From positions 1 to 42,939 of the IMG/VR virus record IMGVR_UViG_3300032050_000260: DNA of 42,939 nt; one strand, written 5' to 3'. Positions 1 through 42,939 of the stretch are shown here, one piece after another; the stretch's first letter is position 1, and every line of letters begins with the position of its first letter. A program made the position numbers and the translations under genes. The DNA comes from a virus. The notes below the pieces were generated by a model, which worked only from the letters and a program-made list of their open reading frames with translations, made no database searches and had not been told where the DNA came from.

Positions 1-177
1 GAGATTGGTGACCGTGTTCGTTTTGACCAAACACAAACAGACGAATTCTGGAAAGACCTACTCAATGATAATGACTTTAAGGAATATGTGAAGAAAAAAT
101 ATGAAATCGCTTATAGTAACATTATGGGAGAAGATACAGAATCTCCTGTGGTGGAAACCCAAGAAGAAGATGTATAA
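1..177 (+). CDS. uvsX: C-terminal end of a probable UvsX-like recombinase (partial)
   Basis: An open frame runs in from the left edge and stops with TAA at 175-177, giving the last 58 residues of a protein. The tail is charged and ends in an acidic stretch (ESPVVETQEEDV). The segment DEFWKDLLNDNDFKEYVKKKY resembles the C-terminal region of T4-type UvsX, the RecA-like strand-exchange protein, and the gene lies just upstream of a gp41 helicase, as uvsX does in T4. The RecA core lies outside the window, so the name rests on a short match and position. The next gene starts inside its last codons (ATG at 170). Confidence 0.5.
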   Translation, partial: EIGDRVRFDQTQTDEFWKDLLNDNDFKEYVKKKYEIAYSNIMGEDTESPVVETQEEDV

Positions 178-484
178 AGAAGGCATTGATTATCAATTTG
201 TAGATTTCAACGATTCTGAATTAACAGGTATTGGACTTCTTATAGAAGAATATAAAGGAGTCCTTTACCATTACCACAAAGCTAGAGTTGTTGAAGAAGG
301 TGAAATTGCCAGACTACAATTCGGTTATACTATTGTAAATCCAGGTGAACACGACATTGACACCTTGACAAATGATGAAAAATTGCATACCATTATGGGT
401 GACATCTTATCAGAAATATTATTGACGAAACAACCACACGATGAACAGACTAGAACAGACGATACTCAAGAACCTGATTTATAA
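170..484 (+). CDS. small conserved phage protein between uvsX and gp41
   Basis: The frame encodes 104 residues starting MYKEGIDYQF. I chose the ATG at 170 because it overlaps the end of the preceding gene, the usual coupling here; a longer frame back to 101 would lie fully inside the upstream gene. The protein is mildly acidic with a compact beta-rich look (GIGLLIEEYKGVLYHYHKARV) and a polar tail. It overlaps the helicase gene by 44 bases. Small proteins occupy this slot in marine T4-like phages, but I know no function. A role with the helicase or recombinase is suggested only by position. Confidence 0.7.
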   Translation: MYKEGIDYQFVDFNDSELTGIGLLIEEYKGVLYHYHKARVVEEGEIARLQFGYTIVNPGEHDIDTLTNDEKLHTIMGDILSEILLTKQPHDEQTRTDDTQEPDL

Positions 485-1841
485 TGAAGATTTTACACGA
501 AAAGTTTTACCTTTTATTCGTGCAGAATATTTTTCAGATAATAGTGAACGCTTAGTATTCCGTGAAGTATTTGAATTCATTCACAAATATAAAAACCCAC
601 CAACACACGAAGCTCTTGTAATTAATTTTACAGAAAAGAAATCACTTACTGAAGGTGAAGTATCTAGTGCAATTGACCTTCTCAAAGAAATCAACCTTGT
701 TAAAAATGAACCAACTGAAACACAATGGCTCATTGAGCAAACAGAAAAGTTTTGCCAAGATAAAGCCATCTATAATGCTATTATGGAATCTGTTGGTATC
801 CTTGATGATAAAAATACCAAGAAATCAAAAGGTGAAATTCCTAAATTATTAAGTGATGCTCTTGGTGTAACATTTAACAATAATGTTGGTCACGATTATA
901 TCAATGATTCAGATGCTCGTTATGATTCTTATCATGCAGTAGAATCTCGTGTTCGTTTTGACCTAGATTTATTCAATAAGATTACCAAAGGCGGTTTGCC
1001 AGTTAAAACATTAAACATTGTTTTGGCAGGAACTGGTGTTGGTAAATCTCTCTTTATGTGTCATATGTCAGCCGCTGCTCTTGCACAAGGCCTGAATGTA
1101 TTGTATATCACTATGGAAATGGCTGAAGAAAAGATTGCAGAGCGTATTGATGCTAATTTGCTAAATATTAATCTGAATGAACTTCATACATTATCTAAAG
1201 AAGATTATAGCCGTAAGTTTGATACTGTCAGAGCTAAAACAGATGGTAAACTTATCATCAAAGAATATCCAACGGCAGCTGCCTCTGTGTTACACTTCAG
1301 AGCTCTTATCAATGAACTTCAACTTAAAAAAGGTTTTGTGCCTAATATTATTTTTGTTGATTATCTTAATATCTGTACCTCAGCACGAGTTAAACCTGGT
1401 GCTAATGTGAATACTTATTCCTATATCAAGTCTATCGCTGAAGAACTTCGTGGTCTTGCCGTAGAGAATAATGTGCCAATTGTGTCCGCAACCCAAACAA
1501 CAAGGTCAGGTTTTACAAACTCCGATCCTGGCCTTGAGGACACCTCTGAATCTTTTGGTCTACCAGCAACAGCTGACTTTATGTTTGCTTTGGTGACCAA
1601 TGAAGAACTTGAAGGGCTTAACCAAATCCTTGTTAAACAATTAAAGAATCGTTATTCTGACCCAAGTTATTATAAACGATTTGTAATCGGTGTTGACCGT
1701 GCAAAGATGAGGTTGTATGATGCTGAAGTAACAGCACAAAATAACCTTGCTGATTCTGGTCAAGATGATGATAAACCATTGAATAGTTTTGGTAACCGTG
1801 AACGAAGTTATAATAAAAAATTTGAAGGGTTCAAAGTTTGA
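441..1841 (+). CDS. 41: replicative DNA helicase, DnaB-like, T4 gp41 type
   Basis: This 466-residue protein is the hexameric 5'-3' replicative helicase that unwinds DNA ahead of the fork and works with the primase. A Walker A motif GTGVGKS sits at residues 197-203, followed by a Walker B-like IIFVDYLNI and the RecA-fold motif VPIVSATQTTRSG typical of DnaB. The N-terminal ~150 residues are helical, as in the DnaB N-domain. The length matches T4 gp41 (475 aa). The C-terminus is acidic then basic. The start overlaps the upstream gene and the stop overlaps the TTG of the next, suggesting one transcription unit. A matching primase is at 21483. Confidence 0.93.
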   Translation: MNRLEQTILKNLIYNEDFTRKVLPFIRAEYFSDNSERLVFREVFEFIHKYKNPPTHEALVINFTEKKSLTEGEVSSAIDLLKEINLVKNEPTETQWLIEQTEKFCQDKAIYNAIMESVGILDDKNTKKSKGEIPKLLSDALGVTFNNNVGHDYINDSDARYDSYHAVESRVRFDLDLFNKITKGGLPVKTLNIVLAGTGVGKSLFMCHMSAAALAQGLNVLYITMEMAEEKIAERIDANLLNINLNELHTLSKEDYSRKFDTVRAKTDGKLIIKEYPTAAASVLHFRALINELQLKKGFVPNIIFVDYLNICTSARVKPGANVNTYSYIKSIAEELRGLAVENNVPIVSATQTTRSGFTNSDPGLEDTSESFGLPATADFMFALVTNEELEGLNQILVKQLKNRYSDPSYYKRFVIGVDRAKMRLYDAEVTAQNNLADSGQDDDKPLNSFGNRERSYNKKFEGFKV

Positions 1842-2953
1842 GTTTGAATAAAGAACAAGCACTACATTGTGCTAATGTTTTCTCTAATTATTTTGATAGA
1901 TTTCAAAGAATTGATGATTACATTCGTGACCAGAAACTAAACTCATTAGCAGATAGACCTATGGTCTTGCCTGGTATGGGACCAGAAGAAGATTTGTTTT
2001 CAGACTTCACCATACACCCAAATGATATGGAGTTTGAACTTGTAGATTTGTCCCAAGAAAATTGGGACATCTACCTCAATATGATTTCATCTCATTCAAA
2101 TATGACCAGTATTCCTGGCCGTAATTTACGCTTGGCTATATTAGAGAAAAAGACTGGTAAATGGGTAGGTTTTATTCGCCTAGGTTCTCCAGTTATCAAC
2201 ATGAGACCTCGTAATGAAATGCTTGGCGGTGTATTCTCACAAACAGTTGAAGGTGCTAAATCATTTAATAAAACATCTATTATGGGTTTTGTGATAGTGC
2301 CGGCACAACCATTTGGTTTTAATTACCTTGGTGGTAAATTATTGGCAGCTATTTGTTGTTCACATGAAGTCCGTGAGATGTTGAATAAAAAGTATGATAT
2401 GAATACTTGTTTATTTGAAACAACAAGTTTATATGGTTCATCTAAATCATCTTCACAGTATGATGGTATGAAACCATATTTACGATTCAAAGGGTTAACA
2501 GATTCAGAATTCTTACCAATGATGCACGGTAAACCATATGAAGACCTCAAGAATTATGTTGAAAATATTCTAGGTGAAATCGTACCGGCAGACGCCTCTT
2601 CCCGTAAACTTAAAATATCAAATAAGATAATATCACTCACTAAACAGGCTCTCAAAGGTGAACCTGAATATAAGAAGTTTATGGCGACCATTACTAATGC
2701 CTTAAATCTTACAGAAAAGAAAAGGTATTATGCCTCAAACTATGGGTTCTCTAACTTTGCAGATGTTGTTATGGGCAAGACAGATAAACTCATTCCTGAT
2801 AAAGAAAACTATGATAAACACCATCTGGACGCTATTATAGACTGGTGGAAACGCAAGGCAACAACAAGGTTTGAATCACTACAAGCAGAGAATAGAATAA
2901 GAACGGAGATTGAAGTTTGGACCTCTGGCAAAGAACTTGACATTATTCGGTAA
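1838..2953 (+). CDS. DruA-like (DUF4338-type) protein
   Basis: This 371-residue protein starts with TTG at 1838, overlapping the helicase stop. Its middle carries the order of motifs I associate with DUF4338, the domain of Druantia DruA: a strand pair 'LRLAILEKKTGKWVGFIRLG', then 'MGFVIVPAQPFGFNYLGGK' where DruA has a hydrophobic strand and helix, and 'FETTSLYGSSKSSSQYDGM' where DruA has an ETFVD..GT.Y segment. The C-terminal 120 residues are basic and helical. DruA is a bacterial defence component of unknown biochemistry; what a phage copy beside the replicative helicase does is unknown. The match is by motif order only, so the family call is tentative. Confidence 0.5.
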   Translation: MSLNKEQALHCANVFSNYFDRFQRIDDYIRDQKLNSLADRPMVLPGMGPEEDLFSDFTIHPNDMEFELVDLSQENWDIYLNMISSHSNMTSIPGRNLRLAILEKKTGKWVGFIRLGSPVINMRPRNEMLGGVFSQTVEGAKSFNKTSIMGFVIVPAQPFGFNYLGGKLLAAICCSHEVREMLNKKYDMNTCLFETTSLYGSSKSSSQYDGMKPYLRFKGLTDSEFLPMMHGKPYEDLKNYVENILGEIVPADASSRKLKISNKIISLTKQALKGEPEYKKFMATITNALNLTEKKRYYASNYGFSNFADVVMGKTDKLIPDKENYDKHHLDAIIDWWKRKATTRFESLQAENRIRTEIEVWTSGKELDIIR

Positions 2954-2962
2954 TTGTGTTAG

Positions 2963-2970
2963 CATAAATA
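2963..2970 (+). promoter_or_regulatory. T4-type late promoter, CATAAATA
   Basis: CATAAATA differs at one base from the T4 late consensus TATAAATA and lies in the gap ahead of the gene at 2991, with an AAGGA ribosome site between them. It would be read by host polymerase carrying a gp55-like sigma factor and would start the late operon 2991-6497. Confidence 0.55.
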
Positions 2971-2990
2971 CACTATTACAAGGATTTTGA

Positions 2991-4091
2991 ATGGCAATAT
3001 CTTACTTATCGGGCGGTCAACAGACAACGGTCAATTCTACAATTACAGAATTGTTCCCAGCACTCTGTTTTAATAATGGCCTTAAACCAAGAAGTCCTGA
3101 AGCTTTAGAGCAGATGATTCGTTCTATTGACTTAAAGACACCGAAGTCCCGTAAGACATTTGTTACCGAAAGTAATCTAAAAGCAGGTAAAGAATTCATT
3201 AATCTGATTGATAGAATCAGACCCAATATGCGTGAAGAAAAGATTCAAAACGCATATGCTATTTTACAATATCTTTATGATATGCACAAAGAAAGACCTA
3301 TTGATAAGGTCATGTGGGGTTACCGTGAAAAACCACAAGGTATTCCAGGTAACCATGCAGGTGATGTTTTTATTTTTTTCAAAGATAAAACCAAAAAACC
3401 TAAAAGTATTGGTGTATCACTAAAGGCTGGTTCTGAATCATCAGCAGAACCAAAACTAAACAGTTATGTTAAAACTACATTAACAAAACCGATGTGGTTA
3501 AAATCAGCACCAAGAGCCGTATCAGACTTAAAAAAAGAACTTTGGAAAGATGTGTATTCTAAAATACCTGGTTTATCAAAGTCTATCAATGCAGATAATT
3601 ATTTTACAAGTGTTGGTACAAAAGATGCTACTAAAGCAAATCCAATGCTCATTGAAAAGATGATTGACTTCTTTGAAGCCAATCCTAAAAAGTTTGATGA
3701 ACTGTATGGTGTTATGAACAAAATATGCCGTGAAAAATTATGTTCAGTTATTAATAAAGATTTGAAAGCTACTAAAGATTGGATTAATCAAGAGTTTAGA
3801 CTTGAGAAAAAAGATGTTGAAGTTCCTTTGATACTTGTTAAAGCTATTCGTGACAAATACAAAGTTGCTGGTGATCCGTTAGTTGAGATATTACCAAAAG
3901 TTATAAAAGCCAAGGCGTATCTAAATAAACAATCTGTGCAAGAATGGTTTATTGACTTATCAACAAAGACACAAACAGTTACATTATTGATGACTATTCG
4001 TTCCGATTCAGAATTTAGAAGAGCAAAACCAAAAGGTAAATTAGGTTCATTTGTAGGACTTAAATTACTCTATCGTGGAATTAAGAAATGA
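2991..4091 (+). CDS. uncharacterised phage protein, possible PD-(D/E)XK nuclease
   Basis: This 366-residue protein starts with ATG behind AAGGATTTTGA. I do not recognise a named family. Around residues 124-148 the pattern GDVFIFF ... IGVSLKAGSESS has the shape of a restriction-endonuclease fold: an acidic residue on one strand, then a strand ending in S-L-K about 18 residues later. The rest is helical and lysine-rich, with the tail KGKLGSFVGLKLLYRGIKK. It opens a late operon and overlaps the ligase-like gene by four bases. If it is a nuclease, homing or host-DNA degradation are options; neither is shown. Confidence 0.6.
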   Translation: MAISYLSGGQQTTVNSTITELFPALCFNNGLKPRSPEALEQMIRSIDLKTPKSRKTFVTESNLKAGKEFINLIDRIRPNMREEKIQNAYAILQYLYDMHKERPIDKVMWGYREKPQGIPGNHAGDVFIFFKDKTKKPKSIGVSLKAGSESSAEPKLNSYVKTTLTKPMWLKSAPRAVSDLKKELWKDVYSKIPGLSKSINADNYFTSVGTKDATKANPMLIEKMIDFFEANPKKFDELYGVMNKICREKLCSVINKDLKATKDWINQEFRLEKKDVEVPLILVKAIRDKYKVAGDPLVEILPKVIKAKAYLNKQSVQEWFIDLSTKTQTVTLLMTIRSDSEFRRAKPKGKLGSFVGLKLLYRGIKK

Positions 4092-5317
4092 AATTCGCAG
4101 AATACCTAGAAGAATCAAAAGAAAATAAAAATGTTCATCTTGAGCATATTGAAGATGAGGTATTAAATCGTGGTGTAGCTGGCACACGAGATGCTATTAA
4201 TTTTCTCCGAGCATTAAGAGATATGTTAGCAGGCCATGCTGAATCAAAAGTAAATATCACCACAAAATGGGACGGTGCACCTGCCGTATTTGCTGGTATC
4301 AATCCAGAAAATGGTAAATTCTTTGTAGGAACTAAAGGTGTTTTTGCGAAGAACGCTAAGTTAAATTATACTGATAAAGATATTGACAATAATCATCCAG
4401 CTGAAGGTCTTAATAAAAAACTTAAAGTTGCATTAAGATACTTACCAAAGTTAGGTATCAAAGGTGTTTTACAAGGCGACATGATGTTCACTAAAGGTGA
4501 TTTGAAAAATGAAGTCATTGATGGTACCGATTACATTACATTTCAACCAAATACAATTGTGTATGCTGTTCCTGTTGATTCTAAATTAGCACAGATGATG
4601 TTAGCTGCACAAATTGGTGTGGTGTTTCATACTTCATACACAGGTAAAACATTAGAAGATATGAAAGCGTCATTTAATATTGACATCAATAATTTAGCTA
4701 CAACTAAAGATATTTGGTTCCGTGATGCCTCTTTTGTTGATGCTTCAGGCACTGCTACATTTACTGAACAAGAAACAAAACAAATTACATATATTCTATC
4801 TGACATTGGTAATCTATTCAGAGGAATTAATCCTGTGGTGCTAAATAGAATAGCAACAACAGAAATTGTTAGAACACAAATTAAAACATTTAACAATTCT
4901 AAAGTTCGTGCAGGTGAAGTTATCACAGATACAACAAAGCATGTTCGTGATTTGATTCGCACTATTGAAGATAAGTTAAACAAAGAAATACTTGCAGCTA
5001 AATTAGATAAAACTAAACAAAAAAGAATAGCTGAAAAATCAGAATTGATGAGATTCTATCGCAACAATGCAACAGAATTAAAAAAGATATTTGATATTCA
5101 AAATGGTTTAGTAGAAGCTAAATCTATGATTATTAAGAAGTTACAACAGATTCGTCAGGTCACAGGAACATTCCTAAAGACTGACAATGGTTTCAAAATT
5201 ACAAACGCAGAAGGTTTTGTGGCTGTGGACAAATTAAAAGGCAACGCAGTTAAACTGGTTGACCGATTAGAATTTAGTCAAGCAAACTTTAACGCACAAA
5301 AAGCATGGGACAAATAA
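4088..5317 (+). CDS. ligase-like nucleotidyltransferase (DUF6267-like) with head-targeting N-terminus
   Basis: This 409-residue protein has signatures of covalent nucleotidyltransferases (DNA/RNA ligases, capping enzymes): motif I K60-W-D-G63, a motif III-like GVLQGDMMF, motif IV E375-G-F-V and motif V with K389 in NAVKLVDR. A helical insertion of roughly 130 residues separates the middle and last motifs. The family resembles the phage family I know as DUF6267. The N-terminus MKFAEYLEES carries L-E-E at 7-9 and looks like a T4 capsid-targeting tag that a prohead protease would remove. Its start overlaps the upstream stop. Substrate (DNA or RNA) and true ligase activity are unknown; motif III has D where ligases usually have E. 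Confidence 0.7.
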   Translation: MKFAEYLEESKENKNVHLEHIEDEVLNRGVAGTRDAINFLRALRDMLAGHAESKVNITTKWDGAPAVFAGINPENGKFFVGTKGVFAKNAKLNYTDKDIDNNHPAEGLNKKLKVALRYLPKLGIKGVLQGDMMFTKGDLKNEVIDGTDYITFQPNTIVYAVPVDSKLAQMMLAAQIGVVFHTSYTGKTLEDMKASFNIDINNLATTKDIWFRDASFVDASGTATFTEQETKQITYILSDIGNLFRGINPVVLNRIATTEIVRTQIKTFNNSKVRAGEVITDTTKHVRDLIRTIEDKLNKEILAAKLDKTKQKRIAEKSELMRFYRNNATELKKIFDIQNGLVEAKSMIIKKLQQIRQVTGTFLKTDNGFKITNAEGFVAVDKLKGNAVKLVDRLEFSQANFNAQKAWDK

Positions 5318-5318
5318 A

Positions 5319-5591
5319 ATGGCATATGATTTAACCAAAATATTACAAGAGTATGGTGATAACGATTTTGGCTTTACGGCTGTTGATGAAGCAGAATACA
5401 ATGCTGTTATTGCACAGAAAGATGAAACAGTTGAAGAATATAAATCAAGACTTCAACAAGTAGAAAAGATTGTGATGCCTCTTTTAATTAATTTATTAAA
5501 GACAGCAGACCAACCAATCATCAAATGGCCTAACCGTAAACCAATTTTAGAAGCACAGATTCAAAAGATTGTTACTTTAACCAGAGATTAG
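5319..5591 (+). CDS. small conserved phage protein, helical
   Basis: This 90-residue protein begins one base after the ligase-like gene. Residues 25-60 are a predicted helix (EYKSRLQQVEKIVMPLLINLL), followed by IIKWPNRKPILEAQIQKI. Similar small proteins with a WPNRK segment occur in marine T4-like phages, without a known function as far as I recall. It sits between two genes with head-targeting N-termini but lacks that tag itself. Confidence 0.65.
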   Translation: MAYDLTKILQEYGDNDFGFTAVDEAEYNAVIAQKDETVEEYKSRLQQVEKIVMPLLINLLKTADQPIIKWPNRKPILEAQIQKIVTLTRD

Positions 5592-5592
5592 A

Positions 5593-6207
5593 ATGAAATC
5601 ATTCCGCAACTTTCTTACTGAAGAATTCAAAAATGGTGGATTAACCATATTTGATATTGATGATACATTGTTCAAAACAACAGCTCGTGTCAATGTTAAA
5701 AAAGGTAATAAGGTTGTTAAAAGACTTGACCCACATTCATACAATACATATGAATTAAAAGATGGTGAAGAATTTGATTTCAAAGAATTCCGTGATGCTG
5801 AAAAGTTCTACAATGAATCTAAACCTATCAAAGGTATGATGGCAAAAGCCAAAGCGATTCTAAAGAATACACTCAATTCAGAATTAAGTCGTGTTATTAT
5901 TGTAACGGCACGAGATGACTTTGATGACCGTGAAAAGTTTTTAGATACATTCCGTAAATATGGTTTTGATATTGACCGTGTTCGTGTTGAAAGAGCTGGT
6001 AAGATTAAAGATATTCGTAGCACAGCTATTTCAAAAATGGTCATCATCCGTAACTATCTAAATACCAAGCAGTTCTCAAGAGCAAGGTTGTTTGATGATT
6101 CATTAGAGAATCTAAAGATGTTTTTACATCTACAAAAAGAATTTCAAGATATTAAATTTGAAGCATTTTTTGTTAAAGAAGATGGTTCAATAAGGACAGT
6201 TAAGTAA
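5593..6207 (+). CDS. HAD-family phosphatase with head-targeting N-terminus
   Basis: This 204-residue protein carries all four HAD motifs: DIDDT with D21 and D23, IIVTAR (motif II), the lysine in ISKMVIIRNYL (motif III) and LFDDSLENL (motif IV). HAD enzymes dephosphorylate through an aspartyl-phosphate. The length fits 5'(3')-nucleotidase or polynucleotide 3'-phosphatase-like members with a short helical cap. The start MKSFRNFLTEE has L-T-E at 8-10, the same tag as genes at 4088, 10480, 12579 and 15454, suggesting packaging in the head and cleavage there. It overlaps the next gene by one base. Substrate unknown; phosphorylated nucleic-acid ends or nucleotides are plausible. Confidence 0.82.
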   Translation: MKSFRNFLTEEFKNGGLTIFDIDDTLFKTTARVNVKKGNKVVKRLDPHSYNTYELKDGEEFDFKEFRDAEKFYNESKPIKGMMAKAKAILKNTLNSELSRVIIVTARDDFDDREKFLDTFRKYGFDIDRVRVERAGKIKDIRSTAISKMVIIRNYLNTKQFSRARLFDDSLENLKMFLHLQKEFQDIKFEAFFVKEDGSIRTVK

Positions 6208-6497
6208 TGTTAAAACAAGTTAATGGTCGCTGGGCGTTAGTGTCAAAAAAGACACAGAGACCTTTAGCATACTACAAAGGTGAAGGCAAACCATCCGATG
6301 AATGGGTTGCTAAACAAGAAAAACGCATACAATTTTTTAAGCATGGCATGGGTGAAGCTGTAAATATCAAACCTGATATTCTTCCTAAATCTGGTGGTGG
6401 CCAAGATGGCACAGATACATTAAGAAAATCATATCAAAAAGATACACCCGGTCAATCTAAAATTATAGGATTCAAACAATACCGCAAGACTAAATAA
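6207..6497 (+). CDS. small conserved phage protein (WALVSKKT / RIQFFKH type)
   Basis: This 96-residue protein starts at the last base of the HAD stop codon. Its N-terminal half, WALVSKKTQRPLAYYKGEG followed by EWVAKQEKRIQFFKH, is a module I recognise from many T4-like phages, where it appears alone or fused to structural proteins. The C-terminal half is polar, with a KTK end. No enzymatic motif is visible. Its place behind two tagged proteins fits a virion or head-related role, which is inference. Confidence 0.68.
   Translation: MLKQVNGRWALVSKKTQRPLAYYKGEGKPSDEWVAKQEKRIQFFKHGMGEAVNIKPDILPKSGGGQDGTDTLRKSYQKDTPGQSKIIGFKQYRKTK
6489..6496 (+). promoter_or_regulatory. weak late-promoter-like site (ACTAAATA)
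   Basis: The last six bases match the T4 late core TAAATA and the first two do not. It overlaps the preceding stop codon and lies 21 bases upstream of the ATG at 6518, which has a TTGGAG ribosome site. It could start the sugar/methyltransferase cassette, but chance is likely in AT-rich DNA. Confidence 0.28.
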
Positions 6498-6517
6498 AAT
6501 ATATTATTGGAGTTATT

Positions 6518-7375
6518 ATGAAAGATATAGTGGTTGGTTGCATTACTGGTTATGACTTTGACAAAATTAAACCTTGGGTCAATTCATTAGATACATGTGG
6601 TTTTACTGGCACCAAGGCCATGATTTGTTATAATGTTGATTATGAAACAACTGAAGAGCTAGTCAAGCGTGGTTACACCATTTTTGCATTTAAGAAGAAT
6701 GATGAAGCTAAACGATTTGAATACAAAGATAATTTCTCCATCGTTGTTGAACGATTCTACCATCTCTGGTACTTCTTAAAAGGTCTCAAAGGTCAATATC
6801 GCAACATCATTACAACCGATGTTAAAGATGTGGTCTTTCAAACAAACCCATCCTTATTTTTAGAACGAGTTATTAAAGACGGCAAAAAGATTAATGTCGC
6901 CTGTGAATCTATTCGTTATAAAGATGAAGATTGGGGTGATAACAATTTACTTAAATCATTTGGTCCGTTAATTCACGAGCATAATCGTGACAACCTAATC
7001 TATAACGCTGGCACAATCTCTGGTGATTTTGATACCATGATTGATGCCTTTCTAAACATTTATCTATTATGTAATGGTTCAAATCCATTTATTGAAGGTG
7101 GTGGTGGACCAGACCAAGCTGCATTGAATGTTTTATTACAATTAGAACCCTATAAATCAATTACCAATTTTGCTATGAGTGAGGACGGTTATGCCGCTCA
7201 ATTAGGCACCACAGGCCCACAAATACAAGGCAAATATGGTGATAGGGTGGTTGAAAAATGTCCAATTTTAGTAGATAATATGGTTTGCACTAGCAACGGA
7301 CAGGTATTCTCCTTGGTTCACCAATATGATAGAGTGCCTGAATGGAAACAATTGATTGAGAAAAAATATGCGTAA
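6518..7375 (+). CDS. putative GT-A type glycosyltransferase
   Basis: This 285-residue protein looks like a nucleotide-sugar transferase: an N-terminal Rossmann-like start (MKDIVVGCITGYDFDKIKPW), an acidic metal-binding-like segment NIITTDVKDVVFQTNPSLF, and a C-terminal GGGGPDQAALNVLL, a pattern typical of GT-A enzymes where an aspartate contacts the acceptor. It has a TTGGAG ribosome site and heads a five-gene run with a second transferase-like protein, a radical SAM enzyme and two methyltransferases. Donor and acceptor are unknown; the phage particle, phage DNA or a host envelope glycan are possible. Confidence 0.68.
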   Translation: MKDIVVGCITGYDFDKIKPWVNSLDTCGFTGTKAMICYNVDYETTEELVKRGYTIFAFKKNDEAKRFEYKDNFSIVVERFYHLWYFLKGLKGQYRNIITTDVKDVVFQTNPSLFLERVIKDGKKINVACESIRYKDEDWGDNNLLKSFGPLIHEHNRDNLIYNAGTISGDFDTMIDAFLNIYLLCNGSNPFIEGGGGPDQAALNVLLQLEPYKSITNFAMSEDGYAAQLGTTGPQIQGKYGDRVVEKCPILVDNMVCTSNGQVFSLVHQYDRVPEWKQLIEKKYA

Positions 7376-8114
7376 CATTATCTTTGTACCTGTAGGCCAA
7401 GAATTAGCATTCCATGAAGCATATGATAAGAACAATCATTGGCGTTATACCAAATCTAACAGAGATTATGAAATCATCGCTTATCAATATAAAGATTTTG
7501 ATATTGAACCTGACACTTATGATTATTTGATTAAAGATGTTGGTTTCAAATGGGACTTAGCAAAACATTTCCTTGATACTTTTGATTGGCGAGATTATAA
7601 TTATATTGGTTTTTGGGACGATGATTTAGTTACCGATATTCAAAGTGTGAATCGTGGTTTAGAACTAGCAGAAAAACATGATATGAAATTATTTCAACTA
7701 TCAACACTAGCTGGTTCAGCTTCATCACATTTAGTTTTACATCAAAACAAAGAATGGGTTTTTAGTAGAACAAATTTTATTGAAGGCATGGCACCATTCT
7801 TTCACACTTCAATGATACCAATCTTATTAGATTTTTGGGAGTATCATAAAGTTTATAGTGGTTGGGGCTTTGATATGATATTTTCATCTATCTGCCGTGA
7901 AAAAGCTGGAGTAATACATGAAGTATCAATGTATCATCCAGATAGACCAAGTAATTATGATAAACACAAAGCCTTCCTTGAAATGGAAGAAATATTAAAT
8001 AAAGTTTATCCTAAATTTATGCAAGACAAATATGGCACACCAGACCAAACAGATATTGATTGGACTGGTTCTCAACGACACGAAGTAGTATATGAATTCA
8101 CACTAAAGGGATAA
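7368..8114 (+). CDS. putative glycosyltransferase, DUF707-like
   Basis: This 248-residue protein starts at the ATG at 7368, overlapping the upstream gene by eight bases; a TTG at 7356 in the same frame is less likely. The segment DYNYIGFWDDDLVTD has the triple-aspartate motif of DUF707 and related glycosyltransferase-like proteins, which bind a metal and nucleotide sugar. YSGWGFDMIFSSI further on fits the acceptor-side motif of that fold. It is the second sugar-transfer candidate in the cassette. Specificity cannot be read from the sequence. Confidence 0.62.
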   Translation: MRNIIFVPVGQELAFHEAYDKNNHWRYTKSNRDYEIIAYQYKDFDIEPDTYDYLIKDVGFKWDLAKHFLDTFDWRDYNYIGFWDDDLVTDIQSVNRGLELAEKHDMKLFQLSTLAGSASSHLVLHQNKEWVFSRTNFIEGMAPFFHTSMIPILLDFWEYHKVYSGWGFDMIFSSICREKAGVIHEVSMYHPDRPSNYDKHKAFLEMEEILNKVYPKFMQDKYGTPDQTDIDWTGSQRHEVVYEFTLKG

Positions 8115-8116
8115 AA

Positions 8117-9235
8117 ATGGAAGTTATTGATACGAGTAAACTCAAAAAGACAAAAAAAGAATATGTAGTTGACAACCAAATTAAAGGTCGTAGTTACTCA
8201 AGTAACCATGCAAAATTACTCAAGCACATGGATCGCTTGATTGATTTACAGGAAGGTAAAAGACCAAAGCCTGTCATGTTTCATATGTCACCTTGCAACC
8301 CTTGTAACTTAACATGTTCATTTTGTTGTTTTGCTAATCGTGCCATGAAAGAGATGTTGACTGTTGAGCAAATGAAATCAGCTATTGACCAATTCCATGC
8401 TCTAGGTGCAACAGGTATGGAATTTACAGGCGGTGGCGAACCAACATTACACCCACAATTAGATGAAGTGATTGAATATGCTTACAATAAAGGTTTGAAA
8501 ATTGGTATTTGCACCAACGGTTCAAAACTTAAAAAGATTAAAAATTGGCACATGATGTCGTGGGTTCGCCTAGGAATGTATTCATGGGACGAAAAGAAAC
8601 CATATCCATATCACCTTGAAGTGTTTGAAGGATTAGATATTGAAATCTCAGCTGCCTATGTTTGGGATGGTGCAATGGACACATCTACAAATCCTAATAT
8701 TACTGGTGAGTGGAAAGACCCGAAAGCTAAAAAGTTAGCATCAAACGAATATAAAGAAGAAAACTTTATGAAGATGCTAGCGTGGGTTGAAGAAAATAAA
8801 ATCCCATGTCGTATTGCCTTTAATGCAATTAAAGACCCAAAGATTGTAATGCAAGATATTGAATCAATTAAAGTATTGATTGCTAAACATGAAGAAAAAC
8901 ATGGCAAATTGCAATATGCTTTCTTATCAGATTTCAACTTCAAAGGTGAAAGACGAAACAATCATTGTTATATGCACGGCGTAAAACCTTGTGTGTTTAC
9001 CGATGGTTATGTTTATGTTTGTCCATCAGCTGAATTAGCACCAGAAAATAATTATCAAGTAAATGAAGAATTCAAGTTGTGTGATATTGCTGGCATTACA
9101 GACTTTTATAATTCACAAGTTGGTGGTCCTGATAATTTTAGAAGACACCACGATTGTTCATTCTGTAAATACGCATATCAAAATGAATTGATTGATGATG
9201 TATTAATGCCAACAAAACATAACGAATTTGCATAG
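8117..9235 (+). CDS. radical SAM enzyme with SPASM-like C-terminus
   Basis: This 372-residue protein has the radical SAM signature CxxxCxxC at C63, C67 and C70 (CNLTCSFC), which binds a 4Fe-4S cluster and cleaves S-adenosylmethionine. The SAM-binding GGGEP motif follows (MEFTGGGEPTLHP). The C-terminal third has more cysteines (CYMHGVKPC, VCPS, CDIAG, CSFCKY), as in SPASM/twitch domains that hold extra clusters. It starts three bases after the DUF707-like gene. In sugar or peptide clusters such enzymes do dehydration, epimerisation or crosslinking; the substrate is unknown. It would depend on Fe-S supply, notable given IscU and ErpA in the same genome. Confidence 0.88.
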   Translation: MEVIDTSKLKKTKKEYVVDNQIKGRSYSSNHAKLLKHMDRLIDLQEGKRPKPVMFHMSPCNPCNLTCSFCCFANRAMKEMLTVEQMKSAIDQFHALGATGMEFTGGGEPTLHPQLDEVIEYAYNKGLKIGICTNGSKLKKIKNWHMMSWVRLGMYSWDEKKPYPYHLEVFEGLDIEISAAYVWDGAMDTSTNPNITGEWKDPKAKKLASNEYKEENFMKMLAWVEENKIPCRIAFNAIKDPKIVMQDIESIKVLIAKHEEKHGKLQYAFLSDFNFKGERRNNHCYMHGVKPCVFTDGYVYVCPSAELAPENNYQVNEEFKLCDIAGITDFYNSQVGGPDNFRRHHDCSFCKYAYQNELIDDVLMPTKHNEFA

Positions 9236-9243
9236 GACATATT

Positions 9244-9864
9244 ATGAGCTTAAAAAAAGTGTTTGACGAAAAGTATTTTGAAGATGGTGTTCGTAGTCGT
9301 GTAAGTGCCTATGAGAATTACCGTTGGATGCCAGAGAGAACCATTCGTGAGGCCTCTTCAATCATTAACAATATACAATTTGATAATGTATTAGATTATG
9401 GTTGTGCTAAAGGTTTCATGGTATATGCTATGAGGTTGCTTGGTAAAGAAGCTTATGGTGTTGATGTGTCAGAGTATGCTGTTACCCATGGTCATCCAAA
9501 AGTTAAAGAATTCTTGTCGGTGATTGAAACGACTGAAGACATCAAAGGCGGCTGGGATTTAATTATTGCTAAAGATGTTCTTGAGCATATTCCTAAAGAA
9601 GAATTACCAGCTGTATTATCTGCTTTCCGTAGAAGATGTAAATACTTATTTGTTGGTGTTCCACTTGGTGATGGCAAACGATATAGAATCCGTGAATATG
9701 AAATGGATGTAACACATGTTGTCCGTGAACCTGAAGAATGGTGGTTGACCACTCTAGTAGAAGCTGGTTTCAAAATCAAGTATTTTGATTATCAATTCGG
9801 CCATCTCAAAGAAAACTGGACAACATCTCATCCGCACGGCAACGCATTTATAGTTGCCGAATAA
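9244..9864 (+). CDS. class I SAM-dependent methyltransferase
   Basis: This 206-residue protein has a class I methyltransferase core: motif I VLDYGCAKGFMVYAM, the acidic end of strand 2 in YGVDVSEYAV, and WDLIIAKDVLEHIPKEEL, the motif of the Methyltransf_11/23-type group that methylates small molecules or sugars. There is no DNA-methyltransferase DPPY motif. It follows the radical SAM gene and overlaps the next methyltransferase by one base. Likely acceptors are a sugar, lipid or peptide made by the same cassette. Confidence 0.85.
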   Translation: MSLKKVFDEKYFEDGVRSRVSAYENYRWMPERTIREASSIINNIQFDNVLDYGCAKGFMVYAMRLLGKEAYGVDVSEYAVTHGHPKVKEFLSVIETTEDIKGGWDLIIAKDVLEHIPKEELPAVLSAFRRRCKYLFVGVPLGDGKRYRIREYEMDVTHVVREPEEWWLTTLVEAGFKIKYFDYQFGHLKENWTTSHPHGNAFIVAE

Positions 9865-10442
9865 TGGATCATTTCTATAAAAAACTACAAGAACGAACAT
9901 TTTTCAATTATGACAATGTTTATGATTATATTATTGAAAAATATGATACAGCTAAGTTTGTAGAGATTGGTGTTTGGCGTGGCCAATCAGTTTGTTATGC
10001 GGCTGTAGAGATAATCAATAAAGGCAAGAATATAACAATTGATGCCATTGATACTTGGGAAGGTTCACCTCAAGAAAATTTACACATCAAAGATCCACAC
10101 CAAGATGGAACTCTCTATGACATCTTCCTTAACAACATTGAACCGGTCAAACATATTATCACTCCCGTAAGAATGGATAGTATCCAAGCGTCTTCCAGAT
10201 ACGAGGACAGGTCATTAGATTTTGTTTTCATAGATGGTTCTCACCTATATGAAGCAGTCAAGGCAGACATCCAAGTATGGTTGCCCAAAGTTAAATTTGG
10301 TGGGTTTATTGGTGGCCATGATTACGGCAATAGTAATGAACCATTGAATGGTGTGCAACGGGCTGTGGATGAAGTCTTTGGAGAAGATAAAAGAATCTAT
10401 AATCCAGGCTGGGGTAGTTGGTTGCATCATCTAAAAGCATAA
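9864..10442 (+). CDS. class I SAM-dependent methyltransferase (Methyltransf_24-like)
   Basis: This 192-residue protein shows motif I FVEIGVWRGQSVCYAA, IDAIDTWEGSPQE (acidic end of strand 2), and LDFVFIDGSHLYEAVKADI, a combination typical of the Methyltransf_24 family found in sugar and polysaccharide clusters. FGGFIGGHDYG fits the metal-dependent branch of that family. It ends the sugar cassette; its stop codon lies inside a late-promoter-like CATAAATA. Substrate unknown. Confidence 0.85.
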   Translation: MDHFYKKLQERTFFNYDNVYDYIIEKYDTAKFVEIGVWRGQSVCYAAVEIINKGKNITIDAIDTWEGSPQENLHIKDPHQDGTLYDIFLNNIEPVKHIITPVRMDSIQASSRYEDRSLDFVFIDGSHLYEAVKADIQVWLPKVKFGGFIGGHDYGNSNEPLNGVQRAVDEVFGEDKRIYNPGWGSWLHHLKA

Positions 10443-10445
10443 ATA
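10438..10445 (+). promoter_or_regulatory. T4-type late promoter, CATAAATA
   Basis: CATAAATA matches the T4 late consensus at seven of eight positions and lies 34 bases ahead of the ATG at 10480. It overlaps the stop codon of the preceding gene, and the short gap to the next gene holds GAGGCGG close to the start. It would drive the operon of large head-tagged proteins. Confidence 0.55.
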
Positions 10446-10479
10446 AAGAGTATAATTAACCTGCTGTAGAGGCGGAAAA

Positions 10480-12582
10480 ATGAAATTCAAAGACTTTTTA
10501 ATTAAAGAATCAAAAGATAGACATGCCGTTTTGGCCTTTGGAAGGCTTCAACCACCCACAACTGGCCATGAAGTTTTAGTCAATAAAGTTAAAGAGTTAT
10601 CTAAGCAACATAACGCTCAGCATCATATCGTTTTATCCCATTCAAACGACCCTAAATCTAATCCTCTCACAGCAAAACAAAAAGTTAAACACGCAAAACG
10701 ATTCTTTCCAGGTACGAATATTACGACCTCTGATAAAGAACATCCTAACTTTTTAACACAAGCATCTAAATTACACAAGTCTGGTGTAACACACTTGCAC
10801 ATGGTTGCTGGTTCAGACCGTATACCAGAATATAAAAGAATATTGAAAAAATATAATGGCACACATGAAGGAGCTTTATTTAATTTCAAAAAGATTGATG
10901 TTCATTCTGCTGGTGAAAGGGATCCAGACGCAGAAGGTACCACAGGTATGTCAGGCTCTAAAATGAGAGCTCATGCAGCTTCTGGTAAATACAGAGAATT
11001 CAAAAAAGGTGTACCTAAGCATATATCAGATGAACACGCAAAAGAATTATACCATGATTTGCGTAAAGGTATGAATATGAAAGAAGACATTAACGAAACA
11101 TTTACAGAAGTTTTAAGCGAAGGTGTTCACGACCAAGGCATATTCAAAGCAGTATTTCTTGCTGGCGGTCCAGGTTCTGGTAAAGACTATGTGTTAAGTA
11201 ACACACTTGAAGGCCAAGGTCTAGTAGAAATTAATTCAGATAAAGCACTTGAGTTCTTAATGGACAAAAAAGGCCTTGATAAAACAATGCCCGCTACTGA
11301 AAAAGATAAAAGAGATATTGTTCGCACACGAGCAAAAACAATTACAGAATTAAAACAAAGATTAGCATTACTTGGTCGCAATGGTTTAATTATCAATGGC
11401 ACAGGCGATGACTATGAAAAGATTTCTCGTATCAAAGAGAAACTAGAAGAATTAGGTTATGAATCAGCCATGATACTTGTCAACACAGATGATGAAGTAT
11501 CTAAAGAAAGAAATATTGAAAGAGGTCAACGAGGCGGTCGTACCGTTCCTGAAGATGTTCGTAAAGAGAAATGGGAAAATGTTCAACGCTCAAGACCTGA
11601 ATTTGCAAAACTATTTGGCCAAAATTATATGGAGTTTGATAACTCACAAGATTTACGCCAAGCACCACCAGAAGTAGTTAAAAATAAAAAAGAAGAATTA
11701 CTACAACTTTATACAAACATACAACAATTTGTAAGTAGACCGCCAGCTTCAGAAACATCACAAGAATGGGTAGCTACACAGATGCACGCTGTTGATTCTT
11801 TACCAATTTCAAAAGATGGTGCTGAAAAAACACCACATGCTAATTCAAAAGCTGCACAAGAAGCACAAAGACTTGGTCTACAATATTATGGTTTTGGTCG
11901 CTACGGACAAAATGGCGAAGTTACATACCGCTCAGTCCATGATACATTAGTGAAAGTTGTAAAACAACCAACAGAGAAACCTATGAATAAAAATGTCAAT
12001 GAAGAATTTGAAGACTTCTTAAATGAAGCTGTTACTGTAACAATTTCTGGTGACACCGCTGAAGAAGTTAATAAAGTAATTAAGAATATGAAAGGCGAAG
12101 AAGAGGTTGAAGAAGAAGTTGAAGAAGAAACAAAACCACAATATTCTTTATCAGATACCTTTGCATTAAATAGTTTAACTTTAGGCAGAAACCTTGTTAA
12201 AGAAGAAATACTTAATGAAGCAAAATATATCACAGACAAATCAGGTAAGAAAAAAGTGTATATGCTTCGTTCACAAGCCGCTTCAGAAGCCCATAAAAAA
12301 CAAGGTGTGGTTTATAAAGAAAAACATGGATATGTGATTAAACTAAAAGAATCAATTGATAAAGGTATTGAACCTGGTCTTTCTATGGCAGCTTCAGGTG
12401 AAAGTCCTGATAGAGATATGGGTGAAAAGATTAAAAAGAAAACAGGTAAGGCCTCGCAAGTAGCAGAAACAATTGGTGCTGGCGGTGAAATGGCAACATC
12501 AATGTCAGACCAAAAAGAAGATGAATTAAAAAGAAAAGGCATTTCACTATCATCATTCAAAGCTAAAAGGGTTATAGGATGA
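10480..12582 (+). CDS. nucleotidyltransferase-kinase fusion with internal cleavage-like junctions
   Basis: This 700-residue protein joins several units. Residues 1-10 (MKFKDFLIKE) are a head-targeting-like tag. Residues ~14-200 form a cytidylyltransferase-like nucleotidyltransferase (FGRLQPPTTGH at 20-30; GMSGSKMR near 156-163). Residues ~220-430 form a P-loop kinase or zeta-toxin-like domain (GGPGSGKD at 229-236; RGGRTVPEDVR). The rest is acidic linker and a small Lys-rich C-terminal module. LSE|G (212-215), LNE|A (514-517) and LNE|A (578-581) fall between units and match the T4 prohead-protease rule (L/I)-x-E|. NadR has the same two-domain order, but this kinase looks more zeta-like. It is probably packaged in the head and may be cut into separate enzymes. 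Confidence 0.78.
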   Translation: MKFKDFLIKESKDRHAVLAFGRLQPPTTGHEVLVNKVKELSKQHNAQHHIVLSHSNDPKSNPLTAKQKVKHAKRFFPGTNITTSDKEHPNFLTQASKLHKSGVTHLHMVAGSDRIPEYKRILKKYNGTHEGALFNFKKIDVHSAGERDPDAEGTTGMSGSKMRAHAASGKYREFKKGVPKHISDEHAKELYHDLRKGMNMKEDINETFTEVLSEGVHDQGIFKAVFLAGGPGSGKDYVLSNTLEGQGLVEINSDKALEFLMDKKGLDKTMPATEKDKRDIVRTRAKTITELKQRLALLGRNGLIINGTGDDYEKISRIKEKLEELGYESAMILVNTDDEVSKERNIERGQRGGRTVPEDVRKEKWENVQRSRPEFAKLFGQNYMEFDNSQDLRQAPPEVVKNKKEELLQLYTNIQQFVSRPPASETSQEWVATQMHAVDSLPISKDGAEKTPHANSKAAQEAQRLGLQYYGFGRYGQNGEVTYRSVHDTLVKVVKQPTEKPMNKNVNEEFEDFLNEAVTVTISGDTAEEVNKVIKNMKGEEEVEEEVEEETKPQYSLSDTFALNSLTLGRNLVKEEILNEAKYITDKSGKKKVYMLRSQAASEAHKKQGVVYKEKHGYVIKLKESIDKGIEPGLSMAASGESPDRDMGEKIKKKTGKASQVAETIGAGGEMATSMSDQKEDELKRKGISLSSFKAKRVIG

Positions 12583-12968
12583 AATCGTTCAAAACTTACA
12601 TTACAGAAAGATGTTGGCCTGGATATAAAGAAACTCCAGGTAAAAAAGCCTATGAAAAAGGTTCATGTGTAAAAGAAGAAGAACAGATTGATGAAGTGGC
12701 TGCATGGCAACGCAAAGAAGGTAAATCTGAATCTGGTGGTTTGAATCGCAAAGGTATTGCATCATATCGCCGTGAAAATCCAGGTTCAAAACTTTCAATG
12801 GCTGTTACTACAAAGCCAAGTAAATTAAAACCTGGTTCAAAAGCAGCGAATCGCCGTAAATCATTCTGTGCAAGAATGGGCGGTATGAAAAAAAGATTAA
12901 CATCATCAGAAACCGCTCGTGATCCAGATAGCCGTATTAACAAAGCATTAAGAAAATGGAATTGCTAA
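12579..12968 (+). CDS. small basic head-tagged protein (DUF6321-like)
   Basis: This 129-residue protein starts MKSFKTYITER, with I-T-E at 8-10, the same tag as its neighbours. Residues ~40-129 (SGGLNRKGIASYRRENPGS, then AANRRKSFCARMGGMKKRL) are a Lys/Arg-rich module I recognise as DUF6321-like from many phages. A cysteine pair-like element CWPGY...GSC lies after the tag. The strong positive charge would suit binding packaged DNA. It overlaps the preceding stop by four bases. Confidence 0.75.
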   Translation: MKSFKTYITERCWPGYKETPGKKAYEKGSCVKEEEQIDEVAAWQRKEGKSESGGLNRKGIASYRRENPGSKLSMAVTTKPSKLKPGSKAANRRKSFCARMGGMKKRLTSSETARDPDSRINKALRKWNC

Positions 12969-14384
12969 TTGACGCAATATACAACACAAACTAACCAGTT
13001 TCTAAACACCAATAGGCATATCTATGAGGTCATGTATTTGGCCAATGGTGCCAATGGTGATATTGTATCTACTGAAAATAGATTACCGGTAGATACGGTA
13101 TATTCTGGTTCTCAAGGTGATGCCTTTGGTCGCTTGCGTGTTGCAGAACCATTTACACTTGGTGACTATAAACATTTATTTGCAATTGACCCAAACTTTA
13201 TAGATTTTACTGCAAACGGCGGTACAGTTACATTTACTGGTAATACAGCATCGGCTACATTATCAACAAACAATAGCACATCATCAGTATCGGTTCATCA
13301 AACTAAATTTTACCATAGCTATCAACCAGGTAAATCACAAGTGATTCTTTCATCTGTTGTGTTTGGTTATGCTCAACAAAATGTAACAAAGAGAACTGGT
13401 TATTTTGATGACCGTGATGGAATTTATTTTGAGCAAGTTGGTTCAAATACATCAAACGGTACAAATAACGGAACATTAAACTTTGTAATCCGTTCTTTTA
13501 CAACTGGCACCGCATTAGAATCGGATGTTGGTTCTTATAAGCGTAGAGTGCCACAATCACAATGGAGTGTTGACCCGTGTGATGGTACAGGACCATCAGG
13601 TTTCAATATTGATACTTCAAAAACACAATTGGTTTACATTGACTTTCAATGGTTAGGTGTTGGTCGTGTTCGTGTTGGTTTTGTTCACGATGGTGCGTTT
13701 ATCATAGCACACGAATACTATCACTCAAATATATTAAATGAGGTTTATCTGTCAAGTCCAAACTTGCCAGTTCGTTGTGAAATAAGAAATACAGGAACAA
13801 CCTCTGGCGGTTCAATGGGCCAAATTTGTGCAAGTGTTATTTCTGAAGGAGGTTACAATGAATCTGGAATTGATTGGTCTACCTTTGGTTATGCAAGAAC
13901 AACAGCAACACCATCAGCTACACCTTTACCATTAATTGCATTACGATTAAAAACCACTTTCAAAGGATACCCAAATCGTTTAAGTGTAAGGTTAAATACC
14001 CTATCATTATATGCAGAAACAAATAGTATTATCTTTGAAATCATCAAACTTCCAAATGCAAGCAGTTTGGCTAATGGAACTGGTGCTTTGGTTTGGACTT
14101 CAGCTGATGATGATAGTGGTTGTGAATATTGTGTTAATGCCGACTCCTACACATCAGCAAATGCGGATAGATTGGCATCAGGATTTGTTCCGTCAGGTTC
14201 ATCACAAAACTCATTATCACCAGTCAGCACTGGTTCAATCACGGCAGCTAAAAAGAATATTATCGTTCAAAATTACGATTCAAGTGAATCAGAAGTATAT
14301 GCAGTAATAGTAAGAACAATTATAACAGCCGGTAATCAGTCCGCTAGCGTAGCAGCTGCATTACAATGGCGAGAAATTTATTAA
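12969..14384 (+). CDS. virion structural protein (SGSQGDAFGRLRV type)
   Basis: This 471-residue protein starts with TTG directly after the preceding stop. It is rich in S, T, G and N with alternating strands, as in phage surface beta proteins. GDAFGRLRVAEPFTL, YQPGKSQVILSSVVFG, QSQWSVDPCDGTGPSG and GQICASVISEGGY are familiar from a large-phage structural family of unconfirmed location (head fibre or tail). It has no cleavage tag. The flanking genes are head-tagged proteins, so a capsid-associated place is slightly favoured. Confidence 0.75.
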   Translation: MTQYTTQTNQFLNTNRHIYEVMYLANGANGDIVSTENRLPVDTVYSGSQGDAFGRLRVAEPFTLGDYKHLFAIDPNFIDFTANGGTVTFTGNTASATLSTNNSTSSVSVHQTKFYHSYQPGKSQVILSSVVFGYAQQNVTKRTGYFDDRDGIYFEQVGSNTSNGTNNGTLNFVIRSFTTGTALESDVGSYKRRVPQSQWSVDPCDGTGPSGFNIDTSKTQLVYIDFQWLGVGRVRVGFVHDGAFIIAHEYYHSNILNEVYLSSPNLPVRCEIRNTGTTSGGSMGQICASVISEGGYNESGIDWSTFGYARTTATPSATPLPLIALRLKTTFKGYPNRLSVRLNTLSLYAETNSIIFEIIKLPNASSLANGTGALVWTSADDDSGCEYCVNADSYTSANADRLASGFVPSGSSQNSLSPVSTGSITAAKKNIIVQNYDSSESEVYAVIVRTIITAGNQSASVAAALQWREIY

Positions 14385-14404
14385 AAAAAACTAGGAGAAC
14401 TACA

Positions 14405-15454
14405 ATGAACCTCAAAAAAGAACTAAGCGGAGTTGCTGAGGCAGTTGCCAAAGTAATGGAAGCTGAATTGTCACCAAAACAAAAAGCAATCGCTAAACTT
14501 GCTGGACCAAAACACAAAATTGATTCTGGTGATTTAGCAAAACTTCGTGCAGGCCATAAACCTGTTGAAGAAGGTTACTATAAAGATATTGATACTAATC
14601 GCAAAGAAGATGAGCGTTTAGCTGCACAAAAGAAAAAACAATTACCATTTACTCCAGATAAACCAAAAGCAAAAGTTGCTACTGCTGGTAAATTTGGATA
14701 TGGTTATTCAGCTGCTCGTCATTTAGCACGCCAAGGTATGGCATCTTTAACTAAAGAAGAACAAGAGTTTATTGATGAATTAAATAAATCTACACTAGGT
14801 TCTTATATTAATAAATCTGCAAAAGATGCTGTTGATAGAACGGCTAAAGAAGTTGAAACTGGTGAGATTGACAAATTAGCGGATAAAAGAATGAAAGGTA
14901 TCAAATTAGCTACTAAAAAATTAGCTAAAGAAGAAACTGAACAAGTTGAAGAAGCAATTACAAAAACATCAACAGGTTATATTCACCATGCAAGACCGGG
15001 TGTTTATGGTGGTTCAGAAAAAGAAAAACATGTTGTTGACACATTAAGAGGTCCAAAGAAATCAGAAATAGAAGCTATTGAAAAGGAAAAGAAAATGAAA
15101 AAATTTAGCGAAATGTTAGATTTAATCAATTCACAAGGTCTTAAAGCATTGTCAGAAATGATTAAAGAAGAACCTGATAATGAAACTTTCACAAAAGAAT
15201 TAAAAGACCAAGAAGCTAAAGCTGCAGGTAAGAAAAAACAACCTGATTTAGCAAAAGGTGCAATTCAATCAGTTAAAGTTGAAGAAGATGTTGAACAGGT
15301 TGAAGAGCGTTCACTCACAGAACCAGAAATGAAAAAGAAAGAAGAAATTGTTAAATCAATGAAAAAAGGTTTAGCAGGTTTCAAAGCTCGTTACGGTGAC
15401 CGTGCAAAAGAAGTAATGTATGCCACAGCTACCAAGCAAGCAAAAGGTGAATAG
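14405..15454 (+). CDS. modular Lys/Glu-rich phage protein with LSKGTL-type module
   Basis: This 349-residue protein starts at the ATG at 14405, ten bases after AGGAG; an upstream in-frame ATG at 14366 lies inside the previous gene and is unlikely. Units in order: an N-terminal helix and ELSPKQKAIAKLAGPKHKID; a module at 123-184 (IDELNKSTLGSYINKSAKDA ... KLAKEETEQVEE) also found in the next protein; a segment from M231 (MKKFSEMLDLIN) with its own GGAAAAG-type ribosome site at 15095; and a C-terminal unit ending KARYGDRAKEVMYATATKQ, familiar from marine phages. It is highly charged and likely internal or DNA-associated. No catalytic motif is seen. Confidence 0.72.
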   Translation: MNLKKELSGVAEAVAKVMEAELSPKQKAIAKLAGPKHKIDSGDLAKLRAGHKPVEEGYYKDIDTNRKEDERLAAQKKKQLPFTPDKPKAKVATAGKFGYGYSAARHLARQGMASLTKEEQEFIDELNKSTLGSYINKSAKDAVDRTAKEVETGEIDKLADKRMKGIKLATKKLAKEETEQVEEAITKTSTGYIHHARPGVYGGSEKEKHVVDTLRGPKKSEIEAIEKEKKMKKFSEMLDLINSQGLKALSEMIKEEPDNETFTKELKDQEAKAAGKKKQPDLAKGAIQSVKVEEDVEQVEERSLTEPEMKKKEEIVKSMKKGLAGFKARYGDRAKEVMYATATKQAKGE

Positions 15455-17247
15455 TGAAAACTTTTTTTGACCTACACGAAGATTTAAGACAATGGTTTGA
15501 CCCCAAGCACCCTAAAGGTGGTTGGAAAAGAATCAACAGTAAAGGCGAGGCCATTGGTCCTTGCGCTCGTGAACCTGGTGAGGCCAAACCAAAGTGTATG
15601 TCAAACGAAAAGAGAGCTAAACTATCTAAAAAAGAAAGAGCCTCAGCTGTAGCAACAAAAAGAAAGCATGACCCAAATCCAGAAAGAAAGGGTTCACCAA
15701 TCAATGTATCTAATTTTGGTAAAGGAAAGATAAGCGAAGATATGGAAAACTTAAACGAAAAGAATGTACCAACAAGTCCAGAAAAATGGGCTCAAGCAAA
15801 AGCGCAAGCCAAAGCTAAGTTTGATGTTTATCCATCCGCTTATGCCAATGGTTGGGCTGCAAAAAAATATAAAGAAATGGGTGGCGGTTGGAAATCTATT
15901 TCAGAAGTCAAAGAACTTGGTGACGATCCAATAAATGATGGCACTCCACCCGAAATAAGAAAAAGAGGAAGTAAAACTGTGATTACATCTAACGAAATCA
16001 AAGAAGCAATCAAAGATAAATTTGACATTGGTGAATATGACCAAGAAGGTGATATGGCCAAATCAGATTTGCGTTCTATCATGGCTAATGCAAAACGATT
16101 ACATGATATGATTGAAGATGCTGATAACCTACCTGAATGGTGCCAAAACAAAATTACTCTAGCTGAAGATTATATCTCAACAGTTGCTAATTATTTAACG
16201 GCTGAAATGAATGAAGAATTCGTAAAAACTGGTAAAGAAGCAACACACAATAAAACTGGTGAAAAGACCTATGAATATGCAAAAGTAGATAAAGAAGGTC
16301 GTAAAACTGGTGAAAGAGAATATCGTAACGCACAAGGCAAACCTATGGGTGAAGAATCAAAATTACAAGAATCTGGTGGACCCGTTGTGTATAAAAAAGG
16401 CGATAATCACATTGAGAAATATGGTAAAGATTCTTTTGCACTCTACAAAGATGGTAAGAAAGCAAAATACTATACATCAATAGAGGCAGCAAAACAAGCC
16501 ATGGATGAAGAATTTGCTGGTTGGGTTGCACACTATAATGGCCAAAAACACGAAATCAAAAGCCATCAAGCTAAAGATTTGTATGGTGCAAAACAAAAAG
16601 CAATCGCTCACTTCAAAATACCTAAATCTAAACACGGTTTACTTTCAGTAAAACCTGGTGTGAATGAAGAAATAGAACAGATTGATGAGTTATCAAAAGG
16701 TACTTTAGCTTCATATGCTAAAAAAGCTACACATGATGCTCGTATCAAACAAGTAGTTGCTCGTGATTTCAAAGCTAAATCTGACCAAGCAAGAATGCCA
16801 AGAAAGAAAGAAACATGGAAAAGTCTTGCTGATAAGTATCAATCACAAGCATGGAAGCGTGAAAAGGGCCATAACAAAGCTGTTGATAAATTAGCAAAAG
16901 AAGAAACAGTAGAAGAATCTCGTGGTCACAAAGTGTTAGCAACATTCTTTAAGAATCGTGAAGTAGCACAAAGAGCATTTAACAAACCACAAGAAAAGAA
17001 ACCAGAAACAAAAGAAACGAATGGTCATAACAAACAACCAGTTCATGAGCAACTTTATAAACAAGGTCGTTTTGTGTCTGGTGCAGGTAAAAAGCCATTC
17101 AAAGCTCCAGCGATTGTTAAAGCTGCAGTAAACGAATCTCGTAAGGCAGAGATTGTAAAGAACATTATGAAGAAGAAAAAGTCTGATAAGTTTGAACCGG
17201 AACCAGAGTTAAGTAATACTCAATCCAAATCAGACCAGACTGTATAA
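15454..17247 (+). CDS. mosaic head-tagged protein of five or more small phage modules
   Basis: This 597-residue protein starts with GTG overlapping the previous stop. It begins MKTFFDLHED (L-H-E at 7-9, tag-like). Next come a DUF5872-like unit (WFDPKHPKGGWKRI; KCMSNEKRAKLSKKERASA), a unit KWAQAKAQAKAKFDVYPSAY, a helical unit MAKSDLRSIMANAKRLHDMI with CQNKITLAEDYISTVANYL, a unit VAHYNGQKHEIKSHQAKDLY, and at 410-489 the LSKGTL module shared with the preceding protein. Glu-rich linkers with L-N-E, L-Q-E and I-D-E separate them and could be protease sites. Each unit recurs alone or in other orders in T4-like phages. I infer a packaged polyprotein; no enzyme is seen. Confidence 0.75.
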   Translation: MKTFFDLHEDLRQWFDPKHPKGGWKRINSKGEAIGPCAREPGEAKPKCMSNEKRAKLSKKERASAVATKRKHDPNPERKGSPINVSNFGKGKISEDMENLNEKNVPTSPEKWAQAKAQAKAKFDVYPSAYANGWAAKKYKEMGGGWKSISEVKELGDDPINDGTPPEIRKRGSKTVITSNEIKEAIKDKFDIGEYDQEGDMAKSDLRSIMANAKRLHDMIEDADNLPEWCQNKITLAEDYISTVANYLTAEMNEEFVKTGKEATHNKTGEKTYEYAKVDKEGRKTGEREYRNAQGKPMGEESKLQESGGPVVYKKGDNHIEKYGKDSFALYKDGKKAKYYTSIEAAKQAMDEEFAGWVAHYNGQKHEIKSHQAKDLYGAKQKAIAHFKIPKSKHGLLSVKPGVNEEIEQIDELSKGTLASYAKKATHDARIKQVVARDFKAKSDQARMPRKKETWKSLADKYQSQAWKREKGHNKAVDKLAKEETVEESRGHKVLATFFKNREVAQRAFNKPQEKKPETKETNGHNKQPVHEQLYKQGRFVSGAGKKPFKAPAIVKAAVNESRKAEIVKNIMKKKKSDKFEPEPELSNTQSKSDQTV

Positions 17248-17261
17248 TTATTTGGTTGCGT

Positions 17262-17269
17262 TATAAATA
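17262..17269 (+). promoter_or_regulatory. T4-type late promoter, perfect TATAAATA
   Basis: TATAAATA is an exact match to the T4 late consensus, in a 59-base gap ahead of the gene at 17307, with AGGAG close to the ATG. It probably drives the small structural and lysis genes 17307-21445. Confidence 0.75.
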
Positions 17270-17306
17270 CATTATATAATTAAGAAAAAAACTAGGAGAT
17301 ATTAAA

Positions 17307-17648
17307 ATGGCTTTATGGTCAAATACAGATGCAAACACAAGCGTACCAAAGTTTGCACCTTCATTAGTTAATTTAACTAATACACAGGCAAATAGCAACT
17401 TAATGTATGCAAATACAACAGCTGATGCTTTCATCACAGGTGAAACTATCGGTGTATTTGGTGTTGATGCAACAGAACAAAGTGTTGCAGCTAATCCAAA
17501 AGGCGGTCACGCTGGTTGGGTTCTATTAACAACAGGTTCAGGTGGTCGTGCAGGTCGTAAACATGTAGAAACTTTAGTTGCTATGGGTTCTATGACAGGT
17601 GACGGCGGTGCTATTGCTAATGACGATGTAACTTTCGCAGATAGTTAA
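17307..17648 (+). CDS. small virion structural protein
   Basis: This 113-residue protein has a strong AGGAG site and a perfect late promoter, implying high late expression. The sequence (MALWSNTDANTSVPKFAPSL; AGWVLLTTGSGGRAGRKHVE; ETLVAM) belongs to a small family I recognise beside head genes in marine T4-like phages. It is low in charge and rich in T, N, G and A, as in decoration or neck proteins. Exact location in the particle is unknown. Confidence 0.72.
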   Translation: MALWSNTDANTSVPKFAPSLVNLTNTQANSNLMYANTTADAFITGETIGVFGVDATEQSVAANPKGGHAGWVLLTTGSGGRAGRKHVETLVAMGSMTGDGGAIANDDVTFADS

Positions 17649-17650
17649 TA

Positions 17651-18025
17651 GTGGACTTTACGCAGACGATTATAGCTCAAGGGCCTGATGTGCCTATTTC
17701 AATCACAGATGAAAAAATCCGTGAGGGTATTAATCGTCATTTAGATAATGAATTGGATGATACGATTCTTTCTCCAGAATCTGGTATTCAGAAAATCCGT
17801 AAGGTGTTGACCCGCTTTGGTGTGGATATGCCAGCGCTTTACGGAACTGATCCAGAAGGAGATGAAATTGTTATTGATTTAGAAGAAACTGATGGTAAGT
17901 ATTATTTGTATTTAATTTATGCTCTCACCGATGATAATCGTTATGAATTCTATGCTGAAATTGTAGATGAAGAAGGTTTAGAAGAAATAGAATCGGATGA
18001 GGAGGAAGACGAAGAAGAAGAATAA
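17651..18025 (+). CDS. small phage protein with very acidic C-terminus
   Basis: This 124-residue protein starts with GTG two bases after the preceding stop. Residues ~1-105 look folded (GINRHLDNELDDTILSPESG; DGKYYLYLIYALTDD); the last ~18 are nearly all Glu and Asp. Acidic tails occur in prohead core proteins such as T4 gp67 and in DNA mimics, but no sequence match supports either. It overlaps the next start by one base and lies in the late structural run. Confidence 0.65.
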   Translation: MDFTQTIIAQGPDVPISITDEKIREGINRHLDNELDDTILSPESGIQKIRKVLTRFGVDMPALYGTDPEGDEIVIDLEETDGKYYLYLIYALTDDNRYEFYAEIVDEEGLEEIESDEEEDEEEE

Positions 18026-18417
18026 TGGTCTTTGATGACTTAAATAATGATAATGTGACGATATATGCAGTAAAAGCATATGACAGACCAAACTGTATTA
18101 TGAGTGAGTTCAAAGATGATATGAAGCGATTCAATTATCTTAAACGCTTATTCAAAAGGTACCGTAAACTTGATGAATTGAGAGAGCGTTTAGTTCTAAA
18201 TCATTTAGTGGTTCTTTATAATGTATTTGGTCCCGAAGCAGCAACTCGCTTGCTATTTTACAAAATGTCAAAAGACGATTATTCAGCTCTTAAAACATAT
18301 TTGGTGTTTTTAAGTGTTATGCCTGACCGTGTCCGTGGTATTAAAGGTCAAGATATAATTTCTTCTGATATTCCAGTTGATTTGAAAATTGCAGACATGT
18401 TAAGAGATATTAAATGA
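18025..18417 (+). CDS. conserved T4-like phage protein (YAVKAYDRPNC type)
   Basis: This 130-residue protein contains YAVKAYDRPNCIMSEF, KRFNYLKRLFKRYRK and NHLVVLYNVFGPEAATRLLF, strongly conserved segments that I recognise from cyanophages and pelagiphages in the structural region. It is helical and basic in the middle. No function is established to my knowledge. Stop and next start overlap (ATGA), indicating coupling with the PA14 protein. Confidence 0.72.
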   Translation: MVFDDLNNDNVTIYAVKAYDRPNCIMSEFKDDMKRFNYLKRLFKRYRKLDELRERLVLNHLVVLYNVFGPEAATRLLFYKMSKDDYSALKTYLVFLSVMPDRVRGIKGQDIISSDIPVDLKIADMLRDIK

Positions 18418-18971
18418 TAATCAACTCAGGAATTACAATTAATTCAGGTGTCAGTATTATTCCTGAAACCATCACATATACTGCGGGTTTGTATAAAACC
18501 ACATATGCGGGATATTTTAATGATGTTGTTAGTTTTTTTGCAACAGCTACACCAACAACTTATGGTGCTAACCCAGCAACATCAGTTCAAACGACAACAA
18601 TATCAGAACCAAGTAGTAATGATGGGAGTAATTTTAGTGTTCAATGGTTAGGTTATTTTTTACCAAGCACGACAGAAACTTATACATTTTTTACATCAAG
18701 TGATGATGCTTCTTATGTATGGGTTGGTTCAAATGCAATAACAGGATTCACAACTGGAAACGCAACAGTAAATAATGGTGGATTACACGGACAATTAGAA
18801 AAAAGCGGAACTGCTTCTCTTACAGCTGGTGTATATTATCCAATAAGAATACAGTTTGGTGAAAGTGGTGGTGGCGATGTAATGACATTTAATTATTCCA
18901 CACCAACGATAACTAAAACAACCAATGTTACAGGTAGAGTGTTTTACAATACAGCGACAAACGGATTTTAA
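18414..18971 (+). CDS. PA14/GLEYA-like carbohydrate-binding domain protein
   Basis: This 185-residue protein is mostly one PA14-type beta domain: FSVQWLGYFLPSTTETYTFF, SSDDASYVWVGSNAI, then GGLHGQLEKSGTASLTAGVY and YPIRIQFGESGGGDVMTF. That order (strand pair, D-D-A metal-site-like segment, late hydrophobic strand) is typical of PA14/GLEYA domains, which bind sugars, often with calcium. The N-terminus MIINSGITINSGVSI is repeat-like and may join a larger structure. In a phage it would be an adhesin or particle decoration. It has no signal peptide. Confidence 0.7.
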   Translation: MIINSGITINSGVSIIPETITYTAGLYKTTYAGYFNDVVSFFATATPTTYGANPATSVQTTTISEPSSNDGSNFSVQWLGYFLPSTTETYTFFTSSDDASYVWVGSNAITGFTTGNATVNNGGLHGQLEKSGTASLTAGVYYPIRIQFGESGGGDVMTFNYSTPTITKTTNVTGRVFYNTATNGF

Positions 18972-18974
18972 TAT

Positions 18975-19190
18975 ATGGCAAACGAATTAAAAAAAGAATG
19001 TGGTGCAGGTTACTATTGGTGTAATACTGACCAAAAATGCAAACCTATGCAAGAAGATGCACCGGCTAATGCTGTTGGCACAGGCGCAGTTGCTGGTATA
19101 GGTGTTGGTTCACAAGGTGAGCCTGGTGTCAATAAGAAAAAAGGATTAACTCCGTTTATAGCGTTTATTCGCAGAAAGAAACCTCAATAA
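18975..19190 (+). CDS. small phage protein with CGAGYYWC motif
   Basis: This 71-residue protein has a Cys-rich N-terminal unit (CGAGYYWCNTDQKCKPM) and a Gly-rich unit (NAVGTGAVAGIGVGSQGEPG) followed by a basic tail. I recognise both as modules seen separately and together in phage internal or structural proteins. Three cysteines in 15 residues could form disulfides or bind metal. Function unknown. Confidence 0.62.
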   Translation: MANELKKECGAGYYWCNTDQKCKPMQEDAPANAVGTGAVAGIGVGSQGEPGVNKKKGLTPFIAFIRRKKPQ

Positions 19191-19191
19191 T

Positions 19192-19647
19192 ATGTGGATG
19201 TTGTCATTTATACCCGATTCTTGGATTCAATTAGCCGTTCATATCATATTTGGACTTGGTGTAGCGGGTCTTGTATTAACATGGCTAATTCAAAATATAT
19301 TCAATCACTTTACAAAATTACTTCCATGGATTAAAACAGTTCGTTGGATAAGTATTGTATTATTTGTTGGCGGTTTATACCTTGAAGGTGGTATTGGAGT
19401 AGAATCAGAATGGCGTGCTCGTGTAGCACAATTAGAAGCTAAAATTAAAGTAGCAGAACAACAATCAAAGGATGCAAATGATAAGCTCAAAAATCAAGTC
19501 GCTTCAAAAGTTAAAATTATTAAAATCAATTCTGCAAGCAATAAAGAATCTATTACTCAAAATAAAGAAGTAATTGATGCTGAATGTAGTTTGAATGATA
19601 AAGCAATTGTTATCTATAACAACGCAGTTAAGAATGGTGCCAAATGA
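19192..19647 (+). CDS. inner-membrane protein with coiled coil, i-spanin-like
   Basis: This 151-residue protein has two hydrophobic segments (~12-32 QLAVHIIFGLGVAGLVLTWL and ~50-65 WISIVLFVGGLYLEG), then a long charged coiled coil (RVAQLEAKIKVAEQQSKDAN) and a C-terminal part with one cysteine (IDAECSLNDKAI). Its stop overlaps the start of a small lipoprotein gene, the classic i-spanin/o-spanin arrangement used to fuse inner and outer membranes at lysis. Two membrane segments are unusual, as classical Rz has one. The assignment is by architecture. Confidence 0.65.
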   Translation: MWMLSFIPDSWIQLAVHIIFGLGVAGLVLTWLIQNIFNHFTKLLPWIKTVRWISIVLFVGGLYLEGGIGVESEWRARVAQLEAKIKVAEQQSKDANDKLKNQVASKVKIIKINSASNKESITQNKEVIDAECSLNDKAIVIYNNAVKNGAK

Positions 19648-19907
19648 AAAAATTAATATTGATTAGTTTATTACTAACTGGATGTGCAACAAGTGTGCCT
19701 GTAAAGATGTCTTTTCCACAAGCACCTGAGCCATTATTAGAACCATCTAAAGAATTAACACCATTAGACCCAAGTAAAAAGAAATTGTCTGATTTATTAG
19801 ATAATGCAAATACAAACTATACAGAATACCATGAATTACAAGAAAAACACAAGGCTTGGATTGAGTGGTATAATACTCAACGCAAAATATTTGAAGGTGT
19901 GAAATGA
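19644..19907 (+). CDS. small outer-membrane lipoprotein, o-spanin-like
   Basis: This 87-residue protein has a lipoprotein signal with lipobox LLTGC (MKKLILISLLLTGCATS), so the mature protein would be about 74 residues anchored by a lipidated cysteine. The region after it is proline-rich (FPQAPEPLLEPSKELTPLDP), as in Rz1-type o-spanins, followed by a helix. It overlaps the spanin-like gene and the next lipoprotein gene by four bases each. Confidence 0.7.
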   Translation: MKKLILISLLLTGCATSVPVKMSFPQAPEPLLEPSKELTPLDPSKKKLSDLLDNANTNYTEYHELQEKHKAWIEWYNTQRKIFEGVK

Positions 19908-20305
19908 AAAAACTAATACTTATAGCGTCTATGTTTTTATTAACTAGCTGTGCAATTATTGATGCTTATCAGATGGCTAAATTTGATAACAACGAGTATG
20001 CTCTTATCAATTCAGTAAGAACCCAAGCCAATTTAGGTGCAGCTAAATGTGGCACACCAGAAGTAAAAGATACTGTAAATAAAATTTATTACAAGGCTGT
20101 AGAGTTAAGAAATTATAGCCAGTCAATACCAAAGAATGGAGAAACAATTAAGATGTCTTCAGAGTTGGCGGAAATAGTAAAAGGTTTAAGCGAAAGATAT
20201 AACGGAACTGAACCTGTAAGTTTACCATATTGCACAACTAAATTTGGTCTGATAGAAAAGAATGCTGTAACAATCCAAAATGTAGTGGGAGCTAAACCAA
20301 GATGA
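19904..20305 (+). CDS. second lipoprotein, function unknown
   Basis: This 133-residue protein starts MKKLILIASMFLLTSCAI with lipobox LLTSC. The mature part is helical and contains two further cysteines (AAKCGTPEVKD and LPYCTTKFG) that could form a disulfide in the periplasm. Two lipoproteins in a row, both overlapping, are unusual for a simple spanin pair. It may be a lysis accessory or an outer-membrane exclusion lipoprotein; neither is shown. Confidence 0.6.
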   Translation: MKKLILIASMFLLTSCAIIDAYQMAKFDNNEYALINSVRTQANLGAAKCGTPEVKDTVNKIYYKAVELRNYSQSIPKNGETIKMSSELAEIVKGLSERYNGTEPVSLPYCTTKFGLIEKNAVTIQNVVGAKPR

Positions 20306-20547
20306 ACGATTTATTAAACGAATTATTAGGTTCAGATAATGCGGCTGTGGTAGATTTTGCCAAAGAAGCCAATGACTTCAAAAATATGTTTGAAGCAAAA
20401 CAAATTAATGCTAGTGAATATAAAGAATTACTCCGTGATTTAGAGCATAGTAAGGCCATCGCAGCTGCGGCTGGCGATTTAGAAACGAAAACTAAATTAA
20501 ATGAACTCGTTGAAAATTTAATCAATGTAGCTTCATTAGTTGCTTAA
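20302..20547 (+). CDS. small helical phage protein
   Basis: This 81-residue protein overlaps the preceding stop by four bases. It is almost entirely helical and acidic (DFAKEANDFKNMFEAKQINA; EYKELLRDLEHSKAIAAAAG). Similar short helical proteins occur in the structural/lysis region of related phages. No motif points to a function. Confidence 0.6.
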   Translation: MNDLLNELLGSDNAAVVDFAKEANDFKNMFEAKQINASEYKELLRDLEHSKAIAAAAGDLETKTKLNELVENLINVASLVA

Positions 20548-20556
20548 GGAGATACT

Positions 20557-20985
20557 ATGGCAGAGGTTAAAAGAGGTGTAAGTGATAACGCTTACCAACA
20601 TTTACAAGAAGCTGATACTAACGGTGATGGTTATGTAAGTAGCCAAGAATTAGCTATGTACCTAGAATTCAAGCGTAAAGAACTTGAAGACCAAGACGCA
20701 CAACGAGATGCTATGCGTAAGATGACATGGTTTGCTTTGTGGGGTATGTTACTATATCCAGTCACCATTGTTATTGCTTCATGGCTTGATGTTGATGACG
20801 CAGCCACTATTATTGGTAATATTGCACCTACATACTTTGTTGCCATTTCAGCTTTAGTTGCGGCTTTCTTTGGTGCTAATGCTTACTCATCATCAAAAAA
20901 GTCTGAAACGCCAAATTTCGTTCAACCACCAATGCCAGCACGACCAAAACCAGCCGCTAAGGTAGAAGAAGAATATGTTGCCTGA
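20557..20985 (+). CDS. EF-hand membrane protein, holin-like
   Basis: This 142-residue protein has an AAGGAG site. Residues 20-31 (DTNGDGYVSSQE) are a complete 12-residue EF-hand calcium loop with D1, N3, D5, G6, S9 and E12. A charged helix leads to two membrane segments (~57-75 WFALWGMLLYPVTIVIASW; ~88-108 APTYFVAISALVAAFFGA), then a proline-rich tail. Two hydrophobic helices next to spanin-like genes suggest a holin-type membrane protein. EF-hand membrane proteins of this shape occur in other phages. Calcium control of lysis or DNA entry is an inference. Confidence 0.68.
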   Translation: MAEVKRGVSDNAYQHLQEADTNGDGYVSSQELAMYLEFKRKELEDQDAQRDAMRKMTWFALWGMLLYPVTIVIASWLDVDDAATIIGNIAPTYFVAISALVAAFFGANAYSSSKKSETPNFVQPPMPARPKPAAKVEEEYVA

Positions 20986-21445
20986 TGAACAAGAAGTTCA
21001 GGACTTAAAACTAGGCATCGGTTTGCTTAAGAAAGATGTAGAGCAAACCGATGAACTTTGCCACAAATTATCTGATTCTTTGAGTAAGCTCCAAGAAATC
21101 AATGTTAATCTCATGCAAATGATTACCTTGCATGAACAGAGGCATGAACAACACGAAAAGTCGGAACACGAATTGAAAGAGGATATTAAAGAATTACATT
21201 CTCGTATCACTACTATCAACCGTGAAATCCACGAGCGTATTGACCAAGTGGAAAAACACATTACCGATAGGCTAGATGCTATTCGTTCCGATTTAGCAAG
21301 ACACAAACAACAAGACAAAAAAACAATCATCAACGAATTAAGTGAAGTTGAAAAATGGAAATGGATGATTCTTGGTGGAGTTTTAGTTGGCGGTTTCATT
21401 TTAGGTAAAATTGATATAACTACCTTACTTTCTCATATAAACTAA
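20975..21445 (+). CDS. coiled-coil protein with C-terminal membrane anchor
   Basis: This 156-residue protein is helical coiled coil over ~100 residues (EQRHEQHEKSEHELKEDIKE; LHSRITTINREIHERIDQVE) and ends in a membrane helix (WKWMILGGVLVGGFILGKI). I recognise the family (ELHSRITT...EKWKW) from lysis regions of marine phages, function unestablished. It overlaps the EF-hand gene by 11 bases, so the two may work together. C-in, N-out or the reverse cannot be decided here. Confidence 0.68.
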   Translation: MLPDEQEVQDLKLGIGLLKKDVEQTDELCHKLSDSLSKLQEINVNLMQMITLHEQRHEQHEKSEHELKEDIKELHSRITTINREIHERIDQVEKHITDRLDAIRSDLARHKQQDKKTIINELSEVEKWKWMILGGVLVGGFILGKIDITTLLSHIN

Positions 21446-21474
21446 TTGACATTTTGCTAAGGTTGTGTTATAGT
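21446..21474 (+). promoter_or_regulatory. sigma-70 promoter of the primase gene
   Basis: A perfect -35 TTGACA (21446-21451) and a -10 TATAGT (21469-21474) are separated by exactly 17 bases. The expected start of transcription (about 21481) is within two or three bases of the ATG at 21483, and no Shine-Dalgarno sequence is present, so the mRNA may be leaderless. Confidence 0.72.
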
Positions 21475-21482
21475 ATGATTCT

Positions 21483-22517
21483 ATGTCAGTTATTATTGAT
21501 TCAAAATATCTAAAGTTAATTTCTTACCGTTTAAGAAACTTTAAGCAAAAGAATAACTATCTTTGGAACTTCTCATGCCCATTCTGTGGTGATTCTAAAA
21601 AGAAAATCACCAAAGCTCGTGGATATGTTTTCCAAAAAGGCAATAACCTTATCTTTGGTTGCCATAATTGTGGGCATGGCACCAATATTGCCAACCTACT
21701 TAATCAAGTTGACCCATCACTTCAAAAAGAATATATTATGGAAAGATATAAATCTGGTGAGATGAAATCTTCCAATTATAAAGAGCCACGATTTGATGTG
21801 CCTACACCAAGGTTTGATAAACTAGAGAAACAAAAAGTATTTGACCATGCAGAATTTTGTGATAAACTCCCACAAGGCCATTTCTGTTTAACATATTTAC
21901 AGAAACGAAAGATACCTGCTCAACATTATGGCCGTTTATTATTTACTTCTCACTATAAACAATTCATAGATGCTTTAATTCCTAATCACGGTCACCAATT
22001 AGTTGATGATGCTCGTTTAGTTATACCTTACTATGATGAATATAATAATCTGATTGCGGTGTCAGGCCGTGCATTGGAGAATAGTGATAAAACATTAAGA
22101 TACATAACATTAAGAACCAATGATTCTGATAACAAATTGGTCTATGGTATGGATCGTGTGGACTTATCAAAGCCAGTTAAGATTGTAGAAGGCCCGATTG
22201 ATAGTTTGTTTTTAGATAATTGTGTGGCATCTGGTGATGCTAACTTAACAATTGTCGCTAAAAGCATCAATGCACCCAAGAAGATGCTTATATTTGATAA
22301 TGAACCTCGTAATAAAGAAATCGTGAAAATGATGCAGGATGCAATCAAATCGCAACACGATGTTGTTATTTGGCCGAACACTCTTTCCGGTAGTAAAGAT
22401 ATAAATGAAATATTTTTATCAGGAATTACCTTGGATGAGATAGAAAATATTATAAGTAGAAGCACCTTCTCTGGTTTAGAAGCGCAAACAAACTTTGTAT
22501 TTTGGAAGAAAATATAG
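21483..22517 (+). CDS. 61: DNA primase, T4 gp61-like (DnaG type)
   Basis: This 344-residue protein makes RNA primers for lagging-strand synthesis and partners the gp41 helicase. A zinc ribbon lies at the N-terminus (CPFCGDS ... CHNCG), followed by the primase core VIPYYDEYNNLIAVSGRALE and a TOPRIM domain with the glutamate in KIVEGPIDSLF and acidic IFDNEPRNKE. Length equals T4 gp61 (342 aa). It is preceded by its own sigma-70 promoter and is separated from gp41 by about 20 kb, unlike the close 41-61 grouping in T4. Confidence 0.92.
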   Translation: MSVIIDSKYLKLISYRLRNFKQKNNYLWNFSCPFCGDSKKKITKARGYVFQKGNNLIFGCHNCGHGTNIANLLNQVDPSLQKEYIMERYKSGEMKSSNYKEPRFDVPTPRFDKLEKQKVFDHAEFCDKLPQGHFCLTYLQKRKIPAQHYGRLLFTSHYKQFIDALIPNHGHQLVDDARLVIPYYDEYNNLIAVSGRALENSDKTLRYITLRTNDSDNKLVYGMDRVDLSKPVKIVEGPIDSLFLDNCVASGDANLTIVAKSINAPKKMLIFDNEPRNKEIVKMMQDAIKSQHDVVIWPNTLSGSKDINEIFLSGITLDEIENIISRSTFSGLEAQTNFVFWKKI

Positions 22518-22584
22518 CATACACAACCTGACACACTTTTGCGTTTAACATTTCAGTAATTTTTTAATAATTTGGAGTATTTGG

Positions 22585-24384
22585 ATGACTAATATCGTTC
22601 ACGGTATAAAGATAGACTATTCTCGTGATTCTCTCTTTGATGAACTTGGATTGAAAAGACTTAAAGAATCATACATGCGTGAAGATGAGGAATCCCCACA
22701 GGAGAGATTTGCATATGTATCAAAAACTTTTGGAAGTAATGAAGAACATTCACAACGGCTTTATGATTACGCTAGTAGGCATTGGCTTTCTTATTCTACT
22801 CCTATCCTTTCTTTCGGTCGTAGCAAGCGTGGTCTTCCTATTTCTTGTTTCTTACCTTATTTGGATGATTCAGCAGAAGGTCTCGTTGAAACGCTGTCAG
22901 AAGTAAATTGGTTGTCAATGTTAGGAGGTGGAGTTGGAATTGGTGTTGGTATTCGTTCTACTGATGATAAGTCTGTTGGTGTCATGCCTCATCTCCGCAC
23001 TTATGATGCTTCTTCTTTGGCTTATCGTCAAGGTCGCACTCGTAGGGGTTCTTATGCTGCTTACTTGGATATTTCTCATCCTGATATTATGATGTTCCTT
23101 GAAATGAGGAAACCAACGGGCGACCAAAATATGCGTTGCTTAAACCTCCATCACGGAATTAATATCACAGACGATTTCATGCACATTATTGAAAAGTGTA
23201 TGATTGACCCAAATGCAAATGACGATTGGGAATTAAAAGACCCACACAATGGCGAAGTAAGAGAAGTTGTGTCAGCAAAACATCTATGGCAAGCTATACT
23301 TGAAATGCGTATGCAAACAGGTGAACCATATATTCACTATGTTGATACATCAAATCGTAATCTTCCACCATGGCAACAAGCACTCGGTCTTAAAGTAAGA
23401 CAAAGCAATCTTTGCTCTGAAATTATTTTACCAACAGATGGTGAAAGAACAGCTGTGTGTTGTTTATCATCATTGAACCTAGAATACTATGATGATTGGA
23501 AAGAAGATAAACTATTCTTAAAAGATGTGGCTGAAATGCTTGATAATGTGCTACAACATTTTATTGATAACGCACCAAAACAAATTAAGAGAGCTAAGTA
23601 TTCTGCTATGCGTGAGCGTAGTATTGGTATCGGTGCATTAGGATTCCATGCGTATTTACAAAAGAATAATTTACCATGGGAAAATCCAATGACCGTTGGT
23701 CGTAACAAAGCCATGTTTAATCATATCAGGAGTAAATTAAATGAAGCAAATCAAGAATTGGGTAAAGAGCGTGGAGAAGCACCTGACGCCAAAGGTACGG
23801 GTAACCGTTTTAGCCATCTTATGGCTATTGCTCCTAACGCTAGTAGCAGTATCATTATGGGAAACACCAGCCCAAGTATAGAACCTTATCGTGCTAATGC
23901 TTATCGTCAAGATACATTAAGTGGCGCTTTCTTAAATAAGAATCGTTATTTGGATGCAATCATTAAAAAGAAATGTGAAGAAGACACTAAATTAGATTAC
24001 AATGAAGTTTGGTCATCTATTATTGCGAATGATGGTTCAGTTCAACATCTGGACATTTTAGATGAATGGGCCAAAGATGTATTCAAAACATCTATGGAAA
24101 TTGACCAAAGATGGATTATTCAACATGCAGCTGACCGCCAAGAGTATATTGACCAAGCACAATCACTCAACCTATTCTTTAGACCAGATGTAAATGTAAA
24201 ATATCTCCATGCGATTCATTTTATGGCATGGAAAACTGGTCTTAAAACTTTATACTACTGCCGTTCTGAAAAGATTGGTAAGGCTGATAAAGTGGCTAAG
24301 AAGATTGAAAGACAAGTAATGCAAGAGATAGACTTAAAACAATTAGCAACAGAAGAATCTGTTTGCGTAGCATGCGAAGGATAG
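22585..24384 (+). CDS. nrdA: class I ribonucleotide reductase large subunit
   Basis: This 599-residue subunit reduces ribonucleotides to deoxyribonucleotides. The three catalytic cysteines are seen in LPISCFLPYL, SNLCSEIILP (with the partner Glu) and AVCCLSSLNL. The C-terminal redox pair CVACEG that takes electrons from thioredoxin ends the protein. NASSSIIMGNTSPSIEP is the usual substrate-site region. It is about 150 residues shorter than E. coli or T4 NrdA; the N-terminal ATP-cone that gives dATP feedback inhibition is missing. It has a TTGGAG site and precedes nrdB by two bases. Confidence 0.95.
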   Translation: MTNIVHGIKIDYSRDSLFDELGLKRLKESYMREDEESPQERFAYVSKTFGSNEEHSQRLYDYASRHWLSYSTPILSFGRSKRGLPISCFLPYLDDSAEGLVETLSEVNWLSMLGGGVGIGVGIRSTDDKSVGVMPHLRTYDASSLAYRQGRTRRGSYAAYLDISHPDIMMFLEMRKPTGDQNMRCLNLHHGINITDDFMHIIEKCMIDPNANDDWELKDPHNGEVREVVSAKHLWQAILEMRMQTGEPYIHYVDTSNRNLPPWQQALGLKVRQSNLCSEIILPTDGERTAVCCLSSLNLEYYDDWKEDKLFLKDVAEMLDNVLQHFIDNAPKQIKRAKYSAMRERSIGIGALGFHAYLQKNNLPWENPMTVGRNKAMFNHIRSKLNEANQELGKERGEAPDAKGTGNRFSHLMAIAPNASSSIIMGNTSPSIEPYRANAYRQDTLSGAFLNKNRYLDAIIKKKCEEDTKLDYNEVWSSIIANDGSVQHLDILDEWAKDVFKTSMEIDQRWIIQHAADRQEYIDQAQSLNLFFRPDVNVKYLHAIHFMAWKTGLKTLYYCRSEKIGKADKVAKKIERQVMQEIDLKQLATEESVCVACEG

Positions 24385-24386
24385 AA

Positions 24387-25379
24387 ATGACCAAGAAATA
24401 CGATTATAGAATCACAGACGAAAGAACCAGTTTCAAACCATTTTTTTATCCTTGGGCATATGATGCTTGGTTGAAACACGAACAAAGTCATTGGCTTCAT
24501 ACTGAAGTTCCTATGGCTGAAGATGTGAAAGATTGGAAGAATAAACTCACAGCACCACAAAAACAATTCTTAACACATATCTTCCGTTTCTTCACACAAG
24601 GTGATGTGGATGTGGCAGGTGGTTATGTAAAGAATTATTTACCATACTTTCCACAACCGGAAGTAAGAATGATGTTATTAGGATTTGCAGCTCGTGAAGC
24701 ACTTCATGTTGCAGCTTATTCTCATCTCATTGAAACATTAGGATTACCAGATACAACCTATAATCAATTTTTAGATTATCAACAAATGAAGGATAAACAC
24801 GATTATGTTACGGACATCAGCTCGAAAAATGGTGACCTTGCGTCAACTGCAAAACACATCGCCGTCTTCTCTGCTTTTACGGAGGGCATGCAGCTTTTTA
24901 GTAGCTTTATTATGCTTCTTAATTTTCCTCGCCATGGTATGATGAAAGGTATGGGTCAGATTGTGACCTGGTCAATCGTAGATGAAACTCAACATTGTGA
25001 ATCTATGATTAAATTATTCAGAACCTACATAGAAGAAAACAAAGAAATCTGGAACGATGAATTAAAAGGCCAAATTTATACCATCGCAGAAAAGATGGTT
25101 GAATTGGAAGATAGATTCGTTGATTTAGCTTTTGAAATGGGCGATATGCCTAATTTAACTGCAGCTGATGTGAAACAATATATTCGTTATATTTGTGACA
25201 GACGCCTCATTTCACTTGGTATGAAAGGTGTATTCAAAGTGAAAAAGAATCCATTACCGTGGGTTGAAGAAATGATTAACGCACCGACACATACAAACTT
25301 CTTTGAGAATCGTGCTACTGATTATGCTAAAGGTGCATTAAGTGGTAATTGGGAGAATGTTTGGGGTGCAGCTGCATAA
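24387..25379 (+). CDS. nrdB: class I ribonucleotide reductase small subunit
   Basis: This 330-residue protein holds the di-iron/tyrosyl radical. Ligands are visible as D in GDVDVAGGY, E and H in REALHVAAYSHLIE with the radical tyrosine four residues after the histidine, E in AFTEGMQLF, and E/H in WSIVDETQHCESM. I chose the ATG at 24387, two bases after the nrdA stop; an in-frame extension into nrdA is unlikely. The C-terminus (GNWENVWGAAA) is the tail that docks on NrdA. A thioredoxin for the system is at 37984. Confidence 0.94.
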   Translation: MTKKYDYRITDERTSFKPFFYPWAYDAWLKHEQSHWLHTEVPMAEDVKDWKNKLTAPQKQFLTHIFRFFTQGDVDVAGGYVKNYLPYFPQPEVRMMLLGFAAREALHVAAYSHLIETLGLPDTTYNQFLDYQQMKDKHDYVTDISSKNGDLASTAKHIAVFSAFTEGMQLFSSFIMLLNFPRHGMMKGMGQIVTWSIVDETQHCESMIKLFRTYIEENKEIWNDELKGQIYTIAEKMVELEDRFVDLAFEMGDMPNLTAADVKQYIRYICDRRLISLGMKGVFKVKKNPLPWVEEMINAPTHTNFFENRATDYAKGALSGNWENVWGAAA

Positions 25380-25390
25380 CAAGGAAAATT

Positions 25391-26119
25391 ATGAAGAAAC
25401 TATTACTATTATTACTATTACCATTAACATCTCTGGCGAATCCCATAGATGATAAATGTCCACAATTTACACCTTATGGTGCGCCAGTATCAAAGGCCAC
25501 CAATGTCCAATATATGTGTAAAAAGAATTACGCTCTACAATACAATTACAACACAAAAACAGCTGTATATGTATTAGAACATCTTACTAAAGAATCAATT
25601 ACAGGCCCAGCAAAACGCAAAGACGATTTTCGTCCTGATCCTGAAGTTCCTGTTCAACATCAAAGTCAATTAGCTGATTATGCTGGTAAACCATATGACC
25701 GTGGTCATTTAAGTCCTGGTGCTGACAATACACAAAATGATGAGATTATGTCTGAATCATTCTTCTTGTCTAACATGATTCCACAGGTACCAAACAACAA
25801 TCGTGGTATCTGGAAACAATTAGAAGCCAAGGTGCGTGATTATGTATTGAAAAACAATGATGTTTATGTAGTATCTGGACCAATCTATGAGAGAGGTTAT
25901 GCGGTCATTGGTAACAATGTTGGTATTCCTACGAAAGTGTATAAAGTGATTGTTGATGTAAAGAATCAAAAATCAGCAGCCTACATATTTCCAAATACAG
26001 CCTTACCTGTTGCAGATTTAGAAAAATATAAATTATCCATAACAGAGGCTGAAAAGGTTATTAATATCAATTTCAACCCAAAACTTAACAATTCATTAGA
26101 GAGTAAAAACAATTGGTAA
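25391..26119 (+). CDS. secreted DNA/RNA non-specific endonuclease (NUC1/EndA type)
   Basis: This 242-residue protein begins with a signal peptide ([18 protein letters not shown], cleavage likely near residue 17). The catalytic motif DRGH (103-106, H106 general base) in [13 protein letters not shown] is that of the beta-beta-alpha-metal nucleases such as Serratia nuclease and mitochondrial EndoG; the metal-binding Asn is likely in [13 protein letters not shown]. It has an AAGGA site and starts 11 bases after nrdB. The signal peptide predicts a periplasmic or released enzyme. It could destroy extracellular or competing DNA or feed nucleotides to RNR; this is inference. Confidence 0.87.
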
Positions 26120-26436
26120 CAATAGAACAAGGCGCCGTTGATAAAATTAAAAGTTTATTAGCTGAAGAAGACAATCAAGACCTTAAATTAAGGTTATTTG
26201 TTTCTGGTGGCGGTTGCTCTGGTTTTCAATACGGTTTTACTTTTGATGAATCTCAAAATGAAGATGATTTTGTAGTAGAAAAAGATGGTGTCACTTTACT
26301 TGTAGATGCTATGAGTATGCAATACCTCAATGGTGCTACAATAGATTATAGTAAAACATTAATGGCTGAACAATTTGAAATTAAGAACCCAAATGCTACA
26401 AGTAAATGTGGTTGTGGTTCATCATTTTCAGCATAG
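26113..26436 (+). CDS. erpA: A-type iron-sulfur carrier protein, ErpA/IscA-like
   Basis: This 107-residue protein starts with TTG overlapping the nuclease stop. It has the three conserved cysteines of A-type carriers: C35 in [12 protein letters not shown] and C99, C101 in SKCGCGSSF. These proteins receive Fe-S clusters from a scaffold and pass them to target enzymes. Length and the CGCGSSF end favour ErpA/HesB type. The next gene encodes the scaffold IscU, so the phage carries both a builder and a carrier. Confidence 0.92.
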
Positions 26437-26445
26437 GAGAACTTT

Positions 26446-26829
26446 ATGGCATACTCTGATAAAGTATTAGACCATTATGAAAACCCAAGAAATGTTGGGT
26501 CTTTTCCTAAAGACGAACCAGATGTTGGCACAGGAATGGTTGGTGCGCCGGCCTGTGGTGATGTAATGAAATTACAAATCAAAGTAGAAGATGGTATCAT
26601 TACGGACGCTAAATTTAAGACCTATGGTTGTGGTTCAGCCATAGCTTCATCAAGTTTAGTGACAGAGATACTCAAAGGTAAAACACTACAAGAAGCTTCT
26701 ACTATCAAAAATTCAGCCATCGCTGAAGAACTCGCACTACCACCAGTGAAGATACATTGTTCAGTCCTTGCTGAAGATGCTATCAAAGCTGCAATCAAAG
26801 ATTACGAACTTAAATGTTCGTGTAAATAA
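26446..26829 (+). CDS. iscU: iron-sulfur cluster scaffold protein IscU
   Basis: This 127-residue protein is a complete IscU: C37 and D39 in GAPACGDVMKLQI, C62 in YGCGSAIASSS, H104-C105 in KIHCSVLAEDA, and the LPPVK motif (98-102) recognised by the HscA chaperone. It has a GGAGA site and follows erpA by nine bases. No phage cysteine desulfurase is seen, so sulfur and chaperones would come from the host Isc system. It ends in CSCK, an extra cysteine pair not typical of E. coli IscU. Confidence 0.94.
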   Translation: MAYSDKVLDHYENPRNVGSFPKDEPDVGTGMVGAPACGDVMKLQIKVEDGIITDAKFKTYGCGSAIASSSLVTEILKGKTLQEASTIKNSAIAEELALPPVKIHCSVLAEDAIKAAIKDYELKCSCK

Positions 26830-26845
26830 TTCAACAGGATAACCT

Positions 26846-27016
26846 ATGGCAAACAAACATCACTCGTGTGAATGTGGGTCTAAATATGTAATACAGTATG
26901 ACAAAGAGATATGCGAAACCGATCCTCTCTACTGTCCATTCTGTGGTGAATACATGATAGACGAAATAGATGAAATTAAAAAATCATTCAACGAGGAAGA
27001 TGGTTACGAAGATTGA
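26846..27016 (+). CDS. small zinc-ribbon-like protein
   Basis: This 56-residue protein has CECG near the start and YCPFCG in the middle, a CxC plus CxxC arrangement that could hold zinc or an Fe-S cluster. The C-terminus is acidic. It follows iscU by 16 bases with a weak AGGA site and overlaps the next gene by four bases. Confidence 0.65.
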   Translation: MANKHHSCECGSKYVIQYDKEICETDPLYCPFCGEYMIDEIDEIKKSFNEEDGYED

Positions 27017-27465
27017 AATGGACATATAATCATAAAGAGTTTACGGGTGAAGAAATTGGTGAGTATTTTGGTATGGTGTATCTTATCACCAATACAAGAA
27101 CAGGCCGTAAATATGTGGGTAAGAAGTTTTTTACTAAAGCTGCAAGACGCCAAGTAAAAGGTAAATCAAAAAAAGTCAGAGTTGCTTCCGATTGGGAAAA
27201 ATACTTCGGTTCTAATAAAGTTATACAAGAAGAAGTAAAGGCACTTGGAGAAGATGTGTTTAAGAGAGAGATACTTCACCTCTGTAAATCACGCTCAGAG
27301 TGTGCGTATTGGGAGACCTGGGAGATATTTAATCGGGACGCTTTGAGAACTGACGATTACTATAATGATTGGGTTTCATGTCGGATTAGGAAAGCTCATT
27401 TATTATCAAACCGGACACCAGCTATGTATAAAGCAAAAATGCGCCGGCCGACACACTTCCGCTAA
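27013..27465 (+). CDS. GIY-YIG endonuclease-like protein
   Basis: This 150-residue protein starts with TTG overlapping the previous stop; no later methionine keeps the motif intact. GMVYLITNTRTGRKYVGKK is a GIY-YIG signature, followed by SDWEKYFGSN, FKREILHLC and the glutamate in YWETWEIFNRDAL. Similar stand-alone proteins occur in cyanophages and as Seg homing enzymes in T4. It could be a homing enzyme or a DNA-processing enzyme. No intron or broken gene is next to it. Confidence 0.77.
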   Translation: MKWTYNHKEFTGEEIGEYFGMVYLITNTRTGRKYVGKKFFTKAARRQVKGKSKKVRVASDWEKYFGSNKVIQEEVKALGEDVFKREILHLCKSRSECAYWETWEIFNRDALRTDDYYNDWVSCRIRKAHLLSNRTPAMYKAKMRRPTHFR

Positions 27466-27468
27466 ATA
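27461..27468 (+). promoter_or_regulatory. weak late-promoter-like site (GCTAAATA)
   Basis: Six of eight bases match the late consensus (TAAATA core). It covers the stop of the GIY-YIG gene and lies 20 bases before the ATG at 27489. The switch here from early-type to late genes makes a late start plausible. Confidence 0.35.
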
Positions 27469-27488
27469 AATCCAATTATTGCCCAAAT

Positions 27489-27725
27489 ATGCAAAAAGAT
27501 TTAGAAGCCGACATTATTAGACACCTTCGGTCATGGCATCCAGTTATTCGTGACTATTGGTGGATTAAGTTTTCTAATTATAAAGGAAACATACTGATAT
27601 TTGTTGGTTCCACATTGACAGGACAAGTGATGACCCGTTACTATGCAGATGAAGATTTAGCCTGTCAATTCATCAATTGGGTGCTCAATCAAGACCCAAC
27701 TAAATTGATAAAACATCAGGATTAG
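27489..27725 (+). CDS. small conserved phage protein (DYWWIKFSNYKGN type)
   Basis: This 78-residue protein contains RDYWWIKFSNYKGNILIFVG and a helix ending WVLNQDP. I recognise it as a small conserved protein in marine phages, without known role. The fold looks like one mixed alpha/beta domain. Confidence 0.65.
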   Translation: MQKDLEADIIRHLRSWHPVIRDYWWIKFSNYKGNILIFVGSTLTGQVMTRYYADEDLACQFINWVLNQDPTKLIKHQD

Positions 27726-27737
27726 ACATTCTGAATA

Positions 27738-27745
27738 GATAAATA
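27738..27745 (+). promoter_or_regulatory. T4-type late promoter, GATAAATA
   Basis: Seven of eight bases match TATAAATA. It lies in a 62-base gap, 42 bases ahead of the ATG at 27788, at the start of the fibre/adhesin genes. Confidence 0.55.
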
Positions 27746-27787
27746 CAGTATAAATGTAATTCATCAATCATTGTTTAGAGAGATTCT

Positions 27788-28339
27788 ATGGCAATCAGTC
27801 AAATAACAGCTGCCTCAATCGCAGACGGAACAGTAGTTGCAGCCGATATTGCAGCTAACGCAGTCACCACAGTCAAAATAGCAGATTCAGCAGTTACCGC
27901 AGCTAAATTAGCGCCAGGTGCCGCTTTATCAAACGGTCAACTATCAATCGTATCATCAAGTTTAGGTGTTGTTCCAGATTCACCAGCATCAGCAACACCA
28001 TACAAGATTTTAGGTCAGATTGTTGGTGTAGCCAATACAGATTCTAATGTGTATGTGGTTCCTGCTTCAACCAATACAGTAGTGAATTTAATTACTGTTT
28101 GTAATGGTACACAAAACAATATTCTTATTGATTTAGTAGCAAGACCTTCAAGTGAAGCATTAGCCACTAAACATTTTGTTCTTAAATCACTCAACATACC
28201 TGCAGCTGATACATTAGTATTGGATACAGGTGTAACATTACCAACATCAGCAATTCTTTCAGCAAATGTAACAGGTGCCAATGCAACCTCTTCAGCTGCA
28301 GGTGTTGCTATTCACGCATATGGAGTTGAAATCAAATAA
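27788..28339 (+). CDS. fibre-like structural protein with repeat N-terminus
   Basis: This 183-residue protein begins with a repetitive region (ADGTVVAADIAANAVTTVKI; ADSAVTAAKLAPGAA) typical of phage fibre shafts and attachment regions. Residues ~70-183 form a beta-rich domain (PYKILGQIVGVANTDSNVYV to GVAIHAYGVEIK) that is clearly paralogous to the next protein. It stops one base into the next start. It is probably part of the tail fibre or a surface attachment. Confidence 0.68.
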   Translation: MAISQITAASIADGTVVAADIAANAVTTVKIADSAVTAAKLAPGAALSNGQLSIVSSSLGVVPDSPASATPYKILGQIVGVANTDSNVYVVPASTNTVVNLITVCNGTQNNILIDLVARPSSEALATKHFVLKSLNIPAADTLVLDTGVTLPTSAILSANVTGANATSSAAGVAIHAYGVEIK

Positions 28340-28677
28340 TGGCTAACGCACTTAAAATTTTAGGACAATTAAATCCTACTGCAAATACTCAAGGTAATGT
28401 GTATGTGGTTCCAGCTTCAACAGCAGCAATTATTAATAACATTACTGTAGCAAATCAAACAGCAGCTAATGTATCCTATTCAATCATTGTGATGCCTTCT
28501 GGTGGTTTTTCAGCAACGGCAGCTAACACATACTTTGTGGTTCGTGGCGGTGTCGTACCTGCCTCTGATACTGCATTGTTAAGTTTAGGTCTCACATTAC
28601 CATCTGGTGCAATCTTAGCTGCCAATTCAAATTCAGGTTCAGTTTCAATATCAGCATTTGGTGTAGAGATTAGCTAA
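28339..28677 (+). CDS. fibre-like structural protein, paralogue of the preceding domain
   Basis: This 112-residue protein matches the C-terminal domain of its neighbour: LKILGQLNPTANTQGNVYVV, VPASDTALLSLGLTLPSGAI and SAFGVEIS align with KILGQIVGVANTDSNVYVV, IPAADTLVLDTGVTLPTSAI and HAYGVEIK. It lacks the repetitive N-terminal shaft. The pair looks like a duplication with loss or gain of the shaft. Confidence 0.68.
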   Translation: MANALKILGQLNPTANTQGNVYVVPASTAAIINNITVANQTAANVSYSIIVMPSGGFSATAANTYFVVRGGVVPASDTALLSLGLTLPSGAILAANSNSGSVSISAFGVEIS

Positions 28678-29615
28678 TGGCTGAAATTAAGTATTTTAGT
28701 TCCGATAATAACGGGTCATTTGTTCGGCCGTTAAATTATAGTTTCCCAGCAGGATTAACCAGATTTTCAAATTCTGCTAATTATCTTGTTGCAGCTGGCG
28801 GTGGCGGCGGTGCTCAAAACGCATCGGGCGGTGGAGGTGCTGGTGGATTATTAATTTCTAGTGCAACCTTACAATTAGGAACTACTTATACTATTACTGT
28901 TGGAGCGGGAGGAGCTGCATCCGTTACACTAGCTGAAGGTGATAATGGTTCTAATTCTTCCATATCTGGCACAGATTTAGTTACTATTACTGCTATAGGT
29001 GGCGGCGGAGCAGGTTCATTAGGTTATCCACCTGGCGGATGGGTTACTCCAAATGGAAGAGCTGGCGGTTCGGGCGGTGGCGGAGGTTCAGGATATGGTG
29101 GGTATAATGGCGGAACTGGAGGAGCAGGAACGGGCGGCCAAGGTAATAATGGAGGAACATCACCATTTAACGGAAGTGGATCAGTATCATCATTAGGTGG
29201 TTCAGGTGGTGGTGGTGCTGGAGCTGTTGGAAGTAACGGGTCAAGTGGAGTTGGTGGTGCCGGTGGTGCTGGTGCATCCTCTTCAATTTCAGGATCCTCT
29301 GTAACATATGCTGGTGGCGGTGGCGGAGCTAGTGGAGGAACAGGAGTTGCTGGCGCCGGAGGTTCTGGTGGTGGTGGTGCAGGTTCTGTATCAACTACTG
29401 CAACGGCTGGTACAGCTAACACGGGTGGCGGTGGCGGTGGCGGTGGTAACGGAGGAAGTCCAGCGGCTGGAGGTTCAGGTGTAGTTATTATCTCATATGC
29501 TGGATCACAACAATTTACAGGTGGAACCGTAACATCATCAGGCGGTAACACTATACATACATTTACAGGATCTGGTTCGTTAATACCAATAGGACCTGGT
29601 TTTTCTATCAATTAA
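28677..29615 (+). CDS. glycine-rich adhesin-like protein, copy 1
   Basis: This 312-residue protein has a short N-terminal unit (SFVRPLNYSFPAGLTRF), then ~200 residues of glycine-rich segments (many GGGG, GAGG and GGSG runs), and a C-terminal unit (FTGGTVTSSGGNTIHTFTGS). Such sequences can form polyglycine-II helix bundles, as in T-even gp38-type receptor-binding adhesins. It shares both end units with the two following proteins. The end unit FSIN closes the protein. Receptor binding is an inference. Confidence 0.7.
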   Translation: MAEIKYFSSDNNGSFVRPLNYSFPAGLTRFSNSANYLVAAGGGGGAQNASGGGGAGGLLISSATLQLGTTYTITVGAGGAASVTLAEGDNGSNSSISGTDLVTITAIGGGGAGSLGYPPGGWVTPNGRAGGSGGGGGSGYGGYNGGTGGAGTGGQGNNGGTSPFNGSGSVSSLGGSGGGGAGAVGSNGSSGVGGAGGAGASSSISGSSVTYAGGGGGASGGTGVAGAGGSGGGGAGSVSTTATAGTANTGGGGGGGGNGGSPAAGGSGVVIISYAGSQQFTGGTVTSSGGNTIHTFTGSGSLIPIGPGFSIN

Positions 29616-29618
29616 ATA
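29611..29618 (+). promoter_or_regulatory. weak late-promoter-like site (ATTAAATA)
   Basis: The TAAATA core matches but the first two bases do not. It overlaps the stop of copy 1 and lies 29 bases ahead of copy 2, in one of the few gaps of this region. Confidence 0.3.
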
Positions 29619-29647
29619 AAAGAAAAAATTCATTGAGATATTCTTAA

Positions 29648-30583
29648 ATGGGAATCAAATACGCAGTTTCTAATCCAACAAACACTTTCGTAAGACCTAG
29701 CGGATATTCTTTTCCTACAGGATTAAGTGCAATTTTATCATCCAACACATCAACAGATTATCTTGTTGTAGCTGGTGGTGGAGCAGGTGGTGGTGGTTGG
29801 ACTGGCGGCGGTGGCGGTGCTGGCGGTTATCTAACAGGAACAACACCACTAAGCGTTTCAACAGCATATACTGTGACTGTTGGTGGAGGAGGAAGTGGAC
29901 CAGGAGGCAATGGTTCTAATTCATCAATAAGTGGTACGGGATTATCTACTATTACATCTATTGGCGGTGGTGGTGGTATAACAGATAATTCAGGATCAAA
30001 TGGAAATAACGGCGGATCTGGAGGTGGTGGCGGATATAATTCTGGTGCAGGCGGAACAGCTGTTTCGGGTCAAGGTAATAATGGTGGCACTGGTTCTGGA
30101 TGGGATGGAGGAGCTCAAACAGTAACAGGCGGAGGCGGTGGTGGCGCTGGAGCTGCAGGTACAAATGGCGTATTTAGTAATGCTGGTGATGGTGGTGTAG
30201 GTTTAGCATCTTCTATTTCAGGTACTTCTACATACTACGCTGGAGGCGGAGGCGGCGGTGGAGCTGCTGGAACTCCAAATTCATCTCCTGGTGGTTTAGG
30301 TGGCGGCGGAGCAGGTGGAGTTGGATCAAGTGTTGCTGGAACTGCAGGAACTACTAACACCGGTGGAGGTGGAGGTGGTTATGGTAAAAATCCTGGAACA
30401 GGATCTTCAGGCGGTTCAGGTATTGTAATTGTCCGTTATTCTGGTTCACAAACAGCCACTGGTGGATCATCAATTAGTCCTTCAGCTGCACCAGGTTATA
30501 CTGTTCACACATTTACTGGACCAGGAACATTTACAACAAATTCAAATTATGGACTGTCTATAACAGGATATTCAGTAAATTAA
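29648..30583 (+). CDS. glycine-rich adhesin-like protein, copy 2
   Basis: This 311-residue paralogue has the same plan: TFVRPSGYSFPTGLSAI at the start, STDYLVVAGGGAGGGG entering the glycine region, repeated GGGG blocks, and YTVHTFTGPGTFTT near the end, closing YSVN. The glycine blocks differ in number and order from copies 1 and 3. It starts 32 bases after copy 1 and ends two bases before copy 3. Confidence 0.7.
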   Translation: MGIKYAVSNPTNTFVRPSGYSFPTGLSAILSSNTSTDYLVVAGGGAGGGGWTGGGGGAGGYLTGTTPLSVSTAYTVTVGGGGSGPGGNGSNSSISGTGLSTITSIGGGGGITDNSGSNGNNGGSGGGGGYNSGAGGTAVSGQGNNGGTGSGWDGGAQTVTGGGGGGAGAAGTNGVFSNAGDGGVGLASSISGTSTYYAGGGGGGGAAGTPNSSPGGLGGGGAGGVGSSVAGTAGTTNTGGGGGGYGKNPGTGSSGGSGIVIVRYSGSQTATGGSSISPSAAPGYTVHTFTGPGTFTTNSNYGLSITGYSVN

Positions 30584-30585
30584 AA

Positions 30586-31569
30586 ATGCCAAAAATAAAA
30601 TATACAACAGTCGCAAGTAATAAATCTTTCACACGACCAACAGGTTACTCCTATCCAGCTGGATTAACTGCTAATGCACCTTCCACGATAAACTATCTAG
30701 TAGTTGGTGGCGGAGGTTCTGGTGGCGGATCTAATAATCCAGGAACCAGTTTTGTTGGTGCTGGAGGTGGAGGCGCTGGCGGTTTATTAACTGGTACTGC
30801 TACATTACAAGCAGGTATTACATATACTGTTACGGTTGGAGCTGGTGCGCCTGCGCCATCATCGGGATATAACAACGGAACTAATGGATCAAATTCAGTA
30901 TTAAGTGGAGGAGCTATATCTACTGTAACAGCTCTTGGTGGCGGTTACGGCGGAGCAAATAATGGAGTTCCAGCCTCTAATGCAGGAGGATCGGGGGCTT
31001 CAGGTGGTGGCGGATCAGGTGGTGGTCCTGGATCTTCTGGAGGTTCTGGTACACCTGGACAAGGCAACTCTGGAGGAAACGGATTTGGCCCTGGTGGAGG
31101 TAATGCTGCTGGTGGTGGTGGTGGCGCAGGTGGAACTGGTAGTAATGGATCTACATCTCCAGGATTGCCTGGTGGCGCTGGTGGCGCTGGAACTGCTTCA
31201 TCTATTTCTGGAAGTTCAGTTACTTATGCTGGTGGTGGCGGTGGAGGTGCTGGAGGTCCAGCAGGGGGCGGTGCTGGAGGATCTAGTATTGGTGGTGCTG
31301 GCGGAGCTGCAAGTAATGGTAGTGCCGCAATTATAAACACAGGATCTGGTGGTGGAGGTGCATGTGGATATTCCGATTCACCAGCAGTGATTATACCATC
31401 TACTATTGTAGCCGGAGGCGCTGGGTCTTCAGGCGTGGTCATTGTATCTTATTCATCTCCTACAACTTTATTTACAGGTGGAACCGTAACAACATCTGGC
31501 GGTAATCAAATTCACACATTTACGGGTCCGGGTTCATTAGCTTCTCTTAATGCTTATTCAATTAATTAA
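30586..31569 (+). CDS. glycine-rich adhesin-like protein, copy 3
   Basis: This 327-residue paralogue starts PKIKYTTVASNKSFTRPTGY, enters the glycine region through INYLVVGGGGSGGG, and ends FTGGTVTTSGGNQIHTFTGP then YSIN. Its C-terminal unit is closer to copy 1 than to copy 2. Within the glycine region the unit 'TASSISGSSVTYAGGGGG' is nearly the same as in copy 1 (SSSISGSSVTYAGGGGGA), suggesting recombination between copies. Confidence 0.7.
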   Translation: MPKIKYTTVASNKSFTRPTGYSYPAGLTANAPSTINYLVVGGGGSGGGSNNPGTSFVGAGGGGAGGLLTGTATLQAGITYTVTVGAGAPAPSSGYNNGTNGSNSVLSGGAISTVTALGGGYGGANNGVPASNAGGSGASGGGGSGGGPGSSGGSGTPGQGNSGGNGFGPGGGNAAGGGGGAGGTGSNGSTSPGLPGGAGGAGTASSISGSSVTYAGGGGGGAGGPAGGGAGGSSIGGAGGAASNGSAAIINTGSGGGGACGYSDSPAVIIPSTIVAGGAGSSGVVIVSYSSPTTLFTGGTVTTSGGNQIHTFTGPGSLASLNAYSIN

Positions 31570-31580
31570 CAAATAATCCT

Positions 31581-31588
31581 TATAAATA
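31581..31588 (+). promoter_or_regulatory. T4-type late promoter, perfect TATAAATA
   Basis: An exact match to the late consensus lies in a 53-base gap, 34 bases ahead of the ATG at 31623; a GGGAG site precedes the gene. It gives the last late gene before the terminator its own strong promoter. Confidence 0.75.
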
Positions 31589-31622
31589 CATGTATCACTA
31601 TTTTTAATGGGAGTAGAAACAA

Positions 31623-32006
31623 ATGGCACATTTCGCTAAAGTAAATTCAGACAATATCGTAGTTGAAGTTCATGCAGTTGACAATTGGAACTGTGTTGAC
31701 GGAGAAGGTAACGAATCAGAAGCAGCCGGCCGTGCATGGCAAGAAAGCGTATTCGGCGTTCAAGAAGGCATTCGTTGGATTCAAACATCATATAATCACA
31801 ATATTCGTAAAAACTATGCTGGTATCGGCATGACATATGACGAAGGTCGTGACGCATTTATTCACCCAAAACCATATCCAAGTTGGGTATTAAATGAAAC
31901 AACTTGCCGTTGGGAAGCACCAATACCAATGCCAACGCCAGGTGAAGGTGAATTCTATAATTGGGACGAAGAAACAACATCTTGGGTATTAAACACAATA
32001 GAGTAA
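31623..32006 (+). CDS. conserved phage structural-region protein (MAHFAKV type)
   Basis: This 127-residue protein (MAHFAKVNSDNIVVEVHAVD; SYNHNIRKNYAGIGMTYDEG; FIHPKPYPSWVLNETTCRWE) belongs to a very common small family in T4-like marine phages, usually near fibre genes. The tandem Trp-containing end (FYNWDEETTSWVL) is characteristic. Tail-fibre association is likely but not proven. It has its own perfect late promoter and a terminator just after it. Confidence 0.8.
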   Translation: MAHFAKVNSDNIVVEVHAVDNWNCVDGEGNESEAAGRAWQESVFGVQEGIRWIQTSYNHNIRKNYAGIGMTYDEGRDAFIHPKPYPSWVLNETTCRWEAPIPMPTPGEGEFYNWDEETTSWVLNTIE

Positions 32007-32022
32007 TATTATATTTCACAAG

Positions 32023-32050
32023 AAACCCACCTTTTGGTGGGTTTTTTATT
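32023..32050 (+). terminator. Rho-independent terminator at the end of the late block
   Basis: A nine-base-pair stem (AAACCCACC pairing with GGTGGGTTT) closes a TTTT loop and runs into a T-rich tract (TTTTTTATT). It sits 16 bases after the last late gene and before an early promoter. Confidence 0.9.
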
Positions 32051-32131
32051 GCCTCACATTCCTACCAATAGGTGTATAATTGACCCAAATCAACTAGCAT
32101 TCAAATAGTTTTATTATCACCTTAAAATCAC

Positions 32132-32160
32132 TTGACATGTAGCATAAATTAGTGTATGAT
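32132..32160 (+). promoter_or_regulatory. strong sigma-70 early promoter
   Basis: A perfect -35 TTGACA (32132-32137) is followed 17 bases later by TATGAT (32155-32160), with AGGA close to the ATG at 32183. It faces the early small-gene cluster. The 32007-32182 gap otherwise holds only the terminator. Confidence 0.8.
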
Positions 32161-32182
32161 ACTATATTATTAGGAAAATTAA

Positions 32183-32392
32183 ATGAATATATTAGACAGT
32201 TTCGTTAGGCCTATTGAGATGTTTGATGTAAATAACAAAAAACATCGTGAGTATTATTTTGATTATATGAAAACGAATTCATGGGGTTATTGCCCTGTGC
32301 AACTCAAAGTACCAACTCAAGTGGTAAGTTTATCCACTTATGCTCGTGAACAATTAATACAATATTACATTAATAAAGAATTTACAAAATGA
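32183..32392 (+). CDS. small conserved phage early protein
   Basis: This 69-residue protein is the first gene after the early promoter. It contains NKKHREYYFDYMKTNSWGYC and ends REQLIQYYINKEF, a layout seen in small phage proteins of unknown function. Being first in line, it would be among the earliest proteins made. It overlaps the next gene by four bases. Confidence 0.65.
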   Translation: MNILDSFVRPIEMFDVNNKKHREYYFDYMKTNSWGYCPVQLKVPTQVVSLSTYAREQLIQYYINKEFTK

Positions 32393-32949
32393 TTAATAAA
32401 GACCTAGAATCTTATGTGACCGTGTTTCAAGGAGCTATTCCTCAGGAAATATGTCGTCAAACTTGTAGTGAATTAGATAAAGTGGATTGGCAACAACATA
32501 CATTCTATAATGTCAATACCGATTCATACCATTCAACTGAAAAAGAATTATCGGTGTTTTTTAATGATGTTAAAACAAAACCTCAACTCATGCAAATGAC
32601 ACACACTTTACTTACACAGTATATGAAAGATTTGAATTTTCCATGGTATAGTGGCTGGGCTGGTTTTACTGATATTCGTTTCAATCGTTATACTGAACAA
32701 ACCAATATGAAATTACATTGTGACCATATTCAATCAATGTTTGATGGTAAAATAAAAGGTATACCCACATTAAGTATTGTTGGTAATCTTAACTCAAACT
32801 ATGAAGGTGCTGAATTCGTAATGTGGGACCAGGTTATTCCTTTGGGTGAAGGTGATGTGTTGATATTTCCATCAAACTTCATGTATCCACATTTAGTCAA
32901 AGATTGCACCAAAGGCACCCGTTATTCATTCGTATCTTGGGTTTATTAA
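32389..32949 (+). CDS. 2-oxoglutarate/Fe(II) oxygenase (1 of 3)
   Basis: This 186-residue protein has the Fe(II) triad of the family: H110 and D112 in KLHCDHI, distal H168 in MYPHLVKDC, and R178 (GTRYSFVSW) for 2-oxoglutarate. The fold order matches prolyl-4-hydroxylase-like phage oxygenases. It hydroxylates an unknown target, likely protein or DNA base, using oxygen. It is the second gene of the early operon. Confidence 0.87.
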   Translation: MINKDLESYVTVFQGAIPQEICRQTCSELDKVDWQQHTFYNVNTDSYHSTEKELSVFFNDVKTKPQLMQMTHTLLTQYMKDLNFPWYSGWAGFTDIRFNRYTEQTNMKLHCDHIQSMFDGKIKGIPTLSIVGNLNSNYEGAEFVMWDQVIPLGEGDVLIFPSNFMYPHLVKDCTKGTRYSFVSWVY

Positions 32950-33092
32950 TGACAGACCAAGATGCTGAATTATATTATGGAAAGATGTTAGATTATTTTG
33001 GCTATCTTCCAAACTTTGAAAGAGAACCAAGACGATTTGCTTATTATGTTAGGTTATACAAATATCTAAATAGAGAATCAACCACAAGTTGA
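32949..33092 (+). CDS. small phage protein
   Basis: This 47-residue protein starts at the last base of the oxygenase stop. The frame is open further upstream, but the coupled ATG is preferred. It is helical with many tyrosines (DAELYYGKMLDYFGYLPNFE; RFAYYVRLYKYLN). No function is known. Confidence 0.58.
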   Translation: MTDQDAELYYGKMLDYFGYLPNFEREPRRFAYYVRLYKYLNRESTTS

Positions 33093-33121
33093 TATTATTA
33101 ATAACCCAAAAGGTGAATAAA

Positions 33122-33268
33122 ATGTTAGAAAACAAAAAAGAAGATGTTAAAGATTTAGCAACTGAAGCTGCTGTATTGAGTTTAGTGCCAGAAGACATGC
33201 CTCCATGTAAAGACCAAGACAAGGCTTGCACAAAGAGATGGCTTGAATCAATATCAGATTGCGCTTAA
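33122..33268 (+). CDS. small phage protein with three cysteines
   Basis: This 48-residue protein starts behind AAAGGTG. It has an acidic helical start (LENKKEDVKDLATEAAVLSL) and cysteines in PPCKDQDKACTKRW and the final SDCA. It could be a small metal-binding protein; nothing more can be said. Confidence 0.55.
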   Translation: MLENKKEDVKDLATEAAVLSLVPEDMPPCKDQDKACTKRWLESISDCA

Positions 33269-33294
33269 AATAAACTTTATATAATGAATTTGTG

Positions 33295-33528
33295 ATGAAT
33301 ATATTACCTGAAGTTAAACAAACCATAGACAATATCAAAAACTCAAATTACTTTTGGGTTGATTTGCCTATGACCATTTCTATCAAATATCTCAAACGAA
33401 TACCCTTTACAGTAGCCATTGGTTCCAATGAGCTACTTGCCTATGTGTTAGCACTCAATGAAAATGAGGCCTATGAAAAAGTATATGATTACCTCAATTC
33501 AGTAGATGATTCTGATATAATTCCGTAA
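33295..33528 (+). CDS. small phage protein, function unknown
   Basis: The ATG at 33295 gives 77 residues; a GTG one codon upstream is possible. The sequence (TISIKYLKRIPFTVAIGSNE; LLAYVLALNENEAYEKVYDY) suggests a compact alpha/beta domain. No recognised motif. Confidence 0.58.
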   Translation: MNILPEVKQTIDNIKNSNYFWVDLPMTISIKYLKRIPFTVAIGSNELLAYVLALNENEAYEKVYDYLNSVDDSDIIP

Positions 33529-33553
33529 ACAATATAAAAGAAAACCTAATATT

Positions 33554-34213
33554 ATGATAAACATAAAACAAATGAAACCAGCAAGTAATATGATAACGAT
33601 TGTTGAACCAGAAATCTCTGGTATTTTCCCAACACCGGTTTATGTTTCGCACATGGATAGACCATTTACACCTTCAGAAATGGAAATATTCCAAAATGCT
33701 GAAAAGAAAACTGTGTCAAATGCTGGCAACATTACAAGTGCCAATAATTATATTCTTAATGAGCCTGGTTTAGAAAATCTTCGTAATATTCTTACAGCAC
33801 ATGTAACAGAATTCGTTAAAAGAATTTATGTACCAAAACATGAGATGGTGCCATATATTACACAATCATGGACAAATTATACTAAAGAAAAAGAATGGCA
33901 TCATAGCCATGAACATCCAAATAGTTTTGTTTCTGGTGTATTATACATCAATGCAAATGATGAATATGACAAAATTACATTTCAGAAAAAAGGCTATCAA
34001 CAAATTAAACCCGTTTCAAGTGAGTTTAATTGGTATAATTCAGAGTCGTGGTTCTATACTGTTAGAACGGGTATGATTATAATGTTTCCATCAAGTACCA
34101 CACACATGGTTGAAAACAAAGGTGGCGATAACACACGAATTTCATTGGCCTTTAATACTTTTTTCAAAGGCACCATGGGTGAAAACTCATCATTAACTGA
34201 ATTAATTTTATAA
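33554..34213 (+). CDS. 2-oxoglutarate/Fe(II) oxygenase-like protein (2 of 3), TIGR02466 type
   Basis: This 219-residue protein resembles the TIGR02466 phage oxygenase family: GIFPTPVYVS at the start, WHHSHEHPNSFVSGVLYIN at 115-133 with a histidine-rich metal site, and FPSSTTHMVENKGGDNTRIS with the distal histidine and arginine. It is not closely similar to the genes at 32389 or 37315. Substrate unknown. It precedes dsbA by nine bases. Confidence 0.77.
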   Translation: MINIKQMKPASNMITIVEPEISGIFPTPVYVSHMDRPFTPSEMEIFQNAEKKTVSNAGNITSANNYILNEPGLENLRNILTAHVTEFVKRIYVPKHEMVPYITQSWTNYTKEKEWHHSHEHPNSFVSGVLYINANDEYDKITFQKKGYQQIKPVSSEFNWYNSESWFYTVRTGMIIMFPSSTTHMVENKGGDNTRISLAFNTFFKGTMGENSSLTELIL

Positions 34214-34222
34214 GGATATATA

Positions 34223-34474
34223 ATGCAATTACTTGAAGAAGATAGAAAGAAATTACATAATGCTTTAGTTGAGGCTAGCAATTCACTCACACGCATTGAT
34301 GCTGAAAGAGATTTAATTAAAAACATCATCAATGATACAAACAAGAACTTTCAAATTCCAAAGAAAACAATTAAGAAATTGATTCGTGTTTATCATAAAC
34401 AAAACTTCTCCGAAGAAGTGACTACACACGAAGAATTTGAAACCCTTTACGAGACCGTAACTAAAACAAACTAA
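34223..34474 (+). CDS. dsbA: DsbA-like dsDNA-binding late-transcription protein
   Basis: This 83-residue protein resembles T4 DsbA (89 aa), a DNA-binding protein that helps late transcription. The region LIKNIINDTNKNFQIPKKTI then KLIRVYHKQNFSEEV and FETLYETV parallels T4 DsbA ELIKDIRIRAKDELG, RLLALYHKDN and VELYDTVF. It has AAGGA close to the ATG and is read from the early side, ready for late gene activation at TATAAATA promoters. Confidence 0.72.
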   Translation: MQLLEEDRKKLHNALVEASNSLTRIDAERDLIKNIINDTNKNFQIPKKTIKKLIRVYHKQNFSEEVTTHEEFETLYETVTKTN

Positions 34475-34632
34475 TGGTTATTACATGGGTATTAGTTGTG
34501 GTGTTAAATCACCAAATACTATACACCGAAGAATTTGATAGTTTTGAAGGGTGTCAAAAGCAATCACACTCAAAACTTACAGATATGAATAACCGAAAAG
34601 TTTATGCTGAATGTAGAAAGATAGTAAAGTGA
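34474..34632 (+). CDS. small secreted or membrane protein
   Basis: This 52-residue protein starts at the last base of the dsbA stop. The first ~12 residues are hydrophobic (MVITWVLVVVLNHQ), followed by a polar part with two cysteines (FEGCQKQ; YAECRKI) that could form a disulfide outside the cytoplasm. It overlaps the GTG of the next gene by four bases. Confidence 0.55.
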   Translation: MVITWVLVVVLNHQILYTEEFDSFEGCQKQSHSKLTDMNNRKVYAECRKIVK

Positions 34633-34859
34633 AAGATTTTGATATTAAATGGATAGCCACAGCCTTGTTTATTACATCTGGCACATTCATTTCACTTAAA
34701 TTACCTGGTATGCAATACGCATTTCCTGTATTGGTTACAGCTCATTCAATATTGGTCTATGAATTCTATTTCAAACAATTCAATAAGCCTTTATTGATAC
34801 ATAATTTATATTTTGCTATTGTAAATGCTTTTGCAACCTATATTTGGATGGTTCAATGA
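34629..34859 (+). CDS. small membrane protein
   Basis: This 76-residue protein starts with GTG and has two to three hydrophobic segments (WIATALFITSGTFISLKL; YAFPVLVTAHSILVYEFYF; LYFAIVNAFATYIWMV). It overlaps both neighbours, inside a run of four membrane genes. Host-membrane modification is the usual guess for such early genes; there is no direct evidence. Confidence 0.62.
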   Translation: MKDFDIKWIATALFITSGTFISLKLPGMQYAFPVLVTAHSILVYEFYFKQFNKPLLIHNLYFAIVNAFATYIWMVQ

Positions 34860-35017
34860 CACCATCACAAAGAGCATTATATAAGGCGATTTCATATCGT
34901 ATTGTTGTTTTAGCTGCAACAATACCTTGGGTTGGGTTTCATACAGCTATATGGTTATCCATAATGATGACAGTTTTATATTATATACACGAAAAGATTT
35001 GGCATAAAATTAAATAG
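34856..35017 (+). CDS. DUF2061-like small membrane protein
   Basis: This 53-residue protein matches the DUF2061 pattern: LYKAISYRIVVLAATIPW, a membrane helix, then MMTVLYYIHEKIWHKIK, where the YYxHExxW end is the family hallmark. The function of the family is unknown; it is found in bacteria and phages. It overlaps the previous stop (ATGA). Confidence 0.72.
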   Translation: MTPSQRALYKAISYRIVVLAATIPWVGFHTAIWLSIMMTVLYYIHEKIWHKIK

Positions 35018-35027
35018 GGAGATAATT

Positions 35028-35258
35028 ATGAAGGTAGTGAAAGTATTATTAGCAACAGCGTTATTCTTTGGTTTGGTCGCAGTTATTCCGTTTGGTATTA
35101 TTTGGTCATTAAACACTCTATTCTATACTGAAATTCCATACACTTGGCAGGCTTGGGCTGCTACAACGATTCTATCAACAATCGTATATGGCTCATCAGC
35201 TGCAAGTAATTATTCAAAGAAGAAAAAACAAAGAACCAGTTGGGGGTATTATGCCTAA
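35028..35258 (+). CDS. small two-helix membrane protein
   Basis: This 76-residue protein has AGGGAG before the ATG. Two membrane helices (VLLATALFFGLVAVIPFGII; WQAWAATTILSTIVYGSSA) are followed by a Lys-rich tail. It overlaps the next gene by eight bases. Confidence 0.62.
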   Translation: MKVVKVLLATALFFGLVAVIPFGIIWSLNTLFYTEIPYTWQAWAATTILSTIVYGSSAASNYSKKKKQRTSWGYYA

Positions 35259-35490
35259 AAACGAAATGCTAGGTCACCTAATTCATTCAAAACCAAACTC
35301 AAATCAGTTTGATGAAATGAATGTTCGTAAAGAATTTCTACGATTAATTAATGATTTCAAAGCTGATATGAATGGCGCAATCAATACCATATCTGATAGT
35401 AATGTTCGTAGTACCTTATCAGGTATATTTGGTAATCACATCGTTAAATTAGAAAACAAAATCTATTCATTGGAAGAAGAAATTAAATGA
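35251..35490 (+). CDS. small helical phage protein
   Basis: The ATG at 35251 follows GGGGG and gives 79 residues; the frame is open upstream but inside the previous gene. It is predicted helical with a final coiled-coil stretch (HIVKLENKIYSLEEEIK). It overlaps the next gene by four bases. Confidence 0.6.
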   Translation: MPKNEMLGHLIHSKPNSNQFDEMNVRKEFLRLINDFKADMNGAINTISDSNVRSTLSGIFGNHIVKLENKIYSLEEEIK

Positions 35491-35753
35491 TTCTTGAAGC
35501 AGCAACGGTTGGTATGATGTATATGGCTGATGCCACACCGACCAAGTCACCAGCTGATTTTCTAAACCCAATATCTATTGCTGTATCTGTTGCTGAAAAA
35601 GTATCTAATCATGTTGAAGAAAAAAATCAGCCAAAAGCTAAAACAGCTTTACCGCAAGAAAAGATAGATAAGTTTGAGGTTATGGCAAAAGAAGATTTTA
35701 TTAAGGATGACCCATATAAAGATATGTGGAATAAAGATTGGATAAGGAAATAA
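35487..35753 (+). CDS. phage protein, function unknown
   Basis: This 88-residue protein starts MILEAATVGMMYMADATPTK, continues with FLNPISIAVSVAEKVSNHVE and ends with a polar, Lys/Asp-rich part. No motif is recognised; a short N-terminal hydrophobic stretch is not long enough to be a clear membrane helix. Confidence 0.55.
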   Translation: MILEAATVGMMYMADATPTKSPADFLNPISIAVSVAEKVSNHVEEKNQPKAKTALPQEKIDKFEVMAKEDFIKDDPYKDMWNKDWIRK

Positions 35754-35754
35754 T

Positions 35755-35913
35755 ATGTCATATGCAGATATGCTCAAAGATTTATTAGCAAAGAAAAACG
35801 AAAAGAACAATCAAGGCAAGAAAAAGAATGACCTGGATACAGGTAAAGGTCAAGTAAAAGACCAAGTTACTTCACACAAACCAGCCAAGAAATCAGCTGG
35901 TCGTGGGAGATAA
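35755..35913 (+). CDS. small very basic protein
   Basis: This 52-residue protein is about one third Lys/Arg (LLAKKNEKNNQGKKKNDLD; HKPAKKSAGRGR) and probably unfolded. It may bind nucleic acid. It starts right after the preceding stop with no clear ribosome site except AAGGAA upstream. Confidence 0.52.
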   Translation: MSYADMLKDLLAKKNEKNNQGKKKNDLDTGKGQVKDQVTSHKPAKKSAGRGR

Positions 35914-35917
35914 TGAT

Positions 35918-36118
35918 ATGATTAAAATAGATATGAAAATTACCCGTGAATGGAATGTCCAAGAGTGGAAGAGTTATTGGTTCAAAAGCTTCAAATGTTT
36001 TAATGTGCAAATAGTCAAAGATACCACACAATGGGTTCGTTTCCATGTGGCCTATCGTTTTAATACTTTCATTTTGAATGTTAACCTACTTGGCTATGAA
36101 TTTGACCTATACATATGA
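35918..36118 (+). CDS. small phage protein
   Basis: The ATG at 35918 gives 66 residues; GGGAGA lies upstream. The sequence has three tryptophans near the start (TREWNVQEWKSYWFKSFKCF) and beta-like strands later. Function unknown. It overlaps the next gene by four bases. Confidence 0.55.
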   Translation: MIKIDMKITREWNVQEWKSYWFKSFKCFNVQIVKDTTQWVRFHVAYRFNTFILNVNLLGYEFDLYI

Positions 36119-36306
36119 TAAACAATTGGTTTCCACCTGATGACGATGAACCGCCATTCTTAATGCCTGGTGAATTAGACCGCATGAAGCAAGAAGCTCG
36201 TGCTAAAATGCGTGGTCGCTCTGGTCAATCACTTGAAGATGCCATTAAAGACGCTATGGCACAACCACCAGTTCCAATTATATTGAAAGACCCAACCAAA
36301 GAGTGA
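36115..36306 (+). CDS. small acidic/proline-rich phage protein
   Basis: This 63-residue protein begins MINNWFPPDDDEPPFLMPGE and continues with a helix (LDRMKQEARAKMRGRSGQSL). It overlaps both neighbours by four bases. No motif is recognised. Confidence 0.55.
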   Translation: MINNWFPPDDDEPPFLMPGELDRMKQEARAKMRGRSGQSLEDAIKDAMAQPPVPIILKDPTKE

Positions 36307-36500
36307 GAATATATTTAAGAGGATTACCAGTAGAAGACGAATTAAGAAATAAACCATTGGTTGGTTCATTCTATCATGCTAAAAATGGTAAGTTTTCCCG
36401 TGAAGTATTTCCAACCTATGGTATTGCTAAGAAATGTTATAATGACCTTGGTGAAGCATGGATAGATAACGAAGAATTTTATTTTGAGGTCAATGAATAA
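36303..36500 (+). CDS. small phage protein
   Basis: This 65-residue protein starts with GTG overlapping the previous stop. It contains VGSFYHAKNGKFSREVFPTY, beta-like, and an acidic end. It overlaps the DexA-like gene by one base. Confidence 0.55.
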   Translation: MRIYLRGLPVEDELRNKPLVGSFYHAKNGKFSREVFPTYGIAKKCYNDLGEAWIDNEEFYFEVNE

Positions 36501-37075
36501 TGTTTATGTTTGATGTAGAAACTCTTGGTAAAGAATCTAATTCTGTCATTCTATCCATGGCCTGTATTCATTTTGATCCTGACAGTAAACCAACACCACA
36601 ACAATTAAGAGATAATACTTTTTTCTGTAAGTTTGATGCTTCAGACCAAATCAAAAGGCTACATCGCACCGTTGGTCGCACCACTATGGATTGGTGGGCA
36701 AAACAATGTGATAATGTCAAGGCTAAATCATTTAGGCCAAATGTTGCGATTGATGAACGGTTTGAAGACGGCTACGAAAGAATGAGGCGCTGGGCTAAAA
36801 GTAAAAATGAACCTGATTCTTATGTATGGGCTCGTGGTAATTTAGACCAATTAGTCCTTGATTCTATGGAAGAACAATTACAAATAGAACCTATCTTTCC
36901 ATTCAAAAGATGGCGAGATGTTCGTACCGCAGTAGATTTTCTCACAGGCACCACCAATGGGTATTGTAAAGTGAATTATCCTGGTTTTGACCCTTATTTA
37001 CATATTACAAAACACAACCCAATTGATGACTGTGTGCTTGATGTCATGCAATTAATATATGGAGTAAAAGAATAA
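36500..37075 (+). CDS. dexA: DexA-like 3'-5' exonuclease (DEDDh)
   Basis: This 191-residue protein has exonuclease motifs: Exo I DVETLG (D5, E7), Exo II around WARGNLDQLVLD, and Exo III HNPIDDCVLDV with the histidine and aspartate of the DEDDh group. T4 DexA has the same plan (227 aa) and degrades DNA 3'-5'. It could also act on RNA, as related DEDD enzymes do. It overlaps neighbouring genes by one base at each end. Confidence 0.8.
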   Translation: MFMFDVETLGKESNSVILSMACIHFDPDSKPTPQQLRDNTFFCKFDASDQIKRLHRTVGRTTMDWWAKQCDNVKAKSFRPNVAIDERFEDGYERMRRWAKSKNEPDSYVWARGNLDQLVLDSMEEQLQIEPIFPFKRWRDVRTAVDFLTGTTNGYCKVNYPGFDPYLHITKHNPIDDCVLDVMQLIYGVKE

Positions 37076-37290
37076 TGTATGAACTATTTTATAATACACT
37101 AGAATTTTTAATTAACAAAACTGAACCGATTAATCAAACCTATGTAAAGTATGTACCTAAAATCATACGATTCATTCTATGGCCATTGACCCAAGTTATT
37201 TTAGGTTTGACCGTGACGATTGCGGTTGTGATTGCGGCCATATATAAATTAATACAAACTATTAAGAAGGTCTATGACAAGTATGAGTGA
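37075..37290 (+). CDS. small membrane protein
   Basis: This 71-residue protein has one clear membrane segment (LTQVILGLTVTIAVVIAAIY) preceded by an amphipathic helix and followed by a basic coil. Function unknown. Confidence 0.58.
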   Translation: MYELFYNTLEFLINKTEPINQTYVKYVPKIIRFILWPLTQVILGLTVTIAVVIAAIYKLIQTIKKVYDKYE

Positions 37291-37318
37291 TTGTTCTTAT
37301 TGTAAAGCAATCAAATGA
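37274..37318 (+). CDS. possible 14-residue peptide with CxxC
   Basis: A tiny frame (MTSMSDCSYCKAIK) overlaps the end of the membrane gene and the start of the next. It would bridge the only gap between coupled genes here and holds a CxxC pair. It may simply be a coupling leader rather than a functional peptide. Confidence 0.22.
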   Translation: MTSMSDCSYCKAIK

Positions 37319-37863
37319 TACAAGTTTATGACCATTTTTTAAGTAAAGAAGACGAAGATTTTATTGAAAATCATGTCACGAGTGGTTATTTTCCTTGGTA
37401 TCTTAAAAATGAAACAGTTAGGCCTGATAATCGGTTTGTGAGTGATACTAGGTTTGTAGATTTTCCTTGGCTATCACATGAAACGCATATTGATGGAAAA
37501 GAAAATTCATCTTACCTGGAGATACCAAATAGAATTATTGAAGTCCTCAATAGTAAATTTAACATCATATACAAAGAAATTAGGCAATCACGATTGAATT
37601 TAGTATTCAAAAGTAATGACGATAGAAAAAGTCCACCTCATTGTGATTTTTATGATGACAATATAGATACGATGATATATTATGTCAATGATTCGGATGG
37701 AAACACCATGTTTTATGCTGATGAAAATGCTAATACGATATTGCAAGAAGTTGAACCAAAGAAAGGCCGCATAGTTATTTTTTCAAGTAAAACACTACAT
37801 GCAGCCACTAGACCAAAAGAAAATCATACAAGAATAGTTATTAATTTTAACATGGTAAAATAA
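37315..37863 (+). CDS. 2-oxoglutarate/Fe(II) oxygenase (3 of 3)
   Basis: This 182-residue protein has H109 and D111 in PPHCDFYDD, distal H162 (KTLHAATRP) and R173 (HTRIVINF), the Fe(II)/2-oxoglutarate set. IYYVNDSDGNTMFY and KKGRIVIFSS are typical core strands. It belongs to a different subfamily from 32389. Target unknown. Confidence 0.87.
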   Translation: MIQVYDHFLSKEDEDFIENHVTSGYFPWYLKNETVRPDNRFVSDTRFVDFPWLSHETHIDGKENSSYLEIPNRIIEVLNSKFNIIYKEIRQSRLNLVFKSNDDRKSPPHCDFYDDNIDTMIYYVNDSDGNTMFYADENANTILQEVEPKKGRIVIFSSKTLHAATRPKENHTRIVINFNMVK

Positions 37864-37864
37864 A

Positions 37865-37987
37865 ATGAAAAATTGCCTACACCGTGAAATCGTAACCATC
37901 TATAAAACCTATAACGGACACACCCACATATCATGGAAGTGCCGTGCTTGTAATAAAGAATTTATACCAAAAGGGAGTTATCAATGA
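37865..37987 (+). CDS. small zinc-ribbon-like protein
   Basis: This 40-residue protein has C4 and H6 near the start (MKNCLHRE) and a CxxC in WKCRACNKEF, enough for a four-ligand zinc site. It overlaps the thioredoxin gene by four bases. Confidence 0.58.
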   Translation: MKNCLHREIVTIYKTYNGHTHISWKCRACNKEFIPKGSYQ

Positions 37988-38229
37988 GTAAAAAAGTATT
38001 AAGGTTCACCGCCTCATGGTGCCAACCATGTAAGATGTTAGCTAAGACATTAGAAGGTATCACCACCGACTATCCAATAGAAACCATAGACATTGATGAG
38101 AATCAAGAATTAGCCATCCAATATGGTATCCGAGGTGTTCCAACACTTGTCATGCTTGAAAATGATACAGAGGTTAAAAGAATCTCTGGTGTCCAAACCG
38201 AAGGGTTCCTCAAAGACTGGTTAGTATGA
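37984..38229 (+). CDS. thioredoxin
   Basis: This 81-residue protein has the active site WCQPCK (C13, C16), the core acidic strand IETIDIDENQELA and the cis-proline loop GVPTLVML. It is shorter than E. coli thioredoxin (109 aa), as phage versions often are. It can reduce the C-terminal CVAC pair of the phage NrdA. It overlaps both neighbours by four bases. Confidence 0.88.
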   Translation: MSKKVLRFTASWCQPCKMLAKTLEGITTDYPIETIDIDENQELAIQYGIRGVPTLVMLENDTEVKRISGVQTEGFLKDWLV

Positions 38230-38852
38230 AAATCTATACAAACAGACCTAAAAACAATTGGCTATCGCCCTATACGATTATAGAGAAGGTAATATTTTGG
38301 CGTGAAATTGATTATGATGAGCCATTCGTAAAAAACATTCTCAAATATACCAAACTAGGTTGGTTTTGTGATAAACTTCATACCATTCGTAGCTTCATAA
38401 ACCGTGATATAAAATACATTCATATTGATCCATGGGATGCCTGGTCAATTGAACACACCCTATCACCGATTATTCTACCTTTACTTCAAGAGCTCAAAAG
38501 AGTGAAGCATGGTGCACCGTTTATTGCTGATGAAGATGTACCAAAGAATTTAAGAGTTGGTGCCAAAGGAACAGGCAATTCAGATGTCCATAAGCTATTT
38601 GAAGATAACGACAACACCTTCTTTGAGCGTTATGATTATATTTTAGATGAAATGATATGGACTTTTGAGCAGTTATCTATGGATGACCATGAAGCTCCAT
38701 TCTATGACCATACCGAATCAAGTAAAGAACCTGACCTCAATAAATCAGTCCGTAAGCTAAAAGTAGACCGTAAGGGATTAAAGGCTCATAATGCTCGTAT
38801 TCAAAACGGGTTAAGATTATTTGGTAAATATTACCGTAGCCTCTGGGATTAG
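38226..38852 (+). CDS. conserved large-phage protein (IDPWDAWSIEHTL type)
   Basis: This 208-residue protein contains FWREIDYDEPFVKNIL, IHIDPWDAWSIEHTLSPIIL and KHGAPFIADEDVPKNLR, well-conserved segments I recognise from many marine T4-like phages. DEMIWTFEQLSMDD follows. No biochemical function is known to me. The conserved Asp, Trp and His residues hint at an enzyme or metal site. Confidence 0.75.
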   Translation: MKIYTNRPKNNWLSPYTIIEKVIFWREIDYDEPFVKNILKYTKLGWFCDKLHTIRSFINRDIKYIHIDPWDAWSIEHTLSPIILPLLQELKRVKHGAPFIADEDVPKNLRVGAKGTGNSDVHKLFEDNDNTFFERYDYILDEMIWTFEQLSMDDHEAPFYDHTESSKEPDLNKSVRKLKVDRKGLKAHNARIQNGLRLFGKYYRSLWD

Positions 38853-38853
38853 A

Positions 38854-39417
38854 ATGTTAAAAGATGAAATTGAAGAATGTCTATTACAAAAGCTAATTTA
38901 TCCTGATGATACTCAATTATACCAAAGAGGAATAGCTGATAAGATTGAGCAAGAATGTAATAGAATATTAGTCAATTCATTCAATAAAACAGAGTTAGCC
39001 CGAAGCCGTAGAAGTGTTGAAGATATAACAGTCAATGATTATTATGTTGACCATAAGACTTCCGATGTATCCCTAAAATTTAAGATGCCAAACCTAATTA
39101 GCATTGATAGGCTAAAAAGGTTAGATAAACCTCTTCTATATAATTTTGTCAAGTATGATAGCCATCAAAAGAAAATATTGGGTATAATGGTGCTAGATGT
39201 TTATGAATTGAATTGGGAACACTTAAAAATAGAGAATTTAGGTGCAGGCCAATTACAGATAAAGAACATGGAAGACTTCTATCAATCTCCAAAATCTAAT
39301 ATATCAAAAGAAGAATGGCTCAATGAATTACACCAAAACGCCATCTCATTCTATAATAAATTATTAGGCAAGACACAAAGACGAATCCAGGCATGGAAAG
39401 TTAGTTTGCCTCAATAA
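38854..39417 (+). CDS. possible restriction-endonuclease-fold protein
   Basis: The ATG at 38854 follows the preceding stop by one base and gives 187 residues. The central part, VNDYYVDHKTSDVSLKF followed by MPNLISIDRLKRL, has a D-x-K strand of the PD-(D/E)XK fold and a pattern seen in a phage family near type II restriction enzymes. The C-terminus is basic (KTQRRIQAWKVSLPQ). It may degrade host DNA or process phage DNA; activity is unproven. Confidence 0.6.
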   Translation: MLKDEIEECLLQKLIYPDDTQLYQRGIADKIEQECNRILVNSFNKTELARSRRSVEDITVNDYYVDHKTSDVSLKFKMPNLISIDRLKRLDKPLLYNFVKYDSHQKKILGIMVLDVYELNWEHLKIENLGAGQLQIKNMEDFYQSPKSNISKEEWLNELHQNAISFYNKLLGKTQRRIQAWKVSLPQ

Positions 39418-39443
39418 AACGATGGTTATGATAGGATAGCCCT

Positions 39444-40217
39444 ATGAAAATCGCCTATTGTTCCGACCTACATTTAGAGTTTGCCGACCTCACTCTGACC
39501 AATGAAAACCAAGCCGATGTGTTGGTGCTCGCCGGTGATGTATGTGTAGCGAAACACCTCCAAACCAAAGAAGTATTTCAGAATTTTTTCCAAAGAGTTT
39601 CCAAAGAATTTCCAAAGGTGCTCTATGTCATTGGTAACCATGAGCATTATCATTACTTGTTTAATGACACCGTGGCTGACATAGAAGATGCTCTATTCCA
39701 TTTACCCAATATCCATGTGCTTGACAATGCAACCATAACCATAGATGACATTACTTTTATTGGTGGTACCATGTGGACAAATATGAATGAAGAAGACCCC
39801 ATGACCATAGGTGCCGTTACTGACTTTATGCCTGACTGGAGAATCATCAAGTATTTTGATGGAGTGAACTATCGTAAATATACACCTCAGCTATCCATAC
39901 AAGAGTTTGATAGAACTGTCCAGTATATAAACATTGTGACCAATCCAAAAGACAAGAAGTTTGTGGTGATTACACACCATAGCCCATCATTCCGATCCTG
40001 CCATGAGAAGTGGTCTGGTGATATTGGTAATGGCGCCTTTCACACCAACCTAGATGAGTTTATTACATATCGTCCACAGATTAAGGCCTGGATCCATGGA
40101 CATACCCATGACCCTTGCGAATATGATATAAGTACCACAAGAATCGCCTGTAACCCAAGAGGTTACCCTAAAGAGAACCAGCATAACCAATTTCAATTAA
40201 AATACATGGAGGTGTAA
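39444..40217 (+). CDS. calcineurin-like metallophosphoesterase
   Basis: This 257-residue protein carries the full metal-binding set: SDLHLE, VLAGDV, GNHEHYHY, VITHHSP and HGHTHDP. Such enzymes cleave phosphomono- or diesters, for example cyclic nucleotides, nucleotides or DNA ends. Phage homologues are widespread in this gene neighbourhood. Substrate unknown; degradation of a defence second messenger is one open option. Confidence 0.88.
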   Translation: MKIAYCSDLHLEFADLTLTNENQADVLVLAGDVCVAKHLQTKEVFQNFFQRVSKEFPKVLYVIGNHEHYHYLFNDTVADIEDALFHLPNIHVLDNATITIDDITFIGGTMWTNMNEEDPMTIGAVTDFMPDWRIIKYFDGVNYRKYTPQLSIQEFDRTVQYINIVTNPKDKKFVVITHHSPSFRSCHEKWSGDIGNGAFHTNLDEFITYRPQIKAWIHGHTHDPCEYDISTTRIACNPRGYPKENQHNQFQLKYMEV

Positions 40218-40218
40218 T

Positions 40219-40455
40219 ATGACCAAACAATTAGACCTATTCAATAATGAGATAGAACTCCAACAGATAGTCATAGACCTACACAATATTGCTCGTAGGG
40301 TAGAGAATAATGGTAATCCAGATGGAATAGGGTATAGTATTAGAAGTATCGCTGATAAACTCAATGAATATAGTAGAGTAAAGGCACTTAAATATAAGTT
40401 AAAAGAGTCCATAGAAGAATTCGGTGAGGTATATCAAGAGCTAAAAGATGAATAA
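40219..40455 (+). CDS. small helical protein with a QLDLF clamp-binding motif
   Basis: This 78-residue protein starts MTKQLDLFNNE. Residues 4-8, QLDLF, equal the consensus by which bacterial proteins bind the DNA polymerase beta clamp (QL[SD]LF). The rest is helical and charged (IADKLNEYSRVKALKYKLKE). It has GGAGG before the ATG and is preceded by one spare base after the phosphoesterase stop. The motif is short, so chance is possible. Confidence 0.62.
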   Translation: MTKQLDLFNNEIELQQIVIDLHNIARRVENNGNPDGIGYSIRSIADKLNEYSRVKALKYKLKESIEEFGEVYQELKDE

Positions 40456-40534
40456 GTATATAATAGATATAATCATTATCGCCATATTAGTAATCTACCT
40501 AGGTGGACTAGCCCTATCCTTGATGGATAAGTAG
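40448..40534 (+). CDS. 28-residue membrane peptide
   Basis: MNKYIIDIIIIAILVIYLGG followed by LALSLMDK is one hydrophobic helix. The ATG overlaps the preceding stop by eight bases. It ends where a structured RNA begins. Small single-helix peptides are common early phage products; function unknown. Confidence 0.55.
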   Translation: MNKYIIDIIIIAILVIYLGGLALSLMDK

Positions 40535-40636
40535 GTAATCACCTCATGGGAGAGTATTACCATTGGCGGGCGAAATCCCTGCCAGCGGAAGCGCTAATAA
40601 AACTAGGTGGTAGTATTCTCCCATGAGGTAGTAACC
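40534..40636 (+). ncRNA. structured RNA: three-way junction on a 24-bp helix
   Basis: Bases 40541-40564 pair with 40606-40629 without interruption: 20 Watson-Crick pairs and four G-U wobbles (54/16, 57/13, 63/07, 64/06 by last digits). Inside lie hairpin A (40565-40570 with 40577-40583, one bulged U, loop CGAAAU) and hairpin B (40584-40587 with 40592-40595, loop GAAG), then a ten-base A-rich single strand. GGT at 40534-40536 can pair with ACC at 40634-40636. The wobbles would be A-C mismatches in minus-strand RNA, so plus-strand RNA is the folded product. No U-tract follows, so it is not a plain terminator. No known class is recognised. Confidence 0.75.
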
Positions 40637-40672
40637 AATCTGGAAAGAAACCACTAGGATCCGTGAAGAAGC

Positions 40673-40969
40673 ATGCCAGGCGTCTATAAGCTAAAAAATT
40701 GTAAGTTTTGCAGTAAAGAACACCGTAAGAAAGGCCCCTACTGTGGCCAGTCGTGTGCAAGTAAAGATAAAGAGCCAACAGAGGCCATGCGAGAGGCCAT
40801 GCGCCAAGTGGCTACAGAGTATAACCAAACACCTGAAGCGGCTGCGAAGCGCCGTCAGTTTGGTACATCACTGGCCACTATGAATGGCGATGACTTTGCT
40901 GTGGATATTCCGACCATACAAGACCTAGACGAGTTACCGCCTGGTTATGACCGTGGAGAGAATTGGTAG
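40673..40969 (+). CDS. zinc-finger-like phage protein
   Basis: This 98-residue protein begins MPGVYKLKNCKFCSKEHRKK then GPYCGQSCASKD, four or five cysteines with a histidine as in small zinc fingers linked to phage nucleases. The middle is helical and basic, the end acidic. It is the last gene of the rightward run before the leftward genes and ends one base from the first of them. Only a weak GAAG ribosome site is seen. Confidence 0.62.
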   Translation: MPGVYKLKNCKFCSKEHRKKGPYCGQSCASKDKEPTEAMREAMRQVATEYNQTPEAAAKRRQFGTSLATMNGDDFAVDIPTIQDLDELPPGYDRGENW

Positions 40970-40970
40970 C

Positions 40971-41126
40971 CTAGTAGTCCGCGGTGTCTTGGACTTCTAT
41001 ATCGTAATCCTCATCCACTTTGAATAGGTCTTTCAGAGGCATTGTATAAACATCTTTAGCCTCCTTCTCAATCTTCTTTAATTCAGCGTCAGTTGGTCCA
41101 CCGACTTCAACATACTTCTTAGCCAT
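40971..41126 (-). CDS. small phage protein, leftward
   Basis: This 51-residue protein has AAAGGAG upstream of its ATG (41126-41124). It starts MAKKYVEVGGPTDAELKKIE and ends with an acidic tail. It is third in the only leftward cluster of the window. Its end nearly meets the convergent gene at 40969, with no visible terminator. Confidence 0.6.
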   Translation of the reverse strand: MAKKYVEVGGPTDAELKKIEKEAKDVYTMPLKDLFKVDEDYDIEVQDTADY

Positions 41127-41203
41127 ACTATCTCCTTTTATTAGTCAAGCACTCTAGGTCAAATATAGGCACCCTAGTTTGGCCTATCTAAAGCGCTTGA
41201 GTA

Positions 41204-41225
41204 ATACCTCTAGCGGTAGAGGTAT
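41204..41225 (-). other. perfect hairpin over a stop codon
   Basis: A nine-base-pair perfect inverted repeat with a four-base loop (41204-41212 with 41217-41225) spans the stop codon of the leftward gene at 41210. No run of U follows in leftward RNA, so it may slow decay or weaken read-through rather than terminate. Confidence 0.5.
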
Positions 41226-41506
41226 CCACCAGCCCAATCGGCTATAACCTTAAGCTTTTCAATGTCATTCACAAGGTTAAAGCGAACACCTTTGGCAGGG
41301 CTCTTCCATGATTTAGCCTTGTATAGGTCACCATTGTTTTTATCCACGAAAGCATGGACTGAGCGTTGGTTATTGACCATAATGATTTTAATATAGCGGT
41401 TACCTTCTTCGGTCACAAAGTTATAATCAAGGGTTGAACCCTTTTTATAGTAGTTGGCCTTTAGAATGGCGCATAGTTGGTTGGTTAGGTCTTTGATGTT
41501 ATTCAT
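41210..41506 (-). CDS. phage protein, leftward
   Basis: This 98-residue protein (MNNIKDLTNQLCAILKANYY; GNRYIKIIMVNNQRSVHAFV; LYKAKSWKSPAKGVRFNLVN) looks like a compact alpha/beta domain. Similar proteins with a KAKSWKSPAKG segment occur in phages, function unknown. Its start overlaps the stop of the upstream small gene (ATGA). It is preceded by a GGGAG site. Confidence 0.7.
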   Translation of the reverse strand: MNNIKDLTNQLCAILKANYYKKGSTLDYNFVTEEGNRYIKIIMVNNQRSVHAFVDKNNGDLYKAKSWKSPAKGVRFNLVNDIEKLKVIADWAGGYLYR

Positions 41507-41634
41507 TCTGCTTCTCCCTTGTAAAGGTCAATACCGAGTATCACACCTGTTTTATTGTAAACAGCCTTAGCATACGCTGTGGCTTCGTTTAATGTCTTGA
41601 ATATCTTACCATCGCAAATTAACATATTTTTCAT
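41503..41634 (-). CDS. small phage protein, first leftward gene
   Basis: This 43-residue protein (MKNMLICDGKIFKTLNEATA; YAKAVYNKTGVILGIDLYKG) starts behind AAAGG at 41634 and lies directly downstream of a leftward sigma-70 promoter. The beta-alpha-beta look suggests a tiny folded domain. Function unknown. Confidence 0.62.
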   Translation of the reverse strand: MKNMLICDGKIFKTLNEATAYAKAVYNKTGVILGIDLYKGEAE

Positions 41635-41655
41635 CCTTTTCAATTCTATGTAACC

Positions 41656-41684
41656 ATTCTAACATAAAACGGCAACAATGTCAA
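41656..41684 (-). promoter_or_regulatory. leftward sigma-70 promoter with extended -10
   Basis: On the minus strand TTGACA (41684-41679) is followed after 17 bases by TAGAAT (41661-41656), with an extended TGT directly before the -10. It faces the three leftward genes. Confidence 0.78.
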
Positions 41685-41760
41685 GCACTTTTCGCTAAAA
41701 ATAAATGCCCTTTAGAATCAAGAGCTTAGCTGGAGCCCCCTATAAGTCATTGATTTATAA

Positions 41761-41786
41761 GGGCAAATAATGCTTGACTTTTGCCC
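41761..41786. promoter_or_regulatory. inverted repeat over the rightward -35 box, operator-like
   Basis: GGGCAAA (41761-41767) and TTTGCCC (41780-41786) form a seven-base inverted repeat with a 12-base spacer that contains the -35 box of the rightward promoter. Another TGCCC lies near 41706. The arrangement would suit a dimeric repressor, but no repressor gene is identified. Confidence 0.42.
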
Positions 41787-41801
41787 GGATTGTGATATAA
41801 T
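41774..41801 (+). promoter_or_regulatory. rightward sigma-70 promoter with extended -10
   Basis: TTGACT (41774-41779) and TATAAT (41796-41801) are 16 bases apart, with TGA giving an extended -10 (TGnTATAAT). It is followed by GAAGGA and the ATG at 41832. The rest of the 41635-41831 gap holds the leftward promoter and short inverted repeats. Confidence 0.82.
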
Positions 41802-41831
41802 GGTCCTGTAAAATTGAGAAGGACAAAGAAA

Positions 41832-41963
41832 ATGAGTTACCGAGAAGAATTAATACTTGAAATAGAAACCGTGAAGGATATCATAGGCATGGCTCCAGGT
41901 GTGGCGCCAGAATATACTGTGATTCTAAACAAGCTTGAAACCAAATTACAGGAGCTAAACTAA
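41832..41963 (+). CDS. small phage protein
   Basis: This 43-residue helical protein (MSYREELILEIETVKDIIGM ... ILNKLETKLQELN) is the first gene of the right-end early operon, with a GAAGGA site. Function unknown. Confidence 0.6.
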   Translation: MSYREELILEIETVKDIIGMAPGVAPEYTVILNKLETKLQELN

Positions 41964-41964
41964 T

Positions 41965-42282
41965 ATGATGCTAGTAATAAGAACACAGTTCCAAGAAAAC
42001 TATGCAGCCCATCAAGGGTTCAACGGAGAGTACCGTTGGAAAATGAAGGGTGGCTCAGAGTATAAGGTGCAAAACCTCCCACTTAATGTTGACTACGCTT
42101 CAGTTGTGGAGATGGCTGGTGTTGAACATGATAACGAATATACCAAAGAGGCTATCGTGGACTGGTCAGTTGAGCCAGATGACTACCTCTCATGGTTTGA
42201 GAAAAGCCAGTTGGAATACGAAGGCGCCATTGTGGCACCTGAACCAACCCTAGATTATAACGAGCTAAAAAATGCAAATTAA
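41965..42282 (+). CDS. conserved phage protein (RTQFQENYAAH type)
   Basis: This 105-residue protein starts at tandem ATG codons (41965, 41968). VIRTQFQENYAAHQGFNGEY and YRWKMKGGSEYKV are segments I recall from small conserved phage proteins. It is acidic towards the end. Function unknown. It overlaps the next gene by 11 bases. Confidence 0.66.
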   Translation: MMLVIRTQFQENYAAHQGFNGEYRWKMKGGSEYKVQNLPLNVDYASVVEMAGVEHDNEYTKEAIVDWSVEPDDYLSWFEKSQLEYEGAIVAPEPTLDYNELKNAN

Positions 42283-42412
42283 CCTGACCAAAAAAGAAGC
42301 TAACCTAATCATATACTTAGCTAATATGAAGGTGGACACTCCACAATATGCTGATGTAAATCAAGAGCTTAGAGCCATCCTAAAAAAGATTGAGGAAGCC
42401 CTTGACAAATAG
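42272..42412 (+). CDS. small helical phage protein
   Basis: This 46-residue protein (MQINLTKKEANLIIYLANMK; VNQELRAILKKIEEALDK) is two helices. The next promoter's -35 box lies inside its last codons (LDK). Function unknown. Confidence 0.6.
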   Translation: MQINLTKKEANLIIYLANMKVDTPQYADVNQELRAILKKIEEALDK

Positions 42413-42430
42413 GCAATAATATGTTAGCCT
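42402..42430 (+). promoter_or_regulatory. sigma-70 promoter with weak -10
   Basis: A perfect TTGACA (42402-42407) is followed after 17 bases by TAGCCT (42425-42430) preceded by an extended TGT. The TATGTTAG context is the same as in the leftward promoter at 41656-41684. AAAAGGA and the ATG at 42459 follow. Confidence 0.55.
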
Positions 42431-42458
42431 GGTTATACAATTAAAAAGGATAAAAAAT

Positions 42459-42710
42459 ATGTCAAAAACACTACAAGAAAAACTACAATGGGAATTACAA
42501 TGCTACGGATGTACCGCAGCTGCCATAGATAAAATGGTCAAAGAACAGGCCTTCCCAGGTACGGAGTTGATGTTCGCTGCTGGTATCCTATCAGATGCTC
42601 AAGAAACCATCTCCGGTGAGTATGGCGAACCAGACACCGAGACCGCTCGCCAATTCATTAACCGTGCCAAATACATTATATTCAAACAAATGGAGAAGGC
42701 TCGTGGTTAA
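42459..42710 (+). CDS. phage protein, function unknown
   Basis: This 83-residue helical protein (QEKLQWELQCYGCTAAAIDK; TELMFAAGILSDAQETISGE) has an AAAAGGA site. Two cysteines are three residues apart. It overlaps the next gene by eight bases. Confidence 0.62.
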   Translation: MSKTLQEKLQWELQCYGCTAAAIDKMVKEQAFPGTELMFAAGILSDAQETISGEYGEPDTETARQFINRAKYIIFKQMEKARG

Positions 42711-42888
42711 TCCTAATGCAGAGCTAAGGCTCGCTGCCAAAGAAGAAAACGAGAAGGTCATCCAAAACATGTATGATGACCTAGTCCTCCTACCCAACCT
42801 CATGGCGGATCCAAGATTCTTTGGTCCCGATCCAATAGATTGTGACCCTGGCTGGGTGTGGGAACGGAACGGAGATTTCAATGGGTAA
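42703..42888 (+). CDS. small phage protein
   Basis: The GTG at 42703 gives 61 residues (MVNPNAELRLAAKEENEKVI ... WVWERNGDFNG). The frame is open far upstream but only inside the previous gene, so the overlap start is preferred. Pro- and Asp-rich in the middle. Function unknown. Confidence 0.58.
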   Translation: MVNPNAELRLAAKEENEKVIQNMYDDLVLLPNLMADPRFFGPDPIDCDPGWVWERNGDFNG

Positions 42889-42939
42889 AATGAAAGAACT
42901 GGTCATTGAGGTATTAGAAGCCCTAGAGGTGAACGACTA
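42881..42939 (+). CDS. start of a further small gene (partial)
   Basis: An ATG at 42881 overlapping the previous stop opens a frame (MGKMKELVIEVLEALEVND) that runs off the right edge. It looks like the first helix of another small early protein. Confidence 0.5.
   Translation, partial: MGKMKELVIEVLEALEVND

Follow-up and report, generated by a model that had tools for sequence, protein, structure and literature searches.

Five proteins encoded in a 42,939-nucleotide fragment of a marine, T4-like phage (the window) begin with the same short peptide. In our judgment this peptide is very likely a capsid targeting sequence (CTS) of the T4 type, carried by packaged enzymes, one of which, the protein whose gene starts at position 10480, would be a packaged polyprotein. 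Read from sequence, the system appears to be T4 capsid targeting extended to the marine Kyanoviridae and to polyproteins with several tags, with cleavage and injection predicted. The proteins are named below by the first position of their genes; Table 1 gives the coordinates.

Table 1. Tags and domains of the five tagged proteins in the window
Feature	Coordinates	Strand	Evidence
DUF6267 protein, ligase/nucleotidyltransferase-like	4088..5317	+	Pfam PF19782 E=3.7e-112
N-terminal tag MKFAEYLEE of DUF6267 protein	4088..4114	+	exact slot motif
HAD-family phosphatase-like protein (FDIDDTLF)	5593..6207	+	phrog_415 polynucleotide kinase E=5.7e-9; TIGR01509 HAD below its cut-off
N-terminal tag MKSFRNFLTE	5593..5622	+	exact slot motif; 45/45 homologous loci tagged
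N-terminal tag MKFKDFLIKE	10480..10509	+	one residue extra; relatives MKFRDYIQE, MKFRDFIREE
NMNAT/NadD-like (cytidylyltransferase-family) domain, residues ~11-205	10510..11094	+	phrog_3041 E=8.5e-64; phrog_395
Internal tag 1, FTEVLSE then G, residues 208-214, NMNAT/kinase junction	11101..11121	+	tagged in 25/29 distinct fused contexts
P-loop kinase domain (Zeta_toxin/AAA_33), residues 215-408	11122..11703	+	PF06414 E=4.3e-14, PF13671 E=2.5e-9
Internal tag 2, FEDFLNE then A, residues 510-516, kinase/C-terminal junction	12007..12027	+	same position precedes DLRKWF domain in relatives L144, L147, L148
DUF6321 protein, CWxGY segment after tag	12579..12968	+	PF19846 E=1.8e-17
N-terminal tag MKSFKTYITE	12579..12608	+	exact slot motif
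DLRxWF-domain protein	15454..17247	+	phrog_12753 E=6e-8
N-terminal tag MKTFFDLHE	15454..15480	+	GTG start codon, one residue short; relatives MKSFKQFVNE then DLRKWF, MKTFNTFVVE then DLRKWF

A common tag at five gene starts

A preliminary description of this DNA had listed the five open reading frames with their N-termini, all of which are present as written, and had proposed that they share a tag on otherwise unrelated bodies. The T4-type slot pattern is (F/Y)xx(F/Y)(L/I)xE, which was searched for at N-termini in the exact form M.{1,3}[FY]..[FYLIM][LIV].E. Three of the five proteins (4088, 5593, and 12579) fit exactly; the tags of 10480 and 15454 are off by a single residue, and the exact form occurs in relatives of both. 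How often would such a motif arise by chance? The window has 68 gene starts, of which 3 fit; shuffling the N-termini by column predicts 0.17 (p=0.0006). Loosening the motif raises the tally to 5, where 0.44 would be expected, but this form was adjusted post hoc to all five tags, on data already seen. The bodies show no similarity to one another by blastp (best E about 0.8), and most pairs of tags share just 7-15 of 24-27 bases at the DNA level, so the tags are not recent DNA copies. The shared N-terminal tag is thus confirmed as real.

The tag in relatives

The motif opens at least 22 of the 1154 genes of seven larger relatives and ranks first among 840 slot permutations (mean, 1.5). Such counts are lower bounds because the simple gene finder we used overlooked tagged genes whose starts are non-ATG or otherwise problematic, such as S-CREM2 gp14 and S-SZBM1_192. 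Across 186 distinct tagged N-termini, the positional entropy is 0.32 bits at the first aromatic slot (F1), 1.25 at the second (F2), and 1.24 at L, compared with 2.5-2.7 bits at the x positions, although the slots are partly set by the motif itself and E is fixed by the pattern. Variation is lowest at positions 4 and 7, to which mutagenesis in T4 traces targeting, and at 8 and 10, which it links to processing (PMC9026906); with Asp at position 10, T4 processing is blocked. The residue after the presumed cut varies (Q, E, A, S, or G), and a rule of E[AGS] was dropped; in S-CREM2 gp154, for example, ADEKQQQ directly follows the tag glutamate. Bare counts of internal motifs were also set aside as unconvincing alone (9 in the window proteome versus 3.4 when shuffled, with a shuffled maximum of 9; 14 versus 9.5 in Melnitz EXVC044M, a phage with a Methylophilales host). 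What carries the signal is the set of motifs at gene starts and domain junctions, not overall internal counts.

DUF6267 illustrates how the tag comes and goes. Its loci are tagged in 79/79 cases among window-like relatives, in 66/79 in a second clade, and in 0/79 in a third, the S-PRM1-like relatives, figures that count orthologues repeatedly. In the untagged clade the body begins directly with MAKNTHLEH, at the tag boundary. Control families lack the tag (gp41 helicase, 0/69; glycosyltransferase, 0/85). The tag is an optional extension: in one large cyanophage clade DUF6267 does without it. The preliminary description had noted neither this nor the internal tags described below.

The tagged bodies

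What do the tags precede? The DUF6267 protein is probably an ATP-dependent ligase/nucleotidyltransferase-like enzyme, judging from its motifs. Columns K60-W-D62, E375-G376, V378-A379, and K389 are invariant in the family, and G63 is at least 90% conserved; together they supply a KxDG motif I, a motif-IV-like EGFVA (EGxV), and a motif-V-like VKL (K). The top Foldseek matches of its model, in which the C-terminal 50 residues are unreliable, are DNA/RNA ligases, though weak (E about 0.2-1), and a sequence search against the PDB returned no match.

The 10480 protein is the most elaborate of the five, with two further tags at residues 208 and 510. Its residues 11-205 combine a NadD-like predicted fold (Foldseek match to NadD/FAD synthetase, E 4e-5, prob 1.0) with cytidyltransferase-family sequence and may make NAD+ or NaAD. 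Of the 38 tag motifs counted in diverse homologues, all but one (37) map to the N terminus or to one of the two domain junctions (J1 or J2), while shuffles expect 9 anywhere. The same domains, when encoded alone, bear the tag at their own N terminus; stand-alone kinases, for example, begin with MKSFKTFLDE or MKTFAELQE, each followed by G. We therefore read the 10480 protein as probably a packaged polyprotein, a proposal that is new here. The full-length model has low overall confidence (pTM 0.34), so any flexibility of the junctions rests on low-pLDDT segments only, including segment 497-524, within which internal tag 2 falls.

Other domains are likewise found behind internal tags. The CWxGY segment of the 12579 protein follows one in relative L118 (SFKSFINE, then RCWPGY), and the DLRxWF domain of 15454 follows one in fused relatives. 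The DLRxWF scan was built with a look-behind that demanded E, so the E before DLR carries no evidential weight in it.

Virions and the prohead protease

The preliminary description had further suggested that the tags direct these proteins into the head. That suggestion gains support through homologues, namely tagged orthologues detected in virions and a gp21-family protease in relatives, and for the phage studied here it is a prediction from sequence. In four cyanophages, S-SM1, S-CREM2, S-SZBM1, and S-SCSM1, mass spectrometry detected a cytidylyltransferase/NMNAT in virions (PMC3037559, PMC10665884, PMC9146016, PMC9602691). Each of these four orthologues of 10480 begins with a perfect tag ending in E, followed by A. 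They resemble the 10480 protein in having an orthologous domain, a tagged N terminus, and mostly the same gp41-gp61 neighborhood; the 10480 protein, unlike them, runs on into a fused kinase and a C-terminal part. All 4 identified tagged gene starts of S-CREM2 were detected in virions, as were 7 of 11 across the four phages (p about 0.001), orthologues not being independent. Undetected in the same published data were the plausible tagged small proteins S-SZBM1_191, S-SZBM1_192, and S-SCSM1_30, along with S-SCSM1_77, whose tagged start looks like chance. The authors note that virion detection may reflect carry-over, and two of the papers leave contamination open. The accessible text of the four papers reports neither cleaved N termini nor a targeting signal.

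A gp21-family protease was not found within the 43-kb window. All seven large relatives, one of them with a DUF6267 protein 92% identical to that of the window, encode a Peptidase_S77 of this family, and in each of them gp23 shows an [LI]xE site at around residue 50. In T4, the internal proteins IPI, IPII, IPIII, and Alt carry CTSs that are cut by gp21 (PMC9026906). They share with the window proteins a 9-10 residue N-terminal signal, two aromatic targeting positions, (L/I)xE processing positions, unrelated bodies, and a gp21-family protease (here in relatives). Unlike them, the window bodies are predicted metabolic and nucleic-acid enzymes, a kind absent among T4's, and window-type tags also lie inside polyproteins at domain junctions, where cleavage is predicted from sequence. 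The head ejection proteins of phiKZ and SPN3US offer a second parallel: gp175/gp245 cuts the propeptides of many packaged proteins within a short motif, after its glutamate (PMC9026906, PMC10052503). That protease is distant and the motif is different. We know of no separate enzyme domains joined by repeated tags in phiKZ or SPN3US.

Other explanations

Could the tags serve only to build the head? As prohead-core assembly signals, they would mark proteins that, as with T4 gp67/gp68, do their work while the head forms, are cleaved, and for the most part leave it as it matures; after injection these proteins would do nothing. The same motif does precede the cut in T4 core proteins, and a tagged small gene adjoins gp21 in one large relative (G002; MKFVELIAE, 48503-48937). 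Against this, the bodies look like enzymes (NMNAT-like, kinase, HAD), and orthologues were found in finished virions; we consider a pure core signal unlikely.

We also judge chance, common ancestry, and a plain amphipathic helix to be unlikely explanations. The motif is short, and the DUF6267 model has a short helix at residues 3-6, as might be expected of an amphipathic helix or of a signal for protein interaction or stability unconnected to the head protease. Such a signal would hardly explain the fixed spacing ending in E, with its first rank among slot permutations, the match to T4-mapped residues, the virion detection, or the concentration of tags at domain junctions and their scarcity within domains, which makes it quite improbable. 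Least probable of all is that the families simply inherited similar N termini or came by them by chance. The repeated counting of orthologues lends this idea some room, but the bodies are unrelated, the tag has been gained and lost inside one family, and the same domain is tagged both when fused and when alone.

A proposed head-loaded enzyme kit

How would a T4-type CTS work on these proteins? Borrowing each step from T4, the tag aromatics (positions 3/4 and 6/7) would bind the protein within the core of the prohead, a gp21-family protease would then cut after (L/I)xE, and the freed enzyme would enter the cell along with the DNA. By analogy, cleavage and injection may occur in this phage as well. 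The same protease would split 10480 inside the head, since each domain bears its own tag, with predicted cuts at residues 10, 214, and 516, giving an NMNAT-like enzyme, a P-loop kinase, and the C-terminal part. The predicted cargo set comprises the NMNAT-like enzyme, the P-loop kinase, a HAD phosphatase, and the ligase-like DUF6267; with less assurance, we suggest that it most likely serves the metabolism of NAD+ and of nucleic-acid ends during the opening minutes of infection.

If so, the tag may offer a mechanism for a cyanophage puzzle, the recurrence of cytidylyltransferase/NMNAT, SAM hydrolase, and kinases in virions, for which the authors could not exclude contamination. A 10-residue pattern becomes a testable predictor of packaged cargo for a large ocean-phage family, and its many natural variants are of interest for biotechnology, where this signal is used in T4-based protein delivery. 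The arrangement also suggests that a viral head can be a compartment in which enzyme polyproteins are processed. The same tag on unrelated enzymes, together with its repeats at domain joints in one long protein, makes it probable that phages of this kind deliver a set of finished enzymes into the cell with their DNA. More tentatively, and with somewhat more doubt than confidence, we propose that marine T4-like phages (Kyanoviridae and kin) carry an exchangeable, head-loaded kit with a swappable tag, some of it as tag-punctuated polyproteins cut in the capsid, and that this kit (NMNAT-like, ligase-like, kinase, and phosphatase) would act on NAD+ and broken nucleic acids before phage gene expression.

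The tag at gene starts

The window is a 42,939-base fragment from a T4-like myophage. Matches of its proteins include DnaB-like replicative helicase, primase, NrdA/NrdB, and families of T4-like phages. By DUF6267, Melnitz phages of Methylophilales (EXVC039M, 040M, 043M, and 044M; full-length identity, 50%) are the nearest isolates; C48C1, Stenotrophomonas phage DLP_6, and many cyanophages come next. Between a gp41-type helicase gene and a primase gene, a neighbourhood recurring in several relatives, lie five genes, named by start position, that encode DUF6267 (4088), a HAD protein (5593), an NMNAT-like/kinase fusion (10480), DUF6321 (12579), and a DLRxWF protein (15454). The preliminary description gave them unrelated bodies behind a tag like the T4 capsid targeting sequence (CTS), ending in the (L/I)xE cut site of the gp21 protease. 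All five N-termini are present as described, similarity among the bodies is undetectable, and nothing about the tags suggests copying at the DNA level.

The slot motif M.{1,3}[FY]..[FYLIM][LIV].E fits three of the five exactly; the tag of 10480 is one residue too long for it, and that of 15454, which starts with GTG, one too short. It occurs at 3 of 68 gene starts in the window (0.17 expected; P = 0.0006) and at 22 of 1,154 in seven larger relatives (G001 to G005, Melnitz, and S-SM1). There, the true arrangement scores highest of 840 permutations (mean, 1.5), the second best (21) swapping the two aromatic slots and being nearly identical to it. The controlled N-terminal search proposed earlier finds the motif enriched in the window and top ranked in relatives. 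The relatives' motif starts mostly belong to homologues of genes from the window's tagged cluster, in the same setting; one in G002 lies in the prohead core operon, adjoining gp21.

How stable is the tag? DUF6267 carries it in 79/79 window-like loci, in 66/79 C48C1-like loci (most others are one-residue near misses, e.g., MENFKQHITE), and in 0/79 S-PRM1-like loci. Because the S-PRM1-like start, MAKNTHLEH, aligns with the first post-tag residues of tagged DUF6267, the tag is an extension that can be present or absent. All 45 of 45 HAD protein loci carry the tag, and the neighbouring helicase and glycosyltransferase are tagged in none (0/69 and 0/85). Among tagged N-termini, variation is low at the slots, in part by definition of the motif, and free in between. 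In T4 IPIII, amber-suppressor mutagenesis assigned targeting to residues 4 and 7 and processing to residues 8 and 10 (PMC9026906), the same four slots that vary little here.

As for the gp21-like protease, each of the seven large relatives encodes a Peptidase_S77; one of them, G004, shares 92% identity with the window in DUF6267. The 42,939-base window, itself a fragment, lacks it. The major capsid protein of each large relative has an [LI]xE site near residues 49 to 53, with A as the next residue in six of the seven; this is read as a putative gp23 maturation site.

Tagged proteins in virions

Published cyanophage proteomes place tagged proteins in particles. Virions of S-SM1 include the cytidylyltransferase T4-GC190 (MKKFSAFLNEA; PMC3037559), and those of S-CREM2 include ORF154 (gp154; MKNFSSFLTEA; PMC10665884). 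The 30 virion proteins of S-SZBM1 include protein 140 (MRFRQFIIEA) and not its neighbour 141, an untagged DUF6267 (PMC9146016). S-SCSM1 ORF91 (MKSFLQFLKEA) is marked as a virion protein in its record (PMC9602691). All four tagged starts identified in S-CREM2 (gp6, gp13, gp14, and gp154) are virion listed.

Of the 11 tagged starts in these four phages, 7 have virion-detected products (P ~ 0.001 from base rates), subject to the caveat that four are orthologues. S-SZBM1_191, S-SZBM1_192, S-SCSM1_30, and S-SCSM1_77 are tagged and were not detected in these proteomes; the tag of S-SCSM1_77 looks like chance. Carry-over into virions is possible according to the authors of the S-CREM2 (PMC10665884) and S-SCSM1 (PMC9602691) studies.

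Features of the window and related phages (slash, predicted cut)
Phage, gene or position	Product	Tag	Remark
S-CREM2 gp6	SAM hydrolase	MKDFDSFLEE	In virion list
S-CREM2 gp13		MKDLHSFLTE	In virion list
S-CREM2 gp14	APH-like kinase	KRFDAFLTE after GTG start	In virion list
S-CREM2 7704-10313 (locus L369)	Cas9-like endonuclease gp12	Tag-like LRFASFMAE/A ~17 residues from start	Virion detected
S-SZBM1 122311-123125 (locus L368); S-SCSM1 44215-44535	Small tagged proteins	MKSFKSFLSES, MKTFKQYITEA, MKTFKQFMSES	Not virion reported in published proteomes
Window 1838-2953	Phage homologue of Druantia defence protein DruA (PF14236, E=6e-12; phrog_19197)		
Window 2991-4091	PD-(D/E)xK-nuclease-like (by eye)	None in window and relatives	Melnitz gene at matching position starts MQGFKTFLSEA
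Window 6518-10442	Glycosyltransferase-like block, radical-SAM-like protein (CxxxCxxC), two methyltransferase-like proteins (by eye)	First protein: none in any locus	Among tagged genes; first protein has homologues in most related loci
Window 26113-26829	Two iron-sulphur cluster assembly factor-like proteins (IscA/HesB-like, IscU/NifU-like; by eye)		Shortly past ribonucleotide reductase genes
Window 28677-31569	Three tandem glycine-rich proteins		First two match phrog_2295; third paralogous-looking by eye

A probable polyprotein punctuated by tags

The 700-residue 10480 protein comprises an NMNAT/NadD-like domain (Foldseek prob 1.0), a P-loop kinase domain, and a C-terminal part. Among its diverse homologues (13,799 residues; 18 with the kinase), the slot motif marks the N-terminus 13 times, the NMNAT/kinase junction 14 times, and the junction after it 10 times, with a single further occurrence; shuffled homologues would hold about 9 in total, irrespective of position. 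The internal FTEVLSE/GVHDQG of the 10480 protein aligns with the starts of stand-alone kinases in Melnitz (MKTFAELQE/GVYDPN) and C48C1-like phages (MKSFKTFLDE/GVNDPA). Likewise, the DLRxWF domain follows MKSFKQFVNE or MKTFNTFVVE when alone and FENFISE or FESFISE in fusions, and the CWxGY segment follows MKSFKTYITE when alone and SFKSFINE in a fusion (locus L118, SFKSFINE/RCWPGY). The simplest reading of these sequences is that each domain would retain its own address-and-cut tag upon gene fusion. In the AlphaFold model, the tags lie in low-confidence segments (1-10, 202-271, and 497-524), weakly consistent with accessible linkers.

The tag most likely works through the mechanism of the T4 CTS. 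In the open-access full texts searched, "capsid targeting" and "cyanophage" co-occur in one paper, where cyanophages figure merely in a reference title. Within that literature, the extension of the CTS to Kyanoviridae enzymes and the tag-punctuated polyprotein appear new.

What might the cargo do? There is good support for the modelled NMNAT-like fold. In DUF6267, the KxD(G) motif is invariant and motifs IV and V resemble those of ligases, but fold matches to ligases are weak. Together, the HAD, P-loop kinase, DUF6267, and NMNAT-like proteins resemble a set that would heal and seal ends and make NAD+, and that the cargo serves these functions is a tentative suggestion. Phages are known to counter NAD-depleting defences by restoring NAD+, and also to mend tRNAs. 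Delivery of such enzymes along with the DNA would benefit the phage.
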